From: Candidatus Didemnitutus sp.
GTDB lineage: Bacteria > Verrucomicrobiota > Verrucomicrobiia > Opitutales > Opitutaceae
Length of the DNA: 48,667 nucleotides
Direction of reading: 5' to 3'
NCBI GenBank assembly: GCA_023701285.1
Contig: JAMPXH010000017.1
Location: 1-48,667 of the forward strand
Positions within the stretch are counted from its first letter, which is position 1; each line of letters starts with the position of its first letter. The position numbers were made by a program, and so were the translations under genes. Positions 1 through 48,667 of the stretch are shown here, piece after piece. The notes beneath the pieces are model-generated. The model worked only from the letters and a program-made list of their open reading frames with translations, made no database searches and was not told the origin of the DNA.

Positions 1-177
1 AGCGGAGCGGGCGGGGGCGGACGCGGCGGCGGCCGGAGTGGACGGCGGCGCGAGCTCGGCCGGGGGGCGGGTCGCCGCGCGGCGCGGGGGGGCGGGCGAG
101 GCGGGCGGGAGCAGGAGCGTCAACGCACCCGCGACAACAAGCGCGAGGGCTGACAGGACGGCGGAGCGGAAGTGCAT
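1..177 (-). CDS. N-terminus of a secreted or anchored Pro/Ala-rich protein (cut by window edge)
   Basis: An open frame runs on the minus strand from an ATG at 177 to the left edge without a stop (59 codons). Its first residues, MHFRSAVLSALALVVAGA, look like a signal peptide or N-terminal anchor: one Arg, then a hydrophobic core of roughly 18 residues. After that the chain turns into a Pro/Ala/Arg-rich linker with no recognisable domain. The functional part lies outside the window, so the product is unknown. A single reading frame combining a plausible signal sequence with low-complexity linker is reasonable support, but high-GC DNA easily gives such open frames. Confidence 0.45.
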   Translation of the reverse strand, partial: MHFRSAVLSALALVVAGALTLLLPPASPAPPRRAATRPPAELAPPSTPAAAASAPARSA

Positions 178-276
178 CGGCGCCGCGCGGCAGCGAGGGC
201 GTCGCGCGGCATTCCGGCAATCTGCCGCAACGCGTCCGGGCGGGAAAGCGCAAACCCGCGGGGAAGGTGACGGTGC

Positions 277-313
277 GGAAAAAACAAAAAGCCCGCCGGG
301 GAAGCCGGCGGGC
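277..313 (-). terminator. Rho-independent terminator of the minus-strand PEP-CTERM gene
   Basis: A GCCCGCCGG / CCGGCGGGC stem with a GGAAG loop (291-313) is followed on the minus strand by a T-rich tract (277-290). It lies about 30 nt beyond the stop codon of the gene at 345-1052. Confidence 0.85.
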
Positions 314-344
314 CAGTGGTCGTTCTTACGGAAAGGGAGGCGGC

Positions 345-1052
345 TCAGCGGCGCGCCTGACGGCGGCGGTGCACCACGACACCTGCGAGCGCCAACGCGC
401 CGAAGATCGCCGCGTAGGTCGAGGGCTCGGGGATGGCGGTGACTGTGCCGTTAAGTTGCAAACCGTAGGCATCGTTTGCGGATGAAATGAACCCCCAGCC
501 GCCTGTATTGGTTTGCCCGGAAGCGTAGTAACGAAGCGTAATTGACGTCGTGGAACCGACGCTTTGGAGCGCGCTAACGCCTGAAAAGTCGAAGGTAGAT
601 GAACCGTTTCCGATTCGTGATGAAGGCGAGCCGATCAGCGTGAAGTTTGTTCCGTCGAGACTGTAGGCCCACTGCATCGATACACCCGGGGAAGCGGAGT
701 AACTGGTGGTGCCAGCAAAATTTGCGGCAATGCCCGAGAGAGAAAGCGTGTATCCGGTGTTCGCACGCACGACGACTTGGAAGTAGTCAGTATTGGCAGT
801 GGAGATGCCGTTATTTTGAAAACCTGTCGTGCGAAAAGAGTTTGTCGCTGAGCTAGCAGCGGCACCAGCTCCTCGTGTCAGAAGATTGAAACCACTGGTG
901 GTGTCCAAGTTCGCATTGGTGATTTCGCTCGACCATGTGGCAGGCGATTGAGAGCCACCGGTATAGAAATCGAAGGCCAAGATTTGAGCGTGTGTTGCCG
1001 TTGCTACGGCCGCAGCGATTCCGGCAATCGAAACAAGACGTTTCAGTTTCAT
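345..1052 (-). CDS. PEP-CTERM sorting domain protein
   Basis: The product is 235 residues and exported. It has a signal peptide (residues 1 to about 22, ending ATHA before QILAFDF), a beta-rich Ser/Thr/Gly/Asn-rich body of unknown function, and a C-terminal PEP-CTERM tag: IPEPSTYAA, a hydrophobic helix, then an Arg-rich tail (HRRRQARR). In other bacteria such tags are processed by an exosortase and the proteins reach the cell surface or matrix; no exosortase gene is in this window. I chose the ATG at 1052 because an upstream in-frame start would bury the signal peptide behind 18 non-signal residues. The gene is divergent from a second PEP-CTERM gene at 1264 whose tail is almost the same. The biological role of the body cannot be read from the sequence. 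Confidence 0.85.
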   Translation of the reverse strand: MKLKRLVSIAGIAAAVATATHAQILAFDFYTGGSQSPATWSSEITNANLDTTSGFNLLTRGAGAAASSATNSFRTTGFQNNGISTANTDYFQVVVRANTGYTLSLSGIAANFAGTTSYSASPGVSMQWAYSLDGTNFTLIGSPSSRIGNGSSTFDFSGVSALQSVGSTTSITLRYYASGQTNTGGWGFISSANDAYGLQLNGTVTAIPEPSTYAAIFGALALAGVVVHRRRQARR

Positions 1053-1263
1053 AGGGGGTAAGTTGGCGAGGTGCGTAGTGACTAGCAGCTCGCCCGCCAG
1101 AATCACGCCGTTTTTTGGCGCGACACATTCTTTTCACACAAAGGCGGCGGGTGCGCAGATGTTGCCAGCGGTTGGCAGGATTAGCGGGACTTGAAACGCA
1201 AATGTCACGGCTTGCGGCTTGCGCGTATGACGTGGGATTCCCAGTCTGCGCCCCACGCCCCCT
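1053..1263. promoter_or_regulatory. Divergent intergenic region between two PEP-CTERM genes
   Basis: This 211-nt spacer must hold promoters for both divergent genes. I see a short dyad, TGCCA-GCGGT-TGGCA (1163-1177), and a GGCTTGC repeat near 1210-1222, but no convincing -35/-10 pair. No reading frame here looks coding. Confidence 0.3.
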
Positions 1264-2100
1264 ATGACCAACACGACTCGTTCGCTCGTTTGCACCGTCC
1301 TCCTCGCGGGATTCGCACTCGTCTCGGCGCATGCGCAATCCGTCTATGAACCGTTCGCCTACACGAATGGCGATCCGCTGCCCGGTAAGGTCCTCGGTGG
1401 ATCCTACACTTGGAATTTCCAGAATTCCGGCACCGACGTCACGATCGCCAGCGGCAACCTGTCCGTGTCCGGCCTCGCGGCTCCGACCGGCAGCTCGGCT
1501 TCGCTGCCGGGCGGCAATTTCAAAGAGGCGGTCCTGCCCTTCACGACCACGCCGGTGAGCAGCGGCACGATTTTCTACTCGTTTGCGTTCAACCTCTCGA
1601 GTTTGCCGACGGCGACGGCTTACAGCTTCGGCTTCAACAGCAGCACGAGCTTCGCGTCGACCATCTGGCTGCAAGCCAGCGGCGGCGGCTACGTGATCGG
1701 CCTCTCCAATCGCAGCTCCGGCTCGACGCCGGTCTATGACTCGACCGTGTTCGCGACGGGCACGACGGTGTTCATCGTGGGCAGCTACGAATTCGTCAGC
1801 GGCACGGCCAACGACGTCTCGAAGCTCTGGATCAACCCGTCGTCCGCGACGTTCGACGATCTCGCGGTCCCGTCCGCGGCGCTGACCTCCACGGGCGGCA
1901 CCGACATGACGAGCATCAACTCCTTCCTCATCCGCGGCGCCACCGGCTCGCCGGCCGGCACCTTCGATGAGCTGCGCATCGGCACGACCTGGGCGGCGGT
2001 GACCCCGGCCGCCATCCCCGAGCCGTCGACCTACGCCGCGCTCCTCGGCGCGCTCGCCCTCGCGGGCGTGATGCTGCGTCGCCGCTCCCGTCTCGCCTGA
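1264..2100 (+). CDS. PEP-CTERM sorting domain protein
   Basis: A 278-residue exported protein. It opens with a signal peptide (cleavage probably after SAHA, about residue 24). The body is rich in Ser, Thr and Gly and resembles the jelly-roll-like bodies common in PEP-CTERM proteins, with no catalytic motif I recognise. The C-terminus is a PEP-CTERM tag: IPEPSTYAALLGALALAGV, then RRRSRLA. The tag matches that of the divergent neighbour at 345-1052 nearly residue for residue, so both probably use the same exosortase, encoded elsewhere. The likely fate is the cell surface or extracellular matrix. Specific function is unknown. Confidence 0.87.
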   Translation: MTNTTRSLVCTVLLAGFALVSAHAQSVYEPFAYTNGDPLPGKVLGGSYTWNFQNSGTDVTIASGNLSVSGLAAPTGSSASLPGGNFKEAVLPFTTTPVSSGTIFYSFAFNLSSLPTATAYSFGFNSSTSFASTIWLQASGGGYVIGLSNRSSGSTPVYDSTVFATGTTVFIVGSYEFVSGTANDVSKLWINPSSATFDDLAVPSAALTSTGGTDMTSINSFLIRGATGSPAGTFDELRIGTTWAAVTPAAIPEPSTYAALLGALALAGVMLRRRSRLA

Positions 2101-2132
2101 TCGTTCCCCTGGGGCCCGTCCGGGCCTGAAAC

Positions 2133-2158
2133 GCGCCGGCTTTCCCCGCGGCCGGCGC
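2133..2158 (+). terminator. GC-rich hairpin after the PEP-CTERM gene
   Basis: GCGCCGGC (2133-2140) pairs with GCCGGCGC (2151-2158) about 30 nt past the stop codon at 2100. The T-run that would make a textbook terminator is poor (only a short CCTTTCCC tract follows), so the call is tentative. Confidence 0.4.
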
Positions 2159-2172
2159 GAACGTCCTTTCCC

Positions 2173-5100
2173 ATGCACACCTCCTCCTCGCGCGCGACGT
2201 GGTCGCGGGCGCTTGTCCTCCCGTCCCGTTCCCTGTCCGCGCGGTTCGCGCGGGCCCTGGCCTGGGCCCTGTTGCCCGTCGTGGTGCTCTTCGCCGTGCT
2301 CGGCGCGGAAGCGAAGATCGGCGCGCAATACCAGCTGCTGCTCGGCAACCCGAGCAACGCCGTCACCGACGCGGCGGTGAAGAACAACTACCTGATCGTG
2401 CGCGACCAGTTCGCGATCAGCTACAACGACTCGCTGGGCCAGCCGAACTGGGTGAGCTGGAACCTGACGAGCGAGGACCGGGGGAGCTCCGGCCGCACGG
2501 ATGCGTGGTCCGCGGACCCGTTGCTGCCGGCCGGTTTCTACCGCGTGCAGCCGACCGATTACAACGACCCCGGCCTGAGCCGCGGCCACATGTGCCCCTC
2601 GGCCGACCGCACCGTCACGGCGGCGGACAACACGTTCACCTTCCTGATGTCGAACATGGTGCCGCAGACCTCGCACAACAACGGCGGTGTCTGGAACAAC
2701 TTCGAGATCGAGACGCGCAACATCGCCGCGGCCGGCAACGAGGTGCTCGTCATCTCCGGCCCGAGCGGCTTCGACGGCCGCCGCATCGCCAGCGGCGTCG
2801 CCGCGATCCCCAGTTACGTGTGGAAGGTCGTCGTCGTCGTGCCCGTGGGCGCGACCCCGGTCACGGAGCGCATCACCACCAACACGCGCGTCATCGCCAT
2901 CAAGGTGCCCAACGTCACCTCCGGCCTGAGCGACGACTGGCGCACCTACCTCACGAGCGTGAACCAGATCCAGCAGGACACGGGCCTGACCTTCTTCACC
3001 GCGTTGCCGGCGCAGGTCGCCTCCGTGCTCCGCACGATGATCGACGGCCAGCCGGTGGTCGGCGCGCCCGTGATCGAGACGAACCCGGCGGATCAATCCG
3101 TCGCGGCGGGCGGCTCGGTGACGTTCTCCGTCACCGCTTCGGGCAACGCCCCGCTGACCTACCAGTGGACCTTCGAGGGTGAGGCGATCGCGAACGCCAC
3201 CTCCGCCACGCTCACGCTGAACAACGTCCAGCTCGAGCACATGGGCAGCTACCGCGTGGTCGTGACCAACAGCGTCTCCACCGCCACCAGCAACCCCGCG
3301 CTGCTCACCGTCACGGGTGTCGCGCCGGTGTTCCTGAACGAGCCGATGTCGCAGACCGCCAACGCGGGCACCAACGTGGTGTTCAGCGCGCTGGCCGGCG
3401 GCTCGCCCACGCTCACCTACCAGTGGCGCAAGGGCGGCGTGCCGATCGAGGGCGCCACCGGCGCCACGCTCACGCTCACCAACGTGCAGGCCGCCGCCGC
3501 GGGCGACTACGACGTCGTGGCCACCAACTCCGCCGGCTCCGCCACCGGCGGCCCCGCGAGCCTCGAGGTCACCCCGAGCGCGCCGGTGATCCTCACGCAG
3601 CCCGCCACGACCAGCGTCGGCCTCAACGGCACGGTCACCTTCACCGTCGCCGCGATCGGCACCGAGCCGCTCGCCTACGTCTGGCGCAAGGGCGGCGTGC
3701 CGATCGAGGGCAACGCCTCCGCCACCACGGCCACCCTCGTGCTCGCCAACGTCGACGCGTCCGCCGTCGGCTCCTACGACGTCGTCCTCACCAACTCTGT
3801 CGGCACCGTCACCAGCGCCGCCGCGGGGCTGACGATCAGCTCGTTCAGCAACGGCGCGCTCAACTACACCGGCGGCACCTACGCGCAGAACTTCGACACG
3901 CTCACCGGCACGCACGGTTACGATTCCGACACCGCGGTGTCCATCGCCGGCAACGGTCCCTTCCAGCTCACCGCCGCGCCCTTCAACGGCGCCGAGATGG
4001 GCGCGTGGTGGATGACCAAATACGACGGCACCGGCGCCAACGCCCGCTACAAGATCGACAACGGTTCCGCCGTGAACGGCGCCATCTACTCCTTCGGCAC
4101 CATCGGCGCGGCGGACCGCGCCCTCGGCTCCGTCGGCAGCGGCTCCACGCGGTCGCGCTTCGGGATGATCCTGAACAACAACTCCGGCCAGACGCTCACC
4201 GAGTTCACCGTCACCTACGTCGGCGAGCAGTGGCGCGAGGGCAACAGCAACGCCAACACCCTGGCGTTCTCCTACGCCGTCGACGCCGCCGACCTCAACA
4301 CCGGCTCCTTCGTCTCCGTCGCCGCGCTCAACTTCACCGCCCCGGTGAACAACCCGGTCGACACCACCGGCGCCGTGCTCGACGGCAACGCCGCCGCCAA
4401 CCGCCGCACCGTCACCGGCACCGTCACCGGCCTCGTCTGGCCCGCCGGCACGCGCCTCGTGCTGCGCTGGACGGACGCCGACGACATCAACAACGACGAC
4501 GGCCTCGCGATCGACGACTTCGTGTTCACCGCCGCCAACGCCGGCCCGGTCGCGCCCGCCGTCGTCAGCACGACACCCGCTGCCGACGCCACGGGCATCT
4601 CGCCCGCGCAGCCGATCACGGTGACCTTCAACCAGCCGGTGACGCTCGCCGCGGATTGGTTCACCCTCACCAGCGCCACGCAGGGCGCGCTCGCCGCGAC
4701 CGTCAGCGGCGGCCCCACGACCTACACGATCACGCCGACGGCCACGCTGCCCGTCTCCGACACGATCACGGTGAACCTCCTCGCCGCCCGCGTCACCGAG
4801 CAGGGCTCCGGCACGCTGACGATGAACGAGGATTACTCGTTCGCCTTCACCACCGTCGTGCCCGTCGCGCCGACGATCGCGACGCACCCCGCGCCGCAGA
4901 CCGTCACGCCCGGCGGCACCGCCACCTTCACCGTCGGCGTGAACGGCACCGCGCCCTTCAGCTACCAGTGGCGCAAGGGCGGCCAGAACCTCGCGGGCAA
5001 CGCTTCCGCCACCACGGCCACGCTCACGCTCACCAACGTGCAGGCCGTCGACGCCGGCAGCTACGACGTCGTCGTGTCCAACCTCGCCGGCAACGTGACG

Positions 5101-6093
5101 AGCAACGCCGCGCCGCTCACCGTCTCCACGACGGTCGCCAGCGCCATCAGCTGGAACTTCGGCCTTGCCACCTCGGCCACCGGCCAGGCCACGCCCACCT
5201 CCTCGCTTCCGGCGGGCGTCACCGGTGGCACGTGGACGCAGGGCAACAACAACGGCACGACCGCGATCGTGTTGAACAACGCGGTCTCGACGACCTACGC
5301 CGGCGCCAGCGGCGCGTGGAACGCCGCGGCCGCCGCGCGCGTGGGCGCCTACAACCCCGCGGCCGGCGGTTCGGCCTACTTCGAATTCACGCTCACGCCC
5401 GAGGCCGGGAAATACCTCGTGGTCACCGGCGTGGCCTTCGGCTCCCGCCGCACGAGCACCGGCCCGCAGGCCTACGCGTTCTACACGAGCGTGGACAACT
5501 ACACGACGCCCGTCGCTAGCGGCGCGCTCGGTGCGAGCACGGTGTGGACGTATTTCACGCCCGGCTTCGCCTCCGTCAGCGGCGCGCCCGGCACGCCCGT
5601 GACGTTCCGCCTCTTCGGCTTCAACGGCGCCGGCAGTGCCTCGATCGACACCGCCAACTGGCGCGTCGACGACTTCACGCTCAGCGTGGCCGTGGAGGCC
5701 GTGCCGCCGCCCAGCGGCTTCGGCACCTGGCTCGCGGAGCATTTCACGGAGCAGGAGCGCGCCGACCCGCAGATCAGCGGTCCGGACGCCAAGCTCACTC
5801 CCGACGGCCTCACCAACCTGATGAAATACGCGCTCGGCTTCGCCCCGCGCGGTCCGGTGGGCGCGTTGCCCGAGCCCGCGACGGCCGACAACGACTGGAC
5901 CTACACCTACACCCGCCCGAGCGAGCGCCCCGACCTCATCTACACGGTGCAGGTCTCGACGAACCTCGTCGACTGGAGCTCCGACGGCGTGGAGCACGTG
6001 CAGGTCGCGATTGCGGACGGACAGGAGACGTGGCGCGCCCGGCACGCGGGTGGCGCCAAGCTCTTCTTCCGCCTGAAAGTCGAGCGGCCTTGA
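2173..6093 (+). CDS. Secreted DNA/RNA non-specific endonuclease with Ig-like repeats and C-terminal module
   Basis: A 1306-residue exported protein. Residues about 28-48 form a long hydrophobic signal or anchor. The nuclease domain (about 50-290) is of the NUC1/EndoG beta-beta-alpha-metal type: SRGHM near residues 136-140 corresponds to the family's DRGH motif with its catalytic His, and HNNGGVWNNFE near 168-178 supplies the metal-binding Asn and Glu. Then come three Ig-like domains (about 297-380, 383-466, 469-556), each with a YQW- or YVW-type core and a G-D/S-Y motif. A beta-rich region (557-795), an SbsA-type Ig domain (about 796-895), a fourth Ig domain (about 896-986) and another beta-rich domain (to about 1175) follow. 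The last 130 residues form a module also found at the end of the peptidase at 29799. Expected role: extracellular or surface-bound nucleic acid degradation for nutrient uptake. The Ig repeats probably act as spacers or adhesion units. That the first motif residue is Ser and not Asp is a variation seen in bacterial members. Confidence 0.88.
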   Translation: MHTSSSRATWSRALVLPSRSLSARFARALAWALLPVVVLFAVLGAEAKIGAQYQLLLGNPSNAVTDAAVKNNYLIVRDQFAISYNDSLGQPNWVSWNLTSEDRGSSGRTDAWSADPLLPAGFYRVQPTDYNDPGLSRGHMCPSADRTVTAADNTFTFLMSNMVPQTSHNNGGVWNNFEIETRNIAAAGNEVLVISGPSGFDGRRIASGVAAIPSYVWKVVVVVPVGATPVTERITTNTRVIAIKVPNVTSGLSDDWRTYLTSVNQIQQDTGLTFFTALPAQVASVLRTMIDGQPVVGAPVIETNPADQSVAAGGSVTFSVTASGNAPLTYQWTFEGEAIANATSATLTLNNVQLEHMGSYRVVVTNSVSTATSNPALLTVTGVAPVFLNEPMSQTANAGTNVVFSALAGGSPTLTYQWRKGGVPIEGATGATLTLTNVQAAAAGDYDVVATNSAGSATGGPASLEVTPSAPVILTQPATTSVGLNGTVTFTVAAIGTEPLAYVWRKGGVPIEGNASATTATLVLANVDASAVGSYDVVLTNSVGTVTSAAAGLTISSFSNGALNYTGGTYAQNFDTLTGTHGYDSDTAVSIAGNGPFQLTAAPFNGAEMGAWWMTKYDGTGANARYKIDNGSAVNGAIYSFGTIGAADRALGSVGSGSTRSRFGMILNNNSGQTLTEFTVTYVGEQWREGNSNANTLAFSYAVDAADLNTGSFVSVAALNFTAPVNNPVDTTGAVLDGNAAANRRTVTGTVTGLVWPAGTRLVLRWTDADDINNDDGLAIDDFVFTAANAGPVAPAVVSTTPAADATGISPAQPITVTFNQPVTLAADWFTLTSATQGALAATVSGGPTTYTITPTATLPVSDTITVNLLAARVTEQGSGTLTMNEDYSFAFTTVVPVAPTIATHPAPQTVTPGGTATFTVGVNGTAPFSYQWRKGGQNLAGNASATTATLTLTNVQAVDAGSYDVVVSNLAGNVTSNAAPLTVSTTVASAISWNFGLATSATGQATPTSSLPAGVTGGTWTQGNNNGTTAIVLNNAVSTTYAGASGAWNAAAAARVGAYNPAAGGSAYFEFTLTPEAGKYLVVTGVAFGSRRTSTGPQAYAFYTSVDNYTTPVASGALGASTVWTYFTPGFASVSGAPGTPVTFRLFGFNGAGSASIDTANWRVDDFTLSVAVEAVPPPSGFGTWLAEHFTEQERADPQISGPDAKLTPDGLTNLMKYALGFAPRGPVGALPEPATADNDWTYTYTRPSERPDLIYTVQVSTNLVDWSSDGVEHVQVAIADGQETWRARHAGGAKLFFRLKVERP

Positions 6094-6096
6094 ACG

Positions 6097-6120
6097 CGGC
6101 GCGGCGATCGCGCCGCGCCG
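6097..6120 (+). terminator. Perfect 10-bp hairpin just after the nuclease stop codon
   Basis: CGGCGCGGCG (6097-6106) pairs perfectly with CGCCGCGCCG (6111-6120) around an ATCG loop, three bases after the stop codon ending at 6093. No U-tract follows, so it may work as a Rho-assisted or RNA-protecting hairpin and not as an intrinsic terminator. Confidence 0.45.
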
Positions 6121-6125
6121 GTTGA

Positions 6126-6555
6126 GGTTGAACGTTGAGATTTAACCAGCCCGGCGCGCGGGCGGGGCGATGATTCCCCGCTCCGCGCGGTCCGGCTGGC
6201 GCGCGTCCGCCGGAGGCAAAGGATGCCTGCGCGGCCCCGGGGCGGTTGAAATATACGCGAGCCGTCCGCGCGTGGCGGTCGGGACGACCGCCGCTACCAC
6301 TCCCAGCAGAACGGGAACAGGGGGCAGTCCGACTGCTCTTGCCGGCCCGATCGATTTTCCGCCGGTAGGGCGAGTCGTCCCCGACGAGCCGCGCATCGTT
6401 CTCGCACGGCGGATTGGCCGTGCGGCCTCCTCACCACGGTCGGTTGCCGGGAACCCAGGGCGGTTGGGGACAATCGCCCCCACCGAGGCGGCGTGGGGTG
6501 GGGAGAGACCAGCGTTGACTCCCGCCCGCATCGGCCAACCCTGCGGACTGGTTTT
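6126..6555. other. 430-nt noncoding stretch packed with hairpins, upstream of tRNA-Pro
   Basis: No credible gene is present. The stretch holds several short inverted repeats: 6274-6292 (GGCGGTC/GACCGCC, loop GGGAC), 6324-6336 (GCAGT/ACTGC), 6374-6385 (GTCG/CGAC, loop TCCC), 6404-6423 (GCACGGC/GCCGTGC) and 6451-6484 (a dispersed hairpin). A TTGACT (6515-6520) could be the -35 of the tRNA promoter, but I see no good -10. Confidence 0.6.
6451..6484 (-). repeat. Dispersed hairpin repeat, copy 1
   Basis: Read on the minus strand it starts GGTGGGGGCGATTGTCCCC and ends CCGCCCTGGGTTC. The same element occurs at 8505-8538 and 13808-13840 on the plus strand. All three have an inverted-repeat core with a GTCCC loop and the same flanks GGTGGG and CCTGGGTT. 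This copy has one mismatch in the stem. Confidence 0.75.
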
Positions 6556-6632
6556 CGGGGTGTAGCTTAGCCTGGTAGAGCGCCTGGTTTGGGACCAGGA
6601 GGTCGCAGGTTCGAATCCTGTCGCCCCGACCA
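6556..6632 (+). tRNA. tRNA-Pro (anticodon UGG)
   Basis: A full 77-nt cloverleaf with encoded CCA end. The acceptor stem is CGGGGTG/CGCCCCG with one G-U pair. The anticodon stem CCTGG/CCAGG encloses the loop TTTGGGA, giving anticodon TGG, which reads proline codons CCN. The T-arm is GCAGG-TTCGAAT-CCTGT. Discriminator A precedes CCA. The gene stands alone, not in a tRNA cluster, and its 3' end is partly duplicated about 128 bp downstream. Confidence 0.96.
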
Positions 6633-6704
6633 TTTTCCCAAGGTCCAAGTCTGCGTGGTTGGACTCCCCATTCGGGAGGTTGACGCACCGGTCGTTAGTC
6701 TTGT

Positions 6705-6763
6705 TCGCCGCAGGCGAGTCCGAACCAGCCGCAGGCTGGCAAGTCCTGCCGCCCCGACCATTT
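6705..6763 (+). repeat. Two GCA-loop hairpins and a partial copy of the tRNA-Pro 3' end
   Basis: TCGCC-GCA-GGCGA (6705-6717) and CCAGCC-GCA-GGCTGG (6725-6739) are successive small hairpins. The segment 6744-6763 then repeats the last part of the tRNA gene and its first downstream bases (6616-6635) with 19 of 20 bases identical. The T-stem sequence GCAGG also recurs at 6731-6735, but with a 9-nt loop in place of 7. It is not a functional tRNA. It could be a scar of site-specific integration at the tRNA or a retrotransposed tRNA fragment. Confidence 0.6.
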
Positions 6764-6783
6764 GTCGCCCCGCGGCCTCAGGC

Positions 6784-6908
6784 GGACTCATGCAGTTGGA
6801 CGCGATTCCCGACTGATGAGCTCCTGACCATGGGGTGGTCGCCGCTGTCCCAGCGGCGACCGGCGTCGGTAGGGACACCGACGCCCACCTCCGGCATGAT
6901 CCCGGCTC
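6784..6908 (+). repeat. 125-bp dispersed intergenic repeat with twin hairpins, copy A
   Basis: This segment aligns without gaps to 48520-48644, with 10 mismatches by my count (about 92% identity). It contains two adjacent 9-bp hairpins: GTCGCCGCT/AGCGGCGAC (6838-6860, loop GTCCC) and GGCGTCGGT/ACCGACGCC (6862-6885, loop AGGGAC). The two loops are complementary. Both copies lie between genes, and neither contains a reading frame. Confidence 0.85.
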
Positions 6909-6976
6909 AGGCGGCACGGGGGGCCGGCAGAGCAAGAAATGAGGCGTGGAGAGCGGGAAGTGTGAACAAATGCTTC

Positions 6977-7005
6977 TTGCGTCACCTTGTGGCGGCACCT
7001 AAAAA
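6977..7005 (+). promoter_or_regulatory. Possible sigma70-type promoter of the LysM gene
   Basis: TTGCGT (6977-6982), a 17-nt spacer, and TAAAAA (7000-7005) lie 22 nt upstream of the ATG at 7028. Each hexamer is only a partial match (3 and 4 of 6), so this is a weak call. Confidence 0.3.
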
Positions 7006-7027
7006 GCCCGTCTCACTCTTTTAATCC

Positions 7028-7561
7028 ATGGATACTCTTTCTCGGGACAGTAACTCCGGCAGCGGCGGCATCTTGCCGGTCGCGGGCCTTATCGCGGCCG
7101 CTGGCGCCCTCATTCTCGCCATCGTCGCCCTTGTTCAGCTGAACAAGGTCAAGGCCACCGTCGCCTCGCAGGCCGACGAGATCGCCAAGATCGCCACGAT
7201 CGAGAACGAAGTCCGCTCTTCCGCCGCGAAGTCCGAGTCCGATCTCAAGAATCTCCGCGACGGCATCCAGACCGCCCTCAACCAGGTCGGCACCGAGATG
7301 GTCTCGCTCCGCGCCCAGGTCGCGAAGGTCGAGGAAGACATGAAGAAGAAGCCGGCTCCGGCCGCCGCCAAGGGTGGCGCCGCCGCGGCGCCCACCGGCG
7401 TGCGCAACGCCGACGGCACCTACACGATCGCTGCGGGTGACACGCTCGCGAAGGTCGCGAAGAAGTTCGGCGTCTCGCTGGACTCCATCCTCGCTGAGAA
7501 TCCCGGCATCGAGCCGAGCCGCCTCCGCGTCGGCCAGAAGGTCCGCCTCCCCGGTCGCTGA
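7028..7561 (+). CDS. Membrane-anchored LysM domain protein
   Basis: A 177-residue protein: a short polar N-terminus, one transmembrane helix (about 14-36), a helical and probably coiled-coil segment (about 37-105), an Ala/Pro/Lys linker, and one LysM domain (about 130-175, from TYTIAAGDTLAKVAKKFGV to the VGQKVRLP end). LysM modules bind the GlcNAc-containing backbone of peptidoglycan. The layout suggests an inner-membrane protein that reaches the cell wall through its coiled coil. It has no catalytic domain, so a structural or scaffolding role is likely. It is a single-gene unit with its own terminator directly downstream. Confidence 0.88.
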   Translation: MDTLSRDSNSGSGGILPVAGLIAAAGALILAIVALVQLNKVKATVASQADEIAKIATIENEVRSSAAKSESDLKNLRDGIQTALNQVGTEMVSLRAQVAKVEEDMKKKPAPAAAKGGAAAAPTGVRNADGTYTIAAGDTLAKVAKKFGVSLDSILAENPGIEPSRLRVGQKVRLPGR

Positions 7562-7584
7562 GCCGTCCGGCAAAACCAATTTCG

Positions 7585-7613
7585 AAAGCCTCCGCGCGAG
7601 CGGGGGCTTTTTT
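7585..7613 (+). terminator. Rho-independent terminator of the LysM gene
   Basis: AAAGCCTCCGC (7585-7595) pairs with GCGGGGGCTTT (7600-7610) with one G-U pair and a GCGA tetraloop, followed by a T-run to 7613. It starts 24 nt past the stop codon. Confidence 0.93.
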
Positions 7614-7671
7614 GTGCGCGGAGAGCGCGGCGAGTTGAGCAGGTGCCGCGCGCGGGAGTGATTTTCGACCC

Positions 7672-7740
7672 CGGATGACACGGATCACACGGATGAAGCC
7701 TACACGCCCCATCCGTCTCATCCGTGAAATCCGTGGTTCA
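7672..7740. repeat. Inverted pair of CCGTG/CACGG-rich short repeats
   Basis: The left arm (7672-7696) contains CGGATGACACGGATCACAC followed by GGATGA. The right arm (7710-7740) reads, on the opposite strand, CACGGATTTCACGGATGAG followed by ACGGATG. Both arms are built from a repeating (C)ACGGAT unit, so the pair forms an imperfect inverted repeat about 14 bp apart. Sequences of this type are common between genes in related genomes as I remember them. No function is evident. Confidence 0.5.
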
Positions 7741-7850
7741 TTTGCAACCGTTCCCTCGCGGCATCACCGCGCACGCGCACGCGCGCGGCACGTTCGACGC
7801 GCGCGAATTCCGGCGTGGAAATTTGCGCGGGGCTGCGCGAGCGTGAGCGC

Positions 7851-8420
7851 ATGAGTTCGTCGCAGAAACCGCAGCGCTGGAAAAAACTCGGCGCGCGTCC
7901 GCTCACGCAGACGCGCATCTTCTCGGTGGAGAGCGTGGACTTCCAGCATCCGGCGCACGCGGCGCCGCGGGATTTTTTCCTCATCCACGCGCCCGATTGG
8001 GTGAACGTGATCGCGCTCACACCGCGCCACGAACTCGTGCTCGTGCGCCAGTTCCGCTTCGGCACGAACGATCTCTCGCTCGAGATCCCCGGCGGCGTGA
8101 TGGAGGCCGGCGAGGATCCGGTGACGACCGCGCAGCGCGAGTTGCAGGAGGAGACCGGTTTCGTCGGCACGTCCGCGCGACTGCTCGGCTCCGTGCATCC
8201 GAATCCCGCGATCCAGACCAACCGCTGCCATCTCGTGCTCGTCGCGGAGGCGGAGCGCCGCGCCGAGCTGGCGTGGGACCCCAACGAGGAATTCGAGATC
8301 CTCACGCTGCCGGTGGAGGACGTCTATCAGCGCGCCTACCGCGGCGAGATCACGCACGCGCTCGTGCTCGACGCGTTGCTGCTCTTCCGTCCGGTGTGGG
8401 AGCGGCTGCGCGCGCCGTGA
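7851..8420 (+). CDS. Nudix hydrolase, ADP-ribose pyrophosphatase-like
   Basis: A 189-residue Nudix protein. The Nudix box starts at about residue 81: GGVMEAGEDPVTTAQREL, then QEETGF, matching G-x5-E-x7-RE-x2-EE-xG with the metal-binding glutamates in place. The region before it (NVIALTPRHELVLVRQFR) is typical of the ADP-ribose pyrophosphatase subgroup, which hydrolyses ADP-ribose or other nucleoside diphosphate derivatives to monophosphates. The true substrate cannot be read from sequence. I chose the ATG at 7851 over an upstream in-frame start at 7815 because the extra residues look non-homologous. It lies alone between noncoding repeats. Confidence 0.85.
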   Translation: MSSSQKPQRWKKLGARPLTQTRIFSVESVDFQHPAHAAPRDFFLIHAPDWVNVIALTPRHELVLVRQFRFGTNDLSLEIPGGVMEAGEDPVTTAQRELQEETGFVGTSARLLGSVHPNPAIQTNRCHLVLVAEAERRAELAWDPNEEFEILTLPVEDVYQRAYRGEITHALVLDALLLFRPVWERLRAP

Positions 8421-8504
8421 GCGCGGGTTCCCTCGCGGCTGCACAATCAACTGACCGACGCGCCCGTGACGCGGGTGGCTTCGTGCCAAGTGCTGCATCC
8501 GCAA

Positions 8505-8538
8505 GGTGGGGGCGGTTGTCCCCAACCGCCCTGGGTTG
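8505..8538 (+). repeat. Dispersed hairpin repeat, copy 2
   Basis: The copy begins GGTGGGGGCGGTTGTCCCC and ends AACCGCCCTGGGTT. The stem GGCGGTT/AACCGCC is perfect and the loop is GTCCCC. Compare 6451-6484 (minus strand) and 13808-13840. Confidence 0.8.
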
Positions 8539-8610
8539 GAAGTGTCGTGATCAATCCGCCGCCGCGCCCGTGACGCGCGCGGCGTATGCCCGGCCGGTCA
8601 TTTGACATTG

Positions 8611-9930
8611 ATGGCGGCGCCCATTTACTCGGCTGACCCGATGGAAAGCGCCGTCTCCACGCCCGCGTTCGCCAACTCGGCCGACACGCTCGGCGCCGAG
8701 GTGGGCGACTGCCTGCCCGCTCCGCTCGAACAGGAAGTCCGTGCCATCTACGCGCGCAGCCCGCTCTACCCGCAGCGTTTCCCGCTGCATCACGAGCCGT
8801 TGCGCTGGTCGTGTTACCGCGAGATCCCGGTGCTGACGAAGCAGGAGATCGTGCAGCGCGGGCACACGGCGTTCTTCGCCGATTACCGCGAGATCGAGCG
8901 CGGCTTCGCGCAGAAGAAATACGAATACGAACACACCTCCGGCACCACGAGCGGGCCGATGACGGTCGTGATGGAGGACGGTTGGTGGAACGCGCAGACG
9001 CGCCGTGCCTACCTCGCGCATCCGGTGTTGGCGCAGTATGCGGACCGCCCGTATCGCAAATGCGTCCTCGCGCCGGTGGGCTGCTCGAGCAACCTCTGTC
9101 CCTACGAGGACCATCCGTTCCCGCACCGCTATTTCGACGGCACGGTCTATCTCAATCTCTCGAGCGATCCGTTCGCGTTTCCCGAGGGCGAGTGGGAGCG
9201 CATCGCGCGCGAGTTGCAGGCCGTGCAGCCCGAGGTGATCGAGGGCGAGCCGGTGTATCTCTCGCTGCTGGCGCGCGCGCTGCAGAAGCGGCACGTGCGG
9301 GTGCCGAGCGTGCGCACCGTCATCCTCACCTACGGCAAAGCCTCGCTCCAGCACAGCCGCCGCATCGCGGAGGCGTTCCCCGGCGCAGCGCAGGTCGATC
9401 TCTACGGCTCGACCGAGGCGGGTTATCTTTTCGTGGGCGATGCGTTCCGCGACAACCTGCGGGTGGTCGAGGCGAACTGCTTCATCGAACTCATCCCGTG
9501 GCCTTCGACCCGCTCAGGCCAGGGTGGCTTGCGCGATGCGTTTCAGATCCTCGTCACGACGCGCGACCGCGTGGCGATGCCGCTGTTGCGTTATCACACG
9601 GGCGACATCGTGCGGCGCACGCCGACAGGCTACCGGATCCTCGGCCGCGAAAAGGATCTGCACCCGCGCGCGGACGGCACGGTGATTTCGGCCTTCGAGG
9701 TCGACCAGGCGATCCCGGCGGACTTCGCGTGCTGGCATTGGAGCCTCGTGCAGGTCTCGGAGCAGCGGTGGGAGTTCCAATACGTCGCCGACGGGACCGC
9801 GCCGGAGAGCGTGGCCGCGGCGCTGGCCGAGGTGCTGGGCGACGGGGCGCGCGTGACGCTGTTCCGCCGCAAGTTCATCCAGCCCGCCGCGAGCGGGAAG
9901 TTCGCCTTGCTCAAGCCGCTGGCGAAGTGA
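8611..9930 (+). CDS. PaaK-like adenylate-forming enzyme
   Basis: A protein of about 439 residues in the acyl-CoA synthetase/phenylacetate-CoA ligase fold. Visible core motifs are the P-loop HTSGTTSGPM, the adenine-binding LYGSTEAG, RYHTGD with its ATP-ribose Asp, GREKD, and a C-terminal Lys in ASGKFALLKP. Such enzymes activate a carboxylic acid as acyl-AMP, often passing it to CoA; the substrate is unknown. There is no neighbouring pathway gene. The frame opens with a TTG at 8602, an ATG at 8611 and another ATG at 8641; 8611 is my choice but 8641 is nearly as likely. A stretch encoding WPSTRSGQGGLRDAF (about 9500-9540) sits in frame and looks like a captured dispersed-repeat fragment. Confidence 0.82.
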   Translation: MAAPIYSADPMESAVSTPAFANSADTLGAEVGDCLPAPLEQEVRAIYARSPLYPQRFPLHHEPLRWSCYREIPVLTKQEIVQRGHTAFFADYREIERGFAQKKYEYEHTSGTTSGPMTVVMEDGWWNAQTRRAYLAHPVLAQYADRPYRKCVLAPVGCSSNLCPYEDHPFPHRYFDGTVYLNLSSDPFAFPEGEWERIARELQAVQPEVIEGEPVYLSLLARALQKRHVRVPSVRTVILTYGKASLQHSRRIAEAFPGAAQVDLYGSTEAGYLFVGDAFRDNLRVVEANCFIELIPWPSTRSGQGGLRDAFQILVTTRDRVAMPLLRYHTGDIVRRTPTGYRILGREKDLHPRADGTVISAFEVDQAIPADFACWHWSLVQVSEQRWEFQYVADGTAPESVAAALAEVLGDGARVTLFRRKFIQPAASGKFALLKPLAK

Positions 9931-10184
9931 CGCGGCGCGCGGGCGCTCAGGCTGCGGACAAAGGGCAGGGCGGGGACGAGTTTGGCTGGCCGGCGATGGC
10001 CAATCGCAGCGGCCGCACACGGAATCCGGGGGCGCTTCTTGCCGGGGTTAGGGAGCCTAATAAGCGGATGCAGCCTGCGAGCTGCCGGGCGGCAGCCTTT
10101 ACAATCCGGGGCCGACCGCCTTGGTTTTTGGCCTGCCGGTGGTCATCCACCCCTCCCGCACCGGCAACCTTCCCTACACTCGCG
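9931..10184. other. Noncoding gap upstream of sdhC
   Basis: This 254-nt stretch should hold the sdh promoter, but I see no clear -35/-10 pair. It contains an imperfect GC-rich inverted repeat around 10078-10096 (GAGCTGCCGGGCGGCAGC). No gene is visible. Confidence 0.4.
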
Positions 10185-10895
10185 ATGAACCTCCTTGGCT
10201 CGCTCTTCACCTCGTCCATTGGCAGGAAGTTCCTGATGGCGCTGACCGGCTTGGTGCTGTTCGGCTTCGTCACCGGCCACTTGGTCGGCAACCTGCAGAT
10301 CTTCCTCCCGCCGGAAAAGATCAACCATTACGGGCTCCTGCTGGAGTCGCTCGGCGGCGGCCTGTGGGCCATCCGGCTGTTCCTGCTGGCTTGCGTGGCG
10401 ATCCACGTCTGGCTGGCCATCCAGCTGACGCTGGAGAATCGCGCCGCCCGCCCCGAAAGCTACCTCGGCGAAAAGACCAACCGCGCCACGCTCGCCTCGC
10501 GCGTCATGGCCCGCACCGGCCTGATCGTGCTGGCCTTCCTCATCTATCACCTCGCGCATTTCACCGTGCGCGCCGGTAACCCGGAGTGGAGCGAGCACAC
10601 CTACCGGCTCGCGGACGGCACGATGGTGCGCGACGTCTACAAGATGGTCGTCGAGGGCTTCAGTAACGGCTGGGTTTCCCTCTTCTACATCGTCTCCGTC
10701 GGCCTGCTGAGCTTTCACCTCGTCCACGGCATCGTCTCGATGTTCCAGTCGCTCGGCCTGAAGAACGAGACTTGGACCCGCAATCTGGAGATCTTCGCCA
10801 AGATCTACTGCGTCAGCTACTTCGTCCTCAACGCCCTCATCCCGCTCTCGATCCTCGGCTACGTGCCGGTGCTCAGCGGCCTCATCCAGCGCTAA
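10185..10895 (+). CDS. sdhC: Succinate dehydrogenase cytochrome b subunit
   Basis: A 236-residue integral membrane protein with five predicted helices, the size and topology of the single-subunit b558-type anchor found with Bacillus-like and Bacteroidetes-like succinate dehydrogenases or fumarate reductases. Several helices carry His residues suited to haem ligation (TGHLVGN, AIHVW, YHLAHF, SFHLVHG). It anchors SdhAB to the inner membrane and passes electrons to quinone. It is the first gene of sdhCAB; the ATG at 10185 starts the hydrophobic N-terminus without a Shine-Dalgarno sequence. The gap to sdhA is 12 nt. No separate SdhD exists, as expected for this type. Confidence 0.95.
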   Translation: MNLLGSLFTSSIGRKFLMALTGLVLFGFVTGHLVGNLQIFLPPEKINHYGLLLESLGGGLWAIRLFLLACVAIHVWLAIQLTLENRAARPESYLGEKTNRATLASRVMARTGLIVLAFLIYHLAHFTVRAGNPEWSEHTYRLADGTMVRDVYKMVVEGFSNGWVSLFYIVSVGLLSFHLVHGIVSMFQSLGLKNETWTRNLEIFAKIYCVSYFVLNALIPLSILGYVPVLSGLIQR

Positions 10896-10907
10896 CCCTT
10901 CCCCGTC

Positions 10908-12830
10908 ATGGCCAAACTTGACTCCAAGATTCCCTCCGGCCCGCTGGCCGACAAGTGGCGCAACCACAAGGCTTCGATCAAACTCGTCAACCCCGCCAAC
11001 AAGCGGAAATACGAGGTCATCGTCGTCGGTGCCGGTCTGGCCGGCGCCTCCGCCGCCGCCACGCTCGCCGAGCTCGGCTACAAGGTGAAGTGCTTCGTCT
11101 TCCACGACAGCCCGCGCCGCGCCCACTCCATCGCCGCCCAGGGCGGCATCAACGCCGCCAAGAACTACCAGAACGACGGCGACAGCGTTTACCGCCTCTT
11201 CTACGACACCATCAAGGGCGGCGACTACCGCGCCCGCGAGGCCAACGTCCACCGTCTCGCCGAGGTCTCGGTCAACATCATCGACCAGTGCGCCGCGCAG
11301 GGCGTGCCCTTCGCCCGCGAATACGGCGGCCTCCTCGCCAACCGCTCCTTTGGCGGCGCGCAGGTCTCCCGCACCTTCTACGCCCGCGGCCAGACCGGTC
11401 AGCAGCTCCTCCTTGGCGCCTACAGCGCCCTCTCGAAGATGGTCGGCGCCGGCGCCGTGCAGCTCCACACCAACTCCGAGATGCTCGACCTCGTCGTGGT
11501 CAACGGCCACGCCAAGGGCATCATCGTCCGCGACCTCATCACCGGCGCGATCACCCGCCACAGCGCCGACGCCGTCATCCTCGCCACCGGCGGCTACGGC
11601 AACGTCTTCAATCTCTCCACCTACGCGCGCAACTCGAACGCCACCGCGATCTGGCGCGCCTATAAGCGCGGCGCCTGCTTCGGCAACCCCTGTTACACGC
11701 AGATCCACCCGACCTGCATCCCTGTCTCCGGCGACTACCAGTCGAAGCTCACGCTCATGTCCGAGTCGCTGCGCAACGACGGCCGCATCTGGGTCCCGAA
11801 GAAGAAGGAAGATGCCAAAAAGGATCCGAACACGATCCCGGAGGAGGACCGCGACTACTACCTCGAGCGCATCTACCCGAGCTTCGGCAACCTCGCCCCG
11901 CGCGACGTCTCCTCCCGCGCCGCCATGCGCATGTGCGACGAGGGTCGCGGCGTCGGCGAGTCCGGCCTCGGCGTCTACCTCGACTTCTCCGACGCGATCA
12001 AGCGCCTCGGCGAAGCCGGCGTGCGCGAGCGTTACGGCAACCTCTTCGACATCTACCACGAGATCACCAACGAGAACGCCTACAAGACGCCCATGCGCAT
12101 CTTCCCCGCGGTGCACTACACCATGGGCGGCCTCTGGGTGGACTACAACCTGATGTCCAACATCCCGGGCCTCTTCGTGCTCGGCGAGGCGAACTTCTCC
12201 GACCACGGCGCCAACCGCCTCGGCGCCTCCGCCCTCATGCAGGGCCTCGCGGACGGTTACTTCGTCATTCCCTACACCGTCGGCGATTACCTCGCCGGCC
12301 AGAAGCCCGGCTCGCGCCCGAGCGCCGACAGCGCCGAGTTCAAGCAGGCCGAGGCGAGCGTCACCGCGCTCAACAAGCGCCTCCTCGACAACAACGGCAA
12401 GGAGCCCGTCAGCCACTTCCACCGCCGCCTCGGCAAGATCATGTGGACCGGCTGCGGCATGGCCCGCACCAAGCAAAGCCTCGAAAAGGCGCTCAAGGAA
12501 ATCCCCGCCCTGCGCGAGGAGTTCTGGCAGAACGTCAAGGTCCCCGGCTCCGCCGCCTCGCTCAACCAGTCCCTCGAGATGGCCGGCCGCGTGGCCGACT
12601 TCCTCGAGCTCGGCGAACTCATGTGCCTCGACGCGCTCACCCGCGAGGAGAGCTGCGGCGGCCACTTCCGCGAGGAATACCAGCACCCCGACGGCGAGTG
12701 CCTCCGCGATGACGCCAAGTTCGCCCACGTCGCCGCCTGGGAATACCAGGGCGACGGCAAGGCCCCGCTCCGCAACACCGAGGAGCTCAACTACGAATTC
12801 GTGAAGATGAGCGTCCGTTCCTACAAATAA
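10908..12830 (+). CDS. sdhA: Succinate dehydrogenase/fumarate reductase flavoprotein subunit
   Basis: A 640-residue catalytic subunit. It has an FAD-binding Rossmann motif ([19 protein letters not shown], about residues 40-58) and the [14 protein letters not shown] motif whose His (about residue 73) carries covalent FAD. Also present are the substrate-binding HPTCIP region and the conserved [16 protein letters not shown] segment. It interconverts succinate and fumarate on the cytoplasmic face. The length fits the group with a five-helix single cytochrome b. It lies 12 nt after sdhC and 22 nt before sdhB, so all three should be one transcript. Direction (TCA cycle or fumarate respiration) cannot be told from sequence. 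Confidence 0.97.
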
Positions 12831-12852
12831 GCCGCCCCACGAGGACATCCCC

Positions 12853-13668
12853 ATGGTTGCCGAACACTCACCCTCCAAGAAACTCTTCAACGTCACCCTC
12901 CGCGTCTGGCGCCAGCCCGACGCGAAGAGCCCCGGCAAATTCGTCGATTATCCGGCCAAGGACGTGAATCCCGACATGTCGTTCCTCGAGCTGCTCGATG
13001 TCGTGAACGACAACCTCACCCGCCAGGGCGAGGAGCCGATCGCCTTCGCGCACGACTGCCGCGAAGGCATCTGCGGCACCTGCTCGTGCACGATCAACGG
13101 CAAGCCGCACGGTCCCGGCAAAGGCATCGCCACCTGCCAGACCTACATGCGCAGCTTCAAGGACGGCGACCTCATCCTCGTCGAACCCTTCCGCGCGAAG
13201 GCCTTCGTGGTCCAGAAGGACCTGATGACCGACCGCTCCGCCTTCGACCAGATCCAGCAGGCCGGCGGCTTCATCTCCGTCCGCACCGGCGCGGCGCCCG
13301 ACGCCAACTCGATCCCCGTCCCGAAGGAAGACGCCGATCTCGCGATGGATGCCGCGCAATGCATCGGCTGCGGCGCCTGCGTCGCAGCCTGCAAGAACGC
13401 CTCCGCGATGCTCTTCGTCGCCGCCAAGGTCTCGCAGTTCGCGCTCCTCCCGCAGGGCCAGCCCGAGCGCGAGCGTCGCGTGCTCGCGATGGTCGCGAAG
13501 ATGGACGAGCTCGGCTTCGGCAACTGCACCAACCAATACGAGTGCAGCGCCGTGTGCCCGAAGCTCATCTCGCACGACTTCATCGCCCGCCTGAACCGCG
13601 AATACATCCGCGCGGTGGTGAAGACGAAGTTCACGCCCTTCTCCAGCGCCGCCGGCGGCGCTGGCTGA
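12853..13668 (+). CDS. sdhB: Succinate dehydrogenase/fumarate reductase iron-sulfur subunit
   Basis: A 271-residue iron-sulfur subunit. The [2Fe-2S] ligands are in [11 protein letters not shown] plus a Cys in ATCQTYM. The first ferredoxin-like motif is [13 protein letters not shown], and [16 protein letters not shown] supplies the remaining [3Fe-4S]/[4Fe-4S] ligands. It carries electrons from the FAD of SdhA to the haem/quinone site of SdhC. It is the last gene of sdhCAB and is closed by a strong terminator at 13717-13745. Confidence 0.97.
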
Positions 13669-13716
13669 GCGCCCCTCCGCCCGGCCGCACCGCGGACAGC
13701 CCGAACGATGCTCTCC

Positions 13717-13745
13717 AACGGCGCGGAAAAGTCCGCGCCGTTTTT
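13717..13745 (+). terminator. Rho-independent terminator of sdhCAB
   Basis: AACGGCGCGGA (13717-13727) pairs perfectly with TCCGCGCCGTT (13732-13742) around an AAAG loop, with a T-run through 13745. It lies about 49 nt after the sdhB stop codon. Confidence 0.95.
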
Positions 13746-13807
13746 CATGGCCGCGACGGTCGCGCCGACGCACTCCGGCGCGCGGCACGACCACCGCTGC
13801 TCTTCCC

Positions 13808-13840
13808 GGTGGGGGCGCTTGTCCCAAGCGCCCTGGGTTC
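13808..13840 (+). repeat. Dispersed hairpin repeat, copy 3
   Basis: The copy begins GGTGGGGGCGCTTGTCCC and ends AAGCGCCCTGGGTTC. The stem GGCGCTT/AAGCGCC differs from copy 2 (GGCGGTT/AACCGCC) by a compensating G-C to C-G exchange. Confidence 0.8.
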
Positions 13841-13901
13841 CGGCACACGCGTCCACCCTCACGCAGCTGCGAGCCCCCCGGCGAATCGCCGCTCCTTGAC
13901 G

Positions 13902-13932
13902 ATGCAGACGTTTCATGCAGCTTCGTCTGCAT
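13902..13932 (+). promoter_or_regulatory. Palindromic operator of the vapBC pair
   Basis: ATGCAGACG (13902-13910) and CGTCTGCAT (13924-13932) form a perfect 9-bp inverted repeat with a 13-nt spacer. The right arm overlaps the antitoxin start codon at 13931. A TTGACG (13896-13901) directly upstream may be the -35. The placement fits the known autoregulation of VapBC operons by the antitoxin-toxin complex. Confidence 0.7.
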
Positions 13933-14134
13933 GAGAACCACGCTAAACTTGGATGATCGGTTGATGGAGGAGGCGGCCGACTATGCCGGGCTGAAGGAGA
14001 AGACCGCACTGTTGCACGAGGGACTGCGGGCGTTGATCCAGCGCGAGGCGGCGGCGCGGCTGGCGGCGCTGGGCGGTTCCGACAAGAAGGCAGCCGCGGC
14101 CCCGCGGCGTAAAGCCGGCAGCAAGGCGTCGTGA
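13931..14134 (+). CDS. vapB: VapB-type antitoxin
   Basis: A 67-residue protein starting MRTTLNLDDRLMEEA and continuing with LKEKTALLHEGLRALIQRE. This is the pattern of the VapB antitoxin family (PF09957), whose N-terminal ribbon-helix-helix binds operator DNA. The C-terminal end is rich in Lys, Ala and Arg. That is where such antitoxins normally wrap the toxin, so a basic tail is somewhat unusual. It overlaps the toxin gene by 4 nt (GTGA), which implies translational coupling. The palindrome at 13902-13932 is its likely binding site. Confidence 0.88.
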   Translation: MRTTLNLDDRLMEEAADYAGLKEKTALLHEGLRALIQREAAARLAALGGSDKKAAAAPRRKAGSKAS

Positions 14135-14499
14135 GCGTGCTCGTCGACACCTCTGTCTGGATCGATCACTTCCGGCGCGCGGATGCGCGATTGCAGGCCT
14201 GTTTGGCCGCCGGGGAGGTGTGGACACACACGGTGGTGATCGGCGAGTTGGCGTCCGGGCAGTTGCGGGCACGGACCGAGATTCTGCGGCATCTGCAGAA
14301 ATTGCCGCGGGCGGACGAAATCGATCTGGAGGAAGGGTTGCACCTGATCGACCAGCAGGCGCTGGCTGGGCGCGGGCTGTCTTGGAGCGATGTGCAGTTG
14401 CTGGCTGCGGCCCGCATCGACGGCGTGCGGATCTGGACCCGAGATAAGGCCCTCATCCAGGCGGCGGACGAGTTGGGTCTGCGTTACCCGGACCGCTGA
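14131..14499 (+). CDS. vapC: VapC-type PIN-domain ribonuclease toxin
   Basis: A 122-residue PIN domain. The acidic metal-binding residues are visible: Asp in VLVDTSVWIDH near the N-terminus, Glu in VIGELASGQLR, and Asp residues in SWSDVQLLAAARI and IWTRDKALI. VapC toxins are Mg-dependent ribonucleases that cut tRNA or rRNA and are held inactive by VapB. The target cannot be told from sequence. The start is GTG at 14131, overlapping the antitoxin stop codon; a second GTG at 14137 is possible. All catalytic positions seem intact, so the pair is probably functional. Confidence 0.92.
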   Translation: MSVLVDTSVWIDHFRRADARLQACLAAGEVWTHTVVIGELASGQLRARTEILRHLQKLPRADEIDLEEGLHLIDQQALAGRGLSWSDVQLLAAARIDGVRIWTRDKALIQAADELGLRYPDR

Positions 14500-14617
14500 A
14501 CCGGGCCGGGTCGCGGCGCCCCCCCCCATTACGAGACGAGCTTCGAGACTCTGTGCTCTCCGGGTTCTCTGCGTGAGCAATTGTCCGGTGGTTCGCTCCA
14601 GCACGGTGCCGGATACG

Positions 14618-14648
14618 AAAAAGGCGCCGGCTTGGAAGCGCGGCGCCT
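14618..14648 (-). terminator. Rho-independent terminator of the M3 peptidase gene
   Basis: AGGCGCCG (14622-14629) pairs with CGGCGCCT (14641-14648). On the minus strand the hairpin is followed by a T-run (14618-14622). It lies about 24 nt beyond the stop codon of the gene at 14673-16802. Confidence 0.82.
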
Positions 14649-14672
14649 GATGGAAGAAAAGAGACCGGAGAT

Positions 14673-16802
14673 TTATTCCGCCTTCGGCTTCTCGACGGGG
14701 AAGCCGCGGCGCTCGAGCAGGGACTCGATCTTCGGGTCGCTGCCGCGGAAGACGCGGTAGGCCTCGGCGCGGTCGGAGCTGTTGAGCGGGGCGAGGAGCT
14801 GCTCACGCATCTTCTGCGCCAGATCCGCGTCGAAGACGTTGCCCTTTTCCTCGAAGGCCTTGAAGGCGTCCGAGGCCATCACGTCGGCCCAGAGATACGA
14901 GTAGTAGCCGGCCGAGTAGGCGTCGCTGGAGAACAGGTGGAGGAACTGCGGCAGGCGGTGGCGCATGGCGACCTCCTTCGGCGCGCCGATGCCGGCCATG
15001 AGGTCGCGCTCAAAGGCCTTCGGATCGGTGATGCCCTCGGCGCGGTTGTGGAGGTGCATGTCGACGATCGCGGCCGAGAGGTATTCGGCGGTTGAGTAGC
15101 CTTGATTGAACTTCGCGGCGGCGCGCACCTTGTCGACGAGGGCCTGCGGCATCGCCTCGCCGGTCTGGTAGTGGCGGGCGAAGCGGTCGAGGATCGGGCG
15201 CGTGAGCACCCAGTTCTCGAGCACCTGGCTGGGCAGCTCGACGTAGTCGCCGGGCGTCTCGCTCAGGCCGAGATACTTGGCGTTCGAGAGCAGGAAGTGC
15301 AGCGCGTGGCCGAACTCGTGGAAGAGCGTCGTGGCGTCGTCGAGCGAGATGAGCACGGGCTCGCCGGGCGCGCCCTTGATGAAGTTGTTGTTGTTGGAAA
15401 CGAGCGGTGTGCGGACGGCGTCGACGGCCTCGTGGTAACGGTAGCCGGTCATCCACGCGCCGGAGCGCTTGCCGGTGCGGGCGAAGTTGTCGCCGTAGAA
15501 AAGGCCGACGTGCTTGCCGTCCTTCTCGCGCACTTCCCAGACGCGGACGTCGGGATGGAAGACGGGAACCTTGCCGGTGATTTCCTCGAATTGGAGGCCG
15601 TAGAGCTGGCCGGCGGTGTGGAACGCGGCGGCGATCATGTTGTTCAGCTCGAAGTAGGGTTTCAGCTCGTCCTGGTTCACGGCGTAGCGGGCGGTGCGGA
15701 CCTTCTCGGCGTAGTAGAGATAATCCCAGGGCTCGATCCGGCCGGTGAAGCCTTCCTGCTCGGCGAGCTTCTGCATGTCGGCGACTTCCTCCTGCACGCG
15801 GGCGGTGGTGGCGGCCCAGACCTTGGCCATGAGCTGCTCGGCGGCCTCGGGCGTGCGCGCCATGGTGTCCTCGATGCGCAGGTGGGCGTGCGTGGCGTAG
15901 CCGAGGAGGCGGGCGCGCTCGGCGCGGAGCTTGGTGATCTCGACGATGAGGGCGTTGGTGTCGGTGGGGCCGCCGTTGTCGCCGCGGTTCTTGAAGGAGC
16001 GCCAGACTTTTTCGCGCAGGTCGCGGCGGTCGGAGAAGGTGAGGAACGGATCGACGCTCGAGCGCGTGTTGACCACGGCCCACTGGTCCTTGAGGCCGCG
16101 CTCCTCGGCGGCGGCCTTGAGCGAGGCGATCTGGCCGGTGGAGAGGCCGGCGAGGTCGTCGGCGCCGAGCGCAATCCAGGTTTCCTCATCCTTGAGGACA
16201 CGGGCGCTGAAGTCGGCGAAGAGCGCGGCGAGGCGCTGGTTGATCTCGCCGAGGCGCTGCTTGCCGACGGCGTCGAGCTTGGCGCCGGTGCGCACGAAGT
16301 CGGCGTAGGTGCGTTCGAGGAGGCGCGTGTCGACGGGATCGAGGCCGGCGTCGCCGCGGGTGTTGTAGACGGCGGCGATGCGGGCGAAGAGCTTGGCGTT
16401 GAACTTCACCTCGTCGGCCACGGCGGCGAGCTTGGGCGACCACTCGAGGTCGAGCGCCTGCACCTCGGGCGTGGAGAGGTTGGATTGATAGACGCCGAAC
16501 ATCGCCATGACGCGGCGCAGCGTGTCGCCGGCGCGCTCCATCGCGACGAGGGTGTTGGCGAAGGTGGGCTTCTCGGGGTTGTCGGCGATGGCGGCGATCT
16601 CGCGGCGGTATTCGTCGAAGGCGGCGGTGAACGCGGCGGGGAAGTCGGACGCCTTGACCTGATCCCAGGGCGGCACGCCGCCGTAGGGTCCGGCCCACGG
16701 CGCGGTGAGCGGTGAGGCGGCCGGCGGGGCGGACTGAGCCGCGGGGGCGGCGAAGGAAACGGTGGTGAGGGCGACCATAGACAGGCTGAGCAGGGCTTTC
16801 AT
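14673..16802 (-). CDS. Exported M3-family oligopeptidase (Dcp/OpdA-like)
   Basis: A 709-residue zinc metallopeptidase. After a signal peptide (about 1-20, ending SFAAPA) comes the long helical M3 fold. The zinc motif HEFGH is at about residues 495-499, and the third ligand is expected in the ETPGDYVELPSQ region just downstream. Length and motif fit the peptidyl-dipeptidase/oligopeptidase A group, which cuts short peptides. The signal peptide points to the periplasm, where it would degrade imported or envelope-derived oligopeptides. I chose the ATG at 16802 because it begins the signal sequence; the frame is open 59 codons further upstream, but those residues look non-coding. Two AbgT-family transporters lie in the same strand cluster, so peptide or amino-acid-conjugate use is a possible shared theme. 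Confidence 0.92.
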   Translation of the reverse strand: MKALLSLSMVALTTVSFAAPAAQSAPPAASPLTAPWAGPYGGVPPWDQVKASDFPAAFTAAFDEYRREIAAIADNPEKPTFANTLVAMERAGDTLRRVMAMFGVYQSNLSTPEVQALDLEWSPKLAAVADEVKFNAKLFARIAAVYNTRGDAGLDPVDTRLLERTYADFVRTGAKLDAVGKQRLGEINQRLAALFADFSARVLKDEETWIALGADDLAGLSTGQIASLKAAAEERGLKDQWAVVNTRSSVDPFLTFSDRRDLREKVWRSFKNRGDNGGPTDTNALIVEITKLRAERARLLGYATHAHLRIEDTMARTPEAAEQLMAKVWAATTARVQEEVADMQKLAEQEGFTGRIEPWDYLYYAEKVRTARYAVNQDELKPYFELNNMIAAAFHTAGQLYGLQFEEITGKVPVFHPDVRVWEVREKDGKHVGLFYGDNFARTGKRSGAWMTGYRYHEAVDAVRTPLVSNNNNFIKGAPGEPVLISLDDATTLFHEFGHALHFLLSNAKYLGLSETPGDYVELPSQVLENWVLTRPILDRFARHYQTGEAMPQALVDKVRAAAKFNQGYSTAEYLSAAIVDMHLHNRAEGITDPKAFERDLMAGIGAPKEVAMRHRLPQFLHLFSSDAYSAGYYSYLWADVMASDAFKAFEEKGNVFDADLAQKMREQLLAPLNSSDRAEAYRVFRGSDPKIESLLERRGFPVEKPKAE

Positions 16803-16981
16803 GCTGGAGGAAAAAGGGAATCGGAACACGCCGGAGCGTGAACCTTGCAGACTGGGCAAATACCCGCGTGGTGCAACTCGCAAGGCGGTCGGGAGAAGCG
16901 CGGCGCGGTCGTCGCGCGGCGCCGATTTTTTTCGCCGGGTGCAACTTTCGTCCGGCTGCCGGGTGTTCATGGCATCCACCC

Positions 16982-17230
16982 ATGAACCTCATGAAAACCG
17001 CTCTGATCTCCCTCCTCGCCGCGACCTTCGTCGGTCTCGTTTCCTTCGCGAGCGGTGCCTTCGACGCCGCCTACTTCGTCTCCGCCCTGCTCGCCACCGC
17101 GCTCGTCGCGTGGACGCTCGAACAATACAGCCGCGAGCCGCGGCCGCTCACCCTTGCCAGTCCCATCCGCCTTCCGGCGCCGATCGGCGTCCGTCACGCC
17201 GTGAAGCAAGTCGGCCGGCTTGCCGCCTGA
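16982..17230 (+). CDS. Small membrane protein of unknown function
   Basis: An 82-residue protein with two hydrophobic segments (about 5-24 and 29-46) and a short polar C-terminus. I recognise no family. The ATG at 16982 begins a membrane-type N-terminus (MNLMKTALISLLAATF), while the upstream open frame encodes Arg-rich shadow sequence, so this start is preferred. A strong terminator follows directly, which supports a real gene. It is divergent from the M3 peptidase. Confidence 0.65.
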   Translation: MNLMKTALISLLAATFVGLVSFASGAFDAAYFVSALLATALVAWTLEQYSREPRPLTLASPIRLPAPIGVRHAVKQVGRLAA

Positions 17231-17251
17231 AAAGCGGATGTAACAACCGGC

Positions 17252-17283
17252 AGCGGCTCCGGGGCGACCCGGCGCCGCTTTTT
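17252..17283 (+). terminator. Rho-independent terminator after the small membrane protein
   Basis: AGCGGCTCCGGG (17252-17263) pairs with CCCGGCGCCGCT (17268-17279) with a single mismatch and a GCGA loop, then a T-run to 17283. It abuts the stop codon of the convergent lipoprotein gene. Confidence 0.88.
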
Positions 17284-17719
17284 ATTTGGCCGTGACCTCG
17301 ATCGTGCCGGCGCCCTGCAGCTTGTGCGCCTGCGTGTTGTCGCCGTAGAGGCGGAGCTTGAGGTTCGATTCGATCCGGTAGCGCACCGCGCCCTGCGGCC
17401 AGGCGGCGCCCTTCTCGAGCGCGAGCGGTCCGCTCTGCGTGGCACTCTGCTGCGGCGCCACGGCCGTGGGACTGGCGATGGTCAGCGTGCCAAGCAGACG
17501 GTCCTGCACGTAGATGCGGTGCGTGGCGCTGGCGAAGTTGTAGGGGCCGACGTTCGGGTTGACGAGGGTCACCGTCGCCGTGGCCGTGCCGTCCGCCGCG
17601 CGCTCGAGCGCGGTCAGCTCCAGCCCGAGGCCCATCATGGGACGCGAGGAATTGCCGCAACCGCCGACGAGCCACACGAGTCCCAGCGCCACGAACGCCA
17701 CGAGCAGAAATTTTTTCAT
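17282..17719 (-). CDS. LEA2/WHy-like lipoprotein
   Basis: A 145-residue protein with a lipoprotein signal peptide: MKKFLLVAFVALGLVWLVGGC, where Cys21 follows a VGG lipobox. The mature part (LGLELTALERAADGTATATV, then TLVNPN) fits the water-stress and hypersensitive-response (WHy/LEA_2) beta-sandwich, known from desiccation-linked LEA14 proteins and common in bacterial lipoproteins. The likely location is the periplasmic face of a membrane. The role is unknown, with a stress-protective function a guess from the family. The upstream open frame (to 17836) is Arg-rich and lacks a signal, so the ATG at 17719 is the start. Confidence 0.75.
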   Translation of the reverse strand: MKKFLLVAFVALGLVWLVGGCGNSSRPMMGLGLELTALERAADGTATATVTLVNPNVGPYNFASATHRIYVQDRLLGTLTIASPTAVAPQQSATQSGPLALEKGAAWPQGAVRYRIESNLKLRLYGDNTQAHKLQGAGTIEVTAK

Positions 17720-17795
17720 CCCGCGCAGTGTGCGCGCGCGTCCGGGCGCGGCAAGGCCGGAAGCTCGCTGCCGGCGTGGCGTCGGCCGGGGCGGG

Positions 17796-18419
17796 CTACT
17801 TTTTCTTCTTCGTGTCGCCCTTGCCGCCGTCGGCACGGCCGAGTTCGAACTGCGCCATGGCGCCGACCGCGGCCAGCACGAGGATCGCGGGGAACATCCA
17901 GCCGTTGCTGTCGATCAGCGCCGGGAACTGCTGCGGCTGCCGGTAGTAATACACCCAGTCGAGCTCCGCCGTGAAGTAGGTCACCGCCACGAGCGCGCGG
18001 AACGACCCCAGCAGCGCCGTGGCCAGCACGATCAGCACCTTCTGCAGCTTCACGGCCGCGACGCCGCCGATCACGCCGGTGACGATGGCCACCAGCAGGG
18101 CGACCATGTGGTTGAAATGCGCCAGCAGCAGCACCGCCAGCGTCGCGCCGAAGCCGAAGCCCGCCACGAACACCGCCGCGAGGTAGAGCAGGAAGGCGAG
18201 CGCCGCGCCGCCCAGCGCGCCGACGAACAGCGCCGCCAGCTCCACCGTGGAGTCGAAGCCCAGCGCCAGCACCGCCGCCTGCGCCAGCAACCCGCCCGCG
18301 AGCGCTCCGACCAGCGCCACGGTGACCTTGAACACGCGATACCCGAAGAAACAGTCGAGCAACCCCCACGCGATGGCGGCGAGGGAGATCCACGGGTAAA
18401 GCTCGGGGTCGAACGGCAC
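17796..18419 (-). CDS. DUF4203-like multi-helix membrane protein
   Basis: A protein of about 207 residues with six or seven hydrophobic helices rich in Gly and Ala. It includes the GYRVFKVTVALVGALAGG segment typical of DUF4203/TMEM198-type proteins, and ends in a Lys-rich cytoplasmic tail (DTKKKK). The function of the family in bacteria is not established. The start is uncertain: a GTG at 18419 gives MPFDPELYPW, whereas the longer frame from a TTG at 18455 would begin inside a hairpin that overlaps the stop codon of the upstream transporter. I prefer 18419. It may be co-transcribed with the two AbgT-type genes upstream. Confidence 0.72.
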   Translation of the reverse strand: MPFDPELYPWISLAAIAWGLLDCFFGYRVFKVTVALVGALAGGLLAQAAVLALGFDSTVELAALFVGALGGAALAFLLYLAAVFVAGFGFGATLAVLLLAHFNHMVALLVAIVTGVIGGVAAVKLQKVLIVLATALLGSFRALVAVTYFTAELDWVYYYRQPQQFPALIDSNGWMFPAILVLAAVGAMAQFELGRADGGKGDTKKKK

Positions 18420-18425
18420 GACGCC

Positions 18426-18469
18426 GAGGCAAAGCGTCCGCTGCGCGCCGCGCAACTGCGCTTTGCCTC
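18426..18469 (-). terminator. 11-bp inverted repeat across the end of the AbgT-family gene
   Basis: GAGGCAAAGCG (18426-18436) and CGCTTTGCCTC (18459-18469) are perfect inverted repeats with a GC-rich 22-nt spacer, and they overlap the stop codon of the gene at 18468-20012. There is no U-tract, so it may be an attenuating or mRNA-stabilising hairpin between the transporter and DUF4203 genes. Confidence 0.5.
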
Positions 18470-20012
18470 AGCGCGCGAGGAACAGTGGCGCGCCCGGCCC
18501 CATCGGCACCCCGAGCCAGATCCAGAGCATCAGCAGGATCGTCCACGCGATGCCGAACGCGACCGAGTAGGGCAGCATCGTGGCGATGAGCGTGCCGATG
18601 CCGGCCTTCGGATCGTATTTGTGGATGAAGGTGAGGATGAGCGGGAAGTAGCTCAGCAGCGGTGTGACGATGTTGGTCACGCTGTCGCCCACGCGGAACG
18701 CGCCCTGCACGAGCTCCGGCGAGTAGCCGAGCAGCATGAACATCGGCACGAACACCGGCGCGAGCAGCGCCCACTTGGCCGAGGCGCTCGACATGATCAG
18801 GTTCACGAGGCTGGCGAAGCCCACCACGGCGATCATCAACAGCATCGGCAGGTCCTGCAGCCCGAGGCGCTGGATGAGCGCGGCGCCCTCGATGGCCGTG
18901 ATCGTGCCGAGGTTCGTCCAGATGAAATACGAGATGAACTGCGCCGCGAAGAACGCCAGGACGATGAACGACGCCATCGACTTCATCGTGTGCGTCATGC
19001 CGGCCACGACCTGGTGGTCGTTGCGGATCGTGCCCGCCGCCACGCCATAGGCCACGCCCGGCACGAAGCCGAAGAGGAAGATGAACGCCACGAGCCCGCG
19101 CATGAACAGCGTGTCCTTGAAATCCGGCTTCAACGGATCGCGCAGGAAGCCGTCCGCCGGCAGCACGCCCGCCAGCACCACGGCGCCGAGCACCGCGACC
19201 GCCGCGCCCGCGGCCAGCAGGCCGCGCTTCTCCTCGCGCGAGAGCGGCTTCAACTCCTCGCGCGGCGCGTCGCCGCGGTAGTCGCCGAGCCGCGGCGCCA
19301 CGATCTTTTCCGTCACCCAGGTGCCGGCGACCGTGACGACCACGGTCGACACGGCCATGAAGTAGTAGTTCGCCGTCGCCGCCACGCTGTAGGTCGGGTC
19401 GACGATGTGCGCCGCCGCCTCGGTCAGGCCGGCGAGCAGCACGTCCACGGAGCCGATGAGGAGATTGGCGCTGTAGCCGCCCGACACGCCGGCGAAGGCC
19501 GCCGCGAGCCCGAGCAGCGGGTGGCGCCCCAGCGCATGGTAGAGCGCGGCCGCCAGCGGCGTGAGCAGCACGTAGCCGACCTCGCTGCCGGCGTTGGACA
19601 TCACGGCGGCGAAGACGACCATCGGCGTGATGAGCTGGCGCGGCGCCGCCAGCACGAAGAGCCGCAGCACCGCGCCCATCAGGCCCGAGTATTCCGCGAG
19701 GCCGATGCCGAGCAGGCAGGTCAGCGAGATGCCCAGCGGCGGGTAGGTGAGGAAATTGCGCACCGCCTCGAGCAGCATGCGATGCAGGCCCTCGACCGAG
19801 AACAGGTTCACCACCGCGATGGTCTGGCCGTTGGCCGGATTGGCGACGGACACACCGGCGGCGTGCAGCACGCCGGAGAGCACCACGACCAGCGCCGCGA
19901 GCAGCGCGAAGAGCGTGGCGGGGTTGGGCAGGGCGTTGCCGGTGCGTTCGACGCCGTTGAGGAAACGCTGGAAGAACGGGACCGGTGCGGCCGGCGGCGG
20001 GGTGGAACTCAT
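18468..20012 (-). CDS. AbgT-family transporter (copy 2)
   Basis: A 514-residue membrane transporter of the AbgT family. It has about twelve helices and the conserved ASAKWALLAPVFVPMFMLLG segment, followed by PELVQGAFRVGDSVTNI. AbgT of E. coli takes up p-aminobenzoyl-glutamate, and other members (MtrF) export antimetabolites; which applies here is unknown. It follows a closely related paralogue (20023-21570) after 10 nt on the same strand, so the pair arose by tandem duplication and is probably one operon. The two proteins align along their whole length with similar N-terminal (FFQRFLN) and C-terminal (LPMGPGA-like) ends. Confidence 0.92.
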   Translation of the reverse strand: MSSTPPPAAPVPFFQRFLNGVERTGNALPNPATLFALLAALVVVLSGVLHAAGVSVANPANGQTIAVVNLFSVEGLHRMLLEAVRNFLTYPPLGISLTCLLGIGLAEYSGLMGAVLRLFVLAAPRQLITPMVVFAAVMSNAGSEVGYVLLTPLAAALYHALGRHPLLGLAAAFAGVSGGYSANLLIGSVDVLLAGLTEAAAHIVDPTYSVAATANYYFMAVSTVVVTVAGTWVTEKIVAPRLGDYRGDAPREELKPLSREEKRGLLAAGAAVAVLGAVVLAGVLPADGFLRDPLKPDFKDTLFMRGLVAFIFLFGFVPGVAYGVAAGTIRNDHQVVAGMTHTMKSMASFIVLAFFAAQFISYFIWTNLGTITAIEGAALIQRLGLQDLPMLLMIAVVGFASLVNLIMSSASAKWALLAPVFVPMFMLLGYSPELVQGAFRVGDSVTNIVTPLLSYFPLILTFIHKYDPKAGIGTLIATMLPYSVAFGIAWTILLMLWIWLGVPMGPGAPLFLAR

Positions 20013-20022
20013 GGCGCGGTAA

Positions 20023-21570
20023 TTACGGCGTGAGGAACAGCCCGGCGCCCGGTCCCATCGGGAGGCGCAGCCAGATCCAGGTCATCAACATGATCGTCCA
20101 CGCGATCAGGAACGCGATCGAGTAGGGCAGCATCGTCGAGATCATCGTGCCGATGCCGGTCTGCGGCAGGTAACGGCTGGCGAAAGTGACGATGAGCGGG
20201 AAATAGGCCATCAGCGGCGTGATGATGTTCGTGCAGCTGTCGCCGACGCGGAACGCGCCCTGCACCAGCTCCGGCGTGAAGCCGAGCAGCATGAACATCG
20301 GCACGAAGACCGGCGCGAGCAGCGCCCACTTCGCCGAGGCGGAGCCGATGAGCAGGTTCACCGTGGCGGTGAAGAACACCAGCGACACCATCAGCAGGAT
20401 CGGGCTGTCCTGCAGGCCCAGCGCCTTGATGCCCGTGGCGCCCTCGATCGCGATGATCGTGCCGAGATTGGTCCAGTTGAACAGCGCGAGGAATTGCGCG
20501 CAGAAGAACGACATCACGATGTAGGACGCCATCGTCGCCATGGAGGCGTCCATGCCGCGGATGACGTCGTGGTCGTTGCGGATCGTCCGCGCGCCCAACC
20601 CGTAGGCCAGACCCGAGGCCAGCCCGTAGAGGAAGATGAAGAAGATCAGCCCCCGCATGAAATACGAGGTGAGCAGGCCGGGTTGCTTCGGATCGATCAG
20701 GAACCCGTCCGCGGGCACGAGGCCCCAGGCGATGATGCCGGTGATGGCGACGTTCACCGCGAGCGTCCAGGCCAGGCCGCGTTTCTCGGCGGCGGTCAGC
20801 GGCGTGATGGGCTCGCGCGCGGCGTCGCCCCGGTATTCGCCGAGGCGGGGTTCGACGATCTTCTCGGTCACGAACCAGCCCGTGGCGGTGAGCAGGAAGG
20901 TCGCGGCCACGAGGAAATAGTAGTTGGCCGTCGCGTAGACGACGTAGCCGGGCTTGATGCCGGCGGTGGTGGCGGCGGCCTGGGTGATGCCGGCGAGCAG
21001 CGGGTCGATCGTGCCGAGCAGGAGGTTGGCGCTGAAGCCGCCCGACACGCCTGCGAACGCCGCCGCCAGGCCCGCCAGCGGGTGCCGGCCCACGGCGTGG
21101 AACAGCGCCGCGCCGAGCGGGATGAAGAGCACGTAGCCGACGTCGCCGCCCGAGTGCGACATGATGCCGCCGAAGATCACCATCGGCGTGAGCAGGCGCG
21201 GCGGCGAGTTGAGCACGATCAGCCGCAGCAGCGCCGCGATCAGGCCGGTGCGCTCCGCCACCGCGATGCCCACGAGGCAGGCCAGCACGGTGCCGAGCGG
21301 CGGGAAGCCCGCGAAGTTCGGCACGACGCTCGTGATGAACCGGTGCAGGCCGTCCAGCGAGAGCAGGTTGACCACCGCGATCGTCTGGCCCGTGGCCGGA
21401 TGCACGACCTGCACGCCCATCCGGCTGAACAGCCAGGAGAGCAGGACCACGAGCACCGAGAGCAGCGCGAACAACGTGGACGGGTTGGGCAGGGCGTTGC
21501 CGAGGCGTTCGACGACGTTGAGGAAACGTTGAAACCACGAGCGGCTCCCAGGGGCGTGGGCGGAAGGCAT
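20023..21570 (-). CDS. AbgT-family transporter (copy 1)
   Basis: A 515-residue paralogue of the next gene, with the same layout: short cytoplasmic N-terminus (SWFQRFLNVVERLGNALPNP), about twelve helices, and the signature ASAKWALLAPVFVPMFMLLG followed by TPELVQGAFRVGDS. The family imports p-aminobenzoyl-glutamate or exports folate antimetabolites such as sulfonamides. Strand and spacing (10 nt) make it the first gene of a two-transporter unit. The ATG at 21570 starts the conserved N-terminus. Divergence between the copies suggests different substrates or a heteromeric transporter, but I cannot decide. Confidence 0.92.
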   Translation of the reverse strand: MPSAHAPGSRSWFQRFLNVVERLGNALPNPSTLFALLSVLVVLLSWLFSRMGVQVVHPATGQTIAVVNLLSLDGLHRFITSVVPNFAGFPPLGTVLACLVGIAVAERTGLIAALLRLIVLNSPPRLLTPMVIFGGIMSHSGGDVGYVLFIPLGAALFHAVGRHPLAGLAAAFAGVSGGFSANLLLGTIDPLLAGITQAAATTAGIKPGYVVYATANYYFLVAATFLLTATGWFVTEKIVEPRLGEYRGDAAREPITPLTAAEKRGLAWTLAVNVAITGIIAWGLVPADGFLIDPKQPGLLTSYFMRGLIFFIFLYGLASGLAYGLGARTIRNDHDVIRGMDASMATMASYIVMSFFCAQFLALFNWTNLGTIIAIEGATGIKALGLQDSPILLMVSLVFFTATVNLLIGSASAKWALLAPVFVPMFMLLGFTPELVQGAFRVGDSCTNIITPLMAYFPLIVTFASRYLPQTGIGTMISTMLPYSIAFLIAWTIMLMTWIWLRLPMGPGAGLFLTP

Positions 21571-21669
21571 CGCGGCATGGAAGGCGTCCCGGGCGGGGCG
21601 TCAACTCAGACCGGCCGGCGAAGGCCGCGTTGCCGGCGCTGGGCGCGGAGCGCGGGGCCGCGCCCGGGC

Positions 21670-21933
21670 TCAGAAGATCGAGACGGCCTGCGCGCTCTCG
21701 AGCACGATCCAGGCGGCGGCGAAGGCGGTGGCCCACATCAGCACGGCCTTGGCGGCGCGGCGGCGGCGCAGGCTGCGCTCGTAGGTGTCGACCGAGTGCG
21801 TGCGGTAGCCGCTGGCCTCGAGGAAACTCACGAATTGCGCCCGGCGCGTGGAGGCCGCCCGCAGCCGCCGGTCGAGCTTCCGCCCGCGGAGGGAGGGCAG
21901 CGAGGACAGGAATTGGCGGAGCGCGCGCTTCAC
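21670..21933 (-). CDS. Small basic protein with C-terminal membrane helix
   Basis: About 87 residues from a GTG at 21933, or 101 from 21975. The first two thirds are very basic (SLRGRKLDRRLRAASTRRAQ), and the C-terminus is a hydrophobic helix (AAKAVLMWATAFAAAWIVL) ending ESAQAVSIF. This fits a tail-anchored or single-pass protein of unknown function, and I recognise no family. It lies upstream of the AbgT pair on the same strand, about 100 nt away. The coherent polar-then-hydrophobic pattern supports a real gene, but an artefact of GC-rich sequence remains possible. Confidence 0.5.
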   Translation of the reverse strand: MKRALRQFLSSLPSLRGRKLDRRLRAASTRRAQFVSFLEASGYRTHSVDTYERSLRRRRAAKAVLMWATAFAAAWIVLESAQAVSIF

Positions 21934-22171
21934 GCTGCGATTCGTTCCGCATTCGCCGCGCACACTCAAGGGCATTCTCCGTTTCGCGCGCGAATTGACG
22001 CAGGCTTTACCCGCGGGCGTCGCGCCTCGTCGCGCGCGCCGCCGGAAAACGCCGCCGCCGGCCCGCGCAATCGGTCGCGCGGCGGAGCGGGCGCTGTTCT
22101 GTCACACGCGCAAAAAGGAGTGGTTTTCCGCTCTCAAACCCAACAACGTCGCCCCCCACCACATCCGCGCC

Positions 22172-23479
22172 ATGCATCATTTCCACTACGTCGGTAACCA
22201 ACTGCACGCCGAGGGAGTCGACCTCGCCGCCGTCGCCCGCCTGCACGGCACGCCGACCTACGTCTACAGCGCGCAGACCATCGCGGACAACTACCGCCGC
22301 CTCGCCGCCAGCCTCGCCGGGCTCGATGTCCGCATCTGTTTCGCCTGCAAGGCCAACTCGAACCTCGCCGTGCTGCGCCACTTCGCGAACCTCGGCGCGG
22401 CCTTCGACCTCGTGAGCGGCGGCGAGCTGCGCCGCGTGCTCGCCGCGGGCGGCCGCGCGGAGGACAGCGTCTTCGCCGGCGTGGGCAAGACCGACGCCGA
22501 GATCCGCCTCGCCCTCGGGGCGGGCGTCTACGGCTTCCACGTCGAGAGCGAGCCCGAGCTCGAACGCATCAACCACCTCGCCGGCCAGCTGGGCAAAAAG
22601 GCCCCCATCGCCATCCGCATCAACCCGGACGTCGACGCCAAGACCCACGCCAAGATCACCACCGGCAAGAGCGAGAACAAGTTCGGCATCCCGCTGAAAT
22701 ACGCCGCCGCCGCCTACGCCGCGGCCGCGAAGTTGCCCCACATCGAGATCCGCGGCGTGCAGATGCACATCGGCTCACAGCTCACCAAGGTCGGCCCCTT
22801 CGTCGAGGCGGTCGAGAAGGTCCTCCCCTTCGTCGCGGAGCTCCAGCGCACCTACGGCATCCGGTATTTCAGCGTCGGTGGCGGCATCGGCATCGTCTAT
22901 CAGGATGCCCTTGCCAGTGGCCAACAGGCTTGGTGGGACGCCCAGCCCGAAGGCGAGCGTCCGCTCACCCCCGAGGCCTACGGCGCCGCGCTCACGCCGC
23001 TCCTCGCCCCGCTCGGCCTGAAGATCCTCCTCGAACCCGGCCGTTTCCTCGTCGGCAACGCCGGCGTGCTCCTCACGCGCGTCGAATACGTCAAGCGCGG
23101 CCACGGCAAGACCTTCGTCATCCTCGACGCCGCGATGAACGACCTCGCGCGCCCCGCGATGTATGACGCCTACCACGAATTCGTGCCCGTCGTGCGCGAG
23201 ACCGAGCGCCCCGCGCTCAAGGCCGACCTCGTCGGCCCGGTCTGCGAGAGCGGCGACTGTTTCGCGAAGGACCGCATGATCCAGGAAATCGGCGAGGGCG
23301 AACTCGGCGTTTTCATGAGCGCCGGCGCCTACGGCCACACCATGGCCAGCCGCTACAACACCCGCGCCCTCCCGGCCGAGGTGTTCGTCTCCGGCACCCG
23401 CTTCGAGGTGGTCAACGTGCGCGAGACCTTCGAAACGATGATTGCCGGCGAGAAGATTCCCGGCTTTCTGAAGGCCTGA
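22172..23479 (+). CDS. lysA: Diaminopimelate decarboxylase
   Basis: A 435-residue fold-III PLP enzyme that decarboxylates meso-diaminopimelate to lysine, the last step of the DAP pathway. The PLP-binding Lys is K60 in CFACKANSN. Other landmarks are VSGGELRRVLAAG, HIGSQLT, FSVGGGIGI, the phosphate-binding LEPGRFLVGNAG, and CESGDCF, which supplies the second-subunit catalytic Cys. The C-terminal MSAGAYGHTMASRYN is also typical. The ATG at 22172 starts the family's usual N-terminus (MHHFHYVGNQLHAEGV); the frame is open further upstream but is Arg-rich there. It is followed by gpsA after 78 nt on the same strand. Confidence 0.96.
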   Translation: MHHFHYVGNQLHAEGVDLAAVARLHGTPTYVYSAQTIADNYRRLAASLAGLDVRICFACKANSNLAVLRHFANLGAAFDLVSGGELRRVLAAGGRAEDSVFAGVGKTDAEIRLALGAGVYGFHVESEPELERINHLAGQLGKKAPIAIRINPDVDAKTHAKITTGKSENKFGIPLKYAAAAYAAAAKLPHIEIRGVQMHIGSQLTKVGPFVEAVEKVLPFVAELQRTYGIRYFSVGGGIGIVYQDALASGQQAWWDAQPEGERPLTPEAYGAALTPLLAPLGLKILLEPGRFLVGNAGVLLTRVEYVKRGHGKTFVILDAAMNDLARPAMYDAYHEFVPVVRETERPALKADLVGPVCESGDCFAKDRMIQEIGEGELGVFMSAGAYGHTMASRYNTRALPAEVFVSGTRFEVVNVRETFETMIAGEKIPGFLKA

Positions 23480-23557
23480 GCGCGGTCGGGTTTCCCGCCG
23501 CGTTCGGGTCGAGCCGCCCGCTGCGGTCCGGCCGCACCCCTCAACCCGTTTCCACCC

Positions 23558-24595
23558 GTGGCTGAAACGCCTCCCCTGCAGTTTGCCGTCATCGGCGCCG
23601 GTGCCTGGGGCACCGCCGTCGCCGCCCATCTCGCCCGCCGCGGCCACCCGGCCGCGCTCGTCGCGCGCCGCCCCGAACACGCCGCCGCCATCGCGGCCGC
23701 ACGCGAGAACCGCGACTACCTGCCCGGCATCCCGTTGCCGGAGACGCTCGCCGTCACGGCCGACCTCGGCGCGGCGTTGCGCGGGACCGACGTGGCCCTG
23801 ATCGCCAGCCCTTCGCACGCCCTGCGCGCGTGGTGCGGGCAGATGCGCGCCGTCCTGGGCGAGGCCGGCCGGCTCCAGCTTTTCATCAGCCTCGTCAAGG
23901 GCCTCGAAGTCGACACCCATTTCCGCGCCAGCGAGGTCATGGCGCAGGTGTTCCCGCAGGTGAACGTCGCCACGCTCACCGGCCCGACCAACGCCGCCGA
24001 GGTCGCCCGCGGCCTGCCCGCGGCGATGTTGCTCGCGGCGGCCCGGCCCGATGCCTGCGTCGGGCGCGTGCAGGCGGCGATGAGCGATTCCGCGCTGCGC
24101 ATCTACACCGGCGACGACCTGCCCGGTGCCGAATACGGCGCCTGCCTCAAGAACATCTACGCCATCGCCGCCGGCCTGTGCGACGGCCTCCGGCTCGGCG
24201 ACAACGCCCGCGCGGCGCTGCTCACGCGCGCCCTCACCTAGATGGTGCGCGTCGGCGAGGCGCTTGGCGCCAAGCGCGAGACGTTCTACGGCCTGAGCGG
24301 CTTCGGCGACCTCGTGGCCACCTGCCACGGCGCATGGAGCCGCAACCGCGAATTCGGCCAGCGCATCGGCGAGGGCGCCACCGTCGAGCAGCTCATGGCC
24401 GGCCGCAAAACTGTGGTCGAAGGCCACCGCACCGCCGACGCCTTCCACGGCCTGTGCCTGGAAAAAGGCATCGCGGCCCCGATCCTCGCCGAGATCCATG
24501 CCATCCTCTATGCGGGCAAGAAACCCGCCGATGCCCTGCGCGCGCTCATGACGCGCGAGCTCAAACCCGAGAGCGCCCGCCCGATGGCGTCTTGA
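23558..24595 (+). pseudogene. gpsA: Glycerol-3-phosphate dehydrogenase gene interrupted by an in-frame amber codon
   Basis: A GTG start at 23558 opens a 345-codon frame for NAD(P)-dependent glycerol-3-phosphate dehydrogenase, which makes sn-glycerol 3-phosphate for phospholipids. The N-terminal half has the dinucleotide motif VIGAGAWGTAVA and the catalytic Lys (about K198) in YGACLKNIYAIAAG. Codon 228 (24239-24241) is TAG. The next codon is ATG, and the same frame carries on to the normal end with ETFYGLSGFGDLVATC. Homologues usually have Glu or a similar residue here, so a single GAG-to-TAG change would explain it. If real, it yields a truncated 227-residue protein plus a 117-residue piece (24242-24595) that could be made by reinitiation. 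Alternatives are a sequencing error, amber suppression or a decaying gene with a paralogue elsewhere. Both halves look otherwise well conserved, which argues against long decay. Confidence 0.88.
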
Positions 24596-24666
24596 ACGCG
24601 GCCGAGGTCCGGCCGCCGGGTCGTTTTCGGGCTCGCGCCGTCCGCGCGTCCCGCTGTCTTGCCCTC

Positions 24667-25812
24667 ATGCGATTCCTGCTGGCGTTCGATAAATTCAAGG
24701 ATGCCCTCCCCGCGCCGGAAGCGTGTGCCGTCGCCGCGCAGGCGCTCGGACCGGGACAGGCGACCGAACTCTGCCCGCTGACCGACGGCGGCGAAGGTTT
24801 CTGCTCCATCCTCACGCGCGTCGTCGGCGGCGAACTCGTGACCTGCACGGTCACCGGGCCGCTCGGTGCGCCCGTCTCCGCGCATTACGGGCGGGTCGAC
24901 GTCGCGCAATTGCCTGCGGCGATCCGCACGCGTCTCGGACTCGAGGCGGGCGCGCGCCGCCTCGCGATCGTCGAGATGGCGCAGGCCAGCGGTCTCGCGC
25001 TTGTGCCGGCCGGCCGGCGCGATCCCTGGCAGACCACCTCGCGCGGCACCGGTGAGTTGATCGCCGCGGCAGCCGACGCGGGAGCGGACGCGATCCTTCT
25101 CGGTGTCGGCGGCAGCGCCACGCACGACGCCGGCCTCGGCGCGCTTACCGCCCTCGGGCTCGAGTGTCGGACGACAGACGGCGCGCGCCTCGATCCGCCC
25201 GTGCCCCAGACTTGGGCCGCGCTCGCGGCGGTCGCGGGCCAGCTTCGTCCGTTGCCGCCGCTCTTCGTCGCCTGCGACGTGACCAACCCGCTCATGGGCA
25301 CCTTCGGTGCCGCGTCGGTTTACGCTCCGCAAAAGGGCCTGCAGCCAGAGGACTTCACCCGCCTCGAATACATGACCGGCCGCATGGCAGCGCTGCTCTG
25401 CACGCACGCGAAGAAGCATCCGCTCCTCTGCGAGACGCCCGGCGCGGGCGCGGCCGGCGGCCTGGCCTTCGGTTTGCTGGCTGCGGCGGACGCCACGCTG
25501 GTGCCCGGCTTCGAACTCGTGGCGGAGTGGCTCGATCTCGACGCGAAGCTCGCGGCCTGCGACGTGGTGCTCACCGGCGAGGGGCGCTTCGACGCCAGTT
25601 CCCTGCAAGGCAAGGGGCCGGGCGCAGTCGTGCGGCGCGCCCTCGACCTCGGCAAGCCGGTGCACGTGTTCGCCGGGGCCGTGGATCTGCCGGAGCCGGT
25701 CGCGGCGTTGCGGAAGCATGCGCTCTCGCCCTCCGGCCTTCCGCTCGCCGAGGCGCTCGCCGCCACGCGCGCGCACCTGGCCGCCGCGGTGCGGGCGGAG
25801 TTCGGGCCTTGA
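24667..25812 (+). CDS. Glycerate kinase
   Basis: A 381-residue protein of the GlxK/GarK glycerate kinase family (PF02595), which phosphorylates glycerate to a phosphoglycerate that enters glycolysis. Recognisable parts are the N-terminal FDKFKDALPAPEA, the LTDGGEGF motif, GVGGSATHDAGLG in the middle, PGAGAAGGLAFGL and the ligand region TGEGRFDASSLQGKGP. The length is normal. The ATG at 24667 starts this conserved N-terminus. It follows gpsA after 71 nt and precedes the IMPase-like gene by 12 nt, so the latter two are probably co-transcribed. Whether 2- or 3-phosphoglycerate is made is not evident from the sequence. Confidence 0.93.
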   Translation: MRFLLAFDKFKDALPAPEACAVAAQALGPGQATELCPLTDGGEGFCSILTRVVGGELVTCTVTGPLGAPVSAHYGRVDVAQLPAAIRTRLGLEAGARRLAIVEMAQASGLALVPAGRRDPWQTTSRGTGELIAAAADAGADAILLGVGGSATHDAGLGALTALGLECRTTDGARLDPPVPQTWAALAAVAGQLRPLPPLFVACDVTNPLMGTFGAASVYAPQKGLQPEDFTRLEYMTGRMAALLCTHAKKHPLLCETPGAGAAGGLAFGLLAAADATLVPGFELVAEWLDLDAKLAACDVVLTGEGRFDASSLQGKGPGAVVRRALDLGKPVHVFAGAVDLPEPVAALRKHALSPSGLPLAEALAATRAHLAAAVRAEFGP

Positions 25813-25824
25813 ACCCTGTTGCCG

Positions 25825-26817
25825 ATGTCGCCCGAGCATTTTCGCCGTCTGTTGTGTGCTTTGCAGGAGGAGATCCGCGAGGCGGTGCTCGGCTCGCGCC
25901 GGAAACGCGCGTCCCGCCTCCGCCGCATCGCGAAGGTCACGGCGGCGGACACGATCTACGGCATCGATGCGGTGGTGGAGCCGGTGATCCTCGCGTGGCT
26001 GGCCCGGCATTGGCCGGCGAGCGAGCCGGTGGAGCTGGTGATGGAAGGCTTGGAGGAGTGGGGCGCGGTGACCTTCCCGCGCGGCATGCCGGTGCGGGCG
26101 ACGCAGTGGAAACTGATTCTCGATCCGATCGACGGCACGCGCGGCCTGATGCACGACAAGCGCAGCGCGTGGACGCTCGCCGGCCTCGCGCCGCAACGCG
26201 GTCCTCGCACCGACGTCAGCCACATCACGGTCGCTGCAATGACCGAGCTGACGACGAGCAAGGCCGGTTTTGCCGACCAGTTCAGCGCCGTGCGCGGCGG
26301 CGGGCTGCGTGCCACGCGGTTCGACCTGCGCACGGGAAGTCGGCGCGCTTTCCGACCGCAGCCCTCGCGCGCGACCACGCTGGCGCATGGCTTCGGCGCC
26401 TTCGCCAAGTTCCTGCCCGAGGGCAAGGCATGGCTGGCGGAACGTGAGGAGCGGCTTTGGCGTGAGCTCGGCCTCACCGGTGCCAGCGGCGGCGAGCCGG
26501 TTTTCGACGACCAGTATATCAGCACCGGCGGGCAGCTCGGCGAACTCATCCTCGGGCACGACCGTTTCATCGCCGACGTGCGCCCGGTGGCCTTCGCGCG
26601 GCTGGGCTTGGGCGCCGGCGCGTCGCTCGCGTGTCATCCCTACGACATCTGCACGCTGTTGGTCGCGGAGGAGGCGGGTTGCGTCGTGCGCGATGCCGAT
26701 GGCCGGCGGTTGCGGGCGCCGCTCGACACGACCACCGCGGTGGCGTGGGTCGGCTACGCCAACCGCGCGCTCGCGCGCCGGATCGCCCCGGTGTTGCGCC
26801 GCGTGCTCGCCGGCTGA
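25825..26817 (+). CDS. Inositol-monophosphatase-like phosphatase
   Basis: A 330-residue protein of the IMPase/FBPase metal-dependent phosphatase fold. The key metal-binding motif DPIDGTRG is at about residue 102. An acidic motif upstream (VMEGLEEWG) stands where the family usually has GEE-type residues, and the C-terminal HPYDICTLLVAEEAGCVV matches the WD-x-AAG-type end. It is longer than typical IMPase (about 265 residues), with an insertion around AFRPQPSRAT. Substrates could be inositol phosphates, 3'-phosphoadenosine 5'-phosphate or sugar phosphates. I chose ATG 25825 over a TTG two codons upstream. It is probably co-transcribed with the glycerate kinase. Confidence 0.8.
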   Translation: MSPEHFRRLLCALQEEIREAVLGSRRKRASRLRRIAKVTAADTIYGIDAVVEPVILAWLARHWPASEPVELVMEGLEEWGAVTFPRGMPVRATQWKLILDPIDGTRGLMHDKRSAWTLAGLAPQRGPRTDVSHITVAAMTELTTSKAGFADQFSAVRGGGLRATRFDLRTGSRRAFRPQPSRATTLAHGFGAFAKFLPEGKAWLAEREERLWRELGLTGASGGEPVFDDQYISTGGQLGELILGHDRFIADVRPVAFARLGLGAGASLACHPYDICTLLVAEEAGCVVRDADGRRLRAPLDTTTAVAWVGYANRALARRIAPVLRRVLAG

Positions 26818-26824
26818 GGGGCGC

Positions 26825-26852
26825 AAAAAAGCGGCGTCGGAGTGACGCCGCT
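26825..26852 (-). terminator. Terminator of the minus-strand lipoprotein gene
   Basis: AGCGGCGTC (26830-26838) pairs with GACGCCGCT (26844-26852) around GGAGT. On the minus strand it is followed by a T-run (26825-26830). It lies about 28 nt past the lipoprotein stop codon and may also help end the convergent transcript. Confidence 0.85.
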
Positions 26853-26879
26853 GCGAAAGAGTGCGAAACGGAGCGAGGC

Positions 26880-27335
26880 TCAGCCCTTCGATTGCTCGAT
26901 CACGGTCACCTTGCCGTTCTCGAAGGTGATGCGGATGCGCTCCTCGACTTCGGGACGGTAGGTGTCGGCGTAGACCGGGTGATAGTGGAAGCGGTAGGTC
27001 TTCAGCACGGGGTCCCAGTAGACGCGGCGCGCGTAGCCCGCGAAGCGGGTGCCGTCGTAGCGTTCGTAGTAGGTGTTGTAGATCCACACGGTCTGGGCGC
27101 CGGCGGCGCTGCGGGACTCGCGCTTCTGGTCGGGGGCGCCGAGGGCGAGGTAGACGGCGTCCTCGCTGTAGCCGAGGTCGATGATGCCCTGTTTCACCTT
27201 GGCCTGGGTCTCGGCGTCGAGGTTGGCGAAGACCTCGGGCTTTTCCTTGATGCGGGTTTCCACGGTCTGGCAACCGGCGGCAAACAGCAGCGTGGTGGCC
27301 GCGGCGGCAAGCAGGAGGAATCGGGTGGGTTTCAT
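26880..27335 (-). CDS. BamE/SmpA-like lipoprotein
   Basis: A 151-residue lipoprotein: signal peptide MKPTRFLLLAAAATTLLFAAGC with Cys22 in an AAGC lipobox. The body (LGYSEDAVYLALGAPDQKRE, then TVWIYN, then ITFENGKVTVIEQ) has the alpha-alpha-beta-beta-beta pattern of the BamE/SmpA/OmlA fold, in which a short helix pair precedes a sheet that reads out a gene-product/formula-like string. BamE itself helps the outer-membrane assembly machine; many small lipoproteins share the fold without that function. A His/Tyr-rich middle (YRFHYHPVYADTYRPEVE) is unusual. It lies next to copA on the same strand, separated by 75 nt. Its own role is unknown. Confidence 0.72.
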   Translation of the reverse strand: MKPTRFLLLAAAATTLLFAAGCQTVETRIKEKPEVFANLDAETQAKVKQGIIDLGYSEDAVYLALGAPDQKRESRSAAGAQTVWIYNTYYERYDGTRFAGYARRVYWDPVLKTYRFHYHPVYADTYRPEVEERIRITFENGKVTVIEQSKG

Positions 27336-27410
27336 GATGGGAGGGAAGACGCCCGGAATCCTACTCAGGTTCCACGGAATCTCCAGCTTGGCGAAGGGCG
27401 GCGGGGCAGG

Positions 27411-29471
27411 TCAGAGCCGGAGGCGGCGCAGCCGCAGGGCGTTGGCGACGACGGTGAGGGAGCTGAGGCTCATGGCGACGCCGGCGAACATCGGGTTGAG
27501 CAGCCAGCCGAAGACGGGGAAGAGCGCGCCGGCGGCGAGGGGCAGGCCGAGGCCGTTGTAGAAGAACGCCCAGAAGAGGTTCTGCTTGATGTTGCGGAAC
27601 ACGCCGCGGCTGAGGTGCACGGCGCGCACCAAGGCTTGCAGGTCGCCTTTCACGAGCACGAGGCCGGCGCTGTGCATGGCCACGTCCGTGCCCGTGCCCA
27701 TCGCGATGCCGGTGTCGGCGGCGGCGAGGGCGGGCGCGTCGTTGAGGCCGTCGCCGGCGAAGGCGACCTTGGCGCCGCGGGCCTGGTGCTCGCGGACGAG
27801 CTCCTGCTTGCGTGCGGGTGTCACTTCGGCGTGGAAACCATCGAGTCCGAGCTGATCCGCCACGGCCTGCGCGGACGCCTGGCGGTCGCCCGTGACCATG
27901 AACACCCGCAGGCCGAGCCGCTGCAATTCGCGGATGGCGGCGGGCGTGGTGGGCTTCACCGGATCGGCGAGCGCGATCAGCCCGGCGGCCTGGCCGTCGA
28001 CCGTCACGGCGGCGAGCGTGGCGGTGGGATGCTCCGGAAAAACGGTGTCCGTCGCGGCGCGACCGACTTGCACGGCGCGTCCCTCGACGCGCGCCGTGAC
28101 GCCGGCGCCGGCCTGTGCGGCGAAGCCCTCGGCGGCGGCGAGCGGGAGCCCGCGGGCCTGCGCCGCGGCGACGATGGCGCGGGCGAGCGGGTGTTCGCTG
28201 GGCGATTCGGCGGAGGCGGCGAGGCGGAGCAACTCGTCCTCGGTCAGCGCCGAGCCGGGCAGCGCGCGGACCGCCACGACGACGGGTCGCCCGGCGGTGA
28301 GCGTGCCGGTCTTGTCGATCAGCAGCGTGTTCGCGTGGGTGAGCGCTTCGAGGGCGCCGGCGTCCTTCACGAGCACGCCGGCCTGGGCGCCGCGGCCGAT
28401 GCCGGTGACGAGCGATACGGGCGTGGCGAGGCCGAGCGCGCAGGGGCAGGCGATGATGAGCACGGAGACGGCGTTGATCAGCCCGTAAAGCCAGCCGCGC
28501 TCGGCGGCGAGCAGCGTCCAGGCGACGAACGAGGTCGCCGCGATCGCGAGCACGACGGGGAAGAACCACGCGGAGACGCGATCGGCAAGGCGCGCGATGG
28601 GCGGCTCGCTCTCGACGGCCTGCTCGACGAGGCGGACGATCTGCGCGAGCAGCGTGTCGGCGCCGACGCGCTCGGCGCGGTAGATGAACGAGCCCGTGGT
28701 GTTGAGCGTGCCGGCGCTGATCTTTTCGCCGGCCTGCTTGGCGACGGGCAACGGCTCGCCGGTGAGCATGGATTCATCGATCTCGGCGGGGCCGGTCGTG
28801 AGCACGCCGTCGACCGGGAGGTGCTCACCGGGCCGCACGCGCAGCCGGTCGCCCGGTTGCACGGCGTCGACCGGCACGTCGCTCTCGCGGTCGTCGGCGT
28901 CGAGGCGGTGGGCGATCTTCGGGGCGAGGTCCATCAGCGCCCGGATGGCGGCGTCGGTGCGCGCGTGGGCGCGCTGCTCGATGATCTGGCCGAGGAGCAC
29001 GACGGTGGTGATGAACGCCGTGCCCTCGAAGTAGAGCGCGGCGCCGTGGTGCGAGAAGAGGTGCGGCGGCACGTGGTCCCAGAACAGCACGACGGCCGCG
29101 CTGTAGAAATACGCGGCGCCCGTGCCGGTGACCGTGAGCGTGAACATGTTGGGGTCGCGTTCGCGGAGCGATTTCCACCAGCGGCGGAGGAAGGGCGCGC
29201 CGCTCCAGAAGAACACGGGCGTGGTCAACCCGAGTTGGAGCCACGCGGATTCGCGCATCGTCAGGTAGTCGTAGAGGCCGTGCGAGATCATCGGCCACAT
29301 CGCGAGCACGAGGACGGGGAGCGTCAGCACGACGGCGACCCGGAAACGCGGGCGCAGAAAGCTCTCGTGCGGCAGGCCCATGTAAACGGGCTCGTCGGGA
29401 CGCGGCGCGGCGGTGGCGTGCGAAGGCGATTCCGCAGTCGCGGTGTGACAGGAAGGAGGCGGGGAGTGCAT
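27411..29471 (-). CDS. copA: Cu+-type P1B ATPase
   Basis: A 686-residue heavy-metal-transporting P-type ATPase. Visible are the CPC metal site in IACPCALGL, the phosphorylation motif DKTGT (Asp about residue 386), the actuator TGE in SMLTGEP, the SEHPLA motif and the hinge GDGLNDAPA. The last two helices carry KQNLFWAFFYN and MSLSSLTVVANALRLRR, the P1B-1 pattern for Cu+/Ag+. The N-terminus has no HMA domain, only a loose Cys/His/Met-containing stretch. It pumps Cu+ out of the cytoplasm into the periplasm, where the CusCBA-like pump at 32.4-39.2 kb could take over. A 46-codon leader frame ends in TGATG at its start, and an ECF-type promoter matching that of the efflux operon lies upstream (29634-29659). 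Confidence 0.93.
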   Translation of the reverse strand: MHSPPPSCHTATAESPSHATAAPRPDEPVYMGLPHESFLRPRFRVAVVLTLPVLVLAMWPMISHGLYDYLTMRESAWLQLGLTTPVFFWSGAPFLRRWWKSLRERDPNMFTLTVTGTGAAYFYSAAVVLFWDHVPPHLFSHHGAALYFEGTAFITTVVLLGQIIEQRAHARTDAAIRALMDLAPKIAHRLDADDRESDVPVDAVQPGDRLRVRPGEHLPVDGVLTTGPAEIDESMLTGEPLPVAKQAGEKISAGTLNTTGSFIYRAERVGADTLLAQIVRLVEQAVESEPPIARLADRVSAWFFPVVLAIAATSFVAWTLLAAERGWLYGLINAVSVLIIACPCALGLATPVSLVTGIGRGAQAGVLVKDAGALEALTHANTLLIDKTGTLTAGRPVVVAVRALPGSALTEDELLRLAASAESPSEHPLARAIVAAAQARGLPLAAAEGFAAQAGAGVTARVEGRAVQVGRAATDTVFPEHPTATLAAVTVDGQAAGLIALADPVKPTTPAAIRELQRLGLRVFMVTGDRQASAQAVADQLGLDGFHAEVTPARKQELVREHQARGAKVAFAGDGLNDAPALAAADTGIAMGTGTDVAMHSAGLVLVKGDLQALVRAVHLSRGVFRNIKQNLFWAFFYNGLGLPLAAGALFPVFGWLLNPMFAGVAMSLSSLTVVANALRLRRLRL

Positions 29472-29611
29472 CACGGGAGGAGTCCGGGTTGGGCCGGCCG
29501 GCGCGGAACGGAGGCGTCCGAACGCCGGGCAGCGTGGCGCAGAAAGGCCGGGAAGGCCAGCGCGCGCAGGGCGGCGCTGGGCGAGGTGAAGCGGGTGAGA
29601 TCGGGTGGCAT
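29471..29611 (-). CDS. Possible 46-codon leader peptide of copA
   Basis: The minus-strand ATG at 29611 opens a 46-codon frame whose TGA stop overlaps the ATG of copA (TGATG), the classic layout of translational coupling. The peptide begins MPPDLTRFTSPSAALRALAF and ends in a Pro/Arg-rich stretch (PRRPAQPGLLP). It has no Cys, Met cluster or His that would bind metal. The proposed ECF promoter ends only about 23 nt upstream, so this frame would be at the very 5' end of the copA transcript. Short GC-rich frames arise by chance, so confidence is low to moderate. Confidence 0.4.
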   Translation of the reverse strand: MPPDLTRFTSPSAALRALAFPAFLRHAARRSDASVPRRPAQPGLLP

Positions 29612-29633
29612 GGGAGCGGTGGTTTGCCGGGGA

Positions 29634-29659
29634 GACGGAGCTCGCGGCGAAATCTTACG
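29634..29659 (-). promoter_or_regulatory. ECF-type promoter upstream of copA
   Basis: On the minus strand: CGTAAG (29659-29654), a 16-nt spacer starting ATTT, then CGTC (29637-29634) inside TCCGTCTCC. The layout and the GTAAGATTT core match the promoter of the efflux operon at 31998-32023, with the same spacer length. Confidence 0.65.
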
Positions 29660-29798
29660 CGGCAGCGAAGAAAATCTCGCGCCGGAGCGCCGCCGCCGCC
29701 GCGTGCGGCGTAGGCTGCCGCCGGGGCACGGGGGATGATTACGCCCGCGGACGCTTGGGATGGACGTTGCGGGCCGCTTGGCCTGATAACGCTAGCGC

Positions 29799-31325
29799 AT
29801 GAACGACCACCGTCCTCCCTCTTCGCCCCGGCCGCGCCGGGCGCGGTGGCTCGGGGTGTTCGCGCTGGGGTCGGTCGTTGCGCTCGCCGCGTTCGCCGCG
29901 CCGCCGCCAGCGCCGCAGACGCTGATCGCGATCTCCGGCGACGGGAGCCTCACGCTGCGTTGGGAAGCCGTGCCGGGTGCGACGAGTTACACGGTGGGCC
30001 GGCGCACGAGCGCCACGAGCGGCAATTACACGACGGTCGCCACGGGTCTCACGGCGAGCACGCACACGGACACGGGACGCACGAATGGCACGCCGTATTA
30101 CTACATCGTCACCGCGACCGGGCCCGACGGCACCAGCGGTCCGTCCAACCAGGCGCGCGGCACGCCCGTGGCGGCGCTGTCGCCGGGCACCGACGTGCGC
30201 TGGCCGCTGGCGAACAGCACGGCTGCGGACGCCGACGTGATCCGCTACGCCTTCGGCCCGCGCAACATCGGGCGCTACGATTTCCATGCCGGGCTCGATC
30301 TCAACGCCGTGCAGGGCACGCCCGTCCACGCCGTCATGGCCGGCACGGTGACGAATCGCATCGAGTGGGACGGCGTGACCACCGGCAGCGGCAATAACCT
30401 CCTCGTGAGCCACGGCTCCGGGCGCTGGACCGCTTACCTGCACCTGCACGGGTTCGCCGCCGGCATCGGGATCGGCAGCGCGGTCTCCGCGGGACAGGTC
30501 ATCGGCTACGTGGGCAAGACCGGCGCGACGTCGAATCACCTGCACTTCACCTATTTCGTCGGCCTCACTTCCGAGGCGAGCAATGAGATGCGCAGCCGCT
30601 CCCCGCTGGAGTTGTTGCCGCGCACGACGGGCGTGGGCGCGGAGGCCGTGTTCAGCACGAACGGGAGCCGCACTGTGGATATCCTCATCCCCGCGCAACA
30701 AAACACGATCCGCTGGATCATCCTGCGCGGTGCGGGCGTCACGCGGCTCGTGGATTACTACGACATCGTCGGCCAGGGCTCCACGCTGCGGGACAATCCC
30801 AAGCAATCCGGCCTCGTCATCCAGGTGGCCGCGCCGACGATTCCCTATCCCGGTGGCGGAGGCACGGTGCAACTCGTCGTGGCGCCCGACCCCGACGCGC
30901 CGTGGGGCGACTTCGATCCCACGCGCATCACGGTGCTGGATTTCCACGGCAACATCCTGGTCGATCGCACGGCCTACGAATCCTGGAAATTCACCCACGG
31001 GCTCACGCTCGATGCGGCTGACGATTCCGATGCGGACGCCGATGGCCTGCCGCTCCTCGTGGAATACGCGCTCGACCTCGATCCGCACATGGCGACGTGG
31101 GTGGGCGCACCGCAGCTCGTGCACACCGACGCCGATCGCGTGGAGTTCACCTATCGGCGCAAGCGGCCGGAGCTGACCTACACGGTCGAGGCCTCGGCGG
31201 ATCTGGTGAACTGGAGTGCAGCGGGTGTGACGCAGGAGTTTGCCGTCACGGGCGATCAAGTCACCGCAGCGACCACGCTCGATGCGGCCGGGAGGAAATT
31301 CCTGCGGCTCGCGGTCACGCGTTGA
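29799..31325 (+). CDS. Secreted M23 metallopeptidase with fibronectin III domain and C-terminal module
   Basis: A 508-residue exported protein: signal peptide (about 15-35), a fibronectin type III-like domain (about 37-125) and a LytM/M23 peptidase domain (about 130-275). Zinc-site motifs are FHAGLD (H163 and D167) and HLHF (H247 and H249). A linker domain and an Asp-rich DDSDADADGLP stretch, which looks Ca-binding, follow. The C-terminal module (about 415-508) is shared with the nuclease at 2173. M23 enzymes cut peptidoglycan cross-bridges or glycine-rich peptides; all ligands are present, so it should be active. It is divergent from copA and not obviously part of the metal system. The HxxxD site and length fit the family. 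Confidence 0.9.
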   Translation: MNDHRPPSSPRPRRARWLGVFALGSVVALAAFAAPPPAPQTLIAISGDGSLTLRWEAVPGATSYTVGRRTSATSGNYTTVATGLTASTHTDTGRTNGTPYYYIVTATGPDGTSGPSNQARGTPVAALSPGTDVRWPLANSTAADADVIRYAFGPRNIGRYDFHAGLDLNAVQGTPVHAVMAGTVTNRIEWDGVTTGSGNNLLVSHGSGRWTAYLHLHGFAAGIGIGSAVSAGQVIGYVGKTGATSNHLHFTYFVGLTSEASNEMRSRSPLELLPRTTGVGAEAVFSTNGSRTVDILIPAQQNTIRWIILRGAGVTRLVDYYDIVGQGSTLRDNPKQSGLVIQVAAPTIPYPGGGGTVQLVVAPDPDAPWGDFDPTRITVLDFHGNILVDRTAYESWKFTHGLTLDAADDSDADADGLPLLVEYALDLDPHMATWVGAPQLVHTDADRVEFTYRRKRPELTYTVEASADLVNWSAAGVTQEFAVTGDQVTAATTLDAAGRKFLRLAVTR

Positions 31326-31376
31326 AATCAGTGCGAGGCGAAGCCCAGCGTGCCGGGGAAAGTTATTTCCGCTCGA

Positions 31377-31964
31377 TCATCCCGCGGGCGGGGGCAAAGG
31401 GGGCGCGTCGGGTGGGGCGCAGTCGCAATCCAGGCATGCGCTGTCGGCGCAGTTGCCGCAGAAGGCCTTGAGGCGCGCCTTCAGGTCCTTGCGGGCGCGG
31501 TGCAACGTGACGCTGGCGTTGTTGGGCGTCAGGCCGAGGGCGCGCGCGACGTCCTGCACGGATTCGCCGTTCAGGTCGACGCGCCGCAACAGTTCCGCAT
31601 GCGCGGGCTTGAGCGTGTCGACCACGCCGCCGAGGCAGGAGCAGAGTTTCGCCTCGAAGGCGCGGGCCGTGGTCACGTCCTGTTCCAGCGCGGTGACGAG
31701 CGTGCCGAGCGCGTCGTCGCGTCGTGCGGCGGCGCCACGGGCGCGGTAGTGGTCGGTGACGGCGTGGCGAAGCAACTGGTAGAACCACGCGGTGAGTTTG
31801 TCGTCGTCGCGCAGCTCACCTGCGTGCTGCAGGGCCTTCACCAGGCCGTTTTGCAGGATGTCCTCCGCATCGGCCTCATTGCCGACGCGAGCCGCGAGGA
31901 AGGCCTTGAATGCCCCTCGTTGGGCGTTCAAGGCGGCGACCAAGGCGGCAGGGTTGGTGGACAT
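31377..31964 (-). CDS. ECF sigma factor with Cys-rich C-terminus (CorE-like)
   Basis: A 195-residue ECF sigma factor. Region 2 is at about 10-85 (ARVGNEADAEDILQNGLVKA, then WFYQLLRHAVTDHYR). Region 4 is at about 105-165 (LNGESVQDVARALGLTPNNA, then VTLHRARKDLK). Beyond it is a Cys-rich tail: C169, C172, C177, C180 and C182 in the pattern C-x2-C-x4-C-x2-C-x-C. This tail is the hallmark of CorE-like sigma factors, which in Myxococcus sense copper or cadmium directly, with no anti-sigma factor. None is encoded next to it here. It is divergent from the cus-type operon with an 85-nt spacer and is proposed to drive both metal loci. I used the ATG at 31964 because upstream residues are not sigma-like. 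Confidence 0.9.
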   Translation of the reverse strand: MSTNPAALVAALNAQRGAFKAFLAARVGNEADAEDILQNGLVKALQHAGELRDDDKLTAWFYQLLRHAVTDHYRARGAAARRDDALGTLVTALEQDVTTARAFEAKLCSCLGGVVDTLKPAHAELLRRVDLNGESVQDVARALGLTPNNASVTLHRARKDLKARLKAFCGNCADSACLDCDCAPPDAPPLPPPAG

Positions 31965-31997
31965 GGCCGGATGATACGCCACGCGGGCGATATTTCC

Positions 31998-32023
31998 TGT
32001 AAGATTTTGCAAGGGATTCCGTC
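31998..32023 (+). promoter_or_regulatory. ECF-type promoter of the copper efflux operon
   Basis: TGTAAG (31998-32003), a 16-nt spacer starting ATTT, then CGTC (32020-32023). It ends 26 nt upstream of the ATG at 32050. TGTAA(C) with CGTC at this distance is a known ECF promoter type. The GTAAGATTT core and TCCGTC-CC block recur upstream of copA, supporting control by the adjacent sigma factor. Confidence 0.7.
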
Positions 32024-32049
32024 CCCATCGGCATATTACCCAAGCCATC

Positions 32050-32409
32050 ATGAAAATGCCCCCCATCCTCGCTCTCCTCGCCGCCCTCGTGGCGTTCGTT
32101 TCCACCGCCTTTGCCGCCGCCCCCAAGGGTGAGTTGGTCAAGATCACCGACAAGGAGGCCGCTTGGGCCGCCGCGGCCAGCAAGAACTACCCCTTGGACG
32201 TCTGCGTCGGCTCCGGCGAAAAGCTCGGCAGCATGGGCGACGCCACCGAGTGGATCTACCGCGCCGAGGGTCAGGCCGATCGCCTCGTGAAGTTTTGCTG
32301 CGACGGTTGCATCGACACCTTCATGGAGAACCCGGCCGAGCACCTCGCCAAGATCGACGCCGCGCAGAAGAAGGCCGACAAGGCCGGCCACTCCGCCCAC
32401 AAACACTGA
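32050..32409 (+). CDS. Periplasmic Cys-rich YHS/TRASH-like protein
   Basis: A 119-residue exported protein: signal peptide (about 1-23, FVSTAFAAAP), then a small domain with PLDVCVGSGEKLGSMGD and VKFCCDGCIDTFMENPAEH. The C-terminal tail is rich in His and Lys (HSAHKH). The paired Cys, and the F-C-C-x-G-C motif, match a conserved protein type found with heavy-metal efflux genes in related bacteria and resembling TRASH/YHS metal-binding domains. It is the first gene of the operon, so it should be made in the largest amount, as expected for a periplasmic metal-binding chaperone or sensor. Metal binding has not been shown for it. It is followed by the TolC-like gene after 33 nt. Confidence 0.8.
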   Translation: MKMPPILALLAALVAFVSTAFAAAPKGELVKITDKEAAWAAAASKNYPLDVCVGSGEKLGSMGDATEWIYRAEGQADRLVKFCCDGCIDTFMENPAEHLAKIDAAQKKADKAGHSAHKH

Positions 32410-32442
32410 CGCCTGCGCCTCGTCTCGCCTTCTGCCACCACC

Positions 32443-33699
32443 ATGACGTCGCGTTTGTTCGTCCTCCTTCTGACCGCCGTGTCCTTGGTCGCGGTCCCGC
32501 TCCGTGCCGATCCGGCCGCGAAGGATGCCGCGCGCGCGGAATTTTTGCGCGTCGTGGCGGGCGCGCCCGCCTTGCAGGCGGCGGCGCGGCGGGTCGACGC
32601 CGCGCAGCAGCGCACCGGCGCCGCCGGCCTGCTGCCCGACCCCGAGGTCGAGGGCATGGTCTCGCGGATGAACGGCGCGATGGGCGAGCGCAACGACATG
32701 TATGAGGTGAATGTCCGCCAGCCCTTGCCGCGGCGTGGGGAACTCGCCGCCCAGCGCGAACGCGCCCGCGCTGCGGTCGCGATGGCCGAGGCGGATCACG
32801 CGATGATGGCCGGCGAACTCGCCGCCGAGACCGCGATGGCGCTTGCGGAGGCGGAAGGCGCCGCCGCGCGCCTCGTCTGCGTCAGTCGCCAGGCCGATCG
32901 TCTTGAATCCGTCCTGCGCAGCCTTGATGCGCGCCTCGCCACCACAACGGGCGGAATGGGCGGCGCGCGCCTCGCCGACCGGCTCACGGTGCAGACCCGC
33001 CTCGCCGCGATGCGCCTGATGCTTGAGAACGACCAACGCATGGCTGACGACGCGCTCGCCGAGGCCCGCGGCCGGCTCGGACTCGCGCCGGACGCAGCTT
33101 TGCCCGCCTTCGTCGCCCCCGATATCGGTGCGATCGATCCCGCGACGTCGCCCGCCGTGCTCGCTGCCGCCGCGCGCACGGCCGAGGCCGACGCCATGGC
33201 CGGCATGGCCAAGGCCGCGGCGCGCCCGATGGCCGCCGTCGGTCTCCGCTACGAACGCGAGCGCACCGCGATGGGCAATGACAACACCGTTGGGCTCGCG
33301 CTCATGTCCGATTTTCCCTGGCGCAGCCGCCGCGCCTCGCGCGCCGAATTGGAGGCGGCCTCCGCCGAGCGCGCCGCCGCGCAGGCCGACGCCTCGTCTG
33401 CCACTTATCGCATCCGCGCCGCCGTCGCGCGTGCCGAGCGCGCCTCGCGCCTCGCGGAATCCTCGCGGCGCGTCAGCGCAGACACGCTCGCACGCCTTGA
33501 GGCCGAGCTCGGCGCTTTCCTCCGCGCCGCCAGCGCGGGCAATCCCGGCGATTCCACCGTTCTCATGACAGTCGAGCTGCTCGAAAAGGCGACCGACGCC
33601 GAACTTCAGGTCGTCGCCGCCGAGCAGGCCGAGCGCACTGCCCGCGCCGAGCTCTGGCGCTATGCGCCCGCCGCGCAATTTTCCGCGTCCGCGCGTTGA
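32443..33699 (+). CDS. cusC: TolC-family outer-membrane channel (CusC-like)
   Basis: A 418-residue protein with a signal peptide (about 1-22) and long, Ala/Glu/Arg-rich amphipathic helices in two repeats. This is the coiled-coil pattern of TolC/CusC outer-membrane efflux proteins. The start of the mature part (RRVDAAQQRTGAAGLLPDPE) is typical. It would form the exit duct for the CusBA pump encoded downstream. It is second in the operon and sits 34 nt before the next gene. The subfamily is assigned by genome context. Confidence 0.86.
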   Translation: MTSRLFVLLLTAVSLVAVPLRADPAAKDAARAEFLRVVAGAPALQAAARRVDAAQQRTGAAGLLPDPEVEGMVSRMNGAMGERNDMYEVNVRQPLPRRGELAAQRERARAAVAMAEADHAMMAGELAAETAMALAEAEGAAARLVCVSRQADRLESVLRSLDARLATTTGGMGGARLADRLTVQTRLAAMRLMLENDQRMADDALAEARGRLGLAPDAALPAFVAPDIGAIDPATSPAVLAAAARTAEADAMAGMAKAAARPMAAVGLRYERERTAMGNDNTVGLALMSDFPWRSRRASRAELEAASAERAAAQADASSATYRIRAAVARAERASRLAESSRRVSADTLARLEAELGAFLRAASAGNPGDSTVLMTVELLEKATDAELQVVAAEQAERTARAELWRYAPAAQFSASAR

Positions 33700-33733
33700 A
33701 AGATTCATCGTTCATCTCCGTCTCCTCTTCACC

Positions 33734-34144
33734 ATGACCCGCAGTCTCTTCATCTTCCTCGGCACCTTCGCCGTCGGTGCGTTCGTCGCGCTGGTCGCCC
33801 GCGCCGCGTTCTTCGAGCCGCACTCCGCCCGTGAGGCCAACGCCGTCGGTGGCGGCGACTACGCTCCGATGGTGACCAACACGCTCGCGCCGCGCGACGG
33901 CGCGACTGCCGGCGCACCCGCGTCGTCCGCCGTGGCCACCGGCGCCTCCGTCGCGAGCGCCGACGGCAAGCCCGTCAACACTGTCTGCGCCATCTGCGGC
34001 ATGGACGTCGACCCGAAGATCCCGACCGCGACCTACCAGGGGAAAACCATCGGCTTCGGCTGCAAGATGTGCCCGCCGAAGTTTGCCAAGGACCCCGATC
34101 GTTGGGGCCCGCTCTATCTCAAAAACGAAGTCGTCAAACGCTGA
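33734..34144 (+). CDS. Membrane-anchored protein with YHS/TRASH-like metal domain
   Basis: A 136-residue protein with a TM anchor or signal at the N-terminus (about 4-25), a Ser/Ala/Thr linker, and a C-terminal domain with two CxxC-type pairs: CAICGMDVDPKIPT and FGCKMCPPKFAKDPDRW. This resembles YHS/TRASH domains that bind soft metals. Being tethered on the periplasmic side, it could deliver metal to CusB or hold it. It overlaps nothing but lies just 5 nt before cusB, so the two are tightly coupled. The same operon also has a free periplasmic relative at 32050. Confidence 0.78.
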   Translation: MTRSLFIFLGTFAVGAFVALVARAAFFEPHSAREANAVGGGDYAPMVTNTLAPRDGATAGAPASSAVATGASVASADGKPVNTVCAICGMDVDPKIPTATYQGKTIGFGCKMCPPKFAKDPDRWGPLYLKNEVVKR

Positions 34145-34149
34145 CCGCC

Positions 34150-35478
34150 ATGCGCCTGCCTCCCACTCCTCTCGTTGCGCTGGCCGGTCTGTTGCTCGGC
34201 GCCGGGGTCGTCGCCCTGTTGCCCGCGCACACGCTCTTCCATGTCGAGGCGGCGCACGACGATGCCGGCACCGCGACCGGCGAGCGCTATGCCTGCCCGA
34301 TGATGGACTTCATCGGCAACAAGCCCGGTCCGTGCCCGGTGTGCGGCATGGACATGACCAAAGTCACCGCCGGCGAACTCACGCGCGAACAACAGCGCCG
34401 CATGGGTGTGCAGCTCGCCACCATTTCCGCCGGTCCGGCCACTGTCACCGTGCGCGCGTTCGGCACGGCAGATTACGACAACCGTCACACGGCCGTCATC
34501 ATCCCGCGCGTTGCGGGCCGGATCGTGAAACGCTACATGGCGACGTGGGGTTGCTGCGAAGTGGTCGGCCAGGGAGCGCCGATCATCGATCTCTACAGCC
34601 CCGAGGTGTTCGCCGCCCAAGGCGAATTGCTCGCGGCGCGACAGCTCGGGGACGCCGCCGCCGCCGAGGCGATCAAGCAGCGCTTCGTGCGCTGGAATCT
34701 CACCGAGGTGGCCGATGCCGTCCTCGACGGCAAGCCGCCGACCGACACGGTCACGATCCGCTCGCCGGTCAAGGGGCAGGTGATGATGCGCGAATTCGAG
34801 CAGGTGAATTCCATGCTGGAGATCGGCAAGGAGATCATGGCCGACACGCCGCTCCTCACCATCGTCGATCCCGACCGCCTGACCGTCGTCGTGCAGGTGC
34901 CGGAGCTGCAGGCCAATTTCCTCCGCGAAGGCCAGCGCGTCCTGATCGCCACGGACGATCGCGGCGAGTTGCCCGGGGTTGAGGCGAAGATCGACCGGCT
35001 CGGCCGGGAAATCTCCGCCGACATCCGTTCGCGCGAAGTGCGCATCTACCTGACCGGCGCCAGTGCGTTCATCCAGCCCGGCTCGCTCGTCGCGGCCCGC
35101 ATCCAGGGCGTGCTCGATCAAGATCTCCGTCCCGCCGATCCGGCCGCTCCGGACTCGTGGGGCCGCTTCACGCTCATCCCGAAGACCGCGGTCCTCTCGA
35201 CCGGTGTGCGCAACGTTGCGTGGCGCCTCGCCGAACGGACGAGCGACGGCCGCGCGCGGTTCGAACTCACGCCGCTCGCGCTCGGGCCGCGAATCGAGGA
35301 CGTGCACGGCAACGATGTCTACGTCGTGCGCGCCGGCTTGAAGCCCGGCGACGAGGTCGCCGCGCAAGGTGCCTTCCTCATCGACAGCCAGGCGCAGCTC
35401 GCGGGCACGCCGAGCCTGATTTTCCCGCAGGGCGCGCTCGCGCCGGCGCCGACGGCGTCGGACGGCCACCAGCACTGA
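34150..35478 (+). CDS. cusB: RND efflux adaptor (CusB-like) with heavy-metal-binding domain
   Basis: A 442-residue periplasmic adaptor. An N-terminal anchor or signal (about 6-27) is followed by a heavy-metal-binding domain (about 47-72) with YACPMMD and CPVCGMDMTK. Next is the HlyD/CusB-type barrel-sandwich and beta-barrel region: IIPRVAGRIVKRYMATWG, IRSPVKGQVMMREF, and VPELQANFLREGQRV, and the C-terminal membrane-proximal domain. The end is His-rich (GHQH). It links CusA to the TolC-like channel and, in the Cus system, helps hand periplasmic Cu+/Ag+ to the pump. The ATG at 34150 starts the membrane helix, 5 nt after the previous gene. Confidence 0.93.
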   Translation: MRLPPTPLVALAGLLLGAGVVALLPAHTLFHVEAAHDDAGTATGERYACPMMDFIGNKPGPCPVCGMDMTKVTAGELTREQQRRMGVQLATISAGPATVTVRAFGTADYDNRHTAVIIPRVAGRIVKRYMATWGCCEVVGQGAPIIDLYSPEVFAAQGELLAARQLGDAAAAEAIKQRFVRWNLTEVADAVLDGKPPTDTVTIRSPVKGQVMMREFEQVNSMLEIGKEIMADTPLLTIVDPDRLTVVVQVPELQANFLREGQRVLIATDDRGELPGVEAKIDRLGREISADIRSREVRIYLTGASAFIQPGSLVAARIQGVLDQDLRPADPAAPDSWGRFTLIPKTAVLSTGVRNVAWRLAERTSDGRARFELTPLALGPRIEDVHGNDVYVVRAGLKPGDEVAAQGAFLIDSQAQLAGTPSLIFPQGALAPAPTASDGHQH

Positions 35479-35494
35479 ACAAGGCGCGCCTGCG

Positions 35495-38400
35495 ATGCTC
35501 TCCTTCGTTATCCGCAATACCTTCCTCACCCTCGCCGTCGCGCTCGGTCTCGCCGCGGCTGGCGTCTGGGGTTGGCGCAACGTGCCGGTCGATGCCATTC
35601 CCGACCTGAGCGACAACCAGGTCATCGTCTGGGCCGAGTGGCCGGGCAAGAGCCCGCAGGACATGGACCAGCAGGTCACGTCTCGGCTGGCGCGCGAGCT
35701 CCAGGGATTGCCCGGCGTCGAGACGGTGCGCGGCATGTCTCTCTACGGCGCGAGTTACCTCTACGTCATCTTCGAGGAGCGCCGCGATCTCTACGAAAGC
35801 CGCACGCGCGTGCTCGAGCGGCTCGCTCAGGTGCAGGGCTTGCTGCCGGCCGGGGTCAACCCGCGCCTCGGGCCGGATGCGACCGCGATGGGGCAGATCT
35901 ACGCCTTCACGCTGCAGGGGCCGCGCAGCGTCGAGGAAAAGCGCTACGTGCTCGACCAGATCGTCGTGCCAGCCTTGCGCGCCGTCCCCGGCGTGTCCGA
36001 GGTCGCGCCCGCCGGCGGCGTCGTGCGCGAATATCAGATCGAAGTCGACCCGCTGCGTCTCGCGCAGCAGGGCGTCACACTTGAGATGCTGATGATGGCC
36101 GTGCAGAACGCCGGTCGCGACGTCGGCGCCATGAGCGTCGAGCAGAGCGGCGTCGAGACGATGATCCGCGGCGTCGGTTTCATCCGCTCCGTCGAGGACG
36201 TGGAGAATGTCGTTATCCGTGGCGATCGCATGAAGGGCGCAGGCCTGCGCCTTGGCGACATCGCGCAGGTGCAGCTCGGCGGCCAGTTCCGCCAAGGAAT
36301 GCTCGCGGATGGCTATCAGGAGCATGTCGGCGCCATCATCGGGATGCGCGTGCAGGAGGATCCGATGACGGTGATCGATGCCGTCAAACGCCGCCTCATG
36401 GACCTGCAGCCCGCCCTCGCGCGTGAGGAATTGGCGGCGGCGGCGTTCTACGATCGCTCGCAACTCATCCGCGAGACGACCGAGACCGTCACTGACACGC
36501 TGCAGGAAGCGGTCATCACGACGGTGATCGTCGTTGTGGCGTTCCTGCTCCACGTGCGCGCGAGCCTCGCCGTCGCGATCAGCCTGCCGCTCGGAATGCT
36601 GTTCACGTTCTTCGTGATGCGCCTCACGGGGGTCGGCGCCAACATCATGAGCCTCGCCGGCATCGCGATCGCGATCGGTGTCATGGTGGATTTCGGCATC
36701 ATCATGACCGAAAACATCACGCAGCACCTCGTCGACCTGCAGGAGAAATGCAAACGCGAGGGCCGCGCGATGCCGACCTCGCCGTTCAACGAGGAGATCA
36801 CCGCCACGGTCGTGCGTGCCGCGGAGGAGGTCGCGCGCCCGCTGCTCACGTCGGCCGCGACGACGATCATCGGATTCCTTCCCATCTTCGCCCTCACCGA
36901 TCAGGCGGGACGGCTGTTCGAGCCGCTGGCGTTGACGAAATCGCTCGCGATCAGCGGTGCGGTGCTCTTCGGCACGCTGCTCGTGCCCACGCTCTGCCGC
37001 CTGCTGTTGCCGCCTTGGCATGTGCGCAAGCCGCTGCTCGTTGTCCTTGCCGGACTCGCGGCCGGTGCGGCGTTCGGGTGGTTCATCCGCGACGGCTGGA
37101 CGCTGCCGCTCGAATACGGTCGGTGGTCGCTCTCGGTGCCGGGCTGGTTGTTCGCGCCGCTCTTCGCCGCGCTCGTCGGCTCGGCAGTGTGGCGACTCGG
37201 GCGCGAGAAGCTCGTCAATTACGAGGAGAACCCGATGAGCCATGCGATCCACGTGGCTTACGAATGGGCCTTTGCCCGCATCCTGCGGCACAAGATCGCC
37301 TTTACCACAACGATCGCGGCGATGGCGCTCGGCGGCTATCTGCTCGGTGCCGGCTGGACGACGCTGAGCTGGCCCTTGCGCAAGGTCTTCGAGCTCGCCG
37401 GCGCGGATCTCTCGCGCACGACGCTCGATCAGGCGATGACGCGTGCTTTCCCGGGCGTCGGCTCGAGTTTCCTGCCTCCGCTCGATGAAGGCAGCCTGCT
37501 CTTCATGCCCTCACTCCCCGCCACGGGCGGACTCGGCGAGACGCAGCGCGTGATGATGATGCAGAATCGCCTCATCGAATCCGTGCCGGAGGTTGCCAAC
37601 GTCATGGGCAAGCTCGGCCGCGCCGAGACCGCGCTCGATCCCGCACCGCTCGGCATGATCGAGACCGTCGTGCTGTTGAAACCCTACGCCGAGTGGCCGG
37701 TGCATGAATTCACGCGCGCCGATGGCACGGTCGAGAAGCGTCCGCGCACGCTCGCCGAGGTTCGCGCCGCGCTCGCCGCGATCAGCGACATCCCCGGCGT
37801 GGCGCCGAGCTGGCTGCAGCCGATCGAGACCCGCGTCGTCATGCTTTCCACCGGCATCCGCAGCCTCATCGCTTTGCAGGTGCTGGGCGACGATAGCGAG
37901 GAGTTGGAGCGTTTCGCCGAGGCGGCGGAGAAAATCATCCAGCCCACGCCCGGCGCCGTCGACGTGCAGATGCAGCGCGAGGGCGGCAAGCCCTATGCCG
38001 AGATCCGGCTCGATCCGGCGAAGGTCGCGCGTTTCGGTCTGACGAACGAGCAGGTCATGCGCGCCGTCGAAACCGCACTTGGCGGCATGGCGATCACTTA
38101 CTCCGTCGAAGGTGCCCTGCGCTACCCGGTGCGCATCCGCTACGCCCGGGAACTGCGCGACGACCCCGACGAACTCCTGCAACTCCAGGTGCCCCCCGCG
38201 GCTGGCCAGATGGGCGCGGTGCCGCTGACCAACCTCCTCGCGCTGCCCACGGTGCATGTGCTGGAGCTCGGCCCCGATGCGCCCGAAGCCGCTGAATTGC
38301 TCGGCAAACTCCCGCTCGCGCATCAGCGCAACCTCACGATCCTCACGCCGCGACGCGTTGAGTTGACCGTTGCCGCCGGCGACGCGTTGCCCGCGGCGAT

Positions 38401-39235
38401 CACGCGTGCGGTCGCGGCGGGCGTCATCCGTCTTGCCGGCACGCGTCCGAGCGAAACCGGTCTCACCTACACGATCGGCCCGATGGCGATCCGCTCCGAA
38501 GGCGGCAAGCGCACGCAATACGTCATGCTCAACGTCAGCGGTCGCGGCGAAATGGAAGTCGTCGCCGACGCCGACACGCGCCTGCGCGCCGCCCTCGCCG
38601 ACGGTCGGATCACGTTGCCGGCGGGCGCAACCTACCGCTGGGTCGGTCGCTACGAGCAGAAGATCAAGGCCGACCGCACGCTGCGCGGCATCATCGCCGT
38701 GTCGATGGCGGTGATGGTCGTGCTCATCTACATCGGCACGCGCTCTTGGCTGATCACGGCCATCATCCTGCTCGCCAACGCCGTCGTGACGACGGCCGGC
38801 GGGTTCTTCTTCGTGTGGTGGTGGGGCGTGGAGATGACGACCGCAGTTGTCGTCGGCTTCCTCGTGTTGCTCGGCGTGATGTTCAACGACGGCATCCTGC
38901 TCGGCACCTACATCCAGGAGCAGTTCAAGACCCATCCCGGCACGCTGGCGGAGGTGAATCGCCGCGTGTTCTTCGCCGGCCTGCGTCGGCGCCGCCCCGC
39001 GATCATGACCAACACCACGACGCTCCTCTCGCTCATTCCCGTGCTGTGGGCGACGGGACGCGGCTCGGAGTTGATGGTGCCGATGGTGCTCCCGGTCGTC
39101 GGCGGCATGATCTTCGATGTCATTTCGCTCTTCTCGGTGCCGGTGTTCTACACGTGGTATTGGGAGCGGCGCCTCGCGCGCGAAGCCACGCAGACCGCGC
39201 TGCCCGCGCCAGCCGCCCCGTCCTCCGCCCAGTGA
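35495..39235 (+). CDS. cusA: RND heavy-metal efflux pump (CusA-like)
   Basis: A 1246-residue RND pump of the heavy-metal efflux class. The N-terminus (VDAIPDLSDNQVIVWAEWPG) and TM4 region (AIGVMVDFGIIMTENI) are characteristic, and the late helices (LVLLGVMFNDGILLGTYI) match CusA/CzcA. It uses proton flow to drive metal out through CusB and the outer-membrane channel. It is about 200 residues longer than E. coli CusA. Extra sequence appears at about 508-581, with two added hydrophobic stretches, and about 911-995 in the second periplasmic half. Metal choice between Cu/Ag and divalent ions is inferred from the neighbouring Cu-type ATPase and YHS-like proteins. It is the last gene of the operon. 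Confidence 0.93.
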   Translation: MLSFVIRNTFLTLAVALGLAAAGVWGWRNVPVDAIPDLSDNQVIVWAEWPGKSPQDMDQQVTSRLARELQGLPGVETVRGMSLYGASYLYVIFEERRDLYESRTRVLERLAQVQGLLPAGVNPRLGPDATAMGQIYAFTLQGPRSVEEKRYVLDQIVVPALRAVPGVSEVAPAGGVVREYQIEVDPLRLAQQGVTLEMLMMAVQNAGRDVGAMSVEQSGVETMIRGVGFIRSVEDVENVVIRGDRMKGAGLRLGDIAQVQLGGQFRQGMLADGYQEHVGAIIGMRVQEDPMTVIDAVKRRLMDLQPALAREELAAAAFYDRSQLIRETTETVTDTLQEAVITTVIVVVAFLLHVRASLAVAISLPLGMLFTFFVMRLTGVGANIMSLAGIAIAIGVMVDFGIIMTENITQHLVDLQEKCKREGRAMPTSPFNEEITATVVRAAEEVARPLLTSAATTIIGFLPIFALTDQAGRLFEPLALTKSLAISGAVLFGTLLVPTLCRLLLPPWHVRKPLLVVLAGLAAGAAFGWFIRDGWTLPLEYGRWSLSVPGWLFAPLFAALVGSAVWRLGREKLVNYEENPMSHAIHVAYEWAFARILRHKIAFTTTIAAMALGGYLLGAGWTTLSWPLRKVFELAGADLSRTTLDQAMTRAFPGVGSSFLPPLDEGSLLFMPSLPATGGLGETQRVMMMQNRLIESVPEVANVMGKLGRAETALDPAPLGMIETVVLLKPYAEWPVHEFTRADGTVEKRPRTLAEVRAALAAISDIPGVAPSWLQPIETRVVMLSTGIRSLIALQVLGDDSEELERFAEAAEKIIQPTPGAVDVQMQREGGKPYAEIRLDPAKVARFGLTNEQVMRAVETALGGMAITYSVEGALRYPVRIRYARELRDDPDELLQLQVPPAAGQMGAVPLTNLLALPTVHVLELGPDAPEAAELLGKLPLAHQRNLTILTPRRVELTVAAGDALPAAITRAVAAGVIRLAGTRPSETGLTYTIGPMAIRSEGGKRTQYVMLNVSGRGEMEVVADADTRLRAALADGRITLPAGATYRWVGRYEQKIKADRTLRGIIAVSMAVMVVLIYIGTRSWLITAIILLANAVVTTAGGFFFVWWWGVEMTTAVVVGFLVLLGVMFNDGILLGTYIQEQFKTHPGTLAEVNRRVFFAGLRRRRPAIMTNTTTLLSLIPVLWATGRGSELMVPMVLPVVGGMIFDVISLFSVPVFYTWYWERRLAREATQTALPAPAAPSSAQ

Positions 39236-39239
39236 CGCC

Positions 39240-39259
39240 GGGTCGGTTGAAACCGACCC
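39240..39259. terminator. Hairpin between convergent cusA and EamA genes
   Basis: GGGTCGGT and ACCGACCC pair around a TGAA loop in the 23-nt gap between the two convergent stop codons, overlapping the EamA-gene stop codon. It has no U-tract, so it is probably a bidirectional roadblock. Confidence 0.5.
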
Positions 39260-40236
39260 TACTTGGCCGCACCGGTTGCCGGTGCTGGGGACGTCGTCGG
39301 GGGACTGACGGGCAGGCGGGTCTTGGCGAAAGTGATGATCGCCACGCCGGCGATGATGACGGCCGCGGCGGTAAAAATGCGCGGGCTCACCGGCTCGTCG
39401 AGGATGAGCCAGCCGAGAAAGACGGCGACGACGGGATTGACGTAGGCGTAGGTGGCCACGTGCGAGGGCGTGCTGTGCTTCATGAGCCACACGAAGGTGG
39501 TGAAGCCAATGAGGGAGCCGAAGACGATGAGGTAGGACCAGGCCCAGAGGGAATTGACGCTCACTTGTGCGAAGGAGAATCCGATGAGCTCGCCGCGGGC
39601 GACACTCACGAGCAACAGCCACACGCTGCCGGCGAGCATCTGGATGGCGGCGCCGGTGAACGGTTCGGCTGGCTCGGAGGCGTAGCGGGTGTAGAGCGAG
39701 CCGGCGCTCCAGAAGAGGCAGGCGAAGACGAGACCGACGATGCGCGCGGGATCAAGACCATCGGTGCCGCCGCGGAGCACGTCGGGGCCGACAAGCAGGA
39801 CGAGTCCGGCAAAGCCGAGGGCGATGCCGGCGAAGGTGGCGAGGGTGGGACGCGAGCCGCGCTTGCCGTCGGCGAAGAATTTCAGCGCCGCCCAATCGAG
39901 CAACACGATGAAGAGCGGGCCGACGGAGACCATCAGCGTGGCGATGCCGGAGGGGATTTTCTGCTCGGCCCACGAGACGAGGCCGTTGCCGCCGAGCAGG
40001 AGGAGCGCGCCGATGATGGAGTTGTCGATCCATTGCTTGCGGGTGGCGCGGAAGCCGCGCGTGATCGCGATGAAGGCGGCGATGATCGCGCCTGCGACGA
40101 GGAAGCGCGCGGCGGCCATGAGGAAGGGCGGCAGCGTCTCGACCGCGATGCGGATGCCGAGGTAGGTGGAACCCCAGACGACGTAGATCGTGGTGAAGCC
40201 GAGGATCAGCGCGAGGCGCGAGGGAGTGGAGGACAC
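39259..40236 (-). CDS. EamA-family (DMT superfamily) exporter
   Basis: A 325-residue transporter with ten predicted helices in two EamA repeats. The first starts FTTIYVVWGSTYLGIRIAVE and the second IVGLVFACLFWSAGSLYTRY. The C-terminal end (AYVNPVVAVFLGWLILDEP) is typical for YedA/RhaT-like members that export metabolites or amino acids. The start is GTG at 40236. A MocR-type regulator gene precedes it on the same strand by 85 nt, a pairing often seen where a PLP-binding regulator controls an exporter. The substrate is unknown. Confidence 0.92.
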   Translation of the reverse strand: MSSTPSRLALILGFTTIYVVWGSTYLGIRIAVETLPPFLMAAARFLVAGAIIAAFIAITRGFRATRKQWIDNSIIGALLLLGGNGLVSWAEQKIPSGIATLMVSVGPLFIVLLDWAALKFFADGKRGSRPTLATFAGIALGFAGLVLLVGPDVLRGGTDGLDPARIVGLVFACLFWSAGSLYTRYASEPAEPFTGAAIQMLAGSVWLLLVSVARGELIGFSFAQVSVNSLWAWSYLIVFGSLIGFTTFVWLMKHSTPSHVATYAYVNPVVAVFLGWLILDEPVSPRIFTAAAVIIAGVAIITFAKTRLPVSPPTTSPAPATGAAK

Positions 40237-40321
40237 GGAAATAGGGAAGGTGAGACGCGAAAGGAGGCGGACGCCGGGCGCCGGGGAAACGGCGAAAAGC
40301 AGGCGGGGAATCCGCCGCGCC

Positions 40322-41788
40322 TCAGAGTTGTTGCCGCACGAGTTCGCCGACGGTGCGGAGGGCGGTGTCCATCTCGTCGGACCACGGCTGGCTGCAACTC
40401 ATGCGGATGCAGTGGCGGTAGCGGTCCTTCACGGTGAAGAGCGAACCGGGGGCGAGGTTGATCTTGTGCTTGAGCGCCTCCTTGCGGAGGCGGAGCGAGT
40501 CGACCTTGGCGGGGAATTCCACCCAGATGTAGTTGCCGCCCTGCGGCCGGCTGAAGCGCGTGCCCTCGGGAAAATAGCGCTGCATGCCCTGCAGGAACAG
40601 GTGCAGGTGCTGGCTGTAGGCGCGGCGCAGCGAACGCAGGTGGTGATCGTAGCCGCCGTCGCGCAGAAACTCGGCCAGCGTCTTCTGCAGGATGCGCGGC
40701 GTGCCCATGGTGTTGATGAACTTCAGGCGGCGGATGCGCTCGAGGTAGCGGCCGGGCGCGCTCCAGCCCACGTGGAAGCCGGGCGCGAGCGTCTTGCCGA
40801 AGGAGGAGCAGAGCATGACGCGACCGTCGCGGTCCCAGGCCTTGAGCGGCTTGGGGCGGACGTCGCCGAAGTGGGTGTCGCCGTAGATGTCGTCCTCGAT
40901 GATGGGCAGGTCGTGCTGGGCGATGAGTTCGTAGATGCGCTGCTTTTTCTCGTCCGGCATGAGCGAGCCGAGCGGGTTGTGGAAGTTGGGCATGAGCATG
41001 ACGACCTTCACGTCGTTCTGCTTGAGCGCCTCCTGGAGCGCATCGGTGCACATGCCCTGGCGGGAACAGGTGGGGATCTCGAGGGCGCGGAGGTTGAGCG
41101 CCTGGATGATCTCGAGAAAACCGAAGTAGGCGGGCGTCTCGATGGCGACGGTGTCGCCGGGCTTGGTGACGGCGCGGAGGCAGAGGTTGAGCGCCTCGGT
41201 GGCGCCGGAGGTGACGACGAGTTCGTCGTGCGCGATGGGCACGCCGGCTTGGAGGTAGCGGCGGGCGATCTCGCGCGTGAGCGGTTCGTAGCCCCAGTTC
41301 ATGCCGGCGCGGCCGATGAGCGTGGGGTCGCGGCGGGCGACGGAGCCGAGCATGCGCGCGAGCTTCTTGGTGGGGAAGAGACTGTGGTGCGGGCAGGCGG
41401 AGCCGAAGGGGACGTAGTCGGCGTTGAGCGCGACTTCCATGACTTCGGCGGTGAGGTCGTTGACGCCGACGTAGGAGGGCTTGCACATGGGCTTGGCCAT
41501 GCGCGGCTCGGGGGCGAGGCTCGGCGGGCGCGGGCGCACGTAGTAACCCGATTGCGGACGCGCCTCGAGGTAGCCGCGGTTCTCCAGCACGGTGTAGGCC
41601 TGCAGCACGGTGGCGATGGAGACATCGCGTTGCCGCGACATCACGCGGACGGATGGCACGCGGTGGCCCGGACGCAGCGTGCCCTGCTCGATGAGGTTCT
41701 GGAGCGAATCGGCGAGCTCCGCATAGAGCGGGCGCGCGGCGGCCTTCGCGGACGAAAGCGGCTTCGGGGCAACGACGGTCTGGATCAT
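40322..41788 (-). CDS. MocR-type GntR regulator with aminotransferase domain
   Basis: A 488-residue fusion: an N-terminal GntR winged helix (about 20-90; LIEQGTLRPGHRVPSVRVMS, then VSIATVLQAYTVLENRGYLE) and a class I aminotransferase-like domain with the PLP-binding Lys (about K332) in SSFGKTLAPG. MocR proteins sense PLP or amino-group compounds through the second domain and control nearby genes; some repress and some activate. Here the next gene on the same strand is an EamA exporter. A promoter (41872-41900) with an overlapping dyad lies upstream and suggests autoregulation. The ligand is unknown. Confidence 0.93.
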   Translation of the reverse strand: MIQTVVAPKPLSSAKAAARPLYAELADSLQNLIEQGTLRPGHRVPSVRVMSRQRDVSIATVLQAYTVLENRGYLEARPQSGYYVRPRPPSLAPEPRMAKPMCKPSYVGVNDLTAEVMEVALNADYVPFGSACPHHSLFPTKKLARMLGSVARRDPTLIGRAGMNWGYEPLTREIARRYLQAGVPIAHDELVVTSGATEALNLCLRAVTKPGDTVAIETPAYFGFLEIIQALNLRALEIPTCSRQGMCTDALQEALKQNDVKVVMLMPNFHNPLGSLMPDEKKQRIYELIAQHDLPIIEDDIYGDTHFGDVRPKPLKAWDRDGRVMLCSSFGKTLAPGFHVGWSAPGRYLERIRRLKFINTMGTPRILQKTLAEFLRDGGYDHHLRSLRRAYSQHLHLFLQGMQRYFPEGTRFSRPQGGNYIWVEFPAKVDSLRLRKEALKHKINLAPGSLFTVKDRYRHCIRMSCSQPWSDEMDTALRTVGELVRQQL

Positions 41789-41871
41789 GGCGTGGAGGGG
41801 CGGGCGGGAAGGTAAGGGAAAATGCGGGCGGGCAGTAGCGGCAGCGAAGGAAGATTGATACCAGCACAGTC

Positions 41872-41900
41872 ATCTTAAACGAACACTGTGACCATGACAA
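41872..41900 (-). promoter_or_regulatory. Sigma70-type promoter of the mocR-type gene with overlapping operator-like dyad
   Basis: On the minus strand: TTGTCA (41900-41895), a 17-nt spacer, TAAGAT (41877-41872). Matches to consensus are 5/6 and 4/6. The inverted repeat CACAGT (41865-41870)/ACTGTG (41885-41890) overlaps the -10 region, with arms in the spacer and downstream. A GATACCAG (41857-41864) nearby resembles half-sites reported for MocR regulators as I recall them. Confidence 0.55.
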
Positions 41901-41922
41901 TTGACCGAAGGGACAGGGCACG

Positions 41923-41949
41923 AAAAAAGCGGCCCGTTGCCGAGCCGCT
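41923..41949 (-). terminator. Rho-independent terminator of the outer-membrane protein gene
   Basis: AGCGGCCCG (41928-41936) pairs with CGAGCCGCT (41941-41949) with one mismatch and a TTGC loop. A T-run follows on the minus strand (41923-41928). It lies about 40 nt past the stop codon at 41989. Confidence 0.82.
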
Positions 41950-41988
41950 GGTGAGAGCTATGACGCGCAGGGGCCGCGCGCGGGCCGG

Positions 41989-42864
41989 TCAGAACGAGGC
42001 CTTCAGGGCGAGGGCGCCGTAGAAACCGGTGTCGCTGTCGAGGCGGTAGCCGCGGTCGAAGTAGTCGAATTTGCGATCGGTGACGGCGCCGGCGTCCAGG
42101 GCGAGCGAAAGGCGGTCGCCGAGGGCGTAATCCAGCCCGAGACCGGCGCGGACCTCGCGGTAGTCGACGTAGGTGTTGGCGAGCCGGGCGATGCCGGGCG
42201 CGGGGACGCCGAGATTTTCCGTGATGCGGAAGCTGCCGCCCTGGAAGCCGACGCCGGCGCGGAGCGCGAGCTGATCGGTGACCTGCCAGGTGAAGCCGCT
42301 GCGCGGGAAACCGACGTTGAAGGTCCAGCCCGGCGCGAATTGCCAGCGCACGCCGACGACGGGGAGCACGGGGTTGTCGGAGAAGGCGTTCACGTTCAGG
42401 CCGAAACTCCAGACGAGGTCGGGGCTGACGGCGTAGTTTGTGAGGGCGAGCAGCGGGACGTTGAGCGAATCGGCGTCGAGTTCCTCGAAATCGCCGTAGA
42501 AGCCGGGGCGGGCGAACACGGCCACGCTCCACTGCGGGGAGAGGCGGTGCTGCCAGCCGAGGTTGAGGGAGAGCTCAGCCAGCGTCCCGGGCAACGGCAG
42601 CGGGCCGGTGGCGTCGAGCTCATGCGCGGTGTAGGCGAGGCCGTAGGTGAGCGAGCCGGACTCGCTGAGCACATGGCGGCGCGAGAAACTCACGCCGAAG
42701 TGGGTGATGGAAAGTTCGCCGAGGTCGGTGGCGCCCCGGGCGACGGTTTCCTCCGAGGAATAGGAAGTCTCGACGGAGACCGACGAGAGCAGCGAGGGAC
42801 GCATGGTGGCCGAAGCCAGCGCCGCGGCGGCGAGGAAGCCGAGGAAAGCGAGGGAACGATTCAT
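41989..42864 (-). CDS. Exported outer-membrane beta-barrel-like protein (DUF6268-like)
   Basis: A 291-residue protein with a signal peptide (about 1-20, AAALASATM) and alternating polar and aromatic strands such as SVAVFARPGFYGDFEELDAD and LGLDYALGDRLSLALDAGAV. It ends in Phe (GALALKASF), the usual C-terminal residue of outer-membrane barrels handled by BamA. The pattern is that of a transporter-like or DUF6268-type barrel of 10-12 strands. The substrate is unknown. The ATG at 42864 begins the signal peptide; the long upstream frame is a shadow of neighbouring coding sequence. Confidence 0.75.
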   Translation of the reverse strand: MNRSLAFLGFLAAAALASATMRPSLLSSVSVETSYSSEETVARGATDLGELSITHFGVSFSRRHVLSESGSLTYGLAYTAHELDATGPLPLPGTLAELSLNLGWQHRLSPQWSVAVFARPGFYGDFEELDADSLNVPLLALTNYAVSPDLVWSFGLNVNAFSDNPVLPVVGVRWQFAPGWTFNVGFPRSGFTWQVTDQLALRAGVGFQGGSFRITENLGVPAPGIARLANTYVDYREVRAGLGLDYALGDRLSLALDAGAVTDRKFDYFDRGYRLDSDTGFYGALALKASF

Positions 42865-42950
42865 GCAGGACATACGGATGCAAAGGGAGGATGGATGCAA
42901 TGACAGACGGATGCTGCAATCGGCGGATGCGGATGGGCGAACCGGGCAAC

Positions 42951-43763
42951 TCAGACGAATAGCTCGCCCCGCAGGTAGAGCGTCGCATGGCCGGCCATCT
43001 TCACGCGGTCGCCGGTCGAGCCTGTGCCTGTCGCGGGGACGAATTCGCAGAAGAGCTCGCCACCGCGGGCGGAGACTTGGCGGGCGTGCAGGCGCGTCTT
43101 GCCCAGCCGGGCGGCCCAATACGGCACGAGGGTGCAGTGCGCGGAGCCGGTGACCGGATCCTCGGGCACGCCGGCGCCGGGGGCGAAGAAGCGCGAGGCA
43201 CAGTCGCTGTCCTCGCCCGGCGCGGTGGCGATGAGACGCGTGTCGCCGAGGGTGGCGAGGCGCGGCAGATCGGGGCGGAGGGCGAGCACCTCGGCTTGGG
43301 TGGCGAAGACCGCGAGGTAATACGGATGCGTGGCGACCTTGAGGAATTCGTGTGGAGCGAGGTTGAGGCAATCGCGCAGCGCGGCTGGCACTTCGGGGGT
43401 GGCGAAGGCGGGGCGGGCGGGAAAATCCAACTCGAACCGGTCGCCGCGCCGGGCGACGGTGAGCGGGCCGCTGCGCGAGTCGAAGGTGATGAAGTCGCCG
43501 GTCTGGCCGAGTTGACCGAAGATCACGGCAGCCGTGGCGAGCGTGGCATGGCCGCAGAGGTCGACCTCGAGCGCCGGGGTGAACCAGCGCAGGTGGAAGC
43601 GTGCCTCGCCGGTGCGGACGAAAAACGCGGTCTCGGCGAGGCCGTTCTCGAACGCGATGCGTTGCATGAGCGTGTCGTCCGGCCAGGCGGCAAGCGGAAC
43701 GACTCCGGCGGGATTGCCGGCAAAAAGGCGATCGGTGAAGGCGTCGACCCAGTAGAGGTGCAT
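42951..43763 (-). CDS. PhzF-family isomerase
   Basis: A 270-residue protein with the two-lobed diaminopimelate-epimerase fold. Landmarks are FAGNPAGVVPL at the N-terminus, LAETAFFV with the catalytic Glu (about E44), DLCGHATLATAAVI, and EDPVTGSAHC in the second lobe. PhzF of phenazine synthesis isomerises a dihydro-anthranilate. Most bacterial members, such as E. coli YddE, have unknown substrates. No phenazine genes are nearby, so phenazine synthesis is not implied. All family key residues seem present. Confidence 0.93.
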   Translation of the reverse strand: MHLYWVDAFTDRLFAGNPAGVVPLAAWPDDTLMQRIAFENGLAETAFFVRTGEARFHLRWFTPALEVDLCGHATLATAAVIFGQLGQTGDFITFDSRSGPLTVARRGDRFELDFPARPAFATPEVPAALRDCLNLAPHEFLKVATHPYYLAVFATQAEVLALRPDLPRLATLGDTRLIATAPGEDSDCASRFFAPGAGVPEDPVTGSAHCTLVPYWAARLGKTRLHARQVSARGGELFCEFVPATGTGSTGDRVKMAGHATLYLRGELFV

Positions 43764-43906
43764 GGATTTTGGAATTTCGATTCTCGATTTTCAGTCGGGA
43801 AGGCGAGTGGAAGCGTGCTGTTCCGTCGTGCGATCAGGAGAACTGGCTGGTCTCGGGATGTTTCCGCCCGAAATCGAAAATCGAGAAGCCAGAATCGAGC
43901 ATCCGC
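43764..43906. repeat. Intergenic AT-richer inverted repeats between PhzF and GNAT genes
   Basis: TCTCGATTTTC (43782-43792) and GAAAATCGAGA (43876-43886) are perfect inverted repeats about 83 bp apart. They sit in short GAAAATCGAGAATCG-like strings (43773-43792 and 43869-43899), markedly less GC-rich than the surroundings. Nothing coding is seen. It may be a dispersed element. Confidence 0.5.
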
Positions 43907-44389
43907 TCACGCGTAGCGCGCCAGCGCGTCGCCGGTGAGACGGCAGATCTGCCACTCCTGCATGCGGCGGGCGCCGAGGGATTCGTAGAAGGCGATGGCG
44001 GGTTGGTTCCAGTCGAGCACGGCCCATTCCATGCGGCCGCAGCCGCGGGCGTTGGCGATCTTGGCGAGATGGAGGAGGAGGGCTTTGCCCAAACCCCGGC
44101 CGCGGAAGGACGGGCGGACGAAGAGGTCTTCGAGGTAGAGCCCGGGGCGGGCGAGGAAGGTGGAGTAGTTGAAAAAGTAGAGCGCGAAGCCCGCGGGCGC
44201 GTCGTCGACCGTGGAGAGGACGCAGTGGGCGAGCGGGGCGGCGGGCGCGGCAGGAAAGAGCGCGCGACGGAGCGACGGCTCGTCGGCGACGACCTCATGC
44301 GCGAGCTTTTCGTAGGCGGCGAGTTCGCGGATGAAACCGAGGATGAGCGGCAGGTCGGCCTCGGTGGCGGGGCGGATCGCGTTGGGCAT
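43907..44389 (-). CDS. GNAT N-acetyltransferase, diamine acetyltransferase-like
   Basis: A 160-residue GNAT enzyme. The acetyl-CoA pyrophosphate loop is RGRGLGKALL (motif A). Other family regions are YEKLAHEVVADE, then GFALYFFNYSTFLARPGLYL, EDLFVRP, and WAVLDWN before AIAFYESLGA. The overall pattern resembles the spermidine/spermine or thialysine acetyltransferase (SAT-like) group. The substrate is probably a small amine; it cannot be fixed from sequence. A TTG 12 nt upstream is in frame, but the ATG at 44389 fits the family start better. Confidence 0.9.
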   Translation of the reverse strand: MPNAIRPATEADLPLILGFIRELAAYEKLAHEVVADEPSLRRALFPAAPAAPLAHCVLSTVDDAPAGFALYFFNYSTFLARPGLYLEDLFVRPSFRGRGLGKALLLHLAKIANARGCGRMEWAVLDWNQPAIAFYESLGARRMQEWQICRLTGDALARYA

Positions 44390-44505
44390 GCGCGCACTCA
44401 ACGATCAGGCGGGGAAATGGCGACAGTTTAACAAGTTATTTCAAGGGATTGCGGCTCGACTTCCCCTCTGGGCCGACTTGTTTGGGAAGTCCTGATTCAC
44501 CGCAG

Positions 44506-47500
44506 ATGTTCCTGCGTCTTTTCCTTCATCGCTTCCGGAGTGGCGTGATCGCTGGCGGCCTATGGCTGGCGTTCGCGGGAGGTGCGGCGTGGGCGGCGGA
44601 AGAAGAGACGGAGCGGGTGGTGCTGCAGTTGCCGTTCACGCATCAGTTCCAGTTCGCGGGGCTCTACGCGGCGCAGACCCAGGGCTATTTCCGGGCGGAA
44701 GGATTGACGGTGGAGCTGCGGGAAGGCGTGCCGGGCAAGCGGCCGGTGGCGGAAGTCGTCGCCGGGCGCGCGCACTACGGCATCGCAGGCGGGGCGAGCC
44801 TGCTGGTGGACCGTCTGAAGGGCGCGCCTTTGGTGGCGCTGGCGGCGATTTTCCAACACTCGCCGCTCGCGATCATGGTGCGGGCGGATTCCCCCATCGC
44901 CACGCCGCTCGACCTCGTGGGCCAGCGGATCGCGCTTGATCCGCGCTCGCTGAACGCGGAGCTGAGGGCGGTGTTCCTGCTCGAGGGCATCAAACCCGGG
45001 CAATACGTGGAGGTGCCGAATCTGCCGGACCGCAACGAACTCCTCACGGGCGAAGCGGATGCGATCCCGACCTGGGTGACGGACCTGCCCTTCGACACGG
45101 AGCGGGCGGGGGTGCGTTACCGTCTGATCCGGCCGGCGGATTACGGGGCGGACTTCTACGGCGACACGCTGTTCACCACGGAGGAGGAGCTGCGCCACGC
45201 GCCGGCCCGCGTGGAGGCGATGCACCGGGCCATCGTGCGCGGCTGGGAATACGCGCTCGCGCACCCGCAGGAACTCGTCGAATGGATCCTGCGCGAGCAC
45301 GGCAAGACCCATCCGAACCTGTCGCGCGCACGTCTGCGTTTCGAGGCGGCGGCGATCGAGCGGCTGGCGCAACCGGACGTCGTGGCGATCGGCCACATGA
45401 ATCCCGGTCGCTGGCGCAAGCTCGCCGAACTGGTGGTCGGGCTGTCGCTCGTGGCGGAGGCGCAGCGAGTGGAGGGTTTCGTCTGGAATCGCCCGCAGGA
45501 GGAGCGCGTGCCCGCCTGGACGCGCTGGGTCGTGATCGCGGCGGGCACGGCGCTGGCGGTCGCGTCGCTGGTGATGCTGGCGAACTGGCGCCTGCAGCGC
45601 CTCGTGGAGCGGCGCACGCGCGAGCTGCAGGTGTCGGAGAAGAAGCAGCGCGAGTATTTCGACCTGGCGCCGACGCCGATCGTGGTCGCCGACGTGCAGG
45701 CGATCGCCGACCGGCTGGAAGCGTGGCGGCGGGAAGGCGTGACCGACCTGCGTGCGCGACTCGCGCAGGAACCGCGGCAGGTGGAGGAGCTGTTCCGGCT
45801 CAAGCGCGTGGTGGCGGCCAACCGCTGTGCGCTCGAACATTCGAATTTCGGCAGCACCGAGGAGATGGATGCGCGTCTGCGCGAGGTGATGACGGAGCAG
45901 GCGCTGGACGGTTTCGTCGGCGAACTGGAGGCAATCTGGGAAGGGCGCGATGCGCTCACGCAGGAGAAGACCTATCGCATGCTCGACGGCCGCATCGTGC
46001 ACATGCTCCTGCGCTGGTCGCTGGAGCGGGTGGACGGGCGGCCCGATTACCGGCATGTGCGGCTTGTGTTCACCGACATCACGGCGATCCGGGCGGCGCA
46101 GCAGGCGTTGCAGGAGAGCGAGGCGCGTTACCGCAACCTGTTCGAGATGACGCCGAACCCGATGTATATCTTCGACACGGAGACGCTGCGCATCGTGATG
46201 GTGAACGAGGCCGCGGTGCAGCGCTACGGCTACACGCGCGAGGAGTTCCTAGCGATGACCGTGCTGGACCTGCGGCCCGGCGAGGAGGCCTCCCGCCTGC
46301 GCGAATCCATGGCGACCTACCGCGGGCAGACGGTGCAGGCGACGGGGGCGCACTCGGCGGGACTGTGGCGGCATCGCTGCAAGGACGGCACGATCCTGAT
46401 CGTCGAGGTCTACACGCACGGGCTCGGGCTGAACGGGCGTCCGTGCGTGCTCTCGCTGCCCTTCGACATGACCGCCAAGCTCGCCACGGAGCAGGCGCTG
46501 CGGGAGAGCGAGGCGCGTTACCGCGAGTTGTTCGAGAACGCCGTCGGCGGCGTCTACCGGGCGACGCCGGACGGGCGTTTCATCGCCGTGAACCCCGCGA
46601 TGGCGCGGTTGCACGGCTTCGACTCGCCCGAGGAGATGCTGGCGTGGAACCAGCGCGAGCGCGGCGGCATCGCCTATGCGCACGCGGAGGAGCACCAGCG
46701 TTTCATCGAGCTGCTGCAGCGCCAGGGCAAGGTGGAGAACTTCGAGTCGCGCATCATCGACCGCCACGGGCACACGCTGTGGATCTCCGAGACCTCGCGC
46801 GCCGTGCACGACGAGCAGCAGCGCCTGCTTTACTACGAAGGCTTTGTGACCGACATCACGGCGCGCCGCCGCCTTGAGGCGGAGCTGATGCGTGCGTCGA
46901 AACTGGAAGCGGTGGGCATCCTCGCAGGCGGCATCGCGCATGATTTCAACAACATCCTCACGGTCGTGCTCGGCAACGTGACACTGGCGGAGATGGACAC
47001 GGCGACGGATTCCTCCGTGCGCCGGATGCTGCACGATGCGAAGCGCGCCACGATGCGCGCGCGTGATCTCACGCAGCAGTTGCTGACCTTCGCGAAGGGC
47101 GGCGATCCGGTGCGCACCGCGGTGTCGTTGCCGGAGCTGTTGCGCGAGTCGGTGGAATTCGCGATGCACGGCTCGAAGTCGCGCGGCGTCTTCGAACTCG
47201 ACGAAGGTCTCTGGCAGGCGAACGCCGACAAGGGTCAGCTCGGGCAGGTGGTGCAGAATCTCGCGATCAACGCTGTGCAATCGATGCCGCAGGGCGGCAC
47301 GGTGCGCATCCGCGCGGCCAACGCGCGGCTGGCGGCGGGCTCGGTGGGGCGGTTGCCGGCCGGGGATTATGTGGAGATCAGCGTGGCCGACACGGGCACG
47401 GGCATCGCGCCCGATCACCTGACGAAGATCTTCGATCCGTATTTCACCACCAAGCAGCAGGGCAGCGGGCTCGGTCTGGCGACGGTCTATTCCATCGTGC

Positions 47501-48027
47501 GCAAGCACCAGGGTCACATCGAGGTCGAGTCGAGGCTCGGCGAAGGGGCGGTGTTCCGCCTCTGGCTGCCGGCGGTGCACCAGCCGGAGCCGGTGATTCC
47601 CGTGGAGGCTGCACCGTTGGCGGCGCTGCGCGTGCGGGTGTTGTTCATGGACGACGAGCAACCCATCCGCGAGATGGCCCGGTTGTTCATGGCGCGCCTC
47701 GGGGCGGATTGTGTGGGTGCGCCCGACGGCCAGTCGGCCGTGCAGGCTTACCGCGAGGCGATGGCGGCGGGCACGCCCTTCGACGTGGTGGTGATGGATC
47801 TCACCGTGCCGGGAGGCATGGGCGGGCGCGAGGCGATGGAGCAACTGCGCCAGATCGATCCGCAGGTCCGCGCGGTGGTTTCCAGCGGCTACTCCCGCGA
47901 TCCGGTGCTGGCCCGCTACCGGGAGCACGGCTTCTGCGCGGTCCTGCCCAAACCCTACGGATTGGAGCAGTTGCGCAAGGTGCTCGACCAAGCCGCGGCG
48001 AAGACCCGACGCGCCCCGCCCGCCTGA
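44506..48027 (+). CDS. Hybrid sensor histidine kinase with NMT1/THI5-type periplasmic sensor
   Basis: A 1173-residue one-protein signalling device. After a signal sequence (about 1-30), an NMT1/SsuA/THI5-type binding domain (about 38-300) starts LQLPFTHQFQFAGLYAAQTQ. A TM helix follows (about 341-361), then three PAS domains (about 382-528, 538-655, 669-788) and HisKA with the phosphorylated His at about 812 in GGIAHDFNN. The HATPase domain has NLAINAVQSMP, DTGTGIAP and GSGLGLATV, and a C-terminal receiver carries the phosphoacceptor Asp at about 1098 in VVVMDLTVPG. Sensing is likely of a small solute such as a thiamine-pyrimidine precursor, since THI5/ThiY proteins bind these; the ligand is unproven. 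No separate response regulator or output gene lies adjacent, so the phosphate partner is elsewhere. ATG 44506 starts the signal; a TTG at 44449 is a poorer choice. Confidence 0.93.
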   Translation: MFLRLFLHRFRSGVIAGGLWLAFAGGAAWAAEEETERVVLQLPFTHQFQFAGLYAAQTQGYFRAEGLTVELREGVPGKRPVAEVVAGRAHYGIAGGASLLVDRLKGAPLVALAAIFQHSPLAIMVRADSPIATPLDLVGQRIALDPRSLNAELRAVFLLEGIKPGQYVEVPNLPDRNELLTGEADAIPTWVTDLPFDTERAGVRYRLIRPADYGADFYGDTLFTTEEELRHAPARVEAMHRAIVRGWEYALAHPQELVEWILREHGKTHPNLSRARLRFEAAAIERLAQPDVVAIGHMNPGRWRKLAELVVGLSLVAEAQRVEGFVWNRPQEERVPAWTRWVVIAAGTALAVASLVMLANWRLQRLVERRTRELQVSEKKQREYFDLAPTPIVVADVQAIADRLEAWRREGVTDLRARLAQEPRQVEELFRLKRVVAANRCALEHSNFGSTEEMDARLREVMTEQALDGFVGELEAIWEGRDALTQEKTYRMLDGRIVHMLLRWSLERVDGRPDYRHVRLVFTDITAIRAAQQALQESEARYRNLFEMTPNPMYIFDTETLRIVMVNEAAVQRYGYTREEFLAMTVLDLRPGEEASRLRESMATYRGQTVQATGAHSAGLWRHRCKDGTILIVEVYTHGLGLNGRPCVLSLPFDMTAKLATEQALRESEARYRELFENAVGGVYRATPDGRFIAVNPAMARLHGFDSPEEMLAWNQRERGGIAYAHAEEHQRFIELLQRQGKVENFESRIIDRHGHTLWISETSRAVHDEQQRLLYYEGFVTDITARRRLEAELMRASKLEAVGILAGGIAHDFNNILTVVLGNVTLAEMDTATDSSVRRMLHDAKRATMRARDLTQQLLTFAKGGDPVRTAVSLPELLRESVEFAMHGSKSRGVFELDEGLWQANADKGQLGQVVQNLAINAVQSMPQGGTVRIRAANARLAAGSVGRLPAGDYVEISVADTGTGIAPDHLTKIFDPYFTTKQQGSGLGLATVYSIVRKHQGHIEVESRLGEGAVFRLWLPAVHQPEPVIPVEAAPLAALRVRVLFMDDEQPIREMARLFMARLGADCVGAPDGQSAVQAYREAMAAGTPFDVVVMDLTVPGGMGGREAMEQLRQIDPQVRAVVSSGYSRDPVLARYREHGFCAVLPKPYGLEQLRKVLDQAAAKTRRAPPA

Positions 48028-48095
48028 CGGATTGGTCGGGAGCAATTTCCCGTCCCCGGTGTCAAGAGGACCACACAACCTCATCCCCTCCACCT

Positions 48096-48515
48096 ATGAA
48101 CACCTCCCGCTCAGCGTCCCGCTCCCTCGCTTTTCAACCTCGTGTGTGGCTCGCCGTGCTGGCGCTCGGGGTCGGCACCCTGCTCTCCGGCTGCGTCGCC
48201 GTGGCGGCGGCCGGCGCGGCGACGGCCGGCGTCGTCTGGGTGCGCGGCGCCTTGGAGACGCATCATGAACGCGATCTCGCCCGGGTGCACCGCGCCACGC
48301 AGGCTGCGTTGAAGGAGCTCGAGTTCGCCATCATCACCGATCGCAAGAGCGCCATCGATGCCGAGGTGGTCGCCCGCACCGCCTTGGACAAAAAGGTGAC
48401 CGTCACCCTCAAGCAGGTCACGCCCAACACCACCAAGATGTCGATCCGCGTCGGCCTGATGGGCGACGAGGCCATGTCGAACCTCATCCTGGCGCGCATC
48501 CGCGAGAAGCTCTGA
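48096..48515 (+). CDS. DUF3568-like lipoprotein
   Basis: A 139-residue lipoprotein: N-terminus with a hydrophobic stretch ending LLSGC, then AVAAAGAATAGVVWVRGALE and a C-terminal alpha/beta domain (about 60-139) with AALKELEFAIITDRKSAID and VGLMGDEAMSNLILARI. The domain matches small DUF3568 lipoproteins of unknown function. The lipobox Cys is at about residue 33. The gene is alone between the sensor kinase and the repeat at 48520. The pyrimidine-rich leader (TCCCCTCCACCT) lacks a Shine-Dalgarno sequence. Confidence 0.82.
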   Translation: MNTSRSASRSLAFQPRVWLAVLALGVGTLLSGCVAVAAAGAATAGVVWVRGALETHHERDLARVHRATQAALKELEFAIITDRKSAIDAEVVARTALDKKVTVTLKQVTPNTTKMSIRVGLMGDEAMSNLILARIREKL

Positions 48516-48519
48516 GCCG

Positions 48520-48644
48520 GACTCATGCCGTTGGACGCGATTTCCGACTGATGAGCTGCTGACAATTGGGTGGTCGCCGCTGTCCCAGCGGCGACAGGCG
48601 TCGGTCGGGACACCGACGCCCACCACCTGCATGATCCCGGCTGA
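48520..48644 (+). repeat. 125-bp dispersed intergenic repeat with twin hairpins, copy B
   Basis: It aligns without gaps to 6784-6908 (10 mismatches in 125). Hairpin 1 is at 48574-48596 (loop GTCCC, 48583-48587) and hairpin 2 at 48598-48621 (loop CGGGAC). It begins 5 nt past the stop codon of the lipoprotein gene, so it may also act as its 3' end. Confidence 0.85.
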
Positions 48645-48667
48645 GCCGGCCGGCCCGTCCGGGTCCG

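Follow-up and report, generated by a model that had tools for sequence, protein, structure and literature searches.

Matching ECF-type promoters probably place copA and a cus-type operon under one CorE-like sigma factor in an Opitutaceae genome

The closest described system is that of CorE in Myxococcus xanthus, an ECF sigma factor with a C-terminal Cys-rich domain and no linked anti-sigma factor (PMC3107203). CorE controls the P1B ATPase gene copB and, less clearly by the authors' own caution, copA; its targets include the multicopper oxidase gene cuoB, and a site is predicted before an outer-membrane efflux gene (PMC3107203). Copper activation depends mainly on C189, a residue shared by 11 of the 21 sigma factors compared, and cadmium and zinc weakly induce the CorE-dependent cuoB (PMC3107203). 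A CxC motif and the Cys-rich domain are the marks of CorE-like sigma factors, the former ECF44, and CorE itself is unclassified in the newer ECF scheme; a second factor, CorE2, responds to Cd and Zn, and the distribution of cysteines in the tail sets the metal (PMC8999054). As a criterion of the CorE-like class, DNA binding depends on copper, and the factor is activated by Cu(II) but inactivated by Cu(I). According to a 2021 review, CorE and CorE2 of M. xanthus are the only metal-responsive ECF238 members studied experimentally (PMC8103513). Within the Opitutaceae, Oter_1731 of Opitutus terrae PB90-1, of the same class as the sigma factor described below, was listed as CorE-like in 2011, and the available text of that article gives no promoter or regulon for it (PMC3107203). 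Our comparison draws on excerpts of four articles (PMC3107203, PMC8999054, PMC10141476, PMC8103513).

Literature searches listed no paper that treats this regulon in the Opitutaceae, apart from the 2011 article that lists the sigma factor. Escherichia coli has the same two pumps as the locus studied here, copA and cusCFBA, with CueR regulating the former and CusRS the latter; there two separate regulators are used, whereas a single sigma factor is predicted for both in our locus. Another metal, iron, is reportedly sensed by the sigma factor OrbS, described in a 2022 paper. CorE control of copper ATPases in Myxococcus and a CorE-like sigma factor in Opitutus are therefore known in outline; new here are the predicted Opitutaceae promoter code, a third site, an apparent exchange of the sigma and cus genes, and Cys-rich microproteins that appear to be under the same promoter in relatives.

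The copper locus and its sigma factor

The window is the whole stretch of DNA that was analysed, 48,667 nucleotides long. The original prediction placed two ECF-like sites with a common spacer in it, one before each of two copper-transport loci, with a sigma gene between them. Both sites proved exact to the base in position, strand and spacer, and both loci are of the predicted kind. The prediction missed a third site, however, and did not mention that an M23 peptidase gene separates the first site from the sigma gene. The features are as follows.

27411-29474 (-): copA, P1B-type metal ATPase, 687 aa; start GTG 29474 or ATG 29471; CPC, YN and MSLSS motifs
29471-29611 (-): 46-aa open reading frame 3' of PcopA, with a stop that shares bases with the copA ATG (TGATG)
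29634-29659 (-): PcopA, predicted ECF-type promoter CGTAAG-N16-CGTC before the 46-aa frame and copA; 1 mismatch to the consensus
29799-31325 (+): M23 peptidase gene (PF01551), between PcopA and the sigma gene
31377-31964 (-): CorE-like ECF sigma factor, 195 aa; PF04542 (Sigma70_r2) and PF08281 (r4_2) above cut-off
31998-32023 (+): Pcus1, predicted ECF-type promoter TGTAAG-N16-CGTC before the small Cys protein and OEP genes; 1 mismatch
32050-32409 (+): small Cys protein, encoded first in the cus operon; by eye its start resembles a signal peptide, and its likeness to YHS is weak
32443-33699 (+): outer-membrane efflux protein (OEP) in the CusC position (PF02321)
33697-33725 (+): Pcus2, predicted third site TGAAAGATT-N11-TCCGTCTCC between the OEP and YHS genes, before YHS-cusB-cusA; 1 mismatch
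33734-34144 (+): YHS-like small protein; PF04945 at 22.3 bits, below the cut-off of 30.3
34150-35478 (+): CusB-type adaptor with heavy-metal-binding domain; PF16576 and PF19335 above cut-off
35495-39235 (+): CusA-type RND pump; TIGR00914 at 718.9 bits, cut-off 701.45

Every sequence mark tested assigns the gene at 31377-31964 to the CorE-like sigma factors (former ECF44, now within ECF238), in agreement with its earlier reading as an ECF sigma gene with a Cys-rich tail. The CxC linker, C108-S-C110, lies between sigma2 and sigma4, and the C-terminal domain holds C169, C172, C177, C180 and C182, spaced as C181/184/189/192/194 of CorE. Four of them (C169, C172, C180 and C182) match the four invariant cysteines of CorE-like factors (CorE 181/184/192/194) and C177 stands at the offset of C189, the copper-type cysteine; the sixth CorE cysteine, C206, differs in having no counterpart. 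All seven cysteine columns hold without exception in an alignment of 38 proteins, the window's and 37 others, drawn from 39 loci of which one (L077) has no usable sigma translation; the seven columns are still present in L060, L061 and L066, where the internal spacing differs. Identity with SigZ was rejected, since the protein fails both NCBIfam equivalog cut-offs (95 bits versus 212, and 92.4 versus 168.65).

Profile scans of eight neighbouring proteins (26880-39235), two of which have no Pfam match of any kind, gave no match to an anti-sigma family. A structure model of the sigma factor (pLDDT 59.9) was too poor for placing the cysteines or judging contact between the CxC motif and the Cys-rich domain. 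The sigma gene is transcribed away from cus and shows no motif of its own, and a sigma-70 and terminator scan around it returned no promoter for it; in several relatives it lies 3' of cusA on the same strand.

The ATPase scores 553.6 bits against the copper profile TIGR01511 (cut-off 397) and, under this, 402.8 bits against the cadmium profile TIGR01512 (cut-off 313.5); we take its CPC, YN and MSLSS motifs to be of the Cu(I) type. CusA has methionine at all three positions aligned to E. coli CusA 573, 623 and 672 (our own count, chain numbers less 7), presumably the Cu/Ag methionine triad. Small proteins resembling the first product of the cus operon are encoded directly 3' of such a site in three other loci (L045, L058 and L085). 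On this evidence, the M23 peptidase gene lies outside the regulon. The 46-aa frame, of doubtful coding status, differs from its Didemnitutus copy by 4/4/7 changes at the three codon positions; having no cysteines and no clear codon bias, it is probably no remnant of a Cys-rich microprotein. At the gathering threshold, Rfam models matched only tRNA in the whole window; tRNA-Pro (tgg) lies at 6556-6632 (+), far from the copper locus.

Pcus1 runs on the plus strand from 31998, TGTAAG ATTTTGCAAGGGATTC CGTC, to 32023, and PcopA on the minus strand from 29659, CGTAAG ATTTCGCCGCGAGCTC CGTC, to 29634, with equal 16-base spacers. The string GTAAGATTT occurs exactly twice in the window when both strands are searched, and the family consensus of the element is TGTAAGATT-N11-TCCGTCTCC. 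Like the CorE regulon, the locus combines an ECF sigma factor bearing a C-terminal Cys-rich domain, no anti-sigma gene recognised alongside and a P1B ATPase as the likely target, and the AAC-to-G distance of 16-18 in the M. xanthus sites compares with 17 in the window. It differs in that the -35 element is found through AAC in those sites and AAG in the window (GTAAC occurs beside three of four plasmid relatives), and in that cuoB is among the M. xanthus targets, as against a whole cus-type operon here.

Rarity of the element and its association with the sigma gene

The genome searched comprises 4.02 Mb in 220 contigs and is 95% complete, and a further site may sit in the missing part. In it, GTAAG-N16-CGTC has eight matches, compared with 19 for the reversed control, and significance of this short core alone was rejected. 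Two of the eight are PcopA and Pcus1; each of the other six lies within stop-free frames of at least 100 codons, which is weak evidence in GC-rich DNA. Because the short core is not rare, the longer element was tested. At up to three mismatches, TGTAAGATT-N11-TCCGTCTCC matches the genome three times, always in the window and with one mismatch each, and the reversed control gives none; 400 simulated windows contained no match at up to one mismatch and a mean of 0.0125 at up to three. The original claim that such a match is unlikely by chance thus holds for the long consensus, found nowhere else in this genome, and fails for the short core.

We also scored the window with a PWM built from 46 instances in relatives' loci, from which the window and its nearest relative were excluded, as were L049 and one L051 match (2852 +). 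Among 97,262 window positions, PcopA ranked first (37.9 bits), Pcus1 second (28.5) and Pcus2 third (25.0), with the fourth at 9.1 bits. The site list behind the matrix was chosen in sigma loci with the core of the original prediction, and leave-one-out scoring is a partial remedy for this. Pcus2 is the weakest of the three sites, because its -35 core is GAAAG instead of GTAAG and no site of at least 12 bits precedes YHS in 22 other loci of the same cus type (one of which ends before that place).

To get a family-wide perspective, we examined 200 Opitutaceae genomes, of which 34, counting the window's own, have the sigma factor (E<=1e-30). The strict pattern GTAAGATT-N11-TCCGTC is present in 17 of these 34 and in 5 of the 166 others (Fisher 2e-11; the latter include seven genomes whose sigma matches were weak, 6e-19 to 3e-16), and its reversed control is absent throughout. 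It is missing from half of the sigma genomes, in many of which looser forms precede copA. Three of the five matches in genomes without the sigma factor stand before small-OEP, cusB or copA-type genes (G191, G068 and G109), and the other two (G070 and G038) have nothing recognisable downstream. A count of GTAAG-Nk-CGTC over 38 relatives' loci (690 kb) gave 48 matches for k=16 and 0-4 for each other k between 5 and 30.

The association is closest at copA. With leave-one-out matrices and a threshold of at least 15 bits, a site lies within 1.2 kb upstream of 31 of 32 copA-type genes in sigma loci, the window included, versus 1 of 51 copA orthologues in genomes without the sigma factor (Fisher 1.7e-20). 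We skipped copA matches that lacked the N terminus, scored low or had less than 150 bases upstream; 2 of the 53 control loci were too short. These controls, 13 of 30 from one locus set plus 40 more, were hand-picked at about 60% identity or more, are a subset of such genes, and come from genomes with no sigma match at E<=1e-30, two with weak matches (G013 and G170) among them. The one exception, G168, has a 22.9-bit site before copA and no detected sigma gene; the next control, G146, reaches 14.4. In several loci other genes intervene between site and copA, with gaps of up to 1,115 bases. Where a copA-type gene comes directly next (20 hand-tallied cases, the window and loci with another gene first excluded), the element lies 8-26 bases before the start codon, and in 15 of the 20 (L040-L077) the start is 8-11 bases after CGTC, so that transcripts would be leaderless or nearly so if the promoter reading holds.

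At cus the association is looser. A site precedes the CusB-type gene in 7 of 16 sigma loci with the window and 6 of 15 without it, compared with 49 of 2000 random 700-base stretches (p 9e-7; 2,500 bases upstream were searched in the window and 600 in other loci). In the remaining 9 of these 15 relatives the testable CusB-type gene lacks such a site, and the cus link is therefore frequent and not universal, while the copA link is nearly so. In G003 the sigma gene and copA are present with a site 9 bases before the copA ATG, and the 20 kb examined contained no match to a cus gene. The proposed copA-cus link thus recurs in relatives, in a minority of those in which it could be examined, and the proposal of one sigma factor and one regulon for both pumps gains support from the copA and strict-pattern comparisons and the fixed 16-base spacer.

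From these comparisons, we consider it very probable that a CorE-like copper sigma factor drives copA and cus through matching promoters. The sigma factor would read these sites itself, with copper as the signal and no anti-sigma factor involved. Through copper bound by the Cys-rich tail, acting with the CxC linker, the sigma factor would be able to keep RNA polymerase at TGTAAGATT-N11-TCCGTCTCC promoters, which in this genome would be PcopA, Pcus1 and Pcus2. Since these three share one promoter form, a single sigma factor would raise both CopA, the inner-membrane pump, and the CusCBA-type trans-envelope pump with its two small Cys/YHS proteins.

Chance resemblance among two or three unrelated sequences, in favour of which stand the eight genome matches of the short core, fewer than the 19 of its reverse, is scarcely credible given the drop from 25.0 to 9.1 bits after the third PWM rank, the confinement of the three consensus sites to the window, and the simulations; conservation before copA in relatives contradicts it already. 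Copper operons often use CueR, CsoR or CusR sites, and the shared element could in principle bind a copper repressor or activator instead of being a promoter. The element is directional and non-palindromic with a fixed 16-base spacer, however, lies within 26 bases of the start codon in the tallied cases and tracks the sigma gene, all of which make such a site highly improbable. Opitutaceae bacteria have several ECF sigma factors, any of which might read the sites, leaving the adjoining CorE-like gene incidental. Against this, the motif tracks the CorE-like gene in the 200-genome comparison and hardly ever precedes copA where that gene is missing, and in G133, where the neighbouring sigma gene is a remnant, Pcus1 has degenerated and the copA site is kept, with a second sigma factor of this type in the genome; we regard reading by another factor as improbable.

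A different signal is the alternative with most to be said for it, though still rather unlikely: the sites would be ECF promoters of this very sigma factor, responding to another metal, such as Zn or Cd as for CorE2, or to several metals. The response of CorE2 to Cd and Zn, the role of the tail cysteines in setting the metal (PMC8999054) and the weak induction of cuoB by the same two metals (PMC3107203) agree with it, as does the ATPase being above the cadmium-family cut-off. On the other hand, the window sigma factor has the counterpart of the copper-type C189, the ATPase scores higher as a copper type, and CusA keeps all three methionines, which favours copper as the signal.

Natural variants and Cys-rich microproteins

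The closest named relative of the window is a Candidatus Didemnitutus MAG (L009), family Opitutaceae. It is 91% identical over 21413-31936, and 93% identity resumes after 39321; between 31936 and 39321 there is no blastn match above 100 bits. Identity is thus lost sharply over 31325-39321 between well-conserved flanks: in 60-base bins, values of 81-98% predominate as far as the M23 gene end, and values from 31320 on are 53-83%. The relative has cus genes of another type, which share a strand with its sigma gene and copA, as opposed to the reverse orientation in the window, and no site was found before its cusB. At PcopA, 52 bases from GTAAG onward are identical, and the bases just upstream differ (76% in the bin immediately upstream). 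Because identity falls over sigma-cus between conserved flanks while the PcopA core is unchanged, a sigma-cus cassette was likely exchanged between the two around an unchanged copA promoter; no donor was identified.

A second variant is G133, which has the gene order of the window. Its syntenic sigma gene is a 46-aa remnant (L136 5709-5849 (-)) in which loss of the sigma domains has fused the protein start in frame with the Cys-rich tail. Pcus1 is degenerate there (15.9 bits), the copA site is intact (34.7), and the second sigma factor of the same type is encoded on another contig.

Eleven loci (L040, L041, L042, L043, L045, L046, L047, L048, L050, L055 and L136) encode Cys-rich microproteins of 51-63 aa with the approximate pattern CGCxxCxCxxGPRCRCHxxNALLALAxWDFGR. 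One member tested has no Pfam or NCBIfam match, and by their look only they are metallothionein-like. In 10 of the 11 loci the ATG lies 23-26 bases after the CGTC of a predicted CorE-type promoter. Twelve of the 200 family genomes have the microprotein, all 12 with the sigma factor; 11 copies adjoin the sigma gene, and that of G133 adjoins copA on the contig of the sigma remnant. In the window's own genome a search for the microprotein gave no match at E<=0.001. At L060 9388-9555 (+), a different Cys-rich peptide of 56 aa, without Pfam or NCBIfam match, follows the same promoter type.

Taken together, the variants raise a broader reading, for which we see the balance as even: in Opitutaceae the sigma gene and the trans-envelope pump may form an exchangeable cassette on a fixed promoter code, with pump, microprotein buffer and sensor as one copper module. 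From the 34 sigma genomes of the sample a promoter code can be derived, making targets predictable, and the family offers natural variants for sigma recognition in GTAAG versus GTAAC, a deleted sigma factor with a decayed promoter, and a seemingly swapped sigma factor over an unchanged promoter.

Sites of related form also occur beyond the family. Six Verrucomicrobiota loci outside it were examined over 3.5 kb each; no site was seen in three, a likely TGTAAGA-N-GCGTTT is present in two and TGTAAT in another. Plasmid relatives of the sigma factor in Roseobacter litoralis, Candidatus Manganitrophus, Sulfitobacter faviae and Roseovarius indicus all have the CxC linker and Cys-rich tail, and an annotated copper ATPase is present in the examined stretch of three of the four, the exception being Sulfitobacter. 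Within 240 bases after these sigma genes we found TGTAAC-N16-CGTC in three and TGTAAT-N16-CGTC in Roseovarius; the changes at -35 and -10 look lineage-specific.
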